A stretch of 64,000 bases of DNA from an uncultured Geobacter sp. (lineage in GTDB: Bacteria > Desulfobacterota > Desulfuromonadia > Geobacterales > CAIOGM01): the NCBI GenBank assembly GCA_903902855.1, contig CAIUWK010000102.1, forward strand, positions 1 to 64,000. The letters are read 5' to 3'. The notes beneath the pieces are model-generated. The model ran no database searches and had not been told where the DNA came from. It saw only the letters and a program-made list of their open reading frames with translations. Positions 1 through 64,000 of the stretch are shown piece by piece (position 1 is the first letter of the stretch; each line of letters begins with the position of its first letter). Both the position numbers and the translations under genes were made by a program.

Positions 1-101
1 CGATACCATACGAAGCGAAGTTGACGCCTGGCAAACAGCCAGGAACAACCAAATTAAAAATATTGACTGGCAGTTCACAACTGACAAAGCCAGAATCAAA
101 C

Positions 102-605
102 TTAAGAGACTGTATCCGAAGTTTTAAGCGGGACGGAGTAGTAGGCTGTTGCCACATAGTCAGGGTTCACCAGTTGCCGCATGCAGATGTCTTTTGCCGC
201 AGCCAGTGTCATGGGACGCTCAGCCACCATCTCAGTGGTCGCTTTGCCAAAGTCAAAGGGGATTCGCGTCCGTGCCACCTTGGGTGCAGTAACTTCGGTC
301 GCGCTCAGGGATACCTGTTTCTTGGGAGGTTCTGTGGGGGTCGGGAGGGGTTCTGCTGCCGGTTCAATCAGCTTCGTGGCTGCAATCTCGGTCAGCCTCT
401 GTTCCATCGAATTCAGGTGGTCAATATAGGCAGGCTTGCACTCGTCAGCCACGCCGCACGTATCGCAATCGCACTTGCCGCCATGCTCATGCCCAAAGCA
501 GGGCAGAGACTTCAGAGCCATCTCTTCGGAGGCCAGCTTCTCCTCCAGTGTTGCAATCATCACTTCCATCGCGCTTAGTGCCATCGTTCCATCCTCCTTA
601 TTCAT
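102..605 (-). CDS. hypothetical protein of integrated element
   Basis: ORF preceded by a sigma70-like promoter with the element's shared operator motif; contains a Cys-rich segment CDCDTCGVADEC. Confidence 0.6.
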   Translation of the reverse strand: MNKEDGTMALSAMEVMIATLEEKLASEEMALKSLPCFGHEHGGKCDCDTCGVADECKPAYIDHLNSMEQRLTEIAATKLIEPAAEPLPTPTEPPKKQVSLSATEVTAPKVARTRIPFDFGKATTEMVAERPMTLAAAKDICMRQLVNPDYVATAYYSVPLKTSDTVS

Positions 606-627
606 TCGTTAATTGCCTTACGCCTAA

Positions 628-656
628 ACTCTACACTAACCACTTAATGGTGTCAA
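628..656 (-). promoter_or_regulatory. sigma70-like promoter with embedded operator, upstream of the 102..605 gene
   Basis: Minus strand reads TTGACA-N17-TAGAGT; the spacer contains CCATTAAGTGGTTAGTG, identical at 2503..2531 and 4611..4639. Confidence 0.75.
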
Positions 657-1345
657 TGGTCAAAAACAAACATAGACCTGATTTTTTCTTTAAGATAATA
701 AACGCTTCTTGGAGTTAAATCATACACTTCTGCTATAGCTCTATTCATGGCGTTACTATTGTTATTCATAGCATTACCTGAAAGCTGCCTAAATCTATTA
801 ATTACGGGGTCTGATGGTCGGCACATCTCACGAAATACAATGGCTGTTCTCTCGTCCATCAGTCCTATTGCTACATTAACTGAATCATTGACTTCCGCTT
901 CTCCGCTCAAGTCAAAATCTGACAACAGGGTGCCGACGTAGTCAGGTTCGTCCAGAGGGTCAAACTCATCATGGACAGTGCTGTCGTCGGAATGGCGGTG
1001 CTCGTCAAAACTCACCTTCGGATGCTGCCACTTCTTTGCTTCATAGGTCTTGATGGTCTTGACTCGGTTGTCAAACGCCTTGTAAATGTAGGTTCCGAAT
1101 TGTGCCGTCGCAGTCGGGGTCGTTGCCACCGCCACGAACCTGTTCAGGGCCTGTGCGTAGACTACGCCGAACTCTCCGACCAACTCTTCGAGTTCCACGC
1201 TGAATCCCTGTTTTGTCATCTTGTTCCAGAAGTGCCAAGCATAGCTGCGTATCACGGACATCGGTTCGTCGCTCATTTTGGCTTCTGGGGCATCTTTTGA
1301 GGGTCGTACTTGTGCTGGCATGCTCATTGACCTGTCTCCCGTCAT
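653..1345 (-). CDS. putative divergent sigma-70-family-like protein
   Basis: Segment FSVELEELVGEFGVVYAQALNRF...FGTYIYKAFDNRV resembles sigma region 2; the C-terminus IAEVYDLTPRSVYYLKEKIRSMF resembles a region 4 HTH. Confidence 0.5.
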   Translation of the reverse strand: MTGDRSMSMPAQVRPSKDAPEAKMSDEPMSVIRSYAWHFWNKMTKQGFSVELEELVGEFGVVYAQALNRFVAVATTPTATAQFGTYIYKAFDNRVKTIKTYEAKKWQHPKVSFDEHRHSDDSTVHDEFDPLDEPDYVGTLLSDFDLSGEAEVNDSVNVAIGLMDERTAIVFREMCRPSDPVINRFRQLSGNAMNNNSNAMNRAIAEVYDLTPRSVYYLKEKIRSMFVFDH

Positions 1346-1391
1346 AGCTCAAAGTATGCACATTCAGTGCTTAGTGGTTATCGTGGATAAC

Positions 1392-2462
1392 TCAAACACC
1401 TCCCCAAACCCGCTGTACCAGCTCCGCTACCACGGCCCTGTCGTCTTCGTTCAGCTTGTTCAGAAATCCGACCCTGTAGGCGGTCTTCACGTCGCCAAAG
1501 TCAACCAGCTTCTTCGCTACGTTTACCACCGTCCTTGTGGACATCGTCGCCACCATATCGCCCTTTTTGAAAGCGTCACGAACCAACTTTGCGACTTCAG
1601 TCAGGTTGCTCAGCAGGGTAGCATCGTCAATGCCAACCTTCGCCGTCACAATCTTGGTCTCGGCATGCTTCGTGGGGTAGTCAACCACCTCAACCATCGT
1701 AAACCTGTCAAGTGTCGCAAAGTTCTGGACTTGCGTTCCGGCGTACAGGCCCGTTGCATCGCCCTGGCCAATCGTATTCGCCGTCGCAAACAACCGGCAG
1801 TAGGGGTGCGGTTCAATCACCTCACCCGTCTCGGTAATAGTCAGCGCCCCGCCTTCCATCACCGGTTGCATCGCCAGCGCCACACCGGGGTTCATCGCGT
1901 CCCATTCATCTTGCAGGATTATACAACCCTCCCGCATCCCTGTCGGAATCAGCCCATACTGGAACACCGTCTTGCCGTCAATCAGCTTCCACTGGCCAAT
2001 CAGGTCGGAACGCGTCAGGTCGTTGTCGTAGTTAATCCGAATCAGCGGCCAGTTCAGCCTTGCTGCAACCTGCATATACATCGTTGACTTACCACTGCCA
2101 GTGGGTCCGGTCAGCAGCACCTTCTCGTTACGGTCAACGAAGCCTTTCAGCACCACGCGGAGCAGTTCCTTGTCAAAAACGTAGTCAGGGTCAATCTTCG
2201 GGACACGTGCGCTCACTTTGGTAAAGCCAGGGACAGTCTTGATTTTGCCAAGGTCAACGCCAAAGGTTTTCTTCACGTCGTAGTCAACCAGCGAGTTGTC
2301 AGATTCAGCCGCCAGCAGTTCCTCACCGGCCTCACTGACCAGCCTCGCTTCGGGGCCGTATGTCTTGGTGTAGGTAACAGGGGTCAGGTTGTGTTCGTTC
2401 AACAGGTGGGGAGCAAGGAAGTGTGCCTCAAAGCCACATACTGAGCAGGTTACTTTTTTCAT
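1392..2462 (-). CDS. MoxR/CobS-like AAA+ ATPase with N-terminal zinc-finger-like segment
   Basis: Walker A GPTGSGKST, Walker B IILQDEWD; N-terminal CSVCGFEAHFLAPHLLNEH plus a Ros/MucR-like tail. Confidence 0.85.
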   Translation of the reverse strand: MKKVTCSVCGFEAHFLAPHLLNEHNLTPVTYTKTYGPEARLVSEAGEELLAAESDNSLVDYDVKKTFGVDLGKIKTVPGFTKVSARVPKIDPDYVFDKELLRVVLKGFVDRNEKVLLTGPTGSGKSTMYMQVAARLNWPLIRINYDNDLTRSDLIGQWKLIDGKTVFQYGLIPTGMREGCIILQDEWDAMNPGVALAMQPVMEGGALTITETGEVIEPHPYCRLFATANTIGQGDATGLYAGTQVQNFATLDRFTMVEVVDYPTKHAETKIVTAKVGIDDATLLSNLTEVAKLVRDAFKKGDMVATMSTRTVVNVAKKLVDFGDVKTAYRVGFLNKLNEDDRAVVAELVQRVWGGV

Positions 2463-2502
2463 CGTTCGTTCCTCCGTTCGTTCAGTTTGTTCCTACACCA
2501 AA

Positions 2503-2531
2503 ACTCTACACTAACCACTTAATGGTGTCAA
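2503..2531 (-). promoter_or_regulatory. sigma70-like promoter with embedded operator, upstream of the MoxR gene
   Basis: Minus strand TTGACA-N17-TAGAGT, identical to 628..656. Confidence 0.75.
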
Positions 2532-2585
2532 TAGCCAAAGTTTTGATATTTTATATCGTTGCAACATACTGAATCATAGGAGCTA

Positions 2586-4574
2586 TCATGCAACCGCCAG
2601 GACTTCTTTCAAACCGTTCAGTAACTCCTTGGCAAGGTTCGTCGGCTCGCCGTTCACGGAGATGTTCCTGGGGTAGTAGTCACGCACGTTCGCCCCGCAA
2701 AGGCCAATGCCGACCACTTCAACGCCACGCCTCATAATCTGGGGCACCAATCGTTTCAGATACTGAGCGCCCTTCAGGGTGTCACCCATATTGCAGACAA
2801 TTCCGTCAGTCAGCACAAACAGAACCTTGCGCTGGGCCTTCTGTACTGACAAACGCTCGTAGGCCACCTTCACGCTGTCAGGGTCGCAGTTCTCTGACAA
2901 CCTGCACATTGAGTAGTTAGAGATACGCCGCTTCACCAGATTGCTGTACTGGTCTTTGAAGCTCTTGAACACGTAGGTCTGCAATCCCTCAATCCTGCCG
3001 TATCCGCCGCCCCTTCTCAGTTCTCCGGGGATTGGGCCACGTGTCGTGTAGCCCAACACTTCCGTTTTGACTCCTGTCAGGTTCAACCCCTCAAGGAATG
3101 CCACCACGGACTTCATCGCCGCCTCAATCCTTTTGCCGCTCATGCTTCCAGAGAAGTCTACCAAGAAGGTTATGGCTGTGTCACGGTCACGGCTCATCAA
3201 TTTTTCTTTGTAGATGGTCGTGGCACCCGTCGGCACCTTGTGTAGGGCTCTCCCGTTTATCTTGCCGTCCTCACGGTCATTGACCCATCTGCTCTGTGTT
3301 CGCGTCAGGAACATCTGTCCCATCCTCGTCGCCGCAGCGTTCAAGCCGCAAAGGCTCTTCTTCATGCCGTTGAAGACCTTCGCATCACGTGCCGGTTCGA
3401 CCTCAGTCACTCTGTCGTACATGGTGCTGGCAACCATGTACTCGCCGTCGGAGAGCGCCGTGTCATGGGCATCGCTGAGATTGTCACGCATCATCTCGCC
3501 GAGGTCTTCGAGGCTTTCAGCGTCAGCGTACAGTTCAGTTGGAACCTCGCTCCGCTCACCGTCACAACCATTGTCGGCGTTGTCACCGCCGCCATGCTCA
3601 TTGCCACCACGTTCAGCGCTCAGGCTTGCATCGCCCTTGCCATCGCCGCCTTCACCTGAATCCTTGCTTTCAGCGCCTTCATCAGACTCTTCATCGCCAC
3701 CCGCTTCGCCATCAGAGCCATCAGCTTCATCGTCGCCGTCGGAACCCGTGCCGGAATCCCCCGACTCATCGCCCTCACATTCTGGCTCGTTGCCTTCGCC
3801 GTCCGGTCCCTCTTCACCGTCATCTGTCTTGCTATTTTCACCGTCATCCTTCTTGCGGTCTTCCGTCTCTTTCTCGGAACCGCCCTTGCCACCTGTTTCG
3901 TCAGTGGACTCTTCCTTCGATTTGTCCTTTGATTTCTTCTTCGTGTCGCTCTTGCCCTTGCTCTTCGGCTCAGGTTGCTTTTTCTTCGGGTTGCCATGCT
4001 CATCAAGCCCCAGGATGTCCAGTGCCAGCGCCAGCACATCCCATGTAGAGGTGCATGCCGCTATTCTGCTCCAGATGTCAGTTCCGAAGGTTATTTCACA
4101 CTCGGCCTTGTAATCGACGCCCAGGTCAATGCCCATGACCTGTTGGCGTCCTTCAAGGGTCAGTTGCAAAAACTTGTTTACCTTGCTACCGCTCCTCTTG
4201 GCAGCATCAGCAATTTCTGTCGCCAGCATGCCAATCGTCGCTTGCAGGTTGTCCCTGCACCCTGCGTACAATTTCGACATCTCATGTTCAACACGGATGT
4301 CCTCAATAGCGTTGGTCACGTTCTTGACCATTTCGCCATTGGGCATTGCCCGGATTTTCGCTATCACCGGCTCAAACACGGAGAATTTTATGTGCCCCGT
4401 TTCGTGGTCGCTGTAGCCTTTGGTCTTCAAAATAAGTTCGGGAGATACTTCTTCGGGGAGGACTGGGAGGACAATTGTTTTGCCGTCAGTGTAGGCTGTT
4501 CCGCCTTGGAATACCACATTGATGCCATGTCTGGCGGTCAGTGCATTTGCAACTTTTGCTAGTGTCTCTCGCAT
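2586..4574 (-). CDS. VWA-domain (CobT-like) protein with HExxH motif and long acidic linker
   Basis: MIDAS motif DFSGSMSG; HETGH in YSDHETGHIKF; highly charged low-complexity middle; adjacent to MoxR. Confidence 0.85.
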   Translation of the reverse strand: MRETLAKVANALTARHGINVVFQGGTAYTDGKTIVLPVLPEEVSPELILKTKGYSDHETGHIKFSVFEPVIAKIRAMPNGEMVKNVTNAIEDIRVEHEMSKLYAGCRDNLQATIGMLATEIADAAKRSGSKVNKFLQLTLEGRQQVMGIDLGVDYKAECEITFGTDIWSRIAACTSTWDVLALALDILGLDEHGNPKKKQPEPKSKGKSDTKKKSKDKSKEESTDETGGKGGSEKETEDRKKDDGENSKTDDGEEGPDGEGNEPECEGDESGDSGTGSDGDDEADGSDGEAGGDEESDEGAESKDSGEGGDGKGDASLSAERGGNEHGGGDNADNGCDGERSEVPTELYADAESLEDLGEMMRDNLSDAHDTALSDGEYMVASTMYDRVTEVEPARDAKVFNGMKKSLCGLNAAATRMGQMFLTRTQSRWVNDREDGKINGRALHKVPTGATTIYKEKLMSRDRDTAITFLVDFSGSMSGKRIEAAMKSVVAFLEGLNLTGVKTEVLGYTTRGPIPGELRRGGGYGRIEGLQTYVFKSFKDQYSNLVKRRISNYSMCRLSENCDPDSVKVAYERLSVQKAQRKVLFVLTDGIVCNMGDTLKGAQYLKRLVPQIMRRGVEVVGIGLCGANVRDYYPRNISVNGEPTNLAKELLNGLKEVLAVA

Positions 4575-4610
4575 CTTAAATCCTTTCGTATCGTTGTTTG
4601 TTACACCAAA

Positions 4611-4639
4611 ACTCTACACTAACCACTTAATGGTGTCAA
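4611..4639 (-). promoter_or_regulatory. sigma70-like promoter with embedded operator, upstream of the VWA gene
   Basis: Minus strand TTGACA-N17-TAGAGT, identical to 628..656. Confidence 0.75.
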
Positions 4640-4676
4640 GCTATAGTCTTGCACGTTTCGTAAAAAACAAATAAAG

Positions 4677-4721
4677 TTGACACCTTACGACAGGTAGTAT
4701 AAAATGAACATTAAGTGGTTA
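4677..4721 (+). promoter_or_regulatory. promoter plus operator of the XRE regulator
   Basis: TTGACA-N17-TAAAAT followed by CATTAAGTGGTTA at 4709..4721. Confidence 0.65.
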
Positions 4722-4750
4722 ATCAATAACGGAGATGGGGGGGAGGAGAA

Positions 4751-5122
4751 ATGTCGACCAGTCAAGGCGTCGTGTTCATGCTTGGCGAATTGATGAAGAA
4801 GCACCGTGAGGGGCGGAAAATCAGTCAACGGGATGTAGCAAATAAGTTGAACTACAAGAACATCAACTTCATCTCAATGATTGAGAAGGGTGCTACCAAC
4901 ATCCCCCTCAACAGGGCTAATGACTTTGTCAAGGCGTACGAACTGCCGGAGTTCTTTGAGTTAGTCATTATCAAGGAGCGACATGCCGACTGTTGGACCG
5001 GGATAAACAGGGCGTTAATCAACAATTACAGCAGAAAGTTTACTCAGCACCTCAAAGACGTCAACGAAGAGGTGGATACGAAATATAACGATATGCTTAG
5101 AGAATATGGAATCAGCCAATAG
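4751..5122 (+). CDS. XRE-family HTH transcriptional regulator
   Basis: GELMKKHREGRKISQRDVANKLNYKNINFISMIEKG resembles an HTH_3 fold. Confidence 0.8.
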   Translation: MSTSQGVVFMLGELMKKHREGRKISQRDVANKLNYKNINFISMIEKGATNIPLNRANDFVKAYELPEFFELVIIKERHADCWTGINRALINNYSRKFTQHLKDVNEEVDTKYNDMLREYGISQ

Positions 5123-6077
5123 CCGATAATATTTTGTCTGACCAGCAGTAGGGTTTTGCTTCAAGGAGGGCGTTCGCAAGGGCGCCCTTTGTTAGTTCAT
5201 CAGCGTCATTCCCGCCCAGCCAAACAATCCTGATATCAAACAGATGCCCGAAGCGCTCGCAGAACTCATACTTCTGCTTGGCAGCATCGTCATCCCAGGC
5301 CATAAACAGGACTTTGGGGTTGATGGCCCGTAGTATTTCAACCTGCGGTTCGCTGACCTTCTTACCGAAAGTTGCCACCACATTCCTGACGCCTGCCTGC
5401 CACCATCCCAGCGCATCGAAAACGCCCTCGCAGACCACCATATAATCGGGACGGAAGGTAATGGTGTCGGAGTTGTAGAGATACTCAGCGCCCTTGAACC
5501 CTGCTGGGAACAGGTAGCGCACTTTGGAGCGCCCCGTGATGTCCCTGCCCTGCCACGAGTCGATTTTGCCGTCGAATCCCTTGATGGGGATGATGATTCT
5601 GTTCTTGGTTCGGTAAATGCGCTCTGAAGTGCCCGGCGTGGCTTCTGAAGGTACGGTGATATCGGCAATGCCATAGCTTAGCCCAAAGTGTTTTATTGCC
5701 TCTGAGCCAATGTGACGTCGCCGCAGATACTCTGTGGCCTCCGCCGATTCCTCGATGTCGGCGGTTTCTGGAAAAACAAGGGCCGGTGTATCGCACCGAC
5801 CCTCGCCTGTCTCTCTCCTGAACCATTCTTGCTCGTCATCGAGCAGTGCCCTTGCCTTTCTGGCGCTCAAACTTTCCGCCGCCATGACCCATTTTATCGG
5901 GCCGAAGAAGGTGCCGCAGTGTTTGCAGTCGCCGAGGCCCGTTTCGGCATTGACGTAGAGCCGTATGTCTGACCGGTCTTCGCCACAGAAAGGGCAGGGG
6001 CCTGATACCTTGAGTTGTCGACCTCCCGAAACTGGGGTCACATGGTGATGCGCCTCAAGGTAGTCGACGAAATTCAT
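5112..6077 (-). CDS. phage-type DNA primase (zinc ribbon + Toprim)
   Basis: CPFCGEDRSD...CKHC zinc motif, VCEGVFDAL and AWDDDAAK Toprim motifs; start placed at MNFVDYLE. Confidence 0.85.
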   Translation of the reverse strand: MNFVDYLEAHHHVTPVSGGRQLKVSGPCPFCGEDRSDIRLYVNAETGLGDCKHCGTFFGPIKWVMAAESLSARKARALLDDEQEWFRRETGEGRCDTPALVFPETADIEESAEATEYLRRRHIGSEAIKHFGLSYGIADITVPSEATPGTSERIYRTKNRIIIPIKGFDGKIDSWQGRDITGRSKVRYLFPAGFKGAEYLYNSDTITFRPDYMVVCEGVFDALGWWQAGVRNVVATFGKKVSEPQVEILRAINPKVLFMAWDDDAAKQKYEFCERFGHLFDIRIVWLGGNDADELTKGALANALLEAKPYCWSDKILSAIG

Positions 6078-6078
6078 G

Positions 6079-6369
6079 TCATGCTCCGGTGCAGCAGGCG
6101 TGCTCCGGTTCGTTGCCGACCTTCGAGAAATCCCGGTCGAGGTGTCCCGTCCAATCCCGGTGCCAGATGAACATGCTGTAGATGGCATGGTCCACCCAGC
6201 GCCCCTCTTCGGCTGTCCTTTTTAGACCCGACTGAAGTTCCTCCATAGACAAGGTGTCCCAGCCCAATCTCCCCTTCAATGTCATCTCCGACAGTCGCTT
6301 GCTGATGGCAATATTCATCTTGCCGGTTACTGTCAATAGCCGCTCCATCTCCTCCGACTCTTTGCCCAT
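6079..6369 (-). CDS. hypothetical protein
   Basis: ORF immediately upstream of and nearly overlapping the primase. Confidence 0.5.
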   Translation of the reverse strand: MGKESEEMERLLTVTGKMNIAISKRLSEMTLKGRLGWDTLSMEELQSGLKRTAEEGRWVDHAIYSMFIWHRDWTGHLDRDFSKVGNEPEHACCTGA

Positions 6370-6460
6370 ACTCCATTCTCCTTGCGGTTGCAGCAGGCGA
6401 CAACAACATTAGACCAGCACCGGATTCGATGCTCCTTCCCGCTCGTCGAGAGGGAGAAAA

Positions 6461-6489
6461 TTTATACACTAACCGCTTATGTTCGTCAA
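6461..6489 (-). promoter_or_regulatory. promoter with variant operator
   Basis: Minus strand TTGACG-N17-TATAAA; spacer contains ATAAGCGGTTAGTG. Confidence 0.6.
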
Positions 6490-6531
6490 TGGGGAAAAGC
6501 AGCATATTTCACCTCTTAATAAAAGAAATAT

Positions 6532-7842
6532 TTAACCATCGACTTCCTCCAGTTCACCAAGGAATTCTTTGTAGAACCTCCCGAAATTGTAGGCAGTTTT
6601 TATTTTGAAGGTTGCGCTCTCCATATTCCTGCACTCAGCTAGATGGAGCTTCATCTCTCCCTTCTTCAACTCCCCTTCAGAGGCGCTTAAGGAGATGATT
6701 GCGTCGGCAACCATTATCTTATCCCAGGTGCCAGCGGTGTCCTTTCCTTTAATGATGCTCTTGTCAGAACCGGCTCGATTGACCTGGCTCGCCGTCAATA
6801 TCGGGCAGTCAAAAATGGTGGCCAGGGCACGGAGGTCTTCGTAGATGCTGGCCTGATTTCGGAGTTCATCATCAGTCCATCGGGCGGGGCGCATGATGTC
6901 GGCATAGTCAACCACCACCATGTCAACGGTAGCCCCATCCTCTACTTCCAGTTTACGGAGTTGCCTCTCTATTTCCAGGATGTCGAGCCGCTTTGTTGGG
7001 TACTCGAAGATGAACAGGTTGCCTTCGGGGCGCTTCGCCTTCAGACGTAGGGCCGCCTCCGTCACATACTCTGGCAGCTTCTTGATTTCAATGTCGGCAT
7101 TCATGGCGTCAAGTCGGTCGGTGTAAACCTCGGTGCTGACCTCCAGCGTGAATATCGCCACATTGAAGCCCTGCATCGCAGCCGCATTGCCGAAGTATTG
7201 CAACGCCATCGTTTTCCCGCGCTTCGGTGGGGCCAGAATCACGTAGAGTTCCCGCTTGTACCAGCCGCGTTTCGGGAAGTGGTCATCAAGCCGCTTGATT
7301 CCGGTGCTGATACCAAAGCTCTTGGCTGCGGCTTCAAGTTCACGTCGCCGAGTCCGGTCATTAATCCGCTCATCTGAAAAGTAGCTGTACGCCTTGGTGT
7401 CGCCGGTCAGATTGATGTTGGCGACATCCCGCATCGCCTTCTCGATGGCCTCGAAGTTGTCTTTTGGCAGGTGTTTGCTGACGGCGTCCTCAATGAGACG
7501 TTTCATCTCCCGGTTCTTGATGAAGGTTACGGCACGTTCCGCCACAAAGCGCCAATCAGAGACATCCATCCTGGTCAGTTTCCGGTACTCCTCGACGTAC
7601 AACGTGATGTCGGCTTCTGCGATGACCTTGTGCCGCACCATGTCCTTGATGCCCTCAGTGAAGCCCAGGTGAGACAGTTTCGCTTGGTATTTCAGGTGGA
7701 AGTCTATTGCCAGCTTGCCGATGTTGTGTCTGACCACGCTTTCAAAATATGACGGTTTGAGGTGTCTTGCCACCGATGAGCAGAACTCGCCTGACAATAA
7801 CAGGCACGCTAAAACCTTCCGCTCAAACGTCTCGTCTACCAT
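6532..7842 (-). CDS. DnaB-like replicative helicase
   Basis: RELYVILAPPKRGKTMALQYF Walker A; VDMVVVDYADIMRP; overall DnaB_C-like layout. Confidence 0.85.
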   Translation of the reverse strand: MVDETFERKVLACLLLSGEFCSSVARHLKPSYFESVVRHNIGKLAIDFHLKYQAKLSHLGFTEGIKDMVRHKVIAEADITLYVEEYRKLTRMDVSDWRFVAERAVTFIKNREMKRLIEDAVSKHLPKDNFEAIEKAMRDVANINLTGDTKAYSYFSDERINDRTRRRELEAAAKSFGISTGIKRLDDHFPKRGWYKRELYVILAPPKRGKTMALQYFGNAAAMQGFNVAIFTLEVSTEVYTDRLDAMNADIEIKKLPEYVTEAALRLKAKRPEGNLFIFEYPTKRLDILEIERQLRKLEVEDGATVDMVVVDYADIMRPARWTDDELRNQASIYEDLRALATIFDCPILTASQVNRAGSDKSIIKGKDTAGTWDKIMVADAIISLSASEGELKKGEMKLHLAECRNMESATFKIKTAYNFGRFYKEFLGELEEVDG

Positions 7843-8042
7843 GTTGCCCCCCTGAGTGGGAACACCATCCTTGAATCCTTGAACGGCATCGTGTCGCCAC
7901 TCCCCCTGTAGCCGATTTCACCTGTTTTGACCGCCACCATCACGTGGCACCTTGGGCAAGTAATGTGTCCCGCTCGTGCGTGTTCGATGTCGGGTAGAAG
8001 CCTTACGCCGCAATCGCATTCAACCGGCTGGGGATAGTACAT
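7836..8042 (-). CDS. small zinc-ribbon protein
   Basis: CDCG...CPRC spacing; overlaps the helicase start. Confidence 0.55.
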   Translation of the reverse strand: MYYPQPVECDCGVRLLPDIEHARAGHITCPRCHVMVAVKTGEIGYRGSGDTMPFKDSRMVFPLRGATW

Positions 8043-8818
8043 TCGCCACTCCTTGTGAGAACCTTGTTCAGATACTCTGCCGACAGTCGACCATCCTGCA
8101 TAAGTCCGATGAGGCGCTTGGTATGGTTGACGCCACGCCTCAACGCCGACTTCAGCAGATAGTCGCAGTAGGCGTCCTGAACCGGATGCCCGGTGTAGTT
8201 GTTGCTGGAGAAGAACGCCAGGTCGGCATACCTGACAAATCTTCCGAACTGTTCATGCCAGTTGGCGTCAGCCCACTTCAGGATGCTTTTGTTGAGGAAG
8301 ACGTTGAAGGGGATGTACTCGACCATGCGCCCGTCCTTGAACTTTGTGACCAGCGGCTTCATGCCAAGCTCCAGATGTGCCTTGGTTGTCAGTGCCCAGA
8401 ACTCTTCGTAGCGCCAGCCGCGAGCATCGCACCACTGCCGTAATTTCCTGATTTGCTTGTGCTTGTTCCACGCCTCGATGTTTGTGACGTTCAATCCTTT
8501 CAGGACATTGACGTGCCGTGATAAACCGAGCAGCTCGTTGTAGTCCATCAAGGACAGCCCGTAACATAAGGCACATTTGAGGTCGGAAGTGTTGGGGGTC
8601 ATAAGTCGATAGTCGAACCATTTTGTGTCGTACAAGGCAACTTCGCTCATTGGCGTTTCATGTCGGGTCTGCATGCCGCTGGCACCTCTCATCACAATTA
8701 CACTCACGACCCTTCCAGAATTACGGAGCATGCAAAAAAAGTTCGACACGCACCTGATGGGTCTTTTCTTGGCGAAAAATAACGAGGGCAGTCGTGAAAA
8801 TTTCTCCTTACATTTCAA
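8003..8818 (-). CDS. hypothetical phage-like protein (true start probably internal)
   Basis: Long ORF in line with the minus-strand replication genes. Confidence 0.5.
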   Translation of the reverse strand: MKCKEKFSRLPSLFFAKKRPIRCVSNFFCMLRNSGRVVSVIVMRGASGMQTRHETPMSEVALYDTKWFDYRLMTPNTSDLKCALCYGLSLMDYNELLGLSRHVNVLKGLNVTNIEAWNKHKQIRKLRQWCDARGWRYEEFWALTTKAHLELGMKPLVTKFKDGRMVEYIPFNVFLNKSILKWADANWHEQFGRFVRYADLAFFSSNNYTGHPVQDAYCDYLLKSALRRGVNHTKRLIGLMQDGRLSAEYLNKVLTRSGECTIPSRLNAIAA

Positions 8819-9169
8819 TGGGTTGCATAACGCTTCAATTTGGCATCAGAACCACTTTCAGAGGAGAGTACGTGTACTTGCATGCACCCTTGGAGGGTCA
8901 GGAAAATGTCGTTTTGAATCGCAGTGTTGCTGGGATGGTTGGCGTGACTCGCCCAGGTCTTGGACGGCTCTGACAGGCAAAATGCCGTCTACATAATCGC
9001 TCGACCCTATTCTGATAAGGGTGCGAAATTTGGAATGATTCTTGTTCGGAGGGCGATTGGTGGATGGAACCGATTTTGCAGAGTATCGGATGGCACGTCC
9101 TTTGCTACGCGGGCGCCCGCGATTATCCCAGTTCTTTTAAGATTATAAGATAATAGAGGTTATGGAATG

Positions 9170-9240
9170 GTGTCTGAATGGTGATTTTGATGAATTGAGA
9201 ATACTCAGAAATCACCTTCAGACACTCCTTCGGAGTGTCT
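9170..9240. other. structured region with mutually exclusive stems
   Basis: GTGTCTGAATGGTGATTT (9170-9187) pairs with AAATCACCTTCAGACAC (9209-9225); AGACACTCCTTCGGAGTGTCT (9220-9240) is an alternative UUCG hairpin. Confidence 0.5.
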
Positions 9241-9337
9241 TCATTCGATTTCTGCGGCGCAAGCGCCCTTGAAAAAAAATCTGCATCGTCCCGTAAAGTA
9301 GAGGGACCTCCGTGTGTAATTGTGCAGGAGGTTAACG

Positions 9338-10753
9338 ATGCTTCGATTGAGCGTAGGAAACATCTTTACGATGGTGGCTGGCGATGAGACCAGCATAGTT
9401 TCGGACATCCTTTCCTATCGGGACAGGAGTGCTGAGCATGCCGCCCGATACCTGAAGCGGAAGAGAGGCAATGCCCAGCAGTGGGACGGATTGAAAAGTT
9501 TTTTTGACCGGAAGGAATCACGATTCCTGAGCGGACTGACCGAGAAAGTCACGGAGGCCCTGAAACTTCGGGGTGTGCCGTTTACCATACAGGACATGCG
9601 GGTTAAGCCTGAACTTCCCAGCGCCGCAGGGGATTTCAGCCTCAAGGGGATTGAGTTGCGGCACTACCAGAAGCGCACCATCAAGGAGTTCCTTGTGGCT
9701 AGACGGGGCGTGGCCCGTCTGGCTACTGGCGCTGGTAAAACGGAGGTGGCGATTGCGATAACCAAAGGGCTTCGGCTCCCGACCCTGTTTTTGACCCATC
9801 GGGTGAATCTCCTGACCCAGACCGCCAAGCGGTATGCCAGCAGGTGTCCTGAACTGGCCGACCAGATTGGCATCCTTGGCGGCGGAATCACGGAGCCGAA
9901 GTTGGTGACGATAGCCACCGTCCAAACGCTCTACAGCCTGGTCAAGAAGAACCCGAAGCAGATGGCTGAGTTCCTGGCGCAGTTCAAGTTTCTGATTATC
10001 GACGAGGCCCACCGTTCCGGTGCCAAGCAGTTCTACCTCCCCAGCATGCTCTGCCGGAACGCCTATTACCGGCTCTCGCTGACTGCCACACCCTTCATGT
10101 CCGGCGATGACGAGGCTGATATGTACCTGATGGGGACGACCGGCCCGATAGTCACGACCGTTACCAATGGGGAGCTGATTGCCCAGGGTGTTCTGGCCCG
10201 ACCGATGTTCAAGTTTTTCACCATCACGGAACCGAACTTGAAGAGCTTCTCCAACTGGCGTGACATTTACGAGCGGGGCATCATCTACAACGTCCAGCGA
10301 AACACCCTGATTGCCCAGCAAGCCGCCAAACTGACCGACATGGGGTGCAGAATCTTGGTGATATGCCGCGAAGTGGCACACACCGCCATCCTGCATGAGC
10401 TTCTGGTTGAAGCAGGTGTCAGGGTTGAGGTCTGCAACGGCGACAAGGACTACCACGAGCGTGACAAGGCTCTGGAGCGCATGGCAAAGGGAAGGATAGA
10501 TGCCTTGGTCTGTACCAATATTTTTGATGAGGGGATAGATGTCGGCGAGATAAACGCCGTCATCCTCGCTGCCGGAACCAAGAGCGCTCCGGCACTATTC
10601 CAGCGGACGGGAAGGGCGATACGAAAGAAAGCCGACGGTGAGAACTACGCCATCGTCATCGACTTCATTGACGAGACGCACCGGATTCTCAGCGAACATT
10701 CCTGGCAACGATACAACCTGGTCAGGTCAGAAGCCGGATTCACTATTATCTGA
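9338..10753 (+). CDS. DEAD/DEAH superfamily 2 helicase (UvsW/XPB-like)
   Basis: ATGAGKTEVAIAI, IIDEAHRSGA, SLTATP, QRTGRAIRKK motifs; GGAGG upstream of ATG at 9338. Confidence 0.85.
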   Translation: MLRLSVGNIFTMVAGDETSIVSDILSYRDRSAEHAARYLKRKRGNAQQWDGLKSFFDRKESRFLSGLTEKVTEALKLRGVPFTIQDMRVKPELPSAAGDFSLKGIELRHYQKRTIKEFLVARRGVARLATGAGKTEVAIAITKGLRLPTLFLTHRVNLLTQTAKRYASRCPELADQIGILGGGITEPKLVTIATVQTLYSLVKKNPKQMAEFLAQFKFLIIDEAHRSGAKQFYLPSMLCRNAYYRLSLTATPFMSGDDEADMYLMGTTGPIVTTVTNGELIAQGVLARPMFKFFTITEPNLKSFSNWRDIYERGIIYNVQRNTLIAQQAAKLTDMGCRILVICREVAHTAILHELLVEAGVRVEVCNGDKDYHERDKALERMAKGRIDALVCTNIFDEGIDVGEINAVILAAGTKSAPALFQRTGRAIRKKADGENYAIVIDFIDETHRILSEHSWQRYNLVRSEAGFTII

Positions 10754-10765
10754 GGAGGTTGTGTC

Positions 10766-11215
10766 GTGCAGTTTGCGTGCGCCAAGGATGCACTGATGTT
10801 CTACGTCGAAAACGTAAATAGTGAACCGTTGATTCCCTGCACCACGACCCTCATGGTGACTGAGGATGGCGGTGCTCGGTTGCAATACTCGACCTATGCC
10901 ACGGCTGGGACACCGGCATGGGCGCTCACCATTGACGTCGTTGAAGACCTTGAGTCGCTCCTCAAGACCCACCTCACGCCCTATGAGTGCCGAGTGCTGC
11001 TAACTGCGGCCCTGAACGACTTCAACTATGCCAGCTACGTCTTTGATGGCATTGAGACCCGGCAGGGAATCAGATGGAAGACCGTGCCGATTCTTGACAA
11101 GTTCACCGCCGTTCTCATTGCCGCTGGCTATCTCCCGAAGGGGCTGTCAGCCAAGCCTAAGAGCCTGTTCGGTCAAAGCGAAACATACGCTAAGCAGTTA
11201 ATAGAATGCGGATAA
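10766..11215 (+). CDS. hypothetical protein
   Basis: ORF directly following the helicase. Confidence 0.55.
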   Translation: MQFACAKDALMFYVENVNSEPLIPCTTTLMVTEDGGARLQYSTYATAGTPAWALTIDVVEDLESLLKTHLTPYECRVLLTAALNDFNYASYVFDGIETRQGIRWKTVPILDKFTAVLIAAGYLPKGLSAKPKSLFGQSETYAKQLIECG

Positions 11216-11264
11216 TTTCAGCTAACGTCTTGACGGGAGCCGCAATATATGAGCTGATTGCGGT

Positions 11265-12329
11265 ATGCCAAGGACAAATGGAACATACCGCAAGGGGAAA
11301 ATCTGGTGGGTCAGCTACCGTGATATCGACGGTTCAGACCACCACGAGTCGTCATATTCACAGGAACTCAGCGACGCCATAGAGCTTCTGAAGTTCCGCC
11401 AGAACTCCATCCTCGAAGAACGACTACCTGATATCAAGCGCCTGAAGGATGAAGTCCTGACCTTCGACAAGGCCGCTGAGCGCTACCTGAACTTCTGCAT
11501 CGACCAGAGCGGCTATGTGCGGAAGAGAGGGGTAATCAAGCAGCTCACCACTCACTTCGGCAAACTGAACATCGCTGACATTGAACTCACTGACATTGAG
11601 GAGTACCAGGTCAAGGCCCTTGCCAGCAACTCACCCCAAACCTGCGACCACCACGTAGATGTCCTGAAGCATATATATAGCATGTGTGAGCGGTGGGAAC
11701 TGGTGAGCGTGACGGTCAGTTCGATGGTGGGACTTGCCGAGATGTGTCGGCCACGCCATGAAAATCTCCGCTACCTGCAAATCACGGAATGGCTTGACCT
11801 CGTTGAAGCGTGCGTTGACTACGCCCAACTCCAGATGCTCGTCAGGATATCACTGAACACCGGCATGCGGCTTGGCGAGATATTCGCCCTGACCTGGGAT
11901 TGCGTTGACCTCGACAGGAAGGTCATAGTGGCTGGGAACCAGGAGCGTGGCCGGTCACGGGTCATCCCCATCGGCGACGACCTCTACGGACCGCTCACCC
12001 GGTGGCCCAAGCACATCAAGTCAGAGTACGTCCTATGGGGATTCAGGGGAGTGACGCCAAGGCTGAAGGAGCAGTTCGACCAAGTGCTGGCGAAGTGCGG
12101 CATCAGCGACTTCACACTCTATGACCTGCGCCATACCTTCGCCAGCCATCTGGCCTTGTCAGGCGTGCCCCTTGATACGGTGGGGATACTGTTGGGACAT
12201 ACGTCACGCAAGATGACGGCACGCTACGTCCATCTCACATCGGACTATCTGGCAGAAGCCGTGAGGAACCTAAGCAACCGTGTCAATGGGATGTCGATGC
12301 CTGGCGGCGGCGAGCAGACTGCCGCCTGA
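11265..12329 (+). CDS. tyrosine recombinase/integrase
   Basis: SLNTGMRLGEIFALTW, LYDLRHTFASHLALSG, LLGHTSRKMTARYVHLT catalytic boxes. Confidence 0.93.
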   Translation: MPRTNGTYRKGKIWWVSYRDIDGSDHHESSYSQELSDAIELLKFRQNSILEERLPDIKRLKDEVLTFDKAAERYLNFCIDQSGYVRKRGVIKQLTTHFGKLNIADIELTDIEEYQVKALASNSPQTCDHHVDVLKHIYSMCERWELVSVTVSSMVGLAEMCRPRHENLRYLQITEWLDLVEACVDYAQLQMLVRISLNTGMRLGEIFALTWDCVDLDRKVIVAGNQERGRSRVIPIGDDLYGPLTRWPKHIKSEYVLWGFRGVTPRLKEQFDQVLAKCGISDFTLYDLRHTFASHLALSGVPLDTVGILLGHTSRKMTARYVHLTSDYLAEAVRNLSNRVNGMSMPGGGEQTAA

Positions 12330-12393
12330 GCTGAAAGAACTATGTAGTCGTCGAAAATGATTGCTGCTATTATGCATCAGGAGGTTTGAAAAA

Positions 12394-12867
12394 ATGAGCG
12401 TAAGCCAAATAAAAGCCATCGCTATTGAAATAGCAACCGAAATCCTCGAAGCGGCCAAGTCTGGAAGCCTTGACAGCGTAGTTTTGAAATATGACACTCA
12501 GGGCAAGCCGATTGGCGATTTGTCGAGGGTATATTCCCATTCCGGAATTTATGTTTTCACTATTGAGAAAGAGGGCGCACTTGCGGCTTCATACGTTGGT
12601 AAATGCGAAAATGATGGACGCCTAAGGCAGCATATCACTGGCAAAAATCTGAACGGAACGCCACTAAAACCTTCTGTTGGTAGAAAATATGATGAAATAT
12701 TAGAAACACTAGGCCGTGGCTTTACTGTGAGAGTGAATCTCTATTCCAATGAAGAATTTGACAAATCGAGCTTATCTTGTATTGAAATTAAAGCATTGGA
12801 GATTGCGAAGCAGGAATTCAAAAACATTTTTCCTCGTGAGAAACATTGGATTCAGCGAATAGGCTAA
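12394..12867 (+). CDS. GIY-YIG-nuclease-fold-like protein
   Basis: SGIYVFTIEKEGALAASYVGKCENDGRLRQHI resembles the GIY-YIG core; CAGGAGG precedes ATG at 12394. Confidence 0.55.
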   Translation: MSVSQIKAIAIEIATEILEAAKSGSLDSVVLKYDTQGKPIGDLSRVYSHSGIYVFTIEKEGALAASYVGKCENDGRLRQHITGKNLNGTPLKPSVGRKYDEILETLGRGFTVRVNLYSNEEFDKSSLSCIEIKALEIAKQEFKNIFPREKHWIQRIG

Positions 12868-12980
12868 AAAATAAGATAGGACATAATATTAAAGTAGAAT
12901 GGCAAATCGAAGGTGCTGACATAGCTCAGGTTAGTTCACTTTAGAGGCTTAAAATAAAGAATAGTCACAAAAAACTAATA

Positions 12981-13310
12981 TTGAGAGAGTTTCATATGGT
13001 TAAAACTTTAGTTTTCATATTTTTCATAGTTTGTATTTGTAGTTGCAATAAAACGTCTGAAAAGCATAAAGAGCTTCCACCACCAAGTGGAACCAACTAT
13101 GAGTACACAGACAAGGCTAATAAAAAGCTAGATTGTATTGAACCACATAATCCGTACAACGATGGAGGCGGGCATGACGCCGGATTCAATTGGGCTGCAG
13201 AAAATGGTGGAGCTTGCGAAGGTAATTCGGATTCGTTCAATGAGGGGTGTGAAGAGTTTCACAGGCAGTTGGATGAATATAATCGCTGTCTGGAAATGCA
13301 GAAGAAGTAG
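12981..13310 (+). CDS. small putative lipoprotein
   Basis: N-terminal hydrophobic segment ending FIVCICSC (lipobox-like). Confidence 0.5.
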   Translation: MREFHMVKTLVFIFFIVCICSCNKTSEKHKELPPPSGTNYEYTDKANKKLDCIEPHNPYNDGGGHDAGFNWAAENGGACEGNSDSFNEGCEEFHRQLDEYNRCLEMQKK

Positions 13311-13457
13311 CGCTAAAGGTTTATCAACATGCTTGTGACGTGCGCTAAAAAATAGATAATATCAATGCTGATGTCGCAATACATGCCTATAGCCACCACT
13401 GACAATCTCGACTATCTTAACCTAACTGCGCACCTACATTAGCATAATTGGAAATGT

Positions 13458-13494
13458 AACAAGGGGTAACGCTCATCATGTGACCCCTTGTTTT
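13458..13494. terminator. bidirectional-type hairpin terminator
   Basis: AACAAGGGGT...ACCCCTTGTTTT inverted repeat. Confidence 0.6.
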
Positions 13495-13554
13495 CAGTCG
13501 TCAGTTATATGCTGTAATTGTCAACCATTCTCTTGAATTCGGAAATGTTTGGTT

Positions 13555-13764
13555 TCAGCAATCTATAATGCTGGCTGCTATGACCCAGCATATAGCCATA
13601 AGCAAGAATGCGCCGAGTGCTCCGAGAATTTGGAAATGAAAAATACATGCAAGCGTTGTGAATGCAGAGGCTAAAGCACCTATTCCGAATGCAAGAACCC
13701 AAAACCACCTTTGTGTCATTAAACCCAGGAAGACGATGCCGACTATCACAAGAAAGGCTTCCAT
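13555..13764 (-). CDS. small membrane protein
   Basis: 69 aa ORF composed largely of hydrophobic helices. Confidence 0.5.
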   Translation of the reverse strand: MEAFLVIVGIVFLGLMTQRWFWVLAFGIGALASAFTTLACIFHFQILGALGAFLLMAICWVIAASIIDC

Positions 13765-13767
13765 GGC

Positions 13768-14040
13768 CTACTCCTTGACAGAAAGGCAAACTGTAGCTTC
13801 ATAGGAATCTTTCTGAAAGTTATAGTGACCTTTTACTTGATACCCCTCAGGTGTGATATGCCCAGTTTCTGTATCTGCACCTGGCAGTTCTGCCAACTCT
13901 CTCGCAAATCCAGTGTCGAGAATCTTTAATGACTTAGCATCTTCTGAAATACCAAAACGCCCACCATCGTTGAAGCCTACAAACTCGATAATTTCTAGTC
14001 CTCGATAATCGTTAAAAATGTCTTCCAGTGTTCTTGGCAT
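13768..14040 (-). CDS. hypothetical protein
   Basis: ORF with AGGAGGGTAACGCC before ATG at 14040. Confidence 0.55.
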   Translation of the reverse strand: MPRTLEDIFNDYRGLEIIEFVGFNDGGRFGISEDAKSLKILDTGFARELAELPGADTETGHITPEGYQVKGHYNFQKDSYEATVCLSVKE

Positions 14041-14238
14041 GGCGTTACCCTCCTGATAAATTTCCTTCTTAGTTATCAAGACGCTGGTACCAAGATTTTT
14101 CTTCCAGATTATCTTCAGAGAACTGAAAGTATTTGCCAGCCGGTTCGGAATCTCAACATTCGACTTCCCAGAAAACCAGAAAGTGGCGGCAGGTTTGAGG
14201 TAGTTTTGTCCACGTCATGATTGCTCCGCCGAGAATGG

Positions 14239-14277
14239 AACAAGGGGGCCACGTATTGAACGTGACCCCTTGTTTTT
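14239..14277. terminator. hairpin terminator
   Basis: AACAAGGGG...CCCCTTGTTTTT inverted repeat; same stem sequence as 13458..13494. Confidence 0.6.
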
Positions 14278-14503
14278 ATTTTTCAGGAATGGGATGCCAA
14301 GGCCGAAAAAAAGCGATGCTATCGTGCCGCAGATGGAGGCTTTCTGGGGCTCAGAAAACTGGCCCGTTTTTTTAGCCCGTTTTTTAGACCACTTTCCTAG
14401 ACCACTTTTTGTTCCAGAGGCAGCAATCAGTAGATTCTACCAATACACCAGGCACCCCTAAAACCCGTAAAAATCCAGTATTGCCATAAAAAACCCAACA
14501 AAA

Positions 14504-14541
14504 AAGGGAACTTGAGGTGGATAACACTCTCAAGTTCCCTT
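14504..14541 (-). terminator. terminator downstream of tRNA-Pro
   Basis: AAGGGAACTTGAG / CTCAAGTTCCCTT 13-bp stem followed by T-run on the minus strand. Confidence 0.75.
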
Positions 14542-14548
14542 AAATTTT

Positions 14549-14625
14549 TGGTCGGGGCGAGAAGATTCGAACTTCCGACCCCCTGCTCCCGAAGCAGGTG
14601 CGCTACCAGGCTGCGCTACGCCCCG
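14549..14625 (-). tRNA. tRNA-Pro (CGG anticodon), CCA encoded
   Basis: Minus strand CGGGGCGTAGCGCAGCCTGGTAGCGCACCTGCTTCGGGAGCAGGGGGTCGGAAGTTCGAATCTTCTCGCCCCGACCA folds as a cloverleaf; anticodon loop TTCGGGA. Confidence 0.95.
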
Positions 14626-15152
14626 ACGTGAATTATTCTTTTAACGTTTCCGATGGTTTTTGTCAAGGGGAAAGTCGGAAGGGGGGGAGGAGATTTACCA
14701 CAAGGAACCAGATCGGAGGAGAGGCAAAATGATGAGGCGCGGGCAATGAGTAAGACTTTTCTCCGCATCACTGCATCACGTCACGCCGCCGCGGTTCGCT
14801 CCTTGATCCAGCCTCACCATCCCGCGATCTGTCGCCCGATCCAACCTCCTCGCCACCGGCGGCGGGGATAACTATGGGACCAGATTGTCAAACTCACAGC
14901 ATAGACAGAGAATGCAGCAACGTTGTTAAACATTATCTACCATCACTTCTGATTGCATCCCCGTAGTTCGATTCTCTCGACAACATCGCTAAAAAAGGGT
15001 AAACTCCCGCCGTTCAAACAACTTTTCCTGAAAATCGCCTCGACTGGGAAGATGTCCGGTTGTCCAAGGTGTTTTGAATTGCCTGCTCAACCGGAACATA
15101 ATTTTCGTGCAATTACTGATGAATTGCTCTGAAGTTCGAATCGGAGACAAAA

Positions 15153-15806
15153 ATGAGAGAAGACATCAAAGTCAGTGTTGCTGGCAATATGAATGTAGAG
15201 TATGAGTTCACCCAAGATTGGTTTCAGTATGGATCTCAGCTATGGCCGAACCTGACGGAGCATTTACCCGTGCATGACAATTTGCATCGCTTCATGGAAA
15301 TAGGATCATTTGAGGGTCGCAGTACTGTCTGGATCATCGAAAACATGATGAAGGCTGGCGACCAGCTGCTATGTGTAGATACTTGGGCCGGCGGCGAGGA
15401 GCATTCCACCATCGATATGGTTGCGGTAGAGCAGCGGTTTGACCGCAACATCGCGAGGGCCAAGAGTAAAGTGCCAAGTATCAGCGTCCAGAAAAACAAA
15501 AAGAACTCAGCCTCTGCCCTGGCACATCAAATGTGCTGGCTTGACAGCGGGTTCCAAGGCTACGACTACATCTACATCGATGGCAGCCATCAGGCTTCGG
15601 ATGTCCTGCGGGATTGTGTCATGGCGTGGGAAGTACTGCGCCCGGGCGGGATCATGGTTATGGATGACTATCTGGGTGGAGACCCAAGTATGCCGCTGCA
15701 CCGACCCAAGATGGCCATTGATGCCTTCATGAACATCTCTGCCCCGAAAATGGAGATCCTGCACCTTGGGTATCAGATTGCAGTCAAGAAGGAGCTGCCG
15801 AGATGA
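15153..15806 (+). CDS. class I SAM-dependent methyltransferase
   Basis: MEIGSFEGRSTVWIIENM, YDYIYIDGSHQASDVLRD, LRPGGIMVMDDY. Confidence 0.8.
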   Translation: MREDIKVSVAGNMNVEYEFTQDWFQYGSQLWPNLTEHLPVHDNLHRFMEIGSFEGRSTVWIIENMMKAGDQLLCVDTWAGGEEHSTIDMVAVEQRFDRNIARAKSKVPSISVQKNKKNSASALAHQMCWLDSGFQGYDYIYIDGSHQASDVLRDCVMAWEVLRPGGIMVMDDYLGGDPSMPLHRPKMAIDAFMNISAPKMEILHLGYQIAVKKELPR

Positions 15807-15840
15807 TCGTCCTGAATAGTAAGGAGTGATTCCCACACTA

Positions 15841-15876
15841 AAGGCACCAGGGTTAAAAAAACCTTGGTGCCCTTTC
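15841..15876 (+). terminator. Rho-independent terminator
   Basis: AAGGCACCAGGGTTAAAAAAACCTTGGTGCCCTTTCTTT. Confidence 0.65.
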
Positions 15877-16004
15877 TTTATTGTTCGGTTCTCTCCACCC
15901 TGCCCCTCCAAGAGGAAGGACGGGGAGGATTATTAATCTTGTACAGTTTGTCTCTGCAGGAGGATCTGTGCTAGTATCGGCTGAAAAAAGAAGGCGGGAA
16001 CCTT

Positions 16005-17378
16005 GTGATGGTACAGATCGGAATCAAATCCTTGCAAATTTGGCAGAAGCGGTGGGAAAAGGCGCAATTCGCTTCCAGGAACGCCCTGCTCCTGTTAGTA
16101 GCAGCGCTCTCCCTGGCATTCGGAACGCCGACTCCCCTCCATGCGTCATCTCAGAAAGAGTCGTCAGCGGAAGAAGCCATGGTGACGCCCACACCACATT
16201 CGGAGACGAATGACGGCTTTCAGCTGACGATTACGGCCTTTCAGCTGTTTGAAAAAAAAGGGAACGAGCTTACCGTGGTGCTGCGAAAACTTCAGGCCGA
16301 GGCGGCGGGCTCCCCCGATGATCCTGCAAAGCAGAAGGCAGATTTTCTCGCCAAACTGACCCACCTCTACCCAGGGTCAACCTTTGACGGAACAACTGGA
16401 ACGATTCCGTTTCAGAAAGAGTATGTTGCGCACTTCAACAGCGCATTGAAAGTCACCGGCATCAAGGAGAACGGCGCTACGATTACGACTACCTATGACT
16501 TTGAACAAGAGACCATTGAGCTTGTGGGTCAGTCTAGTTCGGTCACGGCAGTCATCGACCGATCCAAACCGTCCCGTTCCCGGTTCTCTCATGCAGTCAT
16601 ACCTGCCATGGCGCTGGATGCTGAAAAAAATCTTACCATCCCGGGGTTTAAGCGAACAGCCACTCGTTCGGTTGAAACATCGGTGCTCAACGACGCATAT
16701 CAGTTACTGAGCCAGACCAATGCTCTCCGGATGGATGATTTTGCCGCTGACATCATTCGGTATCCCGCCTTGCGGTTGAAGGCCCTGAATATCGTCACCA
16801 ACGGCTATCATGAACGTCACCCGGACGAGTATCAGAGGGGGGTGGAATCAGCGAGACCCGCACTCATACTTCGCTCAGCGGTAACGGCTTCTCCCTCCAA
16901 GAGTGTCGGAACTCTTATTCTCGTCGCAGCGCTTGTGGCCACGGCGTTCCTGGCTGCAAGGGGTACGAATCAGACGGTAAAGTCGCTATTCATGAGCAAA
17001 GCCGAAAGGGCGCATGCAAAAAGATTCAACACCTTGTCCCCCATGGTCGTGCGTATCTTGACGCTGGTGGGAACGTCGCTCTGGGGGAAGAATCTCCTGA
17101 TGTCAAAAAAATTCTCCATCATCAAGCGGAGTGACCGATGGCTGCTCTGCGAGGGGAAAATCGACGACAAGAATCCGCCATCCACGGCAAAGAACCGGCT
17201 GGAGGTCTGCATGAGAAGTAATTGCTTCAGACTCAAGATTACCCGACTCAATGGAGTCGCAGTAAAACAGGAGGTCATGTGCAACAATTTTTCCGCGGGA
17301 GAGCTGACGGAAAAAGTGAGCGAGATATCCGCCCTCTTTGGCCGGGAAACATCCGACCACGAGCAGGCGAAACCTTGA
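16005..17378 (+). CDS. hypothetical membrane/exported protein
   Basis: Single long ORF with hydrophobic segments near the N-terminus and around residue 300. Confidence 0.55.
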   Translation: MMVQIGIKSLQIWQKRWEKAQFASRNALLLLVAALSLAFGTPTPLHASSQKESSAEEAMVTPTPHSETNDGFQLTITAFQLFEKKGNELTVVLRKLQAEAAGSPDDPAKQKADFLAKLTHLYPGSTFDGTTGTIPFQKEYVAHFNSALKVTGIKENGATITTTYDFEQETIELVGQSSSVTAVIDRSKPSRSRFSHAVIPAMALDAEKNLTIPGFKRTATRSVETSVLNDAYQLLSQTNALRMDDFAADIIRYPALRLKALNIVTNGYHERHPDEYQRGVESARPALILRSAVTASPSKSVGTLILVAALVATAFLAARGTNQTVKSLFMSKAERAHAKRFNTLSPMVVRILTLVGTSLWGKNLLMSKKFSIIKRSDRWLLCEGKIDDKNPPSTAKNRLEVCMRSNCFRLKITRLNGVAVKQEVMCNNFSAGELTEKVSEISALFGRETSDHEQAKP

Positions 17379-17535
17379 CAAAGGCTCTTAACGATGTCCG
17401 CCACGGGTCCAGGATATGAAATCGAATTTTCCTTTCCCGTTGACTTTTCAAGAGGTTCACTGTAGATAAAGATGTTTTCTTCAGCACGAAACAATCACAT
17501 TTCGGGGAGTCACCTCCCCTGCGGAGCCGCCAGCC

Positions 17536-20310
17536 ATGGATTACAAGGACACCCTCAATCTCCCGGTCACCGATTTTCCCATGAAGGCCAACCTGTATGT
17601 ACGGGAGCCGGAGATCATCGCCCGGTGGCAGAAGGACGACCTCTATGGCCGGATGATGCAGGCCGGTGAAGGAAAGCCCACCTACATTCTCCACGACGGC
17701 CCCCCCTACGCCAACGGCCATATCCATATCGGCCACGCCCTTAACAAGATCCTCAAGGATGTGGTCCTCAAGTCCAAGCGGATGAGCGGCTTTCAGGCCC
17801 CCTACGTCCCGGGGTGGGATTGCCACGGCCTCCCCATCGAACTCCAGGTGGAGAAGAATCTGGGCTCCAAAAAGCGTGACATCACCAAACTGGAGATGCG
17901 CAAGCTCTGCCGGGAGTACGCGGCCAAATTTGTCGCCATCCAGGGGGAGGAGTTCCAGCGACTGGGTATCCTGGGGGAGTGGGACAAGCCGTACCTCACC
18001 ATGAACTACGAGTACGAAGGGATCACCGCCGGGGAACTGGCCCGCTTCGCCGGCAACGGCGGCCTCTACCGGGGGAAAAAACCGGTTCACTGGTGCTCTT
18101 CCTGCGTCACCGCCCTGGCCGAGGCCGAGGTGGAGTATGCGGATCATAAATCACCCTCCATCTTCGTGAAGTTCCTCCTAGCGGATGATATCTCGGCGGC
18201 TCTGCCGGCCCTGGCGGGAAAGAAGGTTTCCGTGGTCATCTGGACCACCACCCCCTGGACCATCCCGGCCAACCTGGCCATCTCCCTCCACCCGGAGTTC
18301 GACTATGTAGCCCTGGAGAGCGGCAACGACGTCCTCATCGTGGCCGACGGGCTCAAAGACTCTTTCCTGGCTGCGGTGGGGCTGGAAGGTTCCGTTATTG
18401 CCACCTTCAAGGCCGGTCTCCTGGAAGGGAAGCAGTCCCGGCACCCGTTCTACGACCGGAACTCGGTGATCCTCCTGGGTGAACATGTGACCCTGGAGGC
18501 GGGGACCGGCTGCGTCCACACTGCACCGGGACATGGCCATGACGACTACCAGATGGCGCTGAAATTCGGGCTGGATGTCTACAACCCGGTGGATAACCGG
18601 GGGCGCTACGTCTCCGACCTCCCCCTCTTCGGCGGCCAGTTCGTCTTTGACGCCAACAAGGAGGTCATCGCCAAGTTGATCGAGGTGGAGGCGCTGGTGG
18701 GACAGGGGATCGTCAGCCACTCCTATCCCCACTGCTGGCGCTGCAAGAAGCCGATCATCTTCCGGGCCACGGAGCAGTGGTTCATCAGCATGGAACAAAA
18801 CGATCTCCGCACGAAGGCGCTGGCCGCCATCGACCAAGTCCAATGGATTCCCAAGTGGGGTAAGGAGCGTATCTACGGGATGATCGAGAACCGTCCCGAC
18901 TGGTGCGTCTCCCGTCAACGCTCCTGGGGGGTCCCCATCACCGCCTTCTCCTGCACCGCCTGCGGCGAGTTCCTGGCCGACGCCACGATCATGCAGCAGA
19001 TAGCCGAACTCTTCAAGGAGCAGAGCTCCGACATCTGGTACGACTGGGATGCGGACAAATTCCTTCCGGCAGGGACCGTCTGCCCTTCTTGCGGCAAGTC
19101 GGACTTTGCCAAGGAGATGGATATCCTGGATGTCTGGTTCGACTCCGGGGTCTCCCACGCGGCGGTCCTGGAGGCAAACCCGGCACTGGGCTCCCCCGCC
19201 GATCTCTACCTGGAGGGGAGTGACCAGCACCGGGGGTGGTTCCATTCTTCGCTTCTGGAAAGCGTGGGGAGCCGGGGCGTTGCCCCCTACCGGAGCGTCC
19301 TGACTCACGGCTTCGTCCTGGACGGCCAAGGGCGTAAGATGAGCAAATCCATGGGGAACGTGGTTGCCCCCGAGGATGTCATCAAGAAATTCGGCGGCGA
19401 TGTCCTGCGGCTCTGGGTAGCTGCCCAGGATTATCGGGACGACAACCGGATTTCCCAGGAGATCCTGACCCGGGTGGCCGAGGCCTACCGCCGCATCCGG
19501 AATACCTGCCGCTATATCCTTGGCAACATCAGCGACTTCGATCCGGCCACCGACTCCGTCCCTCTGGAGCGGATGCCGGAGATCGATCGACTGGCGCTCC
19601 ACGTTCTTGAGGGGCTCAAGGAGCGGGTGCTGCTGGCCTATGAGGAGATGGAGTTCCACACCATCTACCAGGCGGTGAACGCCTTCTGCTCCGTGGAACT
19701 GAGTGCCGTCTACCTGGACATCCTGAAGGATCGCCTCTATACGAGCCGGAAGGAGTCTCTGGAACGCCGAAGCGCCCAGACCGCCTTCCACCTGATTCTC
19801 GACGCACTGGTCCGGATGATGGCCCCCATTCTCTCCTTCACCGCCGAGGAGGTCTGGTGGAGCATGCCGGGCAAACGGGAGGAGAGCGTCCATCTGGCCG
19901 GGTTCCCCCCCCTGACTCCGGAGGTGAAGGATGACGGGTTGGCTGCCAAATGGATACGGCTCTTTGCGGTGCGCAGCGAGGTCCTCAAGGCGTTGGAGCT
20001 GGCCCGGGGACGTACGAGTATCGGTCATCCCCTGGATGCCTGCGTCACCATCGCCGCGCCGGCGGCGGAGCTGGCGTTCCTCCGGGAAAACGAAGCCGAG
20101 CTGAAGACGATCTACATCGTCTCCAAGGTGGAGCTGAAGGAAGAGCTTGACGGTGACTGCCATGAGCCCGCCGATCTGCCGGGGTACCGGATCGCCGTCA
20201 CCCCTGCTCCCGGCGCCAAGTGTGAGCGCTGCTGGTGTTACGATGAAGAGATCGGCGCCGACATAGAGCACCCGACCATCTGTCCCCGCTGCGTCGCGGC
20301 GGTAAAATAA
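17536..20310 (+). CDS. ileS: isoleucyl-tRNA synthetase
   Basis: HIGHALNKILKD, KMSKSMGN, C-terminal zinc motif CERCWCY...CPRC. Confidence 0.97.
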   Translation: MDYKDTLNLPVTDFPMKANLYVREPEIIARWQKDDLYGRMMQAGEGKPTYILHDGPPYANGHIHIGHALNKILKDVVLKSKRMSGFQAPYVPGWDCHGLPIELQVEKNLGSKKRDITKLEMRKLCREYAAKFVAIQGEEFQRLGILGEWDKPYLTMNYEYEGITAGELARFAGNGGLYRGKKPVHWCSSCVTALAEAEVEYADHKSPSIFVKFLLADDISAALPALAGKKVSVVIWTTTPWTIPANLAISLHPEFDYVALESGNDVLIVADGLKDSFLAAVGLEGSVIATFKAGLLEGKQSRHPFYDRNSVILLGEHVTLEAGTGCVHTAPGHGHDDYQMALKFGLDVYNPVDNRGRYVSDLPLFGGQFVFDANKEVIAKLIEVEALVGQGIVSHSYPHCWRCKKPIIFRATEQWFISMEQNDLRTKALAAIDQVQWIPKWGKERIYGMIENRPDWCVSRQRSWGVPITAFSCTACGEFLADATIMQQIAELFKEQSSDIWYDWDADKFLPAGTVCPSCGKSDFAKEMDILDVWFDSGVSHAAVLEANPALGSPADLYLEGSDQHRGWFHSSLLESVGSRGVAPYRSVLTHGFVLDGQGRKMSKSMGNVVAPEDVIKKFGGDVLRLWVAAQDYRDDNRISQEILTRVAEAYRRIRNTCRYILGNISDFDPATDSVPLERMPEIDRLALHVLEGLKERVLLAYEEMEFHTIYQAVNAFCSVELSAVYLDILKDRLYTSRKESLERRSAQTAFHLILDALVRMMAPILSFTAEEVWWSMPGKREESVHLAGFPPLTPEVKDDGLAAKWIRLFAVRSEVLKALELARGRTSIGHPLDACVTIAAPAAELAFLRENEAELKTIYIVSKVELKEELDGDCHEPADLPGYRIAVTPAPGAKCERCWCYDEEIGADIEHPTICPRCVAAVK

Positions 20311-20322
20311 CCAAAGGCTTTT

Positions 20323-20533
20323 ACCACAGAGACACGGAGAAAAGCCCAATTTACAGGGATATACAGGATGAACAGGATTCCCTGATATCAGGGCAAGAAG
20401 ATTCATTCAGGGTTTAGCGTCTGTCATCCTGACCGAAGTGAAGGATCTGTTTTTCAAGAAGAATCAGAGTCCTGGTTTTATCCTGACTATCCTGTACATC
20501 CCTGTTAATTCGGTTCTCTCCGTGCTTCCGTGG
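20323..20533. repeat. MITE-like intergenic inverted repeat between ileS and lspA
   Basis: ACCACAGAGACACGGAGA (20323-20340) is inverted as TCTCCGTGCTTCCGTGGT (20516-20533) with one mismatch; inner ACAGGGATATACAGGAT / ATCCTGTACATCCCTGT are also inverted. Confidence 0.7.
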
Positions 20534-20546
20534 TGAATGATATTTC

Positions 20547-21044
20547 TTGATGACCCTGAAATACCGCGTTCTTGTCCTCGTTTCCCTCGTCACCATCGTG
20601 CTGGACCAGGCGACCAAGCTCTACATCGCCCGGACCCTCCCTTTGCATGCGATGATCAGGGTGATCGAAAACTTCTTCACCATCACCTACCTCCGGAACA
20701 GGGGGGCGGCCTTCGGGATATTGGCCACGTCACCCTGGAGGCTCCCCTTCTTCATCCTGGTCTCCACCATTGCCGTGGTGGTGATCCTCACGGTTATCAA
20801 AAAACTCCGGGACGAGCAGAAGCTGGCACTCTTCTCCCTCTCCCTCATCCTTGCCGGCGCAGTGGGGAACCTCATCGACCGGGTCAGCTACGGCGAGGTC
20901 ATCGACTTCATCTTCGTCCACTGGTACGATCACTACTGGCCCGCCTTCAACGTGGCCGACTCCGCCATCTGCGTCGGGGTCTTCCTCCTGGCTCTGGACA
21001 TGTTCCGTGAGGAGCAACGACTCAAACGGCAGCAACAGTCATGA
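20547..21044 (+). CDS. lspA: lipoprotein signal peptidase (signal peptidase II)
   Basis: LDQATKLYI, NRGAAFGI, GNLIDRVSYGEVIDFI, FNVADSAI. Confidence 0.95.
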   Translation: MMTLKYRVLVLVSLVTIVLDQATKLYIARTLPLHAMIRVIENFFTITYLRNRGAAFGILATSPWRLPFFILVSTIAVVVILTVIKKLRDEQKLALFSLSLILAGAVGNLIDRVSYGEVIDFIFVHWYDHYWPAFNVADSAICVGVFLLALDMFREEQRLKRQQQS

Positions 21045-21050
21045 CCGACA

Positions 21051-21079
21051 AAAAAAGCCCTCGAATCGAGGGCTTTTTT
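21051..21079 (+). terminator. Rho-independent terminator after lspA
   Basis: AAAAAAGCCCTCGAATCGAGGGCTTTTTT. Confidence 0.85.
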
Positions 21080-21102
21080 GGGTGCGGTGATGTCCGGACT
21101 GC

Positions 21103-21483
21103 TCACCGGGAACTGAAGCAGGAGGAGTCACGGGAGATGGCGACGCTTACGTTGGGAGATGCCGCAATCAGGGTGTAGGGGATATGCCGACTGATGATGG
21201 CGGCGATCATGGCACCATTGCTCACATAGCTCGTCTTTTTTGCAAACTCCTGGAGGGCGCGACTGGTGGGAGCGTTCCAGGAAACCGTCTGCTCAGGCAG
21301 ACACTTCTTCTCCAGCCAGACGTAACAGATGAGAAACTCCCGATACCCTTTGAGGAGCAGTTTTTTGCTCCCCATAAAGTTAACCCCCGTGCTCTTGAAA
21401 AAACCCTCGCTGCCGATGCCGTATTCACAGAGGCCGGGAGTTGAATTGACGATGAAGATGAATTCCTGCTCGGTGGGACTCAT
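21103..21483 (-). CDS. hypothetical protein
   Basis: ORF 126 aa, convergent to lspA. Confidence 0.5.
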   Translation of the reverse strand: MSPTEQEFIFIVNSTPGLCEYGIGSEGFFKSTGVNFMGSKKLLLKGYREFLICYVWLEKKCLPEQTVSWNAPTSRALQEFAKKTSYVSNGAMIAAIISRHIPYTLIAASPNVSVAISRDSSCFSSR

Positions 21484-21500
21484 GGTGCGAACCTCTTTAC

Positions 21501-21773
21501 TTACGCCTCTACTGCGACTGCTATCGCTACCGCTTTTACCTTTTTGGGTTTGCGGACAGTGACACGGGGAGTGGCTGGTACCGCTTCGGGAAGCGGTACA
21601 AACGAAGCAGGGTCAGCCTGTTGAAGGCTGTGGTAATGAGAAGAAGAAATTTTTCGGATGATGCCGTCACTGAACTGAATCGTCGCCCGCGTCCCTTCCA
21701 CCACCATGACCTTACCGGCCCCCCACTGCTCTGCTCCATTGTGGCTGACGAAGGTACCGTTCTTGATATTCAT
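21501..21773 (-). CDS. small hypothetical protein
   Basis: MNIKNGTFVSHNGAEQWGAGKVMVVEGTRATIQFSDG..., start at internal Met. Confidence 0.5.
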   Translation of the reverse strand: MNIKNGTFVSHNGAEQWGAGKVMVVEGTRATIQFSDGIIRKISSSHYHSLQQADPASFVPLPEAVPATPRVTVRKPKKVKAVAIAVAVEA

Positions 21774-21972
21774 TATGACTGCCTCCTGAAAAGGTTCGTG
21801 ATTCGTTACGGGACACTCTCTACACCTTACGCTGTTGCCGGGGGAATAGATAGATAAATCGAAGAAGTAGCAGGGGAGTCGCACTCTGCCGGAGCGGGTC
21901 GTGAAACCGGTTCAATTCCCGCCTTGCCGTCTCCGGCGAACTCTGGTATGAAGAAGATACCCTTATTTCGGC

Positions 21973-23751
21973 GTGCCGTCCGTCCACCCTCCGGCTCACT
22001 GCTTTACCCCGGAACCATTCATGACCTCCCTCATTAGCCCCATGATCGCCATGCTCCTCTTCCTCATCCTCTTCCCCGTCCCGGGAATCGGGCGGGAGTT
22101 CGACCCGGAGCGCCCCGTCATCGTCGGTGGCGACCGGGACTACCCCCCCTACGAATTCATGGGTAAAAACGGCACTGCCGCCGGGTTCAATGTGGATCTC
22201 ACCCGGGCCATCGCCCGGGTCATGGGGCTCCAGGTAGAGTTCCGGATGGGGGGGTGGAAGGAGATGCGTGACGCTCTTCAGGCGGGGAGGGTGGATATCC
22301 TTCAGGGGATATCCTTCTCCGAGGCCCGGACCAGGAGCGTCGACTTCTCCCCCCCCCACAGTATTGTCAGCCATGCCATCTTTGCCCGTCGGGGGTCGCC
22401 ACCTCCCCGCTCCCTGGATGATCTCAAGGGGAAAGAGGTCATCGTCTTCCAGAGCGGTATCATGCACGACCTCCTGGAACAGAGGCATACGGCCAAGCGG
22501 TTGATCCTCACCGCCACCCCCGCGGACGCACTCCGGCTCCTGGCCTCGGGGAGTCACGACTACGCCGTGGTGGCGACCCTTCCCGGCAGCTACCTCATCC
22601 GGGAGCTGAAACTCACCAACCTGGTTCCGGCGGCCACAGGGATCGCCTTCTATCCCTACTGCTATGGGGTCCGTAAAGGTGATGACGAACTCCTGGGCCG
22701 GTTCACCGAGGGACTCGCCATCCTCAAGAAGACCGGAGAATACCAGAAGATCCACGACCAATGGCTAGGGGTGCTGGAGCCGCGCTCGCTCTCCTGGCAG
22801 GAGGTGTCCCGCTCCGCCGCCATCGTGGTGGTCCCGCTCTTCCTGGTGCTCTGCGGCGCACTCCTCTGGTCCCGCTCCCTCCGACGGCAGGTGGCCCTCC
22901 GGACGGAATCATTGGCTCGGGAGGTTGAAGAGCGCAAACGTGCCGTGGAGGAGCTCAGGCTCCACCAGGCCCAACTGCTCCAGGCGGACAAGATGAAGTC
23001 TCTGGGGATACTGGTCTCCGGCGTGGCCCACGAGATCAACAACCCCACCGGGCTCATCCTCCTCAACCTCCCCATCCTGCAGGAGGTCTACCGGGACGCC
23101 GGGGAGCTGCTGGAAGAGCAGTACCGGAAGCAGGGGGATTTTTCCCTGGGGGGAATCCCCTACAGCCGGATGCGGGATCAGGTTCCCATCATGCTGGACG
23201 AAACCCTGGAGGGGGCGCGACGGATCAAGCAGATCGTGGAGGAGCTGAAGGATTTTGCCCGCCCCAACCATGCCGCCGTCAAGGAGCCGCTGGATCTCAA
23301 CTGCGTGGTAAAAACGGCGCTCCGGCTGGTGGAGTCGACGCTGCGCAAGGCCACGAACCGGTTCACGGTAAGCTATGCCGCCCCCCTCCCCCAGTTCCGG
23401 GGAAACCGTCACCGCTTGGAACAGGTGATCGTCAACCTGATCGTCAACGCCTGCCAGTCCCTGACCGACCCCTCCAAGGGGATTTTTCTCGAAACCCGCC
23501 ATAACCGGGAAACCGGGGAGGTGGAACTGCTGGTCCGGGACGAAGGAGTCGGCATCCCGGCCGAGGAGCTCCCCAATCTCACCGACCCGTTCTTCACCAC
23601 CAGACGGGAAGAGGGGGGGACCGGCCTGGGGCTCTCCGTATCAGCCGGGATCGTCAAGGAGCATGACGGCATCCTCAGATTCCAGTCACAACCGGGCAGC
23701 GGCACCACCGTCACCCTGGCGCTACCGGTGGCAGAGGAAAACAGATCATGA
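21973..23751 (+). CDS. sensor histidine kinase with periplasmic SBP_bac_3-like domain
   Basis: N-terminal DYPPYEFMGKNGTAAGFNVDL; SGVAHEINNPTGLIL H-box; GTGLGLSVSAGIV. Confidence 0.9.
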   Translation: MPSVHPPAHCFTPEPFMTSLISPMIAMLLFLILFPVPGIGREFDPERPVIVGGDRDYPPYEFMGKNGTAAGFNVDLTRAIARVMGLQVEFRMGGWKEMRDALQAGRVDILQGISFSEARTRSVDFSPPHSIVSHAIFARRGSPPPRSLDDLKGKEVIVFQSGIMHDLLEQRHTAKRLILTATPADALRLLASGSHDYAVVATLPGSYLIRELKLTNLVPAATGIAFYPYCYGVRKGDDELLGRFTEGLAILKKTGEYQKIHDQWLGVLEPRSLSWQEVSRSAAIVVVPLFLVLCGALLWSRSLRRQVALRTESLAREVEERKRAVEELRLHQAQLLQADKMKSLGILVSGVAHEINNPTGLILLNLPILQEVYRDAGELLEEQYRKQGDFSLGGIPYSRMRDQVPIMLDETLEGARRIKQIVEELKDFARPNHAAVKEPLDLNCVVKTALRLVESTLRKATNRFTVSYAAPLPQFRGNRHRLEQVIVNLIVNACQSLTDPSKGIFLETRHNRETGEVELLVRDEGVGIPAEELPNLTDPFFTTRREEGGTGLGLSVSAGIVKEHDGILRFQSQPGSGTTVTLALPVAEENRS

Positions 23752-25157
23752 CAAACACCTCATGCTACCCAGCCTTCGGACTCCTGCTGGTGGACGATGA
23801 ACCGGCCTGGCTCCGCGCCCTCTCCCTGACCCTGGAGCGTTCCGCCGGGGTCACCAACATCCTCACCTGTAGCGACAGCCGCCAGGTGCTGGCGCTCCTG
23901 GAGAGCCGGGATATCGGACTCGTCCTCCTGGACCTGACCATGCCCCACCTCTCCGGCGAGGAGCTCCTGTCCCGGATTACCGAGAGCTTTCCCGACCTCA
24001 TGGTCATCGTCATCAGCGGGCTGAACCAGGTGGAAAACGCCGTCCGCTGCATGAAGCTGGGCGCCTTCGACTACTTCGTCAAGACCGTGGAAGAGGATCG
24101 TCTTCTGGGTGGGATACTCCGCGCCATCCGGATGAGAGAACTCCAGCAGGAGAACCGGGAGATCTCCAGCCACCTCCTGGCCGGCGAACTCCGGCGACCG
24201 GAAGCCTTCAGCGCCATCATCACCGGGGACCGGACCATGCTCACCATCTTCGGCTACATCGAGGCGGTGGCCGGGAGTCCGCAACCGCTCCTCATCACCG
24301 GCGAGAGCGGCGTGGGAAAGGAGCTGGTCGCCCGGGCGGCCCACACCCTCAGCGGCTGCCGGGGACCGCTGGTCACCGTCAACGTGGCTGGGGTGGATGA
24401 TACCATCTTTGCCGATACCCTCTTCGGCCATCTCCGGGGGGCCTTTACCGGGGCAGATCAGCCGCGGCGGGGGATGATCGAAGAGGCCGCCGACGGCACC
24501 CTCTTTCTGGACGAGATCGGCGACCTGAGCATCCCCTCCCAGGTGAAACTGCTCCGTCTCCTCCAGGAGGGAGAGTACTTCCCACTGGGGAGCGACCGCC
24601 CCAAGCGGAGCAAGGCCCGGATCATCGTGGCCACGCACCGGGACCTCTCGGCCCGGGAACAGGCAGGGGGGTTCCGGCGGGATCTCTATTTCCGGCTACG
24701 GACCCATCATCTCCATATTCCTCCCCTCCGGGAGCGCAAAGGGGACATCCCGCTCCTTTTGGACCATTTTTTGGCCCAGGCAGCCCACTCCCTGGGAAAG
24801 AAGAAGCCGACCCCCCCCCGGGAGCTGGCGCAACTCCTGGCTACCTACGACTTTCCCGGCAATGTTCGAGAGCTCCGCTCCCTGGTGTACGATGCCGTCA
24901 GCGTCCACCGGGACCGGATACTCTCCATGGAAAGCTTTCTCAAGGTTGCCCTGCGTCCCGAGACGCAGCCGACCACCCCCCTCCCCGTGGCGACGAACCT
25001 CTTCAGCGGCCTCCACCGGCTCCCGACCTTCGGCGAGGCCGCGCAACTCCTGGTAACCGAGGCCATGTCCCGGGCAGGGGGGAACCAGACCATAGCCGCG
25101 CGCCTCCTGGGGATCTCCCAGCCGGCCCTCTCCAAGAGGCTGAAACTGAGCAGATAA
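23748..25157 (+). CDS. sigma54-dependent response regulator (NtrC family)
   Basis: Receiver LLVDDEPAW...LDLTMP; AAA+ GESGVGKELVARA, GAFTGADQ; C-terminal HTH; 4-nt overlap with the kinase. Confidence 0.93.
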   Translation: MTNTSCYPAFGLLLVDDEPAWLRALSLTLERSAGVTNILTCSDSRQVLALLESRDIGLVLLDLTMPHLSGEELLSRITESFPDLMVIVISGLNQVENAVRCMKLGAFDYFVKTVEEDRLLGGILRAIRMRELQQENREISSHLLAGELRRPEAFSAIITGDRTMLTIFGYIEAVAGSPQPLLITGESGVGKELVARAAHTLSGCRGPLVTVNVAGVDDTIFADTLFGHLRGAFTGADQPRRGMIEEAADGTLFLDEIGDLSIPSQVKLLRLLQEGEYFPLGSDRPKRSKARIIVATHRDLSAREQAGGFRRDLYFRLRTHHLHIPPLRERKGDIPLLLDHFLAQAAHSLGKKKPTPPRELAQLLATYDFPGNVRELRSLVYDAVSVHRDRILSMESFLKVALRPETQPTTPLPVATNLFSGLHRLPTFGEAAQLLVTEAMSRAGGNQTIAARLLGISQPALSKRLKLSR

Positions 25158-25179
25158 CACAAAAAAAGGAGGAAATAAC

Positions 25180-25980
25180 ATGAAAACAAGTATCTGGCTG
25201 GTGCTCTGTATGGCCTGCGTCCTCTCTGTCTCTGCCACGGCCTGGGCAAAGGTGGAGGGACGAGAGGTGGAGTACCGGAGCGGGAGTACGCTGCTCAAGG
25301 GGTATCTGGCACAGGAGACAACCGTGAAGGGGAAACGTCCGGCAGTGCTGGTGGTCCATGAGTGGTGGGGCCACAACGAGTATGCCCGGAAGCGGGCGCG
25401 GATGCTGGCCGAACTGGGGTATGTGGCGCTGGCGGTGGACATGTTCGGCGACGGCAAGGTCGCCCAGCACCCCGCTGATGCGGGAAAATTTGCCGCCGAG
25501 GCGATGAAAAACAAAGGGGTGGGGGAGGCCCGCTTCCTGGCCGCCCTGGAGTTCATCCGGCGCCAGCCAAGTGTTGACCCGACCCGGGTCGCGGCCTTGG
25601 GGTACTGTTTCGGCGGCGGAGTGGTGCTTCACATGGCGCGCCAGGGGGCCGACCTGAGAGGGGTCATCAGCTATCACGGCACCCTGGCCACCGACACCCC
25701 GGCCGCTCCGGGGAGGGTCAAGGCGAAGATCCTGGTCTTCAACGGCGAGGCGGACAAGATGGTCCCCCGTGAACAGGTAGCGGCCTTCATGAAAGAGATG
25801 ACCGCGGCAGGCGCCTTGTACCGCTACCGGGGGTACCCCGGGGTAATGCACAGCTTCACCAACCCGGACGCCGACGCCTTTGCAAAAAAGTTCGATCTCC
25901 CTCTGGCCTACGACAGGAAGGCGGACGAGGATTCGTGGGGGGAGAGCATAAAATTTCTGAAAGAGGTTTTCGCCAAGTAG
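25180..25980 (+). CDS. dienelactone hydrolase family protein
   Basis: Signal peptide; VVHEWWGHNEYAR, GYCFGGG. Confidence 0.88.
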   Translation: MKTSIWLVLCMACVLSVSATAWAKVEGREVEYRSGSTLLKGYLAQETTVKGKRPAVLVVHEWWGHNEYARKRARMLAELGYVALAVDMFGDGKVAQHPADAGKFAAEAMKNKGVGEARFLAALEFIRRQPSVDPTRVAALGYCFGGGVVLHMARQGADLRGVISYHGTLATDTPAAPGRVKAKILVFNGEADKMVPREQVAAFMKEMTAAGALYRYRGYPGVMHSFTNPDADAFAKKFDLPLAYDRKADEDSWGESIKFLKEVFAK

Positions 25981-26324
25981 CGTCTCTCGCTCCCCATTGC
26001 CCGGAACCGCTCTGCCCTGTTTTTGTGCAAAGCGCTCTCGGCAACCGACTTTCAGCAGGTTCGGCTCCCCTTCAACCGGTTATCAACAGCTTTTTCCACA
26101 GCAACTGTTGAAACGATGCCCAACCTGCTGATTTGTCGATAAAACAGCTTATAAATCAACAAGTTGCATCATGACGGCGACTATGGGGAAAAGTGGATAA
26201 CTCACCGGAAACAGGTCAGTATCAACATTTATGGCAGCCTAAGCCCTTCTTGAGCTCGTCGACTCAAGGGCACCACCCGACAGAGACGACCCACCTCCTC
26301 ATCGCCCGGGAGGTTCGAGAAGTC

Positions 26325-26396
26325 ACCGCAGTAGCGGAACCATCCACCCTGCTCGTCCTCGGCTCGGGCTTCGGAGATATGATGTTATGGAGATGA
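26325..26396 (+). pseudogene. possible PEP-CTERM tail remnant
   Basis: ...AVAEPSTLLVLGSGFGDMMLWR* resembles a PEP-CTERM sorting signal but has no credible protein body. Confidence 0.35.
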
Positions 26397-26424
26397 CGGT
26401 GATAAGTGACATAACGATAGAGCC

Positions 26425-27928
26425 ATGCTCCTGATCTTCCCCCCTGTGGCCAAACCCAGCGAGCCGCCGGCCGGCATTGCCCGGCTGGCGGCAACGCTCC
26501 ATGACGCCGGTCTCCCCTGCAGAGTCCTTGACGGAAATTGTGAAGGGCTCCTCTGGCTGATGGAACAGCCCCAGGGGGCCGACGACAACTGGAGCCGCCG
26601 AGCAGTGAACAGCCGGGAGCGGCATCTGGCCACCCTGCGGGAACCCCGGAGCTACCGCTCTCCCGATCGGTATGGTCGGGCGGTGAGTGACCTGAACCGG
26701 CTCCTGGCCATTGCCGGACAGGGGGTGGGTGCGATGGTGGGACTGGCCGACTATCAGCAGCAGGGACTCTCCCCTCTGAGAAGCGCCGACCTGCTGAGAG
26801 CGGCGGAGCATCCTGAGCAGAACCCCTTCTTCCCCTGGTTCAGCAAACGACTCCCCCAGCTACTGGACGGGGTCCGGATGGTGGGCTTTTCTCTGAATTA
26901 CCTCAGCCAAGCACTCTGTACCTTTGCCATGATGGGGTACGTCAGGCAACAGTTCCCCGGCGTCACCATGGCGCTGGGGGGGGGGGCTGGTGACGTCGTG
27001 GATGAAGCGCCCTGGCTGGCACACCCCCTTTGGTGGCCTGGTGGATCACCTGGTGGCGGGGCCGGGGGAAGCGGCGCTCCTCGCCCTGGCCGGAGCCCAT
27101 GAGCAGCGGCCACGGCACGTCCTGCCGGCCTACGGCTTCCTCCCCCTTCACGACTACCTTGCACCCGGCCTCATCCTCCCCTACAACGCCTCCAGCGGCT
27201 GCTGGTGGAACAACTGCTCCTTCTGCCCCGAGCGGGCCGAGGGGAATCCGTACCGTCAACTGCCGGTGCGGCAGGTGCTGGCAGACCTGCGCTCTCTCAC
27301 CGCCACGGAGCGACCGCTCCTCATCCATCTCCTGGACAACGCCATCACCCCTGCCCTGCTGCAGGGACTGGCGGATAATCCCCCCGGAGCCCCCTGGTAC
27401 GGCTTCGCCCGCTTCGGCGCGGAACTGGAGGAGCCGGCCTTCTGCGTGGCCTTGCGGGCCTCGGGGTGCGTTATGCTGAAACTGGGGCTGGAGTCGGGGG
27501 ACCAAGGGGTCCTGGAGCGGCTGCAGAAGGGGATCGAGCTGGGATCCGCGTCTCGGATACTCATGAACCTGAAGCGGGCGGGAATCGCGGTCTATCTCTA
27601 CCTCCTCTTCGGCACGCCGGCGGAAACGGAAACCGAGGCACGCCGAACCCTGGAGTTCATCGTCAGGCATGGGGAGGCCATCGGCTTTCTGAACCTGGCG
27701 ATCTTCAACATGCCGATCTGGGGAGATGAGGCGGCAGGCATGGCCACAGAACCGTTCTATGGCGGAGATCTCTCCCTCTATACCGGCTTCCACCACCCCC
27801 GTGGCTGGGACCGGAAGCAGGTACGGCGCTTCCTGGACCAAGAATTCAAGAAGGAGTCCGCCGTTGCCACGATCCTGCGCAACGATCCCCCTATCTTCAC
27901 CTCCAACCACGCCCCGTTTTTCACCTGA
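26425..27928 (+). CDS. radical SAM protein (B12-binding-like N-terminus), frameshifted at G11 tract 26976..26986
   Basis: ORFs 26425..27102 and 26990..27928 join in meaning at the G-run; CWWNNCSFC radical SAM motif. Confidence 0.8.
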
Positions 27929-27998
27929 TGATTTCTCTCTGACCTCTGTGACTCTGTGGTAAGATGCTTTCCGTAAACTACTTATCGAGAGAGCAGCT

Positions 27999-28988
27999 AT
28001 GACCGAGATTCAGAGCCCCCACCCCTTCCAGGCACTCACCCCCAGCTTCATCATGGACGCCGTGGAAAGCTGCGGTTACCGTTGTGACTGTCGCACCTTC
28101 GCCCTCAACAGCTACGAGAACCGGGTTTATCAGGTGGGGATCGAAGATGACCTGCCGCTCATCGCCAAGTTCTATCGCCCCGGACGGTGGAGCGACGAAC
28201 AGATCTTGGAAGAACACCACTTCTGCCGGGAACTGGTGGAGCACGAACTCTCCGTGGTGGCGCCGCTGGCGGATAAAACCGGAGAAACCCTCCTCCGGTA
28301 CGGGGATTTTCGCTTCGCCCTCTACCCCCGCCAGGGGGGGCACGCCCCGGAGTTCGACAATCTGGACAACCTGCTGATCCTGGGGCGGATGCTGGGGCGC
28401 ATCCATCAGATCGGCGCGGTGCGCAGCTTCCAACACCGGCCGACCCTTGACCTGCAGAGTTTCGGCCACGCCAGCGTCTCCCTCATCATGGAGCGGTTCA
28501 TCCCCATTGAGTACCGCCCCAGCTACACCGCCGTGACTGATCACCTTCTGGAGCGCATCGGTGAAATTCTGACGGAGTCCGGGCCGGTGAGATACATCCG
28601 GACCCACGGCGACTGCCATGCGGGAAACATCCTCTGGCGCGATAATGCGCCGCACTTCGTCGACTTTGACGATGCCCGGATGGCACCGGCGGTACAGGAC
28701 CTCTGGATGATGCTCTCCGGCGAGCGTCCCCGTCAGTTGGCCCAACTGGAAGCCCTGGTCAAGGGGTACCGCGAGTTCTGCGACTTTCACCCCCAGGAAC
28801 TCCGGCTCATCGAGTCCCTCCGGACCCTCCGGATGCTGCATTACAGCGCCTGGCTGGGTCGCCGCTGGGAAGACCCCATGTTCCCCCGCACGTTCCCCTG
28901 GTTCAATACCATGCAGTATTGGGGTGAGCAGATCCTCCACCTGCGGGAGCAGCTAGGGGCGCTGACGGAGCCGCTGCTGACCATATGA
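27999..28988 (+). CDS. srkA: SrkA/YihE-type Ser/Thr kinase
   Basis: NSYENRVYQVGIED, YIRTHGDCHAGNILW, FVDFDDARMAPAVQDLWM. Confidence 0.88.
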   Translation: MTEIQSPHPFQALTPSFIMDAVESCGYRCDCRTFALNSYENRVYQVGIEDDLPLIAKFYRPGRWSDEQILEEHHFCRELVEHELSVVAPLADKTGETLLRYGDFRFALYPRQGGHAPEFDNLDNLLILGRMLGRIHQIGAVRSFQHRPTLDLQSFGHASVSLIMERFIPIEYRPSYTAVTDHLLERIGEILTESGPVRYIRTHGDCHAGNILWRDNAPHFVDFDDARMAPAVQDLWMMLSGERPRQLAQLEALVKGYREFCDFHPQELRLIESLRTLRMLHYSAWLGRRWEDPMFPRTFPWFNTMQYWGEQILHLREQLGALTEPLLTI

Positions 28989-29169
28989 AACAGGTCAAGG
29001 TTCAGGTTGACCCAGGGTGAGATCGAGAGTTGGACCTGCTTCTCCCACATTTGTTCATCACCACTGCTTTTTTTGGCGGAAACAGGATTGAAACCGTTTG
29101 CGCTCATGGACAGAGTGTGGCACACTTCACGACCGGTCAGACATCAGAGTTAAGCAAAGGTAAGCACCC

Positions 29170-29922
29170 ATGAAGAGCTACCTGCAACGGATGAACAATT
29201 TCATAAATGAGAGCATGCCGCTCTTCATCAGGACGCTTCTCCTCTTCTCCCTCTGCCTGCTTCCCCTGGGAGTCCATGCTGCGGAGCTCAAGACGGTGGT
29301 TGGGGCTCTGGAGCAGGGATACCGGACAGTGACGGATGTTCATGCAACCTTTGCCCAGCAGAGCGTCATCGCCGGCATCGACCGGACACAAAAGGGAGCG
29401 GGGGAGTTCTCCCTCCGGAAAGTGCCCGGCGCATCCGCCATGTTCCGCTTTACCTATACGAAACCGCAAAAGCAGGAGATTGTCTGTAACGGCAAGACGG
29501 TCTGGCTCTATATCCCGGACAACAAACAGGTGATGCAGATGGACACTCAGGCCCTCTTCGCCGGTGGAAACGGCATTGCCATCTCCTACCTCACCGGACT
29601 GGGAGAGGTGTCACGGGACTTCACCGTCACCTTCGCCAAGGAACGCCAGGATAAAAAAGGGGACTACCTGTTGGAACTGGTCCCGAAAAAACCCAGTGCA
29701 GTGCTGGCGAAGCTGCTCCTGACGATCTCCGGGAGCGCGGTGGAACAGTTTCTGCAAACCGGGAACCCCGTTGTGCCGTTCCCGGTGGTCGGTTCCACGG
29801 TCATCGATGCCGGAGGGAACCGGACTGCCATGGAGTTCAGCGGCGTACAGAGTAATCGGGGGATCACCCCGTCACGGTTCACCTTCAAGATCCCCCCAGG
29901 GGTTGAAGTAATAAAGCAATAG
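29170..29922 (+). CDS. lolA: outer-membrane lipoprotein carrier LolA
   Basis: Signal peptide, LolA-like [10 protein letters not shown] and [27 protein letters not shown]. Confidence 0.85.
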
Positions 29923-29935
29923 TTCTGGAGGAAGC

Positions 29936-30421
29936 ATGCCATCATTCGACATCGTATCAAAGATTGATATGCAAGAAGTGGACAACGCAGTCAACCAGAC
30001 CATCAAGGAGATCATCCAGCGGTATGACTTCAAGGGGTCCAAGAGCGAGGTGACTCAGGAGAAGGAGGGGATCAAGATCCTCACGGAAGACGATTTCCGG
30101 CTCAAGGCCATCGTGGACATCCTCCAGTCCAAGTTCCTCAAACGGGGACTTTCCCTCAAGTCACTGGACTACGGCAAGGTGGAGCCCGCCTCCGGTTCCA
30201 TGGTGCGCCAACTGATCACCATCCAGCAGGGGATCTCCAAGGAAAAAGCAAAAGAGATCATTGCCGTGATCAAGGAGACCAAGCTCAAGGTCCAGGCCCA
30301 GATCCAGGACGATCAAGTACGGGTAACGGGAAAGAATATCGATGACCTCCAGGAGGCCATTCAGCTCCTCAAGGGGAAAGATCTGGACGTGGAGATGCAG
30401 TTCATCAACTTCCGGTCGTAA
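29936..30421 (+). CDS. yajQ: YajQ family nucleotide-binding protein
   Basis: [21 protein letters not shown]...RYDFKGSK. Confidence 0.95.
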
Positions 30422-30439
30422 GAGTCATAAGGGGATTTT

Positions 30440-31777
30440 GTGAGCGCAAAACAGAAAGTAAGCATGGTCAGCCTAGGCTGCCCGAAGAACTTGGTGGATG
30501 CCGAGGTGATGCTGGGGTGCCTCCCCTCCGATGAGTACGAGATCACCACGGACGAGAAAGAGGCGGACATCATCATCGTCAACACCTGCTCCTTCATCAG
30601 GGAAGCCAAACAGGAGAGCATCGACACCATCCTGGATCTGGCGGAGCGGAAACATGATGCCCGCTGCACCCTCCTGGTGGTTACCGGCTGCCTTCCCCAG
30701 CGCTATCAGGAAGAGCTAGGGGCAGAACTGCCCGAGGTGGACATCTTCATCGGCACGGGAGAGTACCCCCGCATTGCCGAGATCCTGGCAGAAAAACGGG
30801 ACACCCCCGGACAGCTGCGCTACGTGGGGGATCCCAACTTCATCTTCGATCCGGATCTCCCCCGGCTGAACTCTTCCCCCTCCTACACGGCCTACCTGAA
30901 AATTGCGGAGGGGTGCTCCAACTGCTGCACCTACTGCGTGATTCCCTCCCTGCGGGGGGCGCTCCGCTCCCGTCCCATCCAGCAGGTGCTGAAGGAAGCA
31001 CGGGAGCTGGTTGCAGGTGGGGTGAAGGAGATCAATCTCATCGCCCAGGACATCACCGCCTACGGCAGGGATCTGGACGAGGGGTTCACCCTGGAGACAC
31101 TTCTGGCCGAACTGGTGAAGATAGACGGGCTCCGGTGGCTGCGCCTGCTCTACGCCTATCCCGACGGGATCACCGATGACCTGATCCGAATGATCCGGGA
31201 CGAGGAGAAGATCTGCAAGTACCTGGACATCCCGCTCCAGCACATCAGTGATCCGGTCCTGAAGAAGATGGGTCGCCGCGGCGGGGAGATCGAGGTTCGG
31301 CGGCTCATAGGTCGACTCAGGAGCGCCGTTCCCGACTTGGCCATCCGGACTTCCCTCATCGTCGGCTTTCCCGGCGAGAGCGATGACGACTTCCAGCGCC
31401 TGATCCAGTTCGTGGAAGAGGTCCGTTTCGATCGTCTGGGAGTGTTCTGCTACTCCCGGGAGGAGGGAACCCCGGCGGCGGAGATGGAGGATCAGATCAC
31501 CGAACGGGTCAAGCGGCTGCGCTACAAGAAACTGATGAAGGTTCAGGCCCGGGTCTCCTTCAAACAGAACCGGCGACTCATCGGGACCGTGGAGCAGGTG
31601 CTGGTGGAGGGGTACAGCGACGAGACCGACCTCCTCCTCAAGGGGCGTTCGTCCCGTCAGGCGCCGGACATCGACGGTCTGGTCTATATTACCGCCGGGA
31701 CCGCCAACGTGGGGGACATTGTCCCGGTCCGGATCACTGATTCGTCCGACTATGACGTCATTGGCGAAATTGTTTGA
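30440..31777 (+). CDS. rimO: ribosomal protein S12 methylthiotransferase
   Basis: [35 protein letters not shown] domain; GTG start. Confidence 0.95.
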
Positions 31778-31783
31778 TTTCAC

Positions 31784-31811
31784 TTGACAATCCCGGCAAG
31801 TGGTTTATTAT
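31784..31811 (+). promoter_or_regulatory. sigma70-like promoter of dksA-like gene
   Basis: TTGACA (31784-31789) N16 TATTAT (31806-31811). Confidence 0.65.
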
Positions 31812-31846
31812 TCCGGAACTTTTTTGACGAGTTCAACCCTGATGTC

Positions 31847-32278
31847 ATGGAGATGCTGATGGTGGAAAAAATCGAAGAGATGCGGGGCATACTCCTGAAC
31901 ATGAAGGAAGCAACCCTTGCAGAAATCAAGAAATCGCTTCGCACGGGGACAGATGCCCCTGAGGTGGAACCCAGTGGCGATATCTATGATCAGGCATCCA
32001 GCGAGCGGGATCGCGAGCTTGATCTGCTGTTGGGAGATCGGGAACGGGAAAAACTCCGCAATATCGACGAGGCGCTGGACCGACTTTCCGATGGCGAGTA
32101 CGGTGTGTGCGAGGAGTGCGAGGAGGATATCCCTCTTGGCCGGCTGAAGGTCCTCCCTTTTGCCCGCTACTGCGTACGGTGCAAGGCGGACATCGAAAAA
32201 CTCCAGGCCCAGACCCGTCGCTTTGAGGAAGAGCGAGTCTACCGGGAGATTGCCTTCACGGAGGATGAGGAGACATAG
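31847..32278 (+). CDS. DksA/TraR-type zinc-finger regulator
   Basis: CEECEEDIPLGRLKVLPFARYCVRC; start placed downstream of the promoter. Confidence 0.88.
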   Translation: MEMLMVEKIEEMRGILLNMKEATLAEIKKSLRTGTDAPEVEPSGDIYDQASSERDRELDLLLGDREREKLRNIDEALDRLSDGEYGVCEECEEDIPLGRLKVLPFARYCVRCKADIEKLQAQTRRFEEERVYREIAFTEDEET

Positions 32279-32306
32279 CAGCTCCCTCACCGGAAGAGTT
32301 CGACGT

Positions 32307-32334
32307 AAAAGGGGCTGACAATTCAGCCCCTTTT
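32307..32334. terminator. bidirectional hairpin terminator
   Basis: AAAAGGGGCTGACAATTCAGCCCCTTTT. Confidence 0.8.
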
Positions 32335-32348
32335 GCTTTGGACCTCCT

Positions 32349-33581
32349 TTATATCCGCCGGGATCCCTGATCGGATAGATCTCGCAGGATAGCGGTGACC
32401 ATGGTTTTACCTTCGGTTTTTGACGCCGACAGCGCAATTTCGAATGGTTTCCAGTCGCCGGAGGCGCTATGCACCCGGTGCTCCCTGGTTTCCACTATCA
32501 TCCCATCGTCCCCAGCCGCCAGACGGGTGCCGATTTTCTCCCTGAGTCGTCCCCCTGCCTCGATGAATCGGTAAAAATCCTCCCCGATAATCTCCTGCCG
32601 TGATTTCCCCAGCAACCGTTCAGCCTTATCGTTGGAGATGACGATCTTCCCGTCTTCCATGAAGGTCACCACCGCCGACCGAGCCATACGGATGAAATTC
32701 CGATAACGCTCCTCCGACTCCCGACTCTGCTCGGTCTTTCGTTCCAGTTCGGCCATCATCTCGTTGAATGCCGCAATCAGCTGTCCGATTTCATCATGCC
32801 CCCGCTGGGTAATCCGGTCGCTGAAGGTTCCGGTCCGAGCAACCCGGGTGATACTCCGCGCCACGAGGGATACGGGATTGATGACGGCCCGATGAATAAC
32901 GTAACCCATGGCAAGCAGCACCAGAAGAAACATCGCACCCCTGGTGATGAGATCGTGCCTGAGGTTCAGCGACATGGCCCGGTAGAGTTCGGCCAGAGGA
33001 ATCGTCACCGACACGGCGCCGATAATCTCACCGGGATGGTAGTTATAGGAACTGTGTCCCCTGGGGAACCGCTGCTGCACGAAGGAAGGGGCCGTTTCAT
33101 AGCTGCCGTGGCACTCCAGACATGATTTCTCGGTCTTCATGGGGAGCAGGTAGCGGAGGCTTTCCCCTTGCGCCCCATGGACGATATGAAAGGATTCTTT
33201 AGTCGCGCCATTCACGAAACCTTTCAATTGCCCCTCCTCGTAGGGATCAGGACGATTGGCGGGGTTCCGAAAGCGGAGGGAGACCTGACGGACGTAGTAG
33301 GAGGTGTTCTTCGTTATTCGCTGAGCAATCCGGGTGGCGACAACCTGCGGCACCAGATTGTAGTTGCGGGACGGTTCATCGGTGAGGACCTCGGACATAT
33401 ACTCCCGGGCCTCGATGATCTGACGGGCGATGATCCTGGCGTTGTCAACCTCACCCATGATGATCAGTTTCTGTTGTCGCTGGTAGCCGTAGAGCGCACC
33501 AAAGATGAAGAGAGCGACCATGCAGAGGGTGAGAATAAAGGTGAACTTGGTAGTGATTCCAAGGTTGGTGAACCAGGACAT
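32349..33581 (-). CDS. DUF3365-type c-heme sensor with HAMP and PAS domains
   Basis: CLECH (CxxCH) in periplasmic domain, TM helices, HAMP and PAS regions. Confidence 0.8.
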   Translation of the reverse strand: MSWFTNLGITTKFTFILTLCMVALFIFGALYGYQRQQKLIIMGEVDNARIIARQIIEAREYMSEVLTDEPSRNYNLVPQVVATRIAQRITKNTSYYVRQVSLRFRNPANRPDPYEEGQLKGFVNGATKESFHIVHGAQGESLRYLLPMKTEKSCLECHGSYETAPSFVQQRFPRGHSSYNYHPGEIIGAVSVTIPLAELYRAMSLNLRHDLITRGAMFLLVLLAMGYVIHRAVINPVSLVARSITRVARTGTFSDRITQRGHDEIGQLIAAFNEMMAELERKTEQSRESEERYRNFIRMARSAVVTFMEDGKIVISNDKAERLLGKSRQEIIGEDFYRFIEAGGRLREKIGTRLAAGDDGMIVETREHRVHSASGDWKPFEIALSASKTEGKTMVTAILRDLSDQGSRRI

Positions 33582-33810
33582 GGGGCCTCCACGGCTGCAG
33601 ACGGTTGCGCTAGTATACCCGGCGAGCCGAAGGAGGCAAGAGAAAAGGGATCAACCTTGACGCGAGAAGAGATCAGGAGTATTTTTCGACTGTTCCGGCG
33701 TTCCCGCTGTCATTCAGGAGCTAACTCGGATGGCACGGGAAATCACCTGATTTCTCGAGAATGGGGCGGCGTCCGGACACCCCGGGAAAAAGAGACGGAC
33801 AGACAAGGAG

Positions 33811-34767
33811 ATGCCAACCATGGATAAACTCAATGCAAATAAGGTTAAAAATTTTGCAGTTCCCTACCGGATCATCGATGGTAAAAAATTCCGTTTGGCC
33901 GATATAGATCCCTCCGACACCAACGGCCTCACCTCCAAGAAGAGCGCCCAAAAGCTGCTTCAGGAGGGGATCGTCCATTTGAGCAGGATGCAGGAAAAGC
34001 TTTACGCCCAGAATCGTCGGGGTTTACTCCTTATCTTTCAGGCCATGGACGCGGCAGGCAAAGATGGCGCCATCAAACATGTCATGTCCGGCATCAACCC
34101 TCAGGGGTGTCAGGTCTACTCCTTCAAATCGCCATCCACCGAAGAACTGGACCACGACTTTCTCTGGCGAACCTCCAAATGCCTCCCGGAACGGGGAAGA
34201 ATCGGCATTTTCAATCGCTCCTACTACGAAGAGGTCCTTGCCGTCCGGGTCCACCCGGAATTTCTAACGAAACAGAAGCTCCCCGCGGAGTTTGTAACGA
34301 AAGCCATCTGGAAGGAACGATTCGAAGACATCAATGCCTTCGAACGATATGCCACCAGAAACGGCATCACCGTTCTTAAATTCTTCCTGCACCTCTCCAA
34401 GAAAGAGCAGAAGAAACGCTTTCTGGAACGCCTGGATAATCCGGATAAGAACTGGAAGTTCTCCATGGCGGACGCCACGGAGCGTGGTTACTGGGATGAG
34501 TATATGTCTGCCTACGAAGAGATGATCCGCGCCACGGCGACGAAACATGCGCCGTGGTATGTGGCGCCTGCGGACAATAAGTGGTTCACCCGCCTCGTGG
34601 TGGCAGGGGCTATTCATGATACCATGGACGAGATGAAGCTGACGTTTCCCACCGTGGATGATGAAAAACGTAAAGAATTGGCAGCTGCGCGATCTGCTCT
34701 CCAAGGTGAAACGGGGCATGAGCACCGGTCAGTCCGTATGATGCCCGAAATGGGCAACAGCATCTGA
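33811..34767 (+). CDS. ppk2: polyphosphate kinase 2 family protein
   Basis: FQAMDAAGKDGAIKHVMSGINPQGC, GRIGIFNRSYYEEVL. Confidence 0.9.
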   Translation: MPTMDKLNANKVKNFAVPYRIIDGKKFRLADIDPSDTNGLTSKKSAQKLLQEGIVHLSRMQEKLYAQNRRGLLLIFQAMDAAGKDGAIKHVMSGINPQGCQVYSFKSPSTEELDHDFLWRTSKCLPERGRIGIFNRSYYEEVLAVRVHPEFLTKQKLPAEFVTKAIWKERFEDINAFERYATRNGITVLKFFLHLSKKEQKKRFLERLDNPDKNWKFSMADATERGYWDEYMSAYEEMIRATATKHAPWYVAPADNKWFTRLVVAGAIHDTMDEMKLTFPTVDDEKRKELAAARSALQGETGHEHRSVRMMPEMGNSI

Positions 34768-34792
34768 ACACGGAAATTCTTATCCATGAAGG

Positions 34793-36313
34793 ATGTCTCT
34801 CACAATGAACTACCGCAGTAAGCTTATCACATTCCTCTTGATACTCCTCTGGGGGGTATCCGGCGTAGAGGCATCACCGATTACCGATGGCCTCTCTTTC
34901 CCGCTTTCTCTTGAGAGCTATAAAGACACGGGAATGACCGACCTTCTGGCCATTCTCACCCACCGCATAGAGGTCGAACCGCTGAATCTATGGGCATCGC
35001 TTCTGTTTCTGGGGGCGGTGGTTCATACCTTCTTCACAGCCTGGTTTCATCGCCTTGCCAGCTCATTGGAACGCCGACACAGGGGAGAGCTTCGTGCGAG
35101 GGGAGAAGAGACACCCGACATCACCGTCGTGGCCTGCGGTACGGCACGGCTCTGTCACTTCCTGGGGGAGGTCGAGGCTGTGTTCGGGATCTGGGTGATC
35201 CCCCTGCTCCTGATGCTCACGGCCGCCATCGGCCTGAAACCGGCTCTGGAGTATGTGGAAAAAGGGGTCACTTACGACGAGGTACTCTTCGTCGTGGTCA
35301 TCATGGCCATCTCGTCAACCCGTCCGATCCTGCAACTGGCCGAACAATGTCTTGCGGTTTTTGCCCGTATGGGGGGTAACCGGACTCAGGCATGGTGGTT
35401 TTCCATCCTGACGGTGGGGCCGCTGCTCGGGTCGCTCATCACCGAACCGGCAGCAATGACCATCTCTGCCCTGCTCCTGGGGAGGCGTTTCTATGCTCTC
35501 AAGCCTTCCCCCCGCTTTGCCTACGCCACCCTTGGCCTCCTCTTCGTCAATATCTCCGTCGGCGGTACGCTCACCAACTTCGCGGCACCACCGGTATTGA
35601 TGGTGACCGCCCCCTGGGGCTGGGACACCGTCTACATGATGACCCATTTCGGATGGATAGCAGTCGTGGGAATAGTACTCAGTAACGCTCTTTATTTCCT
35701 TTTGTTCAGAAAGGAGTTCACAACGCTTCAACCAGCAGTTGTTGCCGACACCCCTAAGGAGCTTCTCCGACCGATCCCGGTTTGGGTCACTGCTATCCAT
35801 CTATTTTTCATGGCATCTGCGGTCTACAACGTTCATCGTCCGGCGCTGCTGGTGGGAAGCTTTCTCTTCTTTCTGGCCTTCTTCGAGGTAACCGAGGATT
35901 ATCAGGATACCTTTCAACTCCGCTCTCCCATCCTGGTGGGGTTCTTCCTGGCCGGGCTGGTGATCCATGGGGGACTTCAGCAGTGGTGGATCGCGCCGGT
36001 TCTGGGGGGGCTGAACGAACTCCCCCTGATGTTTGGTGCCCTCGGGCTCACTGCGGTGAATGACAATGCGGCCATTACCTTCCTCGCTACACTCGTGCCC
36101 AACATGACCGAATCCATGAAACATGCCGTCATGTCTGGTGCAGTAATAGGTGGGGGGCTGACCGTGATCGCCAATGCGCCAAATCCCGCCGGCCAGTCCA
36201 TCCTTGGGGATTATTTTCAGGACGGAATCTCGCCTCTGGGATTGCTGCTGGGGGCACTCGCCCCCACAGCATTGATGTGCGTCTGCTTTATCCTGCTTCC
36301 CCAAGCTGGCTGA
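34793..36313 (+). CDS. putative Na+/H+ antiporter
   Basis: Multi-TM; TEPAAMTISALLL, NDNAAITFL. Confidence 0.8.
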   Translation: MSLTMNYRSKLITFLLILLWGVSGVEASPITDGLSFPLSLESYKDTGMTDLLAILTHRIEVEPLNLWASLLFLGAVVHTFFTAWFHRLASSLERRHRGELRARGEETPDITVVACGTARLCHFLGEVEAVFGIWVIPLLLMLTAAIGLKPALEYVEKGVTYDEVLFVVVIMAISSTRPILQLAEQCLAVFARMGGNRTQAWWFSILTVGPLLGSLITEPAAMTISALLLGRRFYALKPSPRFAYATLGLLFVNISVGGTLTNFAAPPVLMVTAPWGWDTVYMMTHFGWIAVVGIVLSNALYFLLFRKEFTTLQPAVVADTPKELLRPIPVWVTAIHLFFMASAVYNVHRPALLVGSFLFFLAFFEVTEDYQDTFQLRSPILVGFFLAGLVIHGGLQQWWIAPVLGGLNELPLMFGALGLTAVNDNAAITFLATLVPNMTESMKHAVMSGAVIGGGLTVIANAPNPAGQSILGDYFQDGISPLGLLLGALAPTALMCVCFILLPQAG

Positions 36314-36357
36314 CCCCACCCGACGGCAACGTCAGTCTCTCCGGGAATCGAAAAAAT

Positions 36358-36660
36358 TCAGTTAATCAGGGGGGAGTCGTAGTCGGCCGAAACGATAGCG
36401 GAGCAGACGGAACGCATGTGAGGGAGGATGGTTCCGGCATGATAGGGGTCGATCTGATAGGCCTTGAGTTCTTCCAGAGAGTCTAACCGGGTTACGAGAG
36501 CTATATCGTAGGAACGCTCGGAGCGGACGAGATCAACCCCCACTTCCAGGTAGCGAAGTTGCGGAACCTTACCTTCCATGCTGAGCAACAGCTCACGGGT
36601 AGTGGTGATTGTGTCGGGACGAGGGTCGATGAGCTTAAACAGGACGATGTGTGTGATCAT
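36358..36660 (-). CDS. Dabb (stress-responsive A/B barrel) domain protein
   Basis: MITHIVLFKL...YDIALVTRLDSLEELKAYQIDPYH. Confidence 0.85.
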   Translation of the reverse strand: MITHIVLFKLIDPRPDTITTTRELLLSMEGKVPQLRYLEVGVDLVRSERSYDIALVTRLDSLEELKAYQIDPYHAGTILPHMRSVCSAIVSADYDSPLIN

Positions 36661-36872
36661 GGGCTGCTCCTTCTGCTGGGGATGAAATTCCTACTGACTT
36701 TGTATCCGAGGAAGACGCAGGTGTCAATGCCGGATACTCTTCCGGCTCCGCTACCGGCGCTCTGAGATCGACTGCCGCATAAAAAAACTCATAGAATCAC
36801 CGATTAAATATAATTACATGCCACGATCAATCTGTTACTCTATAACAAATCCTCAACAGATCCTGATAACTT

Positions 36873-37187
36873 TTGGAGGAGTGGCCCATGTCCAACGCTT
36901 TTGAAGATCGGGAGAAAGCCCTGGAAAACGAGTATATTTACCGGCACGAAAACGAAGTTATCCGGAGGACAAAAGCAGAATCCCGAGAAAAGGTAATACG
37001 TGAGCTGTGTAAAAATCGGTGTCCCAAGTGCGGAGACCCCATCGTACCGGTAACCTTCCGTGGCGTACCGCTTGACCGCTGCCCCGGTTGCGGAGGAGTC
37101 TGGCTTGGCCCTGACGACTTGCGGATTTTTGCCTCCAAGGACCACCGAACCTGGTTTGAGCAGTGGTTCATGAATGAGAACGGATAG
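36873..37187 (+). CDS. TFIIB-type zinc-ribbon protein
   Basis: CPKCGDPIVPVTFRGVPLDRCPGCGGVWLG. Confidence 0.8.
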   Translation: MEEWPMSNAFEDREKALENEYIYRHENEVIRRTKAESREKVIRELCKNRCPKCGDPIVPVTFRGVPLDRCPGCGGVWLGPDDLRIFASKDHRTWFEQWFMNENG

Positions 37188-37190
37188 CCA

Positions 37191-37499
37191 TTGAAACCTC
37201 TACTCTTCTTTCTCCTTCTTGCGTTTCTGGGTACCGCTTCGGTCATAAAGCCTGACCAACTCTCCCATGAAAAAAAGATTTACGAGACGGCAATCGGCTC
37301 GTCCGCGCCGCCGGCAGCGGAACTTTATCGCCTTCCGGAGTGGGAGGAACTGAAGTTCCGGGATTTCTATTTTTGCACGGCAACACAGAGCAAAGGACGC
37401 AACTCCATTGTAACCTTCGGTTTTTTCCGTTACATCAAGGTGCTGGATACAGCGTGGTGGTCGAGCCCCTTGGGCAAGAAATCGGTACCGCAGGAGTGA
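37191..37499 (+). CDS. hypothetical membrane-anchored protein
   Basis: TTG-start ORF with N-terminal hydrophobic segment, 3 nt after the zinc-ribbon gene. Confidence 0.5.
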   Translation: MKPLLFFLLLAFLGTASVIKPDQLSHEKKIYETAIGSSAPPAAELYRLPEWEELKFRDFYFCTATQSKGRNSIVTFGFFRYIKVLDTAWWSSPLGKKSVPQE

Positions 37500-37689
37500 C
37501 GACCACGTTTCCCCTTGAAACGCTTCGTCGACTCTTCATCGCCATCAACCTTCCGGAGTATCCCCTCTGTTCCTCCTAAAAAAAATAGTCAGCGCAGCCA
37601 TTCTTCCTCCCGGCTGCCTCATCATCATCCTTTTCAGCGCCGGGTTCTGGCTGCTCTGCCACCGACGTCGCTCTTGCGGACTCTTTATC

Positions 37690-38343
37690 ATGATGATGGG
37701 ACTCATCCTCTGGGGGCTGTCTCTGTGCCCGGTTGCAAACCATCTCATGAAAGGGTTGGAAGATGGGGTAACGATCCCGGCTCGACTCAGTGGTGATGTC
37801 ATAATTCTTCTGGGAGGAGGGGTTAACGATGGTGTTCAAGACCTTACGGGGATCGGGGTGCCGTCCGATGACATGATGTCACGCATCGTCACTGCGGTGC
37901 GTGCCCAGAAGCGGATGGGAGTGCCGGTGATCGTGAGCGGCGGCGCGCCGGAAGAAACCGGCACCCCTGAGGCATGGATCGTGCGGCGGTTCTTGCAGGA
38001 TCTGGGAGTACCACCGGTCAAAATCCTCACGGAAGAGCAGAGCAAGGATACCGTGGAGAATGCCCGGTATGTTTCAGAGATCTGTGCCCGACGCGGCTTC
38101 CATCGTCCCCTTCTGGTGACCTCCGGCTATCACATGAAGCAGGCGTGCCTGTTATTTCAACGGTTTCACCTCAGGGTCACTCCGCTACCGGCAAGTTTAC
38201 GATACAATGGTCGTAGCGAGATCACCCTCTACACCTTTCTACCATCGGTCATGTATCTTGCGACTACGGTGACCGCGCTACACGAACAACTGGGACTCTT
38301 GTTTTATCGCCGGCACCTGACAGACCCTCAACCGGGAAAGTAA
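37690..38343 (+). CDS. YdcF/ElyC-family DUF218 protein
   Basis: IILLGGGVNDG, VIVSGGAPEETGTPEA, EEQSKDTVENARY, LLVTSGYHMKQA. Confidence 0.88.
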   Translation: MMMGLILWGLSLCPVANHLMKGLEDGVTIPARLSGDVIILLGGGVNDGVQDLTGIGVPSDDMMSRIVTAVRAQKRMGVPVIVSGGAPEETGTPEAWIVRRFLQDLGVPPVKILTEEQSKDTVENARYVSEICARRGFHRPLLVTSGYHMKQACLLFQRFHLRVTPLPASLRYNGRSEITLYTFLPSVMYLATTVTALHEQLGLLFYRRHLTDPQPGK

Positions 38344-38379
38344 GATATGCCGGATCGGATTCTTGAATTTCAGAGATAA

Positions 38380-38417
38380 GCACGAAAAAGGCGACCATCA
38401 GGTCGCCTTTTTCGTGC
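38380..38417. terminator. strong bidirectional terminator
   Basis: GCACGAAAAAGGCGACC-ATCA-GGTCGCCTTTTTCGTGC, 17-bp perfect stem. Confidence 0.9.
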
Positions 38418-38441
38418 TACAGATAGTATGAACTATGCATA

Positions 38442-39401
38442 TCAGCTACGGCTACGACGTCTCACCACCAATAACCCGGCAAGACCTGCGCCTACCAGGA
38501 CAATGGTAGCAGGCTCGGGGACCAAAGGAGCTTTAATAGACGGCGTGATGATGGATGAATCCACCAAGATCAAGACATCGTTGTAGTCATCATCCCCCAA
38601 AGTAGTCCCATATTCAGGGTGCAATGGGTTATAGGATGCTGTCGCAGAGCGATCTTTAAAACCGATGAGCATGGCATTTGCCCCAAACGTATGCGTCAAA
38701 GTACCACCCGACGGATCCGCATACGTATACGTCAAACCTGCAAGTTCCGGAAGGGCGTAACCAATCAGGTGATCATATCCGTCGGCATTGAGAAATGCCT
38801 CCGAGTAATACGTAGTGGTCTTACCAGTTCTCCAATCGGTACTATCAATGTACCACCCCATGGTATTAGCCGGTGCAACAAAGTTTGCGACCTTATTAAA
38901 CGGATCTGCTGCAGTACCTGACCCGTACATACTGAAATCTTGTCCGGTACTCCCCACTGACGGGTATTTAACAATTGATGGATTTGATGTTTCCGGAGTC
39001 CTGAGATAATAGCCTAGTTTATTGGTGTTCATCGCCGCGCTGCCGAGGATGATAAAAGAGATCTGTGATGCTTTTTCAGAATTGAATGCACTATTTGTAC
39101 TAATCAGAGCAGTATCAAGCTGCTCGTTTCTCGTAAGGGGTGTGGTTGACGGAGTTCCCAGAGTTGTCGAAGCGTTCAGATTGGTGTTTAACGTGTTTAC
39201 GACCTTGTAGAAATCCATATTGGTCCCCGTCATCTGGGGCGTTGGGGTTCCATTAGCAGCGTTGCCGTTGTATGTAATCGGATTTCCATTGATGTCCTTA
39301 AGTGTTTCCGACATCATCGCATCAAATACTAACGCATGAGCTGCGCCACCCGTTCCAAGAATTACACCCATCGCCAGAATGGCAAGAGATTTCCTATTCA
39401 T
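38442..39401 (-). CDS. PEP-CTERM sorting-domain protein, DUF4114-like
   Basis: Signal peptide; C-terminal VPEPATIVLVGAGLAGLLVVRRRSRS. Confidence 0.9.
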   Translation of the reverse strand: MNRKSLAILAMGVILGTGGAAHALVFDAMMSETLKDINGNPITYNGNAANGTPTPQMTGTNMDFYKVVNTLNTNLNASTTLGTPSTTPLTRNEQLDTALISTNSAFNSEKASQISFIILGSAAMNTNKLGYYLRTPETSNPSIVKYPSVGSTGQDFSMYGSGTAADPFNKVANFVAPANTMGWYIDSTDWRTGKTTTYYSEAFLNADGYDHLIGYALPELAGLTYTYADPSGGTLTHTFGANAMLIGFKDRSATASYNPLHPEYGTTLGDDDYNDVLILVDSSIITPSIKAPLVPEPATIVLVGAGLAGLLVVRRRSRS

Positions 39402-39449
39402 TGTTCATACCTCTCATGATTAAAATAAAGGAGTAGCAAGAAACATAAC

Positions 39450-39465
39450 TGCAATATGTGTGCCA
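39450..39465 (-). promoter_or_regulatory. sigma54 (-24/-12) promoter of the PEP-CTERM gene
   Basis: Minus strand TGGCACACATATTGCA; GG-N10-GC spacing. Confidence 0.8.
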
Positions 39466-39527
39466 TCAGTTCTCATCCTCGGACACCGACTAAGGTGCTG
39501 AAATGACGTCACGTAATAGTATATAGC

Positions 39528-39575
39528 TGTAAAGTATTCCGACACATTGCGAAGTGACTGTAAAGTATTCCGTCA
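39528..39575 (-). promoter_or_regulatory. paired upstream activator-type sites
   Basis: TGTAAAGTATTCCGACA at 39528-39544 and TGTAAAGTATTCCGTCA at 39559-39575, 31 bp apart. Confidence 0.65.
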
Positions 39576-39637
39576 ATTTTGGCAACAACAATCCGCGAAA
39601 GAACCGACAAACATCGTGCGTTCCAACGAGGATAAGG

Positions 39638-40636
39638 TTATAGCACCTGTTTTTCTTTCAACCACTTATGGAGCATTACGAACCCCTCCTCCAGTGAAAC
39701 CTTCGGCTCATAATTGAGATCCCGACGGGCCGCAGCAAGTGTGAACCAGTGTGCAGTGGCAAGTTCCCGAGCCACAAAACGGGTCATCGGCGGCTCCCCT
39801 GATAGCTGGAGGATGCTCCAAAGCGTTTCACAAACGACGCCGGCCAGAGAGGCCATTCCTGGAGACACAGTTTGAGTCACCGGGGGAAGAGCGGCAGCGG
39901 CGAGAATACGGTTCACCATCTCCCAAAGAGGGATCGGCTCCCCGTTGGTTATGAAATAGCTCTTCCCCGCCACCTCTGATCCGGGAAAAAGCCGGTCTCC
40001 AGCCAGAAGGTGAGCCTGGGCGGCATTATCCACGTAAACGGTATCAACCAGGCAGGGACGATCTCCGATCCGCCGGAGTCTTCGTGCGCGGGCCTTCGCC
40101 AGGAGACGCGGGACCAGATGATTATCACCGGGGCCCCAGATGAGATGAGGGCGAAGCGAGACAGTGGCAAGAGAGGACGAGTTTGCCGCCAGAACCATCT
40201 GTTCCGCCATGGCCTTGGTCCGGGGATAATGAGCCTCGTAGCGGGAAGGATAAGGAAGCGATTCGTCCCCGCCTTCCACGTCCCGGCCATCGAAGATCAC
40301 ACTGGGGGAGCTGGTGTAGACGAGCCGTTGGATGCCGTGGGCCCGGCAGGCCGCAAAGACGTTCTCCGTACCGGTAACATTCGCCTGATAAAACTCCTGA
40401 TATGGCCCCCAGATGCCGGCCTTGGCCGCCACATGGAAGACGATATCGCACCCACTCGCAGCACAAAAGAGCGCGTCCCGTTCCGTCAGGTCACCCCGGA
40501 ACTGTTGAACTCCGAGCTTGGCCAGCCCCGGATGTTCGCCCCGGGAGAAGCTCCGCACCTCATCTCCCCGCTCAAGGAGCTGCCGCACGATTACCCCCCC
40601 CAGAAAACCGCCGCCACCGGTGACCAGGACCTTCAC
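39638..40636 (-). CDS. oleD: OleD-like NAD(P)-dependent 2-alkyl-3-ketoalkanoate reductase
   Basis: VTGGGGFLGGVIVRQL; YTSSPSVIF...YPRTKA; 3beta-HSD-like family; ole gene context. Confidence 0.85.
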   Translation of the reverse strand: MKVLVTGGGGFLGGVIVRQLLERGDEVRSFSRGEHPGLAKLGVQQFRGDLTERDALFCAASGCDIVFHVAAKAGIWGPYQEFYQANVTGTENVFAACRAHGIQRLVYTSSPSVIFDGRDVEGGDESLPYPSRYEAHYPRTKAMAEQMVLAANSSSLATVSLRPHLIWGPGDNHLVPRLLAKARARRLRRIGDRPCLVDTVYVDNAAQAHLLAGDRLFPGSEVAGKSYFITNGEPIPLWEMVNRILAAAALPPVTQTVSPGMASLAGVVCETLWSILQLSGEPPMTRFVARELATAHWFTLAAARRDLNYEPKVSLEEGFVMLHKWLKEKQVL

Positions 40637-42273
40637 CTGATTTTTCCTGACGCCCAGACGGCGAGCTTTTCCCTAAAGATTTTCGCGTTATGCCGAATGT
40701 CCACGGGAAAGGCAGGATGAAAGAGGATATCCCTGATTTCCCGGGTATGGGGATAGCCGCTCCCCAGTTCCAGCAGCTCCTGACGAACCCGCTCCTGCTC
40801 TGACTTCCCCTTCCCCGCTTCCAACTCCACGCAGAGCACAGGGTGCTGTGCCCCTTTTTCCCCAATGCCGACCAGGGCGGTGCGAAGGACCTCCGGATGT
40901 GTATTAAAGACCCCTTCCACCGGAATGGTGTAGAAGGTTTCCCTGTCGGTCTCAACCCGATGGGACTTTCGGCCGCAGAACCAGACTCTGCCGCTCTTGT
41001 CCTTATACCCCACATCCCCCATCCGGTGCCAGACTCCACCGTCAGGGTCGGGAATCTTGGCCACCCGGGTCGCCTCAGGACGGTTCAGGTAGGCGTGACT
41101 CACCTGCGGTCCCAGCACAACAATCTCCCCCACCTCAAAAGGGGGGAGGTCCAGCCCGTCATCCCACAGGTCGATGGGATCGTCGCTGACAGGGATGATC
41201 GCCAACCAGATCCCCTCAACCGGCATCCCGACACAGACCCCCAGCCCCTTGTCGGTCATTCGTCCGGTTTCAGCAAGTATCTCGTTGCTGCCGATGGAGC
41301 AGACAGGGAGGGCCTCGGTGGCACCGTAGGGGGTGAAGATCTCCGCATCATCGGGGAGGAGTGCCGCGAAACGCTCCAGCACCGAGGCCGGAACCGGCGC
41401 TCCCGCCGAGATGACCCGCTTGAGATGGGGGAGAGTGGTTCCCTTGGCGGCGCCCTGGCGACCGATCTTGTTCAGCAGGGCCGGAGAGCCGAACATGGTG
41501 GTGGCGCAGTATTCGGCGGCAGGCCCCAGAATCCGGGAAGGATCCACCGATCCCGGGCGGGTAAAATCCATCTCCGGGATCAGGGCGGTCATCCCCAAGG
41601 CCGGAGCAAAGAGGGCGAAGAGAGGAAATGTAGGAAGATCAATCTCCCCAGGCCGGATGTCGTACAGCTCACGCAGAGCATTCACTTGGGCCGCAAAGGT
41701 GCCGTGGGTATAGATCGCCCCCTTGGGGGGACCGGTACTCCCGCTGGTGAAGAGTATGGCTGCCGTGTCGTCCCGTAGCGTGTCAACCGGCGCAAAGGAT
41801 GGATCACTCTTTTTGGCTTTACGGATTTCAGAGAGCGGAACCCCTCCCCAGATCCGTCCCCCCCCCACTGTTACCAGGATGCGGACACTCTTACGCCCCC
41901 ACCCCAGGAGTCGCCGGGCCAGATGGGCCTTGGGGATGCCGATGAATGCCTCCGGTTCGGCCTCGGCCAGACATCCCTTCATGTTCTTTGCCCCGATCCC
42001 CGGATCGATGAAGACCGGCACGGCGCCGGCCTTGAACAGGGCAAAGGTGACGCTGAAGAGCTCCGGTGACGGAGGAACCAGGAGCGCCACCCGCATGCCG
42101 CGACAGATACCGATACGGCCGAAACCTTGAGCTATCCGGTCGCTTTCCTCATCCAGTTCGTGAAAAGTCAGGCTGCGTTTTTCCTGGGGAAAGATGATGG
42201 CGGGCGTATCCGGCTGGAGCCGGGCCATCTCGGTCAGGGGAAGGGAGATATTGACGATGTGGGAGTGGGGCAT
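40633..42273 (-). CDS. oleC: OleC-like AMP-dependent ligase (beta-lactone synthetase family)
   Basis: AAILFTSGSTGPPKGAIYTHGTF, TPYGATEALPV; ATGA overlap with oleD. Confidence 0.88.
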   Translation of the reverse strand: MPHSHIVNISLPLTEMARLQPDTPAIIFPQEKRSLTFHELDEESDRIAQGFGRIGICRGMRVALLVPPSPELFSVTFALFKAGAVPVFIDPGIGAKNMKGCLAEAEPEAFIGIPKAHLARRLLGWGRKSVRILVTVGGGRIWGGVPLSEIRKAKKSDPSFAPVDTLRDDTAAILFTSGSTGPPKGAIYTHGTFAAQVNALRELYDIRPGEIDLPTFPLFALFAPALGMTALIPEMDFTRPGSVDPSRILGPAAEYCATTMFGSPALLNKIGRQGAAKGTTLPHLKRVISAGAPVPASVLERFAALLPDDAEIFTPYGATEALPVCSIGSNEILAETGRMTDKGLGVCVGMPVEGIWLAIIPVSDDPIDLWDDGLDLPPFEVGEIVVLGPQVSHAYLNRPEATRVAKIPDPDGGVWHRMGDVGYKDKSGRVWFCGRKSHRVETDRETFYTIPVEGVFNTHPEVLRTALVGIGEKGAQHPVLCVELEAGKGKSEQERVRQELLELGSGYPHTREIRDILFHPAFPVDIRHNAKIFREKLAVWASGKIR

Positions 42274-42379
42274 GGCGAATCCAGGGGAATGAAGTTGATC
42301 ATAAGTGAATTCAACGGGTTTAGACTGCGGAACTCAAGGATACAGCTTGGGGTGAGGGACGAACCCCAACGGGCACTAT

Positions 42380-43270
42380 TCACTCTTCAGTCCTCTCCAG
42401 AAATGCCGAGATCAACGGAAGCACCTCATCCCTGGCATCCTCAAGGATGTAGTGCCCGCAATCGGGGAACCGGTGAATTTCGGCTTCGGGAAAGCGCTTT
42501 TCCCATTGGGTCAAAAAATGGCGATCAAAAACAAAATCCAGCTCCCCCCAGCAGATGAGGATGGGGAGTTTTTTGAACCGATCGATGCCGTCGGCGATGG
42601 AGGTGACCAGATCATAACCGCGGTCACCCGGCTCCAGCGGGATATCCTGCACGAAACGCAAGGTGGCGATACGGTTCTGCCAGGAATCATAGGGGAGCTG
42701 ATAGAGATGGCGCAGCTCCCCGCTCATGGGGTTACGCTTGCACCCCACGTACGAGGCAGCCAGACTGAAGGCGTTGAAACCGCGCACCAGGAGCGAACCG
42801 ATAAAGGTATCCCGGCAGATCTTCAATGCCAGGGGAAACTGCTTGACTTTGGGAAGGTGGAACGCGCCGGTATTGAGCATCACCAGCCGCCTGATCCGCT
42901 CCGGGTACCGCACAGCATAGGCCATGCCGATCATCCCCCCCCAGTCATGCAGCACCAGGGTGATCTTCTCCCGAATTTCCAGATGCTCCAGCAACTGCTC
43001 CAGGTCGTCCACCCGGCGGGAAAGGGTGTAGTCGTACCGGTCATCCCCCGGCTTATCCGACAACCCGCACCCAATGTGGTCGGGGACGATGCAGCGGTAA
43101 CGGTCGCGCAGGGCCAGGACGAGATTGCGATAGTAGAAGGACCAGGATGGATTGCCATGCACCATCACCACCGGCAACCCTTCACCTTCGTCCAGGAAGT
43201 GGTAGTTAAGACCACCAAGATCCAGGCTCTTGCCCGTAAAGGGATACTCTCTTTTCAGGTCAGATGACAT
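42380..43270 (-). CDS. oleB: OleB-like alpha/beta hydrolase (haloalkane-dehalogenase-like)
   Basis: VHGNPSWSFYYRNL, VLHDWGGMIGMAYAV nucleophile Asp; ole context. Confidence 0.88.
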   Translation of the reverse strand: MSSDLKREYPFTGKSLDLGGLNYHFLDEGEGLPVVMVHGNPSWSFYYRNLVLALRDRYRCIVPDHIGCGLSDKPGDDRYDYTLSRRVDDLEQLLEHLEIREKITLVLHDWGGMIGMAYAVRYPERIRRLVMLNTGAFHLPKVKQFPLALKICRDTFIGSLLVRGFNAFSLAASYVGCKRNPMSGELRHLYQLPYDSWQNRIATLRFVQDIPLEPGDRGYDLVTSIADGIDRFKKLPILICWGELDFVFDRHFLTQWEKRFPEAEIHRFPDCGHYILEDARDEVLPLISAFLERTEE

Positions 43271-44314
43271 CTACCACTCCACTCCCAGCATGGTGCAGTT
43301 GAGCCCGCTCCCGATCCCCAGCAGCGCGACCCGGTCGCCGGGGAGAAGAACTTCCCGCTCATCCGCCAGGGCCATGGTGAGGGGGAGGGAGACGGTCCCC
43401 ATGTTCCCCAGGAATTCGTAGGTGGTGAAATCCTTTTCCGGAGAGATCCCCAGAGCAGTGAGAATGGCCCCCTGGTGGGCCGAACCCACCTGATGGCAGA
43501 TCACCCGATCCACCTGGTCGGCGCGCCACCCCACCTCCGGCAAAAAATTTTCCCAGGTACGCCGCCCCAGTTCGACCCCGTAGGTCATCACCTTCACCGC
43601 ATCGGTGCGCATGGACTGGACAACCCCGCCGGACCCATCGGGGACAACCCCCCAGAGGCAGAGATCGTGATGTTCGGGAGCCGCCAGATTTGCCCCCCCC
43701 AGGAGACGATGCCCGCGAGAAGAGCCGAAGGAACCGTCGGTGAGGAGGACCGCCACGGCCCCGGAACCGCCGGTGAGGGTTGCCAGGGAAGACGCGAACT
43801 GTTCCATATCCCGCCGGGCCAGCATCCGGGCTATGGTGATTTCGTTGATCTCCCGGGCGCTCTCGCAGGAGACGACCAGACCGGCCCGGATCTGCCCCAG
43901 TTCGATCCGGTTGGCCACGTCCAGGATACCGTTGAGTACCCCCAGACAGGCATTGGAAATGTCGTAGATCGCCGTATTCCCCCTGATCCCCAGCCCTGCG
44001 GCAACGCGGCAGGCGGTGGCAGGCTCGAACTGCTCCCGACAGACCCCGGTGTAGGTGAGGACGCCGATCTCCTGGGGGGAGATGCCGGCGGCAGCCAGAG
44101 CCTTCTCCCCGGCGGCGATGGCCCCCCGGGAGAGGGGATAGCCCGGCTCCCACCAGCGCCGCTCCCGGATACCGGTCAATGCCTGCACCTGTCCCGGCGC
44201 CACATGAAGCGCCCGGTAGAGAGGCTCCAGACGGGCCTCCAGTTCGGAGGTACTGACCACCACCGGAGCCAGTTCGTAGCCAAGGGCCGCGATCTGAACA
44301 TTGCGATATTTCAT
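43271..44314 (-). CDS. oleA: OleA-like thiolase-superfamily condensing enzyme
   Basis: DISNACLGVLNG catalytic Cys, CHQVGSAHQGAI His, KAS III-like layout. Confidence 0.88.
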   Translation of the reverse strand: MKYRNVQIAALGYELAPVVVSTSELEARLEPLYRALHVAPGQVQALTGIRERRWWEPGYPLSRGAIAAGEKALAAAGISPQEIGVLTYTGVCREQFEPATACRVAAGLGIRGNTAIYDISNACLGVLNGILDVANRIELGQIRAGLVVSCESAREINEITIARMLARRDMEQFASSLATLTGGSGAVAVLLTDGSFGSSRGHRLLGGANLAAPEHHDLCLWGVVPDGSGGVVQSMRTDAVKVMTYGVELGRRTWENFLPEVGWRADQVDRVICHQVGSAHQGAILTALGISPEKDFTTYEFLGNMGTVSLPLTMALADEREVLLPGDRVALLGIGSGLNCTMLGVEW

Positions 44315-44316
44315 CG

Positions 44317-47300
44317 TTATCCCTCTATCTTCAGGGTGAAATCGTTCATCTGGTAGATTAGTTTCCCGTCCACGGAGAGGAAGCCGTCGACGGTGAGGAT
44401 GCGATTTTGGTCATCAACGGCGGTAATCCAGGCATCCACCGTGACGCGACGGTTGGTGGGGACGATCTGCCCCCGATAGAGCCAGCGGTGTGGCCGCTCC
44501 GGAACCGCGGCAACGAGAAATTCACCCTCGCGCCACCCCCACCGCTCCACGGCGGCAAACTTGAGGAGTTGGAGAAACGATTCCAACCCCAGGGAACCGG
44601 GGGTCACCGGGTCCTGGTAGAAATGTGCCTTGAAGAACCACTCGTCCGGATCCACCTCTTTGATCCCCCTGATAAAGCCCAACCCCACAGGGCCACCATC
44701 GGGGATGAACAGCTCCACCCGGTCGATCATCCGGAGTTGCCGGTCAGGAAAAGGTGCCGCCATCGGGTAGGGGAGGCTGCGACTCCGCTCGATCTCAGCC
44801 TGGGTAGGGTGATACGGTTTTGCCTCCCGAATCCCCACCTGGTTGGCCAGCGCCTCGGGGGAGAAGAAGCCGAACATGGTTTCCCCTTCGTAGAGCACGC
44901 CATCACTGTCGGCCACACTGAAGTCGAACTCCTGGATGATCATCCCGCCACTGGTGGCCGCCTTTGTCAGGGTGGCGGTGGCGGTCAGAACCCCGCTCTC
45001 CGGGGTCACCGGGCGGTGCTGGACGGCGGTTCCCCCCAGATTGCGGAAAGAGAGATCCGTGGGGGTTGTAAGGGCCGATCCCACATAGGCGGCCAGCCAG
45101 CCGCAGGGCTGGAGTGCCACCTCCAGGAGGATCGCAAAAGGCATAATGGGTTGCCGATCGGCGGCAAAGTACCAGACGTCCGTGGGGACCATATACTGTG
45201 CCTCGGCCAGGGCGCCGGCCTGCATCCGCCACGGCTCCCCCTTGATGGCGGTGACCCGGTCCATGAACTGGAAGGGGGGACCGGGAAGTCGGGCTATCTT
45301 TCGGTCATGGTCGAACATCCGGTACGGTTGACCGAACCCCTCGGAGGGGTTGCCGTTACTGTAGGCCAGGATCTGTTCCTTGGTGTAAATCGCCGGTTTG
45401 AGTCCGACTTCCGACTCCCCGGGTTCAGAAGAGGGAGAGGAAAGGAGATTTCTCCCCCCATGCCAGAGCGTAACCAGAGACTCCTTCGTGCTCCCGGTGA
45501 GACGGACCGACATGTCGGTGATCTCCACGATGGGCTTCCCGTCGGCATACATGAGAGCGTCCACCACGGCAAAGGGTTCCGGCCGGTACCCCAGCTCACG
45601 GATGGTGACTTCATAGGTCACCACCTTTGTGGATTCCAGAACCTGCCCCCGGCAGCAGAGCCGGCTTGCCACCCCCGGCACCGGTTCCCAGGCTGCGCCA
45701 CCGGACTCCGCCACCCACCCCATCCGGAGCAGGAAGATCCGGAGGGTATGAAGGCAACACTCGTACATGAGGGTGCCGGGCATGACCCGGTCATCCACGA
45801 AGTGACAGGTGATAAACCAGTCATCCGGGTGGATGTCCGCCTCGGCCCGGATGAGCCCCAGACCGTACCGCCCGCCATGGGGGTTCAGCTCCATGACCCG
45901 GTGAACCAGCCGCATCCTCCCCCCAGGAATGGTGAGCGGACGCGCCAAGGGAAGCCCGCTAAAGGAGTCGCCGAAACAGCCTGCCAGATCCCCGTCACGC
46001 AACCGGTCCACCTGCCGAGCATCGTACGCTTCCCGTCCCATGGGGACCAGCGCTTCCCAGTCGTCCGGGATGGTGCCTGTCTCGGGGCGGAGTTCCAGAA
46101 GCGGTCGAACGATCCCCTTCCCTGCTGCCAACTCCCCGGTGGTGAAGAATCCGGCACAACCGTCCCTCATGGAAAGAAGCGGCTCTCCGTTCACCGTGGC
46201 TTCGAAGAAGAAGCGGAAGAGATGGGTCTCCCCCTGGCGAAAAAACCGTTGGATACGGATGTCGTAGCTGATGGTCTCCCCCGGTGCGGGCAGCCCCCGG
46301 TGGAAGGTGACGACGGCGTCCAGAAGCCGGTAAACCGCCTCCCCTCTGGTGATGAAGTCGATCCCCAGATAACCGGAGAGGAAGAGGTCGGCCTGACCCG
46401 CCTCCACGGCGATGCAGGTTGGGATCCGCCCACCATCCAAGTACCAGCCATCCCGCAGCACGTCATGCTCCGTCACCACCCGACCGCTGGACATGGAGCA
46501 AGCCTCCCCCTCCAGGGTCACGATCCGGTCCACCAGCATGAGCGGTTCATCGGGAAGCCGTACCCGGGTGGGAAAAGTGTCGGCCTCGGCAAAGGTCGGC
46601 CCCAGCATCCTGGCCACGGAACCGCGGGCGAATTCCAGACACATCTCCCGATCAAAGACGCAGCTCCCTCCCCCTTGACGGGGGAGGGTTGGGGAGGAGG
46701 TGAGGTCGGCAGGAGCAAAAATGTCGGAAGATCCTCCCAGCGCAGCCACCAGAGACGCCTGTAGTGCCAACCCCTCCGCCATGGCAAGAGTAAGGCTCTT
46801 CGCCACATCCAGATAGGCTTCATGAGCCTTAACCTGCGCTCCCTGAGCAGCCGCAAAGCCACGAATGATGGCATCCAGAGAAGAGTCGGAATCGCCGGTG
46901 ACATCAGCTCTACTCAGCACCCGGGCTCTTCCTTGAGCTACGACAGCTGTTCCCTGAACAGAGGCCAAGGGAGGGGGCATCGGTGAACAAGCCCTGCGCT
47001 GCGGCAGAGAGGGGAGGACAAATGACGCCCCGCCGGGAGTCACCCGGATCAGCTGTTTCGAGGAGGCAACCGTCACCGGCACAGGAGCGTAGAGAGACGA
47101 GAGATCCAGGGGAACCCGCTCGCTTGCCAGGTGAGCCAGCAGCCGGACAAGAGCCGATACCGGTTCCTGACCGGCAGAAAGCACCGGTCGGGCAAGGTGG
47201 GGGCGTCCCGCCAGAATCCGGTCGATCATCCGGCTGCAGGAACTCCCCGGCCCCATCTCCAGGAAAAGGCGGATACCGTCATTGTAGGCGGCATCAATGG

Positions 47301-50300
47301 TGGCAGGGTAATCGATCCCCTCAATCGCCTGGGCCAGGATGGCGTCGGCTGCCAGTTCCCGATCCGGCAGGTAGGAGCGGTGCCAGGCGCCGCTGTAATA
47401 GCTGATCCCCTCAGGGGGGGTGGTGGGAAAAAGGTGCAGTGACCGGTACGGTTCGGCGACCCCTTGAGCCACCTCGCAGTGGACCGTGGTGACCCCGGCA
47501 AGGGGGAAGAACCGGCACGCCAGGGAGGCGACCAGACGGCCGACAGCGGCGGCGTCCCCTCCCACCACGCACTCCTCCGGAGTATTGACGATGAGAAGAT
47601 AGACCCGGGGGAAGAGATGCAGTGTCTCCCGGACCCGGTGCGCGGAAAGATCCACCACACCGATGCTCCAGGTTACCTCTTCCCCTTCCGGGAGTCCCCA
47701 GGCTTGACGGGCGGCCCGGCACTCCCCGGCCAGATCAAGGGTGAAGAGGGTGGAGTCCTCCATCCGCTCCCGCATCCCGTCCCGATCCTGCCAGGCGCGC
47801 AGGGCAAAGAGCCCGGCCGACTCACCCAGACTGTACCCGATGACCGCCTGGGGGGTTACGCCAAAGCTCCGGATCAGATCACCGGCAGCGCAGCCGACAG
47901 CAACCTGGCCGAATATCACGGCCCGGGCATCAGCATCCAGCTCCGCCTGGGGTGCGCCGTTCCAGAAGAGCTCCGGTTGGAACTGCCCCCGGAGAAAGCG
48001 GTTTTCCCCATCCTGTTGTCGGCAGATCTCCGGCCAGCGGGCGGAAAGTTCCGCCCCCATTCCGGGATAGTGATTACCGGAACCGGGAAAGATAAAGGCG
48101 ATCCTCCCCCGGCTCCCCAAGGGAGTAGTCGTGTAGAAGAGCCGGTCGCGGAGTGCCGGGTGTGACGTCGGCACCTCCCCGGCAACAAGTGCCTTTTCTC
48201 CCAGATCCAGGAGCGTAACCAGCTCTTCAGAATTCCGGGCAACCAGGGAAAGCGCCAGCGCTGCCGCCGGTTCTCCCTGACTCCTCTCATGCCGGAGTCG
48301 GGCAAGTCGTCCCAGGTCGCTCTCTCTTCCCAGTTCCCGCCGAAGAGAGGAAAGCTCCAGCGACAGCTCCTCCGGGGATTCTCCGGTGAGGATAAAAAGC
48401 GACTCTCCCACCGGACCCAGTGGCGCACGACGCTCCTCCCGGTTCCGGGGATGGTCGTGGTCCCATCCCTCCAGGACCAGATGGCCATAGCTTCCGTCAA
48501 CACCGACGACACTTACCCCGGCCCGGCGAGGGCCATCGGCCCGGTTCCGGAGCCAGTAACGGGGGGTGGCGGGGAGAAAGAGCGGACCGCTGCCGGAAAG
48601 CTGGGGAAGAGGGGTTGCGGCGCCACGGCAGGGGGGGATGAGCTCCTGATAGAGCGCCAGACACCCCCGGACCAGTGAAGCGAGTCCCGAGGCGGCGCCG
48701 GCATGTCCGATCTCCCCCGCCAGGGCGGAGACGGCGCAGGAGCGATGCTGTCGCTCTTCCGTAGCAAAGAAGGAGGCGAGGGCCGCCGCCTCCATCCGGT
48801 CCGATGCCGGGTGGCCGGAGGCGTTTGCCTCTATATAATCGACAGTCCGGGGAGAAACCCCAGCTTCGGCATAGGCGCGCCCCAGGGCAACGCCATAGGC
48901 GGTCTCATCCGGAGTAACCGTCTCACCGGCGGCAAGGCCGATCCCCCTGATGACCGCATAGATCCGGTCCCCGTCACGCTGAGCGTCGGAGAGCCGCTTG
49001 AGGACCACCGCTGCGGCCCCTTCGCCAACGATGCTCCCGTCGGCTCCGGTGGAGAAGGGGTGGGCCGTCCCGCCGGGCGAAGACGGCCGAACAGCATGGT
49101 TGCCAAGGGTCGCCCGGAGGTCGCCGGCCAGCTCCACTCCCCCCACCAGTGCCCGGTCGATCTCCCCCTTCCGGAGCAGGCGGACCGCCGTTGCCAGGGA
49201 ACTGATGCCGGAACTCTCCTCGCTGGAGAGGGTAAAGCTGGGCCCACCCACCTTGAACTCCCGGGCGATCCGGCTGGCCACGACACTCCCCAGCGCCCCC
49301 ATGGTCCGGTTGGCGGTGAGGGGGGGGCCGGCGGCATCACGAAGCCGGGCACTCCAGGCAGCCAGCTCCTCGGGGGTCAGGTCAAGGCCGAGCTCGGCGG
49401 CCCAGGCGTTCAGGTCCCTCCCCAGGGACCAGCGGTGACTGAAGTTCGTGCTGTTGAGATCCAGGGCGATGCCGATGAAGAGACCGGTCCGCAGGTTTCC
49501 CTCCCGCCCCACTCCGGCATCGGCCATGGCACCGGCCGCCGTCTGGAGCATGAGGAGCTGCTGGGGGAGCATCTCTTCCAGCTCCTTGGGGGGGATCCGG
49601 AACTGCTCCGTTGCCAGGGGCACCTCGTCCAGATAGAAACCGGCAAAGGGAGTCTTGTCCAAACCATTTTCCCGGAACCAGCTGCTCTCCTGCGCCCCCC
49701 ACCATCGCCGGGGAGACGTGGGGAGTTCATCGTTTCCTCCCCCCAGCACCCGCTCCTGAAAGGCCCGCAGCGACTGCCAGGGGCCGAAGCGGACGTCCAT
49801 ACCGACCACGGCAATGGATTCATTCGGGGCTCCGGTTTCGCTCAACCACCGGGCCGTCGCTTCCGACTCTTGAGTACGAACCCTGAGTGCATACCCTGAA
49901 CTCGTTCCCTGAGCGGAGTCGAAGGGCCACTCCTCCACCAGGAGATGGGCGTTGATACCGCCGAAACCGAAGGCGCTGATACCGGCCCGCCGCGGAATCC
50001 CGTCCTCCCGCCGCGGCCAGGGTTCGGATGAGGTGAGTACCCGAAAAGGGCTCTGCTCCAGGGCCATCCCCGGTTGCGCCTTGGTGAAACCGGCTGTGGG
50101 GGGGAGGGTCTCCGCCCTCATGGCCAGGAGCACCTTGGTGAGGGCCGCGGCGCCGGCGGCGGTGAGGAGATGGCCGATGTTGGACTTCACCGAACCGATG
50201 ACACACCGCTTCCCCGTAGAAGAATGTTCGCCCCAGAGCTCCTTCAGGCTGGCCACCTCCACGGCGTCCCCCACCGGGGTCCCCGTGGCGTGGCACTCCA

Positions 50301-51267
50301 TGAGCTCCACATCGCCGGGAACCCAGCCGGCCTGTTCGTAGGCAGCGCGCATGGCACGGAGCTGCCCTTCGGAGAGGGGGGCCAGGAGGCTCCCCCCCAC
50401 ATCGTTGGCCAGACCGATCCCCCGGATGATCCCGTAGATCCGGTCCCCCTGGGCCACGGCGTCTTCCGTACGCTTGAGGAGGAATATTCCTCCCCCCTCC
50501 CCCACCACCAGACCATCGCCGGCGGCATCGAAGGGGGAGCAGATCCCCCGCTTGGAGAGGGCGCGGAGCTGGGAAAAACCCATCTGAGTGTAGAGTGGGT
50601 CGGGTCGGGAGAGACCGCCGGAGAGCATGGCGTCGGCCCGGCCGGAGAGGAGCTCATCCACGGCCAGCTTGATGGCATAGAGGGAGGAGGCGCAGGCGGC
50701 ATCCAGGGTGAAGGAGCCGCCACCCAGACCAAGCGCCTGGGCCAGGATACCGGCGGGAAGGCCGGCCACGTAGCGGTTGAGGGGGTTTGTGGCGCCGTAG
50801 TCAACGGAATGACCCAAGAGCTTTTCGGCAAAACTCCTTCCCAGGGTTTGTCGGGTCAAAAGCGCCGAGGTCTCGCTGGGGAGAGCCAGATTGCCGATGA
50901 TCACGCCGATGCGGGAGCGGTCCAGCGTAGCGGTGACGCCGTCATCAAAGGCCCGTTTCCCGCAATGAACCAGCAGCTGAAAGAGCGGGTCCAGCCCGGC
51001 CAGGAGGGTCGGCTCCAGGGCCACCCCCGAGAGGTCGGAGAGGGGGGGAAGGGTGTCAATGAAGCAGCCGCTGCGGGAGTAGAGATGGTCCACCGCACCG
51101 ACCTGGGGGGAATAGACGACCTCCGGCGGGACGGACCAGCGCCCCTCCGGAACCTCCCGGGCCGCGCTGCTGCCGGAGCGGATGTTTTCCCAGAAGCTCT
51201 CCAGGTCCGGGGCATCGGGAAAGATGCCGCCGATCCCCACCACCGCCACGGTTCCGGTATACGGCAT
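44317..51267 (-). CDS. pfaC: PfaC-type synthase with KS, CLF, AT and FabA-like DH domains (PfaB/C-like fusion)
   Basis: KS DAACASSL; second KS lacking active Cys (SSEESSGISSL); AT FPGSGNHYPGMG...GYSLGESAG; repeated hot-dog DH segments. Confidence 0.87.
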   Translation of the reverse strand: MPYTGTVAVVGIGGIFPDAPDLESFWENIRSGSSAAREVPEGRWSVPPEVVYSPQVGAVDHLYSRSGCFIDTLPPLSDLSGVALEPTLLAGLDPLFQLLVHCGKRAFDDGVTATLDRSRIGVIIGNLALPSETSALLTRQTLGRSFAEKLLGHSVDYGATNPLNRYVAGLPAGILAQALGLGGGSFTLDAACASSLYAIKLAVDELLSGRADAMLSGGLSRPDPLYTQMGFSQLRALSKRGICSPFDAAGDGLVVGEGGGIFLLKRTEDAVAQGDRIYGIIRGIGLANDVGGSLLAPLSEGQLRAMRAAYEQAGWVPGDVELMECHATGTPVGDAVEVASLKELWGEHSSTGKRCVIGSVKSNIGHLLTAAGAAALTKVLLAMRAETLPPTAGFTKAQPGMALEQSPFRVLTSSEPWPRREDGIPRRAGISAFGFGGINAHLLVEEWPFDSAQGTSSGYALRVRTQESEATARWLSETGAPNESIAVVGMDVRFGPWQSLRAFQERVLGGGNDELPTSPRRWWGAQESSWFRENGLDKTPFAGFYLDEVPLATEQFRIPPKELEEMLPQQLLMLQTAAGAMADAGVGREGNLRTGLFIGIALDLNSTNFSHRWSLGRDLNAWAAELGLDLTPEELAAWSARLRDAAGPPLTANRTMGALGSVVASRIAREFKVGGPSFTLSSEESSGISSLATAVRLLRKGEIDRALVGGVELAGDLRATLGNHAVRPSSPGGTAHPFSTGADGSIVGEGAAAVVLKRLSDAQRDGDRIYAVIRGIGLAAGETVTPDETAYGVALGRAYAEAGVSPRTVDYIEANASGHPASDRMEAAALASFFATEERQHRSCAVSALAGEIGHAGAASGLASLVRGCLALYQELIPPCRGAATPLPQLSGSGPLFLPATPRYWLRNRADGPRRAGVSVVGVDGSYGHLVLEGWDHDHPRNREERRAPLGPVGESLFILTGESPEELSLELSSLRRELGRESDLGRLARLRHERSQGEPAAALALSLVARNSEELVTLLDLGEKALVAGEVPTSHPALRDRLFYTTTPLGSRGRIAFIFPGSGNHYPGMGAELSARWPEICRQQDGENRFLRGQFQPELFWNGAPQAELDADARAVIFGQVAVGCAAGDLIRSFGVTPQAVIGYSLGESAGLFALRAWQDRDGMRERMEDSTLFTLDLAGECRAARQAWGLPEGEEVTWSIGVVDLSAHRVRETLHLFPRVYLLIVNTPEECVVGGDAAAVGRLVASLACRFFPLAGVTTVHCEVAQGVAEPYRSLHLFPTTPPEGISYYSGAWHRSYLPDRELAADAILAQAIEGIDYPATIDAAYNDGIRLFLEMGPGSSCSRMIDRILAGRPHLARPVLSAGQEPVSALVRLLAHLASERVPLDLSSLYAPVPVTVASSKQLIRVTPGGASFVLPSLPQRRACSPMPPPLASVQGTAVVAQGRARVLSRADVTGDSDSSLDAIIRGFAAAQGAQVKAHEAYLDVAKSLTLAMAEGLALQASLVAALGGSSDIFAPADLTSSPTLPRQGGGSCVFDREMCLEFARGSVARMLGPTFAEADTFPTRVRLPDEPLMLVDRIVTLEGEACSMSSGRVVTEHDVLRDGWYLDGGRIPTCIAVEAGQADLFLSGYLGIDFITRGEAVYRLLDAVVTFHRGLPAPGETISYDIRIQRFFRQGETHLFRFFFEATVNGEPLLSMRDGCAGFFTTGELAAGKGIVRPLLELRPETGTIPDDWEALVPMGREAYDARQVDRLRDGDLAGCFGDSFSGLPLARPLTIPGGRMRLVHRVMELNPHGGRYGLGLIRAEADIHPDDWFITCHFVDDRVMPGTLMYECCLHTLRIFLLRMGWVAESGGAAWEPVPGVASRLCCRGQVLESTKVVTYEVTIRELGYRPEPFAVVDALMYADGKPIVEITDMSVRLTGSTKESLVTLWHGGRNLLSSPSSEPGESEVGLKPAIYTKEQILAYSNGNPSEGFGQPYRMFDHDRKIARLPGPPFQFMDRVTAIKGEPWRMQAGALAEAQYMVPTDVWYFAADRQPIMPFAILLEVALQPCGWLAAYVGSALTTPTDLSFRNLGGTAVQHRPVTPESGVLTATATLTKAATSGGMIIQEFDFSVADSDGVLYEGETMFGFFSPEALANQVGIREAKPYHPTQAEIERSRSLPYPMAAPFPDRQLRMIDRVELFIPDGGPVGLGFIRGIKEVDPDEWFFKAHFYQDPVTPGSLGLESFLQLLKFAAVERWGWREGEFLVAAVPERPHRWLYRGQIVPTNRRVTVDAWITAVDDQNRILTVDGFLSVDGKLIYQMNDFTLKIEG
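46664..46703. repeat. palindromic interspersed repeat captured in-frame in pfaC
   Basis: CCCTCCCCC-TTGAC-GGGGGAGGG encoded as TSSPTLPRQGGGS. Confidence 0.6.
49870..49926. repeat. interspersed repeat captured in-frame in pfaC
   Basis: CCTGAACTCGTTCCCTGAGCGGAGTCGAAGGG encoded as FDSAQGTSSGYALRVRTQES. Confidence 0.6.
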
Positions 51268-51269
51268 CC

Positions 51270-54200
51270 TCAGGCGGCCCCCAACCGGGGGAGTTCATTA
51301 TGCCGGAAGGCCCGCTGAAGGGAAGGGTCGATGACGCACTCATAGCCGTTGAGCCGTGCCACCAGTTTCCCCGTCTGCCGATCCAAAAACTCCATATCCG
51401 CAGTGGCCCCATGCTCCCGTTCCGAGGTCACCCGGATCACCACCTGAACCCCGTCCCGGGGGAAGGAGCCGGTGAACTGGCGATACCGTGCGGCAAAGGT
51501 GGGAAGTGAGCCGGCGGAGAACCGTTCGAAGCTCCAGAGGATCATCATCTGAAAGGCGCTGTCCAGAACCAGCGGATCGGTGAGCCAGTCGCTCCGGAGC
51601 GGCCGGTTGATCCAGGTCGCCGGCTTGGGCGCCCCCTTCACCAGGGCGGTGATCCCCTTGGCGGAGCAGTTGAGCACCTGCTCGATCCCCTGGAGATCGG
51701 GACCATGGAAGAGCCGCTCCCTGTGGTAGATCTCCCCTTGCAGCGGCTCATAGGGAGTGGCCGGCAAGTCGCCGATGGAACGGAGCCCCTCGGGGAGCCG
51801 CGTGGCCAGGACGATCTCGGCCCGGGCATGGAGGAGAGAACCGGCAGGGCCGTTACTCCGAAGTTCCACGGGGACCAGGTGGAACGATTCCCGGCGGGCC
51901 CCCCTTCCGGCCATTACCTGGAGGGTGCAGGGACTCTGCCGGTCAAAGACGACCCCCTTGCAGATGCGGAGATCATTAAAACCGTGAAAGCGGAATCCCG
52001 GATTGCCATGGAGCGCACCGTGGGCCAGCCACTCCACGATCACCGCCATGGGGACCACCGCCTTGCCGTCCATGACATGGGAGCGGAGGAAGGGGTAGTC
52101 GTCCAGGGTGAGGGTCAACGACAACGCCTCGGTGAGCGGCTGTGACGGCAGCGGGTCGGGCCGGGTTGCACAGTCGTCACCGCTCCCGGAGAGAGCCACC
52201 ACCTCCACCGGGGCATCCAGGGCTGACAGCTCCCTGACGAGAAAATCGCCCCCCTCGGCAAGGCCGATGAGTCCGACCCCTTCGTTGGCAAAGAGTTTTT
52301 TCAGGGCCGGGGTAACCATCCCGCCGTCCCAGGGACCCCAGTTAATGCTCACCGTCCGGCAGCCGGGACGGCGGCGCGCCTCTGACTGGGCCAGCTTGTT
52401 GAGGACCTCGTTGGCAACGGCGTAATCGGCCTGACCGGTGCGCCCCAAACGGCCGGTGGTGGAGGCGAAGAGAGCGATGAAGCGCAAGTCATCCCCCTGG
52501 GTTGCGTCCAGGAGGTTCCGGAGACCGGAGACCTTGGTCCCGAGGACAGCCGCGAACTGGTCCCGACTCTTGTCGATGATGAGACGGTCGGCCAGCACCC
52601 CGGCGCCATGGACGATCCCCCGGATGGGACCGTGGTCCCGGCGGATGGCGGTCAGGAGATCGGCCACGGCCCCGGCATCACGGATATCTAGGGAACGATA
52701 GAGCGCCTTCCCGCCGGTGGCCTCGATGCGGGCCAGGGTGGCGCGAAGCTCCCGCCCTGCCAGCACCGCCTGGTAACGCGCCTCGATCTCCCGGGGGGAG
52801 AGTTTTTCCCCTGCGTGGACCAGGATGGCCCGCTTGATGGGGGAGTCATCGGTGAGGGGGGCAAGCCATGCCGGTTCGGCCTCCGGTTCCGGACTTCTCC
52901 CCATGAGCACCAGGAGGGGGCGGTAGGCTTCGGCCAGCGCCAATGACGCCGCCGCCGTCACTCCGCGACCGCCGCCGGTGACGAGAATCACCTCGCCGGC
53001 CTGAACGGGAACGGTTGTCGACGGGGACACTGCCGGAAGGGGTGAGAGTCGGAGAGTGATCCTTCCCGCCGGCGTCAATCCCACCTCCACCGGACCGGGG
53101 GTGAAGAGTTCCCCCGCGATGGCGTCGGCCTCCATGACCCCGGTGGCAAATCCTCCCAAATCCATGGCCTTGCAGGAGACCTCCGGCCACTCCCGGGCGG
53201 CGGTCTTGGCCAGCCCGGCCAGTCCACCGGAGAAGGGATCAAGCAGAGAGCTGCCGGAACCAAACCCGAAAAAACCGTCCAGGCGCGACACCGTGGCAAA
53301 GATCGCTCCGCCACCGGCGGCGGCGCGGCGAAGGGCCGGGGCCGCGCTCTTCAGGAGGAGGAAGGCGTCTTCGAGAAATCCTTCATCCGCGCCGGCATGG
53401 GGGGTAATGATGACCAGGCCGGAGATGTCCGCGGCCGGGGCGGCGTCTTCTGCTGTGGCCATATCCACCAGGCGGACCGCCTGGCCCCGTGCCCGGATGA
53501 GTCTGGCCAGCTCACCGGCACAGGGAGAGCCGTCGTCGGTCACCCAGAATTCCCCTGTCCCCACCGTTGCCAGCGTCAGGAGTGAGGGATCAAGAGGGAC
53601 GGTGATGACACTGCTCCGATTGACGATGCCGGCAGGACCGGCTTCCACCGCCGGAGGGGGGGGGGCTGAAACATTTTGCAGAGGCGAGGCATTCGTCCCC
53701 CCTCCGCAGGCATTACCTGCGCCGAGAAATGCGGCGATATCCCCCAGGGTCCGGAGATTCCCCATCTGCTCCGGGCCGATGACCGGCGCGGAGGGAAGCC
53801 GTTCCTGGAGGGCCGAGAGGATCTCCACCCGCTTGATGGAGTCGATCCCCAGGTCCGAATCCAGCCCCATCTCCAGCTCCAGCATCTCCACCGGGTAGCC
53901 GGTCTTCTCGCTCACCACAGAGAGGAGCGTGCCGGTGATACTGTCCGATGTATCGGACTGATCGGGCCGATCAGTCCGATTTTCAGATGCTGCGGCGTCG
54001 CTGCCGAGAAACCTGGCGATGTCGGCGAGGGTCCGAAGAGATCCCATCTGCTCCGGGCCGATGATCGGCGCGGAAGGAAGCCGTTCCTGGAGGGCCGAGA
54101 GGATCTCCACCCGTTTGATGGAGTCGATCCCCAGGTCCGAATCCAGCCCCATCTCCAGTTCCAGCATCTCCACCGGGTAGCCGGTCTTCTCGCTCACCAC

Positions 54201-57200
54201 AGAGAGGAGGGTGCCGGTGATACTGTCCGATGTATCGGACTGATCGGGCCGATCAGTCCGATTTTCAGATGATGCGGCGTCGCTGCCGAGGAACCTGGCG
54301 ATATCGGCGAGGGTCCGAAGAGATCCCATCTGCTCCGGGCCGATGACCGGCGCACTGGGAAGCCGCTCCTGGAGGGCCGAGAGAATCTCCACCCGCTTGA
54401 TTGAGTCGATCCCCAGATCCGAATCCAGCCCCATCTCCAGTTCCAGCATCTCCACCGGGTAGCCGGTCTTCTCGCTCACCACAGAGAGGAGGGTGCCGGT
54501 GATCCTGTCCGACGTATCGGACTGATCGGACCGATCAGTCCGATTTTCAGATGCTGCGGCGTCGCTGCCGAGAAACCTGGCAATATCAGCCAGGGTTCGG
54601 AGAGAGCCCATCTGCTCCGGGCCGATGACCGGCGCGGAGGGAAGACGTTCCTGGAGGGCCGAGAGGATCTCCACCCGTTTGATGGAGTCGATCCCAAGGT
54701 CTGAATCAAGCCCCATCTCCAGTTCCAGCATCTCCACCGGGTAGCCGGTCTTCTCGCTCACCACCTCCAACAGGACTACCGTCACGTTGGAGGTGACGGC
54801 AACGCTGACCCGGGGAACAGGCACGACAGGAGTGGGGGGAGACGCTGCAGGAGGAACTACTGCCGGCAACGAAGGAGGTGCTGATCCCCGGAGCAGCAGA
54901 GAGGGGGCAGCCACGGCAGCAGAGAAAGGAGAACCGCCATGGAGGAGACGGTTCTGCTGATCCAGGAGCCCCTGAATAGTTCGACCGGCGGCCTCCTGCC
55001 CTTCCAGGAAGCGGCGGTGGAGTTGGGCCGTATCCTCCTGCATCTTCTGCAGCACCGCCATGCTCTCCCGGGTGACCCGCAACGACTCGGCGAGAATACC
55101 GGCACCGGGCTCCAGGCGCGAGGCGCTCGGCTCAAACGTCGAGGTTCCAGGTTCCAGGCGCGAGGTTCGAGGTTCGAGGTTTGTGGTTCCCGACGTCAAG
55201 CGCCCAGCGTCAAGCGCCTCTCTTTTCTTCTTCGGCTTCAAATAGTTGGCACCGCAAATGGGGATCGTCATGACCGGTTTTTTGCCGGTGGCAGGAGCCG
55301 CCGGTTGGTGACCGGCATCCCAGAGATTCAGCCGAATGGGGTAGCCAAGGACAGCCAGATGACCGAGGAGTCGGGCCAGGTCCGCCATGCCGGAGCGTTT
55401 CCCCGCCGAGGCATCCAGAGCCAGGGCCAGATGGTTGCGCTCCCCCAGGATCGCCTTCACCAGACCGGTGAGACGCGCGCCAGGGCCGACCTCCACAAAG
55501 GTGCTGATGCCGGAGGCATGGAGCGCCTCGATCTCGGCCACGAACTCCACCGGCCGGGCCAGCTGTCCGGCAAGGAGGGACTTGGCCGCCTCGTCGTCGT
55601 CCGGATAGGGGGCGGCGGTGGAGTTGGCGAAGACCGGCAGCCGCGTCGCACCGAAGGTCACGTCAGCCAGGGCTTCACGAAACGGTAGGGCCGCATCGGC
55701 CACCAGCGGGCTGTGAAAGGCAGCAGCCACGGGGAGACGCTTGCAGGCGAGCCTGCGGGCGCCGAAAAGGACGATGGCCCGCTCTATTTCGGCGCTGCTC
55801 CCCGAAAGAACCGCCTGGGACGGGGCATTCCGGTTGGCCACCACCAACTCCAGCCCCTCTTCCGCAAGGGCTTGCTCCACCAGGGCCAGCGGGGCCGGCA
55901 CCGCCACCATCCCCCCCCGGTCGCCATCGCCCGCCGCCATGAGACGGCCGCGGAGGCGGGAAAGGTGATGAAAGGTTGCCTCATCCAGTTTCCCGGCGGC
56001 GCAGAGAGCGGTCAGTTCACCATAACTGTGCCCGGCCGCGGCGTCCGGGATCAGGCCGAAGGAGTCCAGCAGCCGCAGGGCGCCCAGACTCACCGCGCCG
56101 ATGGCGGGTTGGGCCACATGGGTGGCGCGCAACTCCTCCTCCAGTCGCTCCTTCCCCTGGGGCGAAAACGCCGTGGGGGGGTAGATCCGGTCGGAGAGAC
56201 GGATGCCATCAGCCAATCCGTAGCCTGCATCGGCTTGCGCCAAGGCAGTAAACAGCTCGGGAAAGGTGCAGGCAAGATCGCGGAGCATCCCTGTGTACTG
56301 GGTCCCCTGGCCGGGAAAGAGGAAGGCGAGCTTGCCCGTGGGGCCGCCGCTTGCAAAGAAGGCGCCGTCCGGTGTCTGCCAGGATGAGGTGCCGTTGGAG
56401 CGGAGCATGGTCCCGGCATTGGCCACCAGGGTCGCCAGATTCTTCCGATCCCGCTCCACCACCAGAACCAGGCGGCAGGGGGCGCCGGCATCAAACCCCC
56501 TGCGGGCGGTGAGCGCCCGGTCGCGCAGCTCCTTCCACGGAAGGTCGGCGGTGAACGCCTTCAGTGACTGCTCCAGCTCTACTACAGAGGCACCGGAGAA
56601 GGGGATGATCTGGACATTCCCGTCCCAGTCGGCACTGGACTTGGCAGGGCAATACTCTTCCAGGACCGTGTGAAAGTTGGAGCCGCCAAAACCGAAGGCG
56701 CTGACCGCAGCGCGGCGGGGCGTTGTCCCGGAAGGGAGCCAAGGGCGCTTTTCCGTGGTCAGGTAAAACGGGGTCTGCTCTCCGGTAATCTCACCCAGGG
56801 GGTTGGAGACCTTGATGGTTGGGGGGATGACCTTGTGGTGCAGGGCAAGGGCCGTCTTGATGAGACCTGCCGCGCCGGCAGCCGCCTTGGTGTGTCCGAT
56901 CTGGGCCTTCACCGAGCCCAGGGCGCACCAGGGGGTCCGGGCCTGGCCGTACACCTCGCGCAGGGCCTTGACCTCCACGGCGTCCCCCACCCTGGTGCCG
57001 GTACCGTGGGCCTCGATGAGACCGATACTTTCGGGGGTCACGCCGGCCCGGTCGTAAGCATCGTAGAGCGCCTTTTTCTGTCCGCCGGCGCTGGGGGCGT
57101 AGATGGCGTCCCCCCGGCCGTCGCTGGAGGAACCGATCCCCCGGATCACCGCATAGATCCGGTCTCCGTCCCGCTCCGCGTCGGCCAGCCGCTTGATGAC

Positions 57201-58088
57201 CATGATCCCCAGCCCCTCACCCAGAATCGTCCCGTCGGCGGCGGCGTCGAAGGGTTTCGCGTCGCCGGTGGGGGAGAGTGCCGGGGTCTTGCTGAAGCAC
57301 ATGTACATGAAGATGTCGTTAAAGGTATCGATGCCGCCGGTGACCACCATATCGGCCTTACCCGTGGCCAGTTCCATCCCGGCCAGGTGAAGGGCGCTGA
57401 AGGAACTGGCACAGGCGGCGTCCACCACGCAGTTGGTCCCTCCCAGGTCGTACTGCTTGCTGATCCTGCCGGCCACCACATTCCCCAGGAGTCCGGGAAA
57501 AGAGTTTTCCTGCCAGTCGACATAGGAGTCTGAGATCCGCGCCACCACGTCATCGGCCACGGTATCGGCCACGCCGGCCTCTTTCAGGGCAGCACGCCAG
57601 AGGGGGTGACCCAAGCGGGCCCCCAGGGGGATCACCAACTCCATGGCGCCGGTGACACCCAGGATAACGCTGGCCCGGCTCCGATCATACTCCCGCTCCG
57701 GGCCGTACCCTGCATCCCGCAGCGCCTGTCCAGCGGCCACCAGCCCCAGAAGCTGAGAGGTATCGATGGCTTCCAGAATATTGGGAGGGATGTTGAACTC
57801 CAGGGGATTGAAGGGGACCGGGGAGATGAAACCGCCGCGCCGGCCATAGGTATGATCGGGGGATTTCTGGTCCTGATCGAAGTAATCCCCCACCTTCCAG
57901 TGGGTCGCGGGGATATCGGTGATGGCATCGATCCCCTCCCGGATGTTGGCCCAGTAGGTGGCAGGGTCTTCGGCTTTGGGAAAGAGGCAGCCGATACCGA
58001 TGATAGCCAGCGGTACGACGGAAAGTATGGTGGCCGGTTGTGCGTCCGGCGGTTTGACAATGTCAGGTTGTGCGGCGTGTGTGGTCAC
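51270..58088 (-). CDS. pfaA: PfaA-type PUFA/secondary-lipid synthase: KS-AT-4xACP-KR-DH
   Basis: KS VVDAACASSFSAL; AT GHSYGELTAL; four LGIDSIKRVEIL ACPs; KR ILVTGGGRGVTAAA; C-terminal PS-DH. Confidence 0.93.
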   Translation of the reverse strand: MTTHAAQPDIVKPPDAQPATILSVVPLAIIGIGCLFPKAEDPATYWANIREGIDAITDIPATHWKVGDYFDQDQKSPDHTYGRRGGFISPVPFNPLEFNIPPNILEAIDTSQLLGLVAAGQALRDAGYGPEREYDRSRASVILGVTGAMELVIPLGARLGHPLWRAALKEAGVADTVADDVVARISDSYVDWQENSFPGLLGNVVAGRISKQYDLGGTNCVVDAACASSFSALHLAGMELATGKADMVVTGGIDTFNDIFMYMCFSKTPALSPTGDAKPFDAAADGTILGEGLGIMVIKRLADAERDGDRIYAVIRGIGSSSDGRGDAIYAPSAGGQKKALYDAYDRAGVTPESIGLIEAHGTGTRVGDAVEVKALREVYGQARTPWCALGSVKAQIGHTKAAAGAAGLIKTALALHHKVIPPTIKVSNPLGEITGEQTPFYLTTEKRPWLPSGTTPRRAAVSAFGFGGSNFHTVLEEYCPAKSSADWDGNVQIIPFSGASVVELEQSLKAFTADLPWKELRDRALTARRGFDAGAPCRLVLVVERDRKNLATLVANAGTMLRSNGTSSWQTPDGAFFASGGPTGKLAFLFPGQGTQYTGMLRDLACTFPELFTALAQADAGYGLADGIRLSDRIYPPTAFSPQGKERLEEELRATHVAQPAIGAVSLGALRLLDSFGLIPDAAAGHSYGELTALCAAGKLDEATFHHLSRLRGRLMAAGDGDRGGMVAVPAPLALVEQALAEEGLELVVANRNAPSQAVLSGSSAEIERAIVLFGARRLACKRLPVAAAFHSPLVADAALPFREALADVTFGATRLPVFANSTAAPYPDDDEAAKSLLAGQLARPVEFVAEIEALHASGISTFVEVGPGARLTGLVKAILGERNHLALALDASAGKRSGMADLARLLGHLAVLGYPIRLNLWDAGHQPAAPATGKKPVMTIPICGANYLKPKKKREALDAGRLTSGTTNLEPRTSRLEPGTSTFEPSASRLEPGAGILAESLRVTRESMAVLQKMQEDTAQLHRRFLEGQEAAGRTIQGLLDQQNRLLHGGSPFSAAVAAPSLLLRGSAPPSLPAVVPPAASPPTPVVPVPRVSVAVTSNVTVVLLEVVSEKTGYPVEMLELEMGLDSDLGIDSIKRVEILSALQERLPSAPVIGPEQMGSLRTLADIARFLGSDAAASENRTDRSDQSDTSDRITGTLLSVVSEKTGYPVEMLELEMGLDSDLGIDSIKRVEILSALQERLPSAPVIGPEQMGSLRTLADIARFLGSDAASSENRTDRPDQSDTSDSITGTLLSVVSEKTGYPVEMLELEMGLDSDLGIDSIKRVEILSALQERLPSAPIIGPEQMGSLRTLADIARFLGSDAAASENRTDRPDQSDTSDSITGTLLSVVSEKTGYPVEMLELEMGLDSDLGIDSIKRVEILSALQERLPSAPVIGPEQMGNLRTLGDIAAFLGAGNACGGGTNASPLQNVSAPPPPAVEAGPAGIVNRSSVITVPLDPSLLTLATVGTGEFWVTDDGSPCAGELARLIRARGQAVRLVDMATAEDAAPAADISGLVIITPHAGADEGFLEDAFLLLKSAAPALRRAAAGGGAIFATVSRLDGFFGFGSGSSLLDPFSGGLAGLAKTAAREWPEVSCKAMDLGGFATGVMEADAIAGELFTPGPVEVGLTPAGRITLRLSPLPAVSPSTTVPVQAGEVILVTGGGRGVTAAASLALAEAYRPLLVLMGRSPEPEAEPAWLAPLTDDSPIKRAILVHAGEKLSPREIEARYQAVLAGRELRATLARIEATGGKALYRSLDIRDAGAVADLLTAIRRDHGPIRGIVHGAGVLADRLIIDKSRDQFAAVLGTKVSGLRNLLDATQGDDLRFIALFASTTGRLGRTGQADYAVANEVLNKLAQSEARRRPGCRTVSINWGPWDGGMVTPALKKLFANEGVGLIGLAEGGDFLVRELSALDAPVEVVALSGSGDDCATRPDPLPSQPLTEALSLTLTLDDYPFLRSHVMDGKAVVPMAVIVEWLAHGALHGNPGFRFHGFNDLRICKGVVFDRQSPCTLQVMAGRGARRESFHLVPVELRSNGPAGSLLHARAEIVLATRLPEGLRSIGDLPATPYEPLQGEIYHRERLFHGPDLQGIEQVLNCSAKGITALVKGAPKPATWINRPLRSDWLTDPLVLDSAFQMMILWSFERFSAGSLPTFAARYRQFTGSFPRDGVQVVIRVTSEREHGATADMEFLDRQTGKLVARLNGYECVIDPSLQRAFRHNELPRLGAA
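53740..54775 (-). repeat. four tandem ACP-encoding repeats, 282-bp period
   Basis: CCGGGTAGCCGGTCTTCTCG at 53891, 54173, 54455 and 54737, exactly 282 bp apart (94 aa). Confidence 0.95.
55107..55220. repeat. degenerate short-period repeat in pfaA linker
   Basis: GAGGTTCCAGGTTCCAGGCGCGAGGTTCGAGGTTCGAGG encoding LEPRTSRLEPGTSTFEPSASRLEPG. Confidence 0.7.
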
Positions 58089-59723
58089 CCAAGATACTCC
58101 TTGATCTGTTCAATGGGGAGGGGTTCGGCGCGAAAGAGTTCCGGCGGAAGACCGATCCCTTGGCGCCTCAGGGAGGTGGCGCGGGCCAGCAGCGCGGCGC
58201 CGAAAAGGATATTGAGCGCCACCGCGGCGACCCTGCGCCGGGCGGGACTCTCCAGGAACGAACCGGCGACCCATTCATTAAAGGCGCCCATGGCCGGACC
58301 GCACCAGATCTGATAGTCCATCCGGCGGGATGATTCCCCCTCCTTGGCCCAGTGAGCCCCCTGCCCCAGATACCAGCGAAAGACGAGGGCCATGAGGTGT
58401 CGAGGGTCCCGCTCGGCCCGTGCCACCTGTCGTGGGTCACGACGGAGAAAATAGCTCCGGGTCTCCTGCCAGATCTGCTCCAGAGGAGCGAGAAAGAGAC
58501 TCCTCTCCAGCTTCTCCCGTTCGACGCCGGGGATCTCGTCCAGAGCGGCGCAACTGCGGTAGAGGTCATAGAGCTTGGCGGCGCGCATGGGAAACATGGT
58601 TCCTCGCTTGAGGACCTGCACCGTCACCCCCATCTCGAACATGTCGGCTGCCGGGGCCATGGTCACATCGGCCTGACGGGTCACGGCAAGCATCTCCCGC
58701 ACCGTATCCGAGGTTCCCGATTCCACGCAGGCCTGATGCACCGAACCGGCCATGATATAGGCGGCCCCCATGGCAAAGGCGGCGGCAGCGGCGGCCGGGG
58801 TCCCGATGCCGCCGGCTAACCCCACCCGAAGCCGGAGATCGTAGCCGTGAGCGTTCTGCATCCTCCGGGCGAGGGAGAGGATGGTGGGGAAAAGGGCCAG
58901 GGCGGGACGGTTATCCGTGTGACCACCGGAATCGGCCTCGGCGGTCACCTCCTGGGCCATGGGAATCCGACCGGCCAGTTCGGCCTGCCGGACCGTGATG
59001 CTCCCCTCGGCCACCAGCACCTTGAGAAATTTTTCGGGGGGGGGGGGAGAAGAACCGTTCGGCCAGCTCCTCCCGGGAGACCTTGGCGATGATCCGGTTG
59101 GGGGTTACAATGCCACCGTCTGCGTCTTCATGGATGCCGTGAACCCGATAGCGAACCAAAGGGAGGGTCAGCGCAAGAAAAGCCGACGCCTCCACCAGGC
59201 GGACCTCTTTTCGAATATAGAGCTCCGCCAGGGCCGTCTCCAACTCCGGCTCGTGGGGGGAGTGGATCAGGTTGACGCCGTAGGGGAGTCCCGAGGAAGC
59301 AAGCCGGTCCAGCGCCGTCTCCACGCTCTTCAGGGGGAGACCGGCCGCGCCGAAGAAGCCCATCATCCCGGCTCTTCCCAGCTCCTCCGCCAGAGGCACG
59401 GAGCTGATCCCCTTGGCCATGGAGCCCCCCAGATAGGGATATCGAATCCCCAATTCGGCACAGAAGCCGGGATCGCCCAGCTGTTCCGGCAGACAGGGGG
59501 GGGCAAAGCCCAGGAGCGGGTGAGCATCAGCCGGAGCAGCGTCTCCGCAGAGGTATGCGTGACCACCCGACACGGGGAGAACTGTCCCGTTCATTTTCAC
59601 GACAAAGAGCGGCTCACGGAGTTGGCGCATGGCAGCCACCATCCCCTGGTCCTGAGATAAATCTTCTGGAGAGGCGGGCAGCCACCAGCCATGGGCGCCA
59701 CCCTGTGGTTCAAACGGTGTCAA
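58085..59723 (-). CDS. pfaD: PfaD-type enoyl reductase, frameshifted at G12 tract 59036..59047
   Basis: N-part ORF 58911..59723 and C-part ORF ending 58085 rejoin if one G is removed; FMN enoyl reductase-like; TTG start after GGAGG; ATGA overlap with pfaA. Confidence 0.85.
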
Positions 59724-60013
59724 ACGATCCTCCGGGCAAGCAGAGTGAGGGGTACGAAACTACCCAAACCGAAACGAAGAATGATGGGCCGACGGATTGT
59801 GTGGGTTCAAACGGGACCACGGCAACCTGTTCCGGTAATACGGCCATGTTAAGGTAGCCTGTATCTTTAACCGAAATCGCAAAATAACGCAACCGGCTTA
59901 TGCCCAGAAGAGCATCAACGACCGGTTTCGCTTTTTGCCCTTGCCATCCAGAAGCGGGGCGGTTAGCATGAACCGCCGGACCAATACCCCTCATTTTTCC
60001 AGGAGCACTCCCC

Positions 60014-60958
60014 GTGACCTTCAAGCGTATCATGCTGATCCTCTTCATCCTGCTGGCCGCCGCCGGTGTCATAGTCGGCCTCGCCTTTGTCTCCCTCCCC
60101 CCGGTAGAACCGCTAAAAAAACGCTCCTGCAACATGACCATCCCGGTGAAAGACTGGCAAGGAAATTACCACCCCTTTGTGGTGGGGCCGAAAAACCCTT
60201 ACTGGACCGGGGGAAAAAGCATCCCGGCAGAGATGAAGTGGTCGGTGATCCTGGCTGAAGACGCCAGTTTCTACAAGCACGAAGGGATCGACGTCAAGGC
60301 CATCAAAAAGGCGATCCAGTATGACCTGGAGAAACAGTCCATGGCCCGGGGGGCCTCCACCATTACCCAGCAGACCGCCAAAAACCTCTTCCTCTCCCGG
60401 GAAAAGAGCATCAGCCGGAAAGTTCGAGAGGTCATCCTGGCCAAACGGATGGAGCGAGAACTGACCAAGGGACGGATACTGGAGCTCTACCTGAACGTGG
60501 TGGAACTGGGCCCCATGGTCTACGGCATCGGCCACGGCGCCCGCTACTACTTCGGCAAGCCCGCCTCGCTCCTCACCCCCCGGGAAAGCACATTTCTGGC
60601 TGCCATGCTCCCCGGACCACGGGTGGCGTACAACCCCTACCGGGATATGGACAAGGTCATGAAACGGTCGGACCTGATCCTGAAGCTGCTGCGAAAACGG
60701 GGAGTCTTGTCGGAAGAAGAGTACCAGCGAGCCCTGACGGAGACCCCCAACATCGCCGGACTCCAGCGGAAGGTGGATGAGAGCATCAAGAAGGAAGAGG
60801 CGTTCCCCAACCGGAGCAGCGCCGTCGGACCGGCACTCCCTGCCGTTAGGAACGACGGCGAACTTCCGTCACATGAAGAGACCACGGGAGTCGGCGAGAC
60901 AGTCAGAGAGGTTGAACCGAAGGGGGATGGGGTGACACCCGTGGTGGAGCAAAAATGA
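60014..60958 (+). CDS. mtgA: monofunctional biosynthetic peptidoglycan transglycosylase
   Basis: AEDASFYKHEGID, RGASTITQQTAKNLFLS, ELYLNVVELGPMVYGIGHGARYYFGK. Confidence 0.9.
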   Translation: MTFKRIMLILFILLAAAGVIVGLAFVSLPPVEPLKKRSCNMTIPVKDWQGNYHPFVVGPKNPYWTGGKSIPAEMKWSVILAEDASFYKHEGIDVKAIKKAIQYDLEKQSMARGASTITQQTAKNLFLSREKSISRKVREVILAKRMERELTKGRILELYLNVVELGPMVYGIGHGARYYFGKPASLLTPRESTFLAAMLPGPRVAYNPYRDMDKVMKRSDLILKLLRKRGVLSEEEYQRALTETPNIAGLQRKVDESIKKEEAFPNRSSAVGPALPAVRNDGELPSHEETTGVGETVREVEPKGDGVTPVVEQK

Positions 60959-60984
60959 GAAGGAGGTTGGGATAGCTGTCATCC

Positions 60985-61989
60985 CTACATGATGAGCATC
61001 GCCGCCACCTGCTCCTCGCCGTAGTCGTTCCCCACGACAATCTCTTGCTCCCCGCCGTCGCGGATGACCAGAATCCGGCACTGAATCCCCGCTTCCGCCC
61101 TGGTATAGCGGATGAGGATCTTCGCGGCTCTCCCCAGCAGCTCGTCGTCCGCCTCCCCCACCACCACCCCCATGGGGCTCCCCCCGTCCAGCCAGCGAAG
61201 ATAAACCATGCCGGGGCGGGCGGCCTCCTCCAGGAGTCGGTTATTCTCCTCGTTGCGCCCCACGATGAGCTTGACGGTAGGACTCAGCCGGAAGTGACGC
61301 CCCAGCCGGAGGAGCCGGAAATCCAGGGGGTCCATAACCTGATTATGGGCGAAGAGGTCGCGGATCTTCCCCTGAAAAGAAAGCTCGGTGAGAAGGCATC
61401 CCCCCGCCGGAGAGGGGTAATCCTCCATTCCCAGCTCCTTTGCCAGATGCATCTGCACCTTGCGGGAACGACCGGTAATGCCGAAGAGTTTTTCCCGGTC
61501 CACCCATCCCTCCTGTTCCGGAATCGTGGGGGGAAGAAAGCGGGCCGACAGGGGGCGGAGGAGCAGACCGATGAGACCGCTCTCCCGCTCCACCACCCGG
61601 AGGGTATCCTTGCGCTGGCTCATGGGGCGCTGCCCCAGAACCTCGCCGCTGACCACAAAATCGGCGCCGTACTCCGCCATCAGCCCCTTGGCCACCCGGA
61701 ACATCCAGGCGTGACAATCCACACAGGGATTCACCGCCTTGCCGTAGCCATGGTTGGGGTCGCGGAGCATATTCAGGTACTCCTCCCCCAAGTGATGGAC
61801 CACCAGCGGAACCCCCAGGGCAGCAGCAGCCCGTCGGGCGTTATACTTCCCCGTGGCTTCATCTCCGGAGCCGAAGAAGGGTGAGGTGAAGTGAAGGGCA
61901 ATGACGTCGATCCCCTGGTTCTGCATCAGCCGTGCCGAGAGTTGCGAATCGAGTCCCCCAGAAAATAGGACGATGGCTGCGTGTGCGAT
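60985..61989 (-). CDS. PP-loop tRNA-thiolase-like protein (MnmA/ThiI-related), apparent ATC start
   Basis: In-frame upstream extension encodes IAHAAIVLFSGGLDSQLSARL; AGGAGG five nt before ATC; no ATG/GTG/TTG between upstream TAG and SGGLDS. Confidence 0.75.
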   Translation of the reverse strand: MAHAAIVLFSGGLDSQLSARLMQNQGIDVIALHFTSPFFGSGDEATGKYNARRAAAALGVPLVVHHLGEEYLNMLRDPNHGYGKAVNPCVDCHAWMFRVAKGLMAEYGADFVVSGEVLGQRPMSQRKDTLRVVERESGLIGLLLRPLSARFLPPTIPEQEGWVDREKLFGITGRSRKVQMHLAKELGMEDYPSPAGGCLLTELSFQGKIRDLFAHNQVMDPLDFRLLRLGRHFRLSPTVKLIVGRNEENNRLLEEAARPGMVYLRWLDGGSPMGVVVGEADDELLGRAAKILIRYTRAEAGIQCRILVIRDGGEQEIVVGNDYGEEQVAAMLIM

Positions 61990-62173
61990 GGGTTCCTCCT
62001 GCGCCGGAGCGCCTGTTTTTATATGGTCGGCATGCTACCACACACCGTCGCTAGCTGTAAAGAAAGGGGGAGCACCCCGTTCAGGATGACAGGTTTCTTT
62101 TGACGAATCAGATCGCACGTGATTTACTGATCCCAGGGGTTTCAACGGAATCCGGAGCAGGAAGGAGGAACGT

Positions 62174-63799
62174 ATGAGCCAATGGGTCACCGAGGGATCG
62201 CTGGGGGCTATTCTCTATAACTCCCGGATCATTACCGAGACGGATATCCAAAAAGGATTGACCGAGCAGGAACGGCTGGGATGCCGGTTCGGCGAGGCGC
62301 TAGTCCGTCTGGGGATCGTCACCGGCGAGGATATCAACTGGGCGCTCTCCCATCATCTGGATATTCCGTATATCCGGCTGAACCGGGAAACAATGGGGCC
62401 CGATGCCGCGACCCTTCTCCCCGAACGGATCGCCCGTCACCATGGGGTCGTTCCGTTAATCCGCACCGACGATGAGCTGCGGGTCGCCTTCAGGGATCCG
62501 CTGGACCGGGTGGCGCTCCAGGAGATCGCGGCACTCTGCAACTGTAGCGTGACCATCGCCATTGCCGACGCAAGCGATATCCGGGAGATGCAGGAGTATC
62601 TGTACGGACCTGAACCCAAAGGGGGGTTCGGACTCCTCTCCTGTGTGGCCACGGCGGATGAAGCCGCCGCCATCATCGCCGATCCCGCGGGGGAATCTTT
62701 TCTCCAGTGGCTCCTCTCGCTCCTTGTCCGGCAGGGGTATTGTTCGATTACGCTGGCCCCCCTGGCCGGCGTGGGGGTGCTCACCGGACGTCAGGGGTCC
62801 GCTCCCCGGGAGTTGGGACGGCTTACGGTGGACGCCTCCGACCGACTGGTGGCCCTGCTTCGCCAGCAAGGAGAGCTGTGCAAAAATTCGTCGGGTGCAG
62901 AGAGCGGCAGCCTCGAATATCTCCATGAAAACGTACTGTTGGCGATTCGGGTTGATCTGCTCAGGGGAGCGTCAGGCCGGATGGTTACCCTCAAATCACC
63001 GGAACTCACCCAGGGAGCGCCGTTCCCGCCGGAGCTGGTCCCCCTTATCCGGGAGATGACACAACGTCCCGGTCTGGTGATGGTATCGCTTCCCATTCAA
63101 GAGATGCGAAGCATGATGGAGCTTCTCATAAATTCGCACGGTTCCGGAGAGGAACAGACTCTCCTTCTGGGGGAGGGAAACAAGACGCTCCGGGAGATGG
63201 TTCCCTGCATCCCCCTGAATGCTCTCTCACCGGAAGAGAGCGAAGCGGTTGTGACCGCAGCCCAGGAGCATGAGCCGGAGCTGCTGCTCCTGGAATATGC
63301 CGGCGACATCCGTTCCCTCCACGCCGCGGCCCGGGCCTCCCTTGGCGGAGTCCGGGTCGTGGCCGGAACCGGCGCGGGAATCGCCGAAACCTTTGCCCTG
63401 CTCTGCACGGCATGGCACCGCCACCTCATCCCCTCATCCCTGCGCGGTATCGTCGTCGGGGCGACCGTCACCACCCTCTGCCCCTCCTGTGCAGAAACGC
63501 TCCACTTCAAGCCCCAGGAGATCACCCGACTACGGCTCCCGGCTTCGGCATCGGGGTATCGTCATGCCACGGGGTGTGCAGCCTGTGCCTTTACCGGCAA
63601 GGATGGGACGCGGCTCCTGGTGGAGGTGATCCCCTGCGACCGGATGCTCACCGACCTCCTGGAGAGCTGTAAGAACGGTGATGACGTTGCTGCAGGATTG
63701 GCGCAACAAGGGGATCACACGGTGCAGAAGCAGGCGGCTCGACTCCTTCTGGGGGGAGAAATCTCCCCGGATACATATCTCAAGGCGGTCACGGCGTAA
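62174..63799 (+). CDS. PilB/GspE-like protein with MshEN N-terminus and degenerate ATPase domain
   Basis: N-terminal LGAILYNSRIITETDIQKGL MshEN-like; tetra-Cys CPSC...CAAC retained; Walker A absent. Confidence 0.75.
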   Translation: MSQWVTEGSLGAILYNSRIITETDIQKGLTEQERLGCRFGEALVRLGIVTGEDINWALSHHLDIPYIRLNRETMGPDAATLLPERIARHHGVVPLIRTDDELRVAFRDPLDRVALQEIAALCNCSVTIAIADASDIREMQEYLYGPEPKGGFGLLSCVATADEAAAIIADPAGESFLQWLLSLLVRQGYCSITLAPLAGVGVLTGRQGSAPRELGRLTVDASDRLVALLRQQGELCKNSSGAESGSLEYLHENVLLAIRVDLLRGASGRMVTLKSPELTQGAPFPPELVPLIREMTQRPGLVMVSLPIQEMRSMMELLINSHGSGEEQTLLLGEGNKTLREMVPCIPLNALSPEESEAVVTAAQEHEPELLLLEYAGDIRSLHAAARASLGGVRVVAGTGAGIAETFALLCTAWHRHLIPSSLRGIVVGATVTTLCPSCAETLHFKPQEITRLRLPASASGYRHATGCAACAFTGKDGTRLLVEVIPCDRMLTDLLESCKNGDDVAAGLAQQGDHTVQKQAARLLLGGEISPDTYLKAVTA

Positions 63800-63860
63800 G
63801 GGGAGAAGATGCACTCCTCACTGGACGAACCGAAAACCCAACATCTTCAGGAGTTGTGAC

Positions 63861-64000
63861 ATGGCACGCATCGACGAACTGTTCAGGATGATGAAGGAGC
63901 AGGGGGCCTCCGATCTGCACCTTTCCACCAGTGCTCCCCCCATCTTTCGCCTCCATGGCGATCTGGAACCGCTGGATTTCAAGCCGCTCACCCATGAAGA
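63861..64000 (+). CDS. pilT: PilT-like twitching ATPase, truncated by window end
   Basis: MARIDELFRMMKEQGASDLHLSTSAPPIFRLHGDLEPLDF. Confidence 0.85.
   Translation, partial: MARIDELFRMMKEQGASDLHLSTSAPPIFRLHGDLEPLDFKPLTHE

Follow-up and report, generated by a model that had tools for sequence, protein, structure and literature searches.

A tandem pfa-ole gene cluster, probably for a polyunsaturated C31 olefin, in the genome of an uncultured Geobacterales-like bacterium

The DNA analysed here, a stretch of 64,000 nucleotides that we call the window, carries a single minus-strand row of genes, pfaD-pfaA-pfaBC-oleA-oleB-oleC-oleD (39638-59723; Table 1), delineated by open reading frames and by Pfam and NCBIfam profile matches. 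We consider it likely that this cluster makes a polyunsaturated C31 olefin such as 31:9, by coupling of a Pfa synthase to the condensing enzyme OleA. The source genome comprises 3.56 Mb in 113 contigs, is 92.5% complete, and has uncultured Geobacteraceae/Desulfuromonadales bins as its nearest named matches.

Table 1. Features of the pfa-ole cluster and its downstream neighbour (window coordinates)
Feature	Position	Strand	Remarks
pfaD, N-terminal frame	58911..59723	-	enoyl reductase family, TIGR02814 positions 3-161; TTG start
C12 homopolymer (G12 on + strand), frame change in pfaD	59036..59047	-	
pfaD, C-terminal frame	58085..59044 (open from about 59044)	-	TIGR02814 positions 154-442
pfaA	51270..58088	-	2272 aa
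pfaC (PfaB-C fusion)	44317..51267	-	2316 aa
oleA	43271..44314	-	347 aa thiolase-fold condensing enzyme
oleB	42380..43270	-	alpha/beta hydrolase, haloalkane dehalogenase type
oleB-oleC gap	42274..42379	.	106 nt
oleC	40633..42273	-	AMP-binding beta-lactone synthetase
oleD	39638..40636	-	SDR 2-alkyl-3-oxoalkanoate reductase; GTG start
PEP-CTERM protein, downstream of oleD	38442..39401	-	

A preliminary description of this DNA had listed the same seven genes at these positions, all read from the minus strand, and profile scores bear out their identities far beyond chance. Both 4-nt overlaps, which it gave as ATGA, do exist between the pfaD stop and the pfaA start and between the oleC stop and the GTG start of oleD, but the sequence reads GTGA at both junctions. 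The tight spacing that it described elsewhere (2 nt between pfaA and pfaC, 2 nt between pfaC and oleA, 0 nt between oleA and oleB) agrees with the sequence. Its uninterrupted run of seven genes holds for order and strand, but not for continuity, as pfaD is split into two frames and oleB and oleC are set apart by 106 nt, a gap that it left unmentioned. On the minus strand of the oleB-oleC gap neither a sigma-70-like promoter nor a terminator-like site was found, and the whole row may be co-transcribed. Rfam and tRNA scans returned one tRNA-Pro and nothing at the pfa-ole cluster.

The enzyme assignments draw on sequence families (Pfam, NCBIfam) together with catalytic motifs. PfaA matches TIGR02813 with 1614 bits and has the domain order KS - AT - four tandem ACPs - KR - PS-DH, with C226 in the KS, GHSYG at 686 in the AT, and LGIDSI at 1131, 1225, 1319 and 1413 in the ACPs; a solved-structure search with it returned generic PKS matches only. 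The gene called pfaC encodes a PfaB-C fusion, KS-CLF-AT-DH-DH, with at least two FabA-type regions, the KS motif DAACASS at 189, a CLF that has lost its Cys (FTLSSEESSG) and an AT-like GYSLG. The KS-AT-tandem ACP-KR array of PfaA and the KS-CLF and FabA-type DH of PfaC are those by which a Pfa synthase is recognised.

The four OleABCD enzymes are likewise all present, with the examined catalytic motifs in place. OleA matches PRK09258/OleA with 497 bits, conserves E97, C123, H274 and N304, and can be aligned over its full length with the solved structures 3FK5 and 3ROW, both of the OleA type. In this it resembles the Xanthomonas-type OleABCD system, the genes of which are, to our knowledge, not part of a pfa cluster. 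OleB carries HDWGG and is expected to be the beta-lactone decarboxylase; OleC scores 738 bits against PRK09274 and 660 and 639 bits against OleC models, and contains TSGSTGPPKG; OleD scores 455 bits against NF042422 and contains YxxxK. A solved-structure search with OleC gave no match at 1e-60, and in a plasmid collection all matches to OleA lay below 60% identity, the best rows being about 28-30% identical and annotated as KAS III.

With these enzymes, the tandem ACPs of PfaA would hold the growing polyunsaturated chain, and OleA would condense two polyunsaturated acyl-ACPs, likely 16:4 on the Shewanella model. OleD would reduce the resulting 2-alkyl-3-keto acid, OleC would form the beta-lactone, and OleB would decarboxylate it to a polyunsaturated C31 olefin, probably hentriacontanonaene (31:9). 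The order of the OleD, OleC and OleB steps is established for the Ole pathway.

The passage of a Pfa-made thioester to OleA, as put forward in the preliminary description, is the best-supported reading and agrees with published proposals; as to the dedicated coupling and the product, which that description took to be the new part, the coupling idea has already been published, and so has the product in a relative (PMC3098273, PMC4882568, PMC6463001). Its belief that Geobacter relatives carrying pfa and ole genes were already on record was correct (PMC3098273, PMC4882568). Shulse & Allen (2011) defined the cluster as the Type I secondary lipid synthase of Geobacter/Pelobacter, listing Geobacter bemidjiensis, G. 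lovleyi, G. uraniireducens, Pelobacter propionicus, Desulfuromonas acetoxidans and Gemmata, and reported frequent linkage of ole genes to such clusters, suggesting Type I as a supplier of olefin precursors (PMC3098273). According to the passages of PMC3098273 and PMC4882568 that relay the result of Sukovich (2010), G. bemidjiensis makes hentriacontanonaene (C31:9, C31H46). A 2016 review gives the tandem order pfaD,A,B,C,oleA,B,C,D,pfaE for G. bemidjiensis, and calls the metabolites largely unknown (PMC4882568). Finally, Allemann (2019) obtained a 31:8 ketone from E. coli carrying pfaA-E and oleA, and argued for a direct supply of OleA from Pfa ACPs (PMC6463001). On this literature, and on the survey described below, we rejected the notion that the pfa-ole linkage is novel.

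The present locus has the features that define Type I in the Deltaproteobacteria, namely a pfaBC fusion accompanied by homologues of pfaA and pfaD (PMC3098273); as to an intact PfaD, the gene is in two frames at the homopolymer here and in a single intact frame in three congeners. Like the Type I cluster of G. bemidjiensis Bem, it begins with pfaD and continues in the same order with pfaA, the pfaBC fusion and the oleA-oleB-oleC-oleD tandem. It differs from that cluster in having no pfaE after oleD but a PEP-CTERM gene instead, in the pfaD frame being broken in the assembly, and in the 106-nt oleB-oleC gap. Compared with the pfaABCDE and oleABCD genes of Shewanella (PMC6463001), it appears to encode the same enzyme activities and the same expected product route, but in another layout, with PfaB and PfaC fused and ole directly after pfaC; among the genes examined, no pfaT was seen.

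Several observations count against the pathway reading. First, the sequence as deposited does not keep pfaD in one frame: the gene matches TIGR02814 in two pieces (411 and 171 bits) that lie in different frames and meet at the C12 tract. Were this frameshift true, it would break the pathway in this strain, or else slippage in the C tract could switch the pathway on and off, and a second gene of the window, a radical SAM gene (26425-27928, plus strand), is also in two frames, broken at a G11 tract (26976-26986). Against this, a contig in another assembly (L180 in G001) that matches at 99.8% identity over 3.9 kb shows G10 and keeps the radical SAM frame open, in keeping with an indel from assembly or sequencing; the pfaD tracts of three congeners are interrupted, 11 nt long (TCCCCCCC[ATG]CC[CG]GAA) and hence one base shorter, with the frame intact; and several other C/G tracts of 11-12 nt in the source genome sit within long open frames. 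Because of the shorter congener tracts and the G11 versus G10 case of the radical SAM gene, we take a 1-nt homopolymer indel in the assembly to be the most likely cause of the pfaD break, and regard a true break or switch as unlikely. As a conserved phase-variation switch, the C tract is unsupported for the same reasons, namely the interrupted congener tracts, the radical SAM tract that is one base shorter in the near-identical contig, and several other long tracts in open genes. The bin of the congener G001 contains both L180 (G001:C55), almost identical to the window, and a radical SAM copy of its own (L183) that is 73% identical; L180 is possibly a mis-binned contig of the source species.

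Second, no Sfp-type PPTase was found in the 92.5%-complete source genome, an absence that is provisional because of this incompleteness. Many relatives with the cluster have such an enzyme (PfaE), often encoded directly 3' of oleD. Searches covering each genome, three for the source genome (G000), G001 and G124 and two for G125, also found none in G001 (listed as 100% complete), G124 (1 contig) or G125 (2 contigs), nor was one found in others with pfa-ole; each of these four genomes, and others, has a single, AcpS-like match of the ACPS family, which in the source genome adjoins an nnr-like gene (named by eye). Two congeners (G002, G003) have Sfp-type enzymes elsewhere in the genome. We tentatively raise the possibility that the source genus and several other pfa-ole lineages, including G124 and G125, dispense with an Sfp-type PfaE and charge their Pfa ACPs through AcpS or through a PPTase not recognised as such; if this were true, a part regarded as necessary for Pfa synthases would have been replaced. 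Where many relatives have pfaE, the PEP-CTERM gene adjoins oleD in the window, and it is kept beside oleD in two congeners (40-48% identity).

Third, oleA occurs without pfaD in 18 of 395 phylum genomes; since OleA is also found outside the pfa context, linkage is no proof of an exclusive Pfa substrate. An intact cluster might have a different product, altered in chain length or unsaturation or released as a PUFA, free or in phospholipid, and OleA might accept ordinary FAS II acyl chains as well. Product specificity is unreadable from sequence, and Type I has been placed among the synthases with uncharacterised products, with stand-alone products being raised (PMC3098273). Nonetheless, G. bemidjiensis, with the same gene order, is the C31:9 producer of the relayed report cited above, and oleA directly follows pfaC in most loci; we consider a different product improbable.

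The linkage itself was surveyed in 141 genomes of the order, where oleA is present in 91, pfaD in 95 and both in 90. In all 66 genomes in which a single contig holds the two genes, pfaD is found upstream of oleA in the same orientation, at a distance of 12.9-15.3 kb; the remaining 24 of the 90 have oleA and pfaD on separate contigs of draft assemblies, and some of these (loci L113 and L124, described below) are truly unlinked near oleA. Among 80 named loci collected by an OleA search, pfaC ends no more than about 2 kb before oleA in 67 (at most 0.42 kb in 61, at most 2.1 kb in 6); in 8 others the space would suffice but pfaC is missing, and in 5 the space is too short. A synteny search had been proposed in the preliminary description as a check, and the result of this survey agrees with the published linkage. 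Among the linked loci are some from records with the labels Planctomycetota, Elusimicrobia, Verrucomicrobia and Candidatus Hydrogenedentota; single labels need care because many of the records are metagenome bins. In the phylum beyond the order, 18 genomes have both genes, 18 oleA only and 7 pfaD only, a co-occurrence (Fisher p = 8e-16) whose p-value ignores shared descent; 3 of the 18 with both are clearly linked (G314, G367, G513).

That pfa and ole adjoin by chance or joint transfer, with no functional coupling, could appeal to one genome (G297) in which oleA and pfaD lie more than 1 Mb apart on a single contig and to two loci (L113, L124) whose oleAB have 10.0 and 7.9 kb upstream but no pfaC there, leaving them unlinked near oleA, yet it is very improbable given the co-occurrence beyond the order, the near-constant oleA-pfaD spacing within it and the heterologous OleA-Pfa coupling already reported (PMC6463001).

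The placement of oleC and oleD varies among the loci. At L044 (5439-8080, G001) oleC-oleD is divergent and lies upstream of pfaD, and four linked loci (L098, L108, L121, L154), each with more than 8 kb downstream, have oleAB, with oleCD not found within reach. The missing PPTase and the moved or absent oleC-oleD are modest leads.

The survey shows in numbers that linked pfa and ole genes are the norm within the order and also extend to other phyla. Direct genetic proof by knockout in a Geobacter-type strain appears still to be missing from the literature, and the cluster is therefore a reasonable test bed for Pfa-OleA coupling, an idea that is itself not new. With this locus, a Geobacterales-like genus joins the strains in which pfa and ole stand in tandem.
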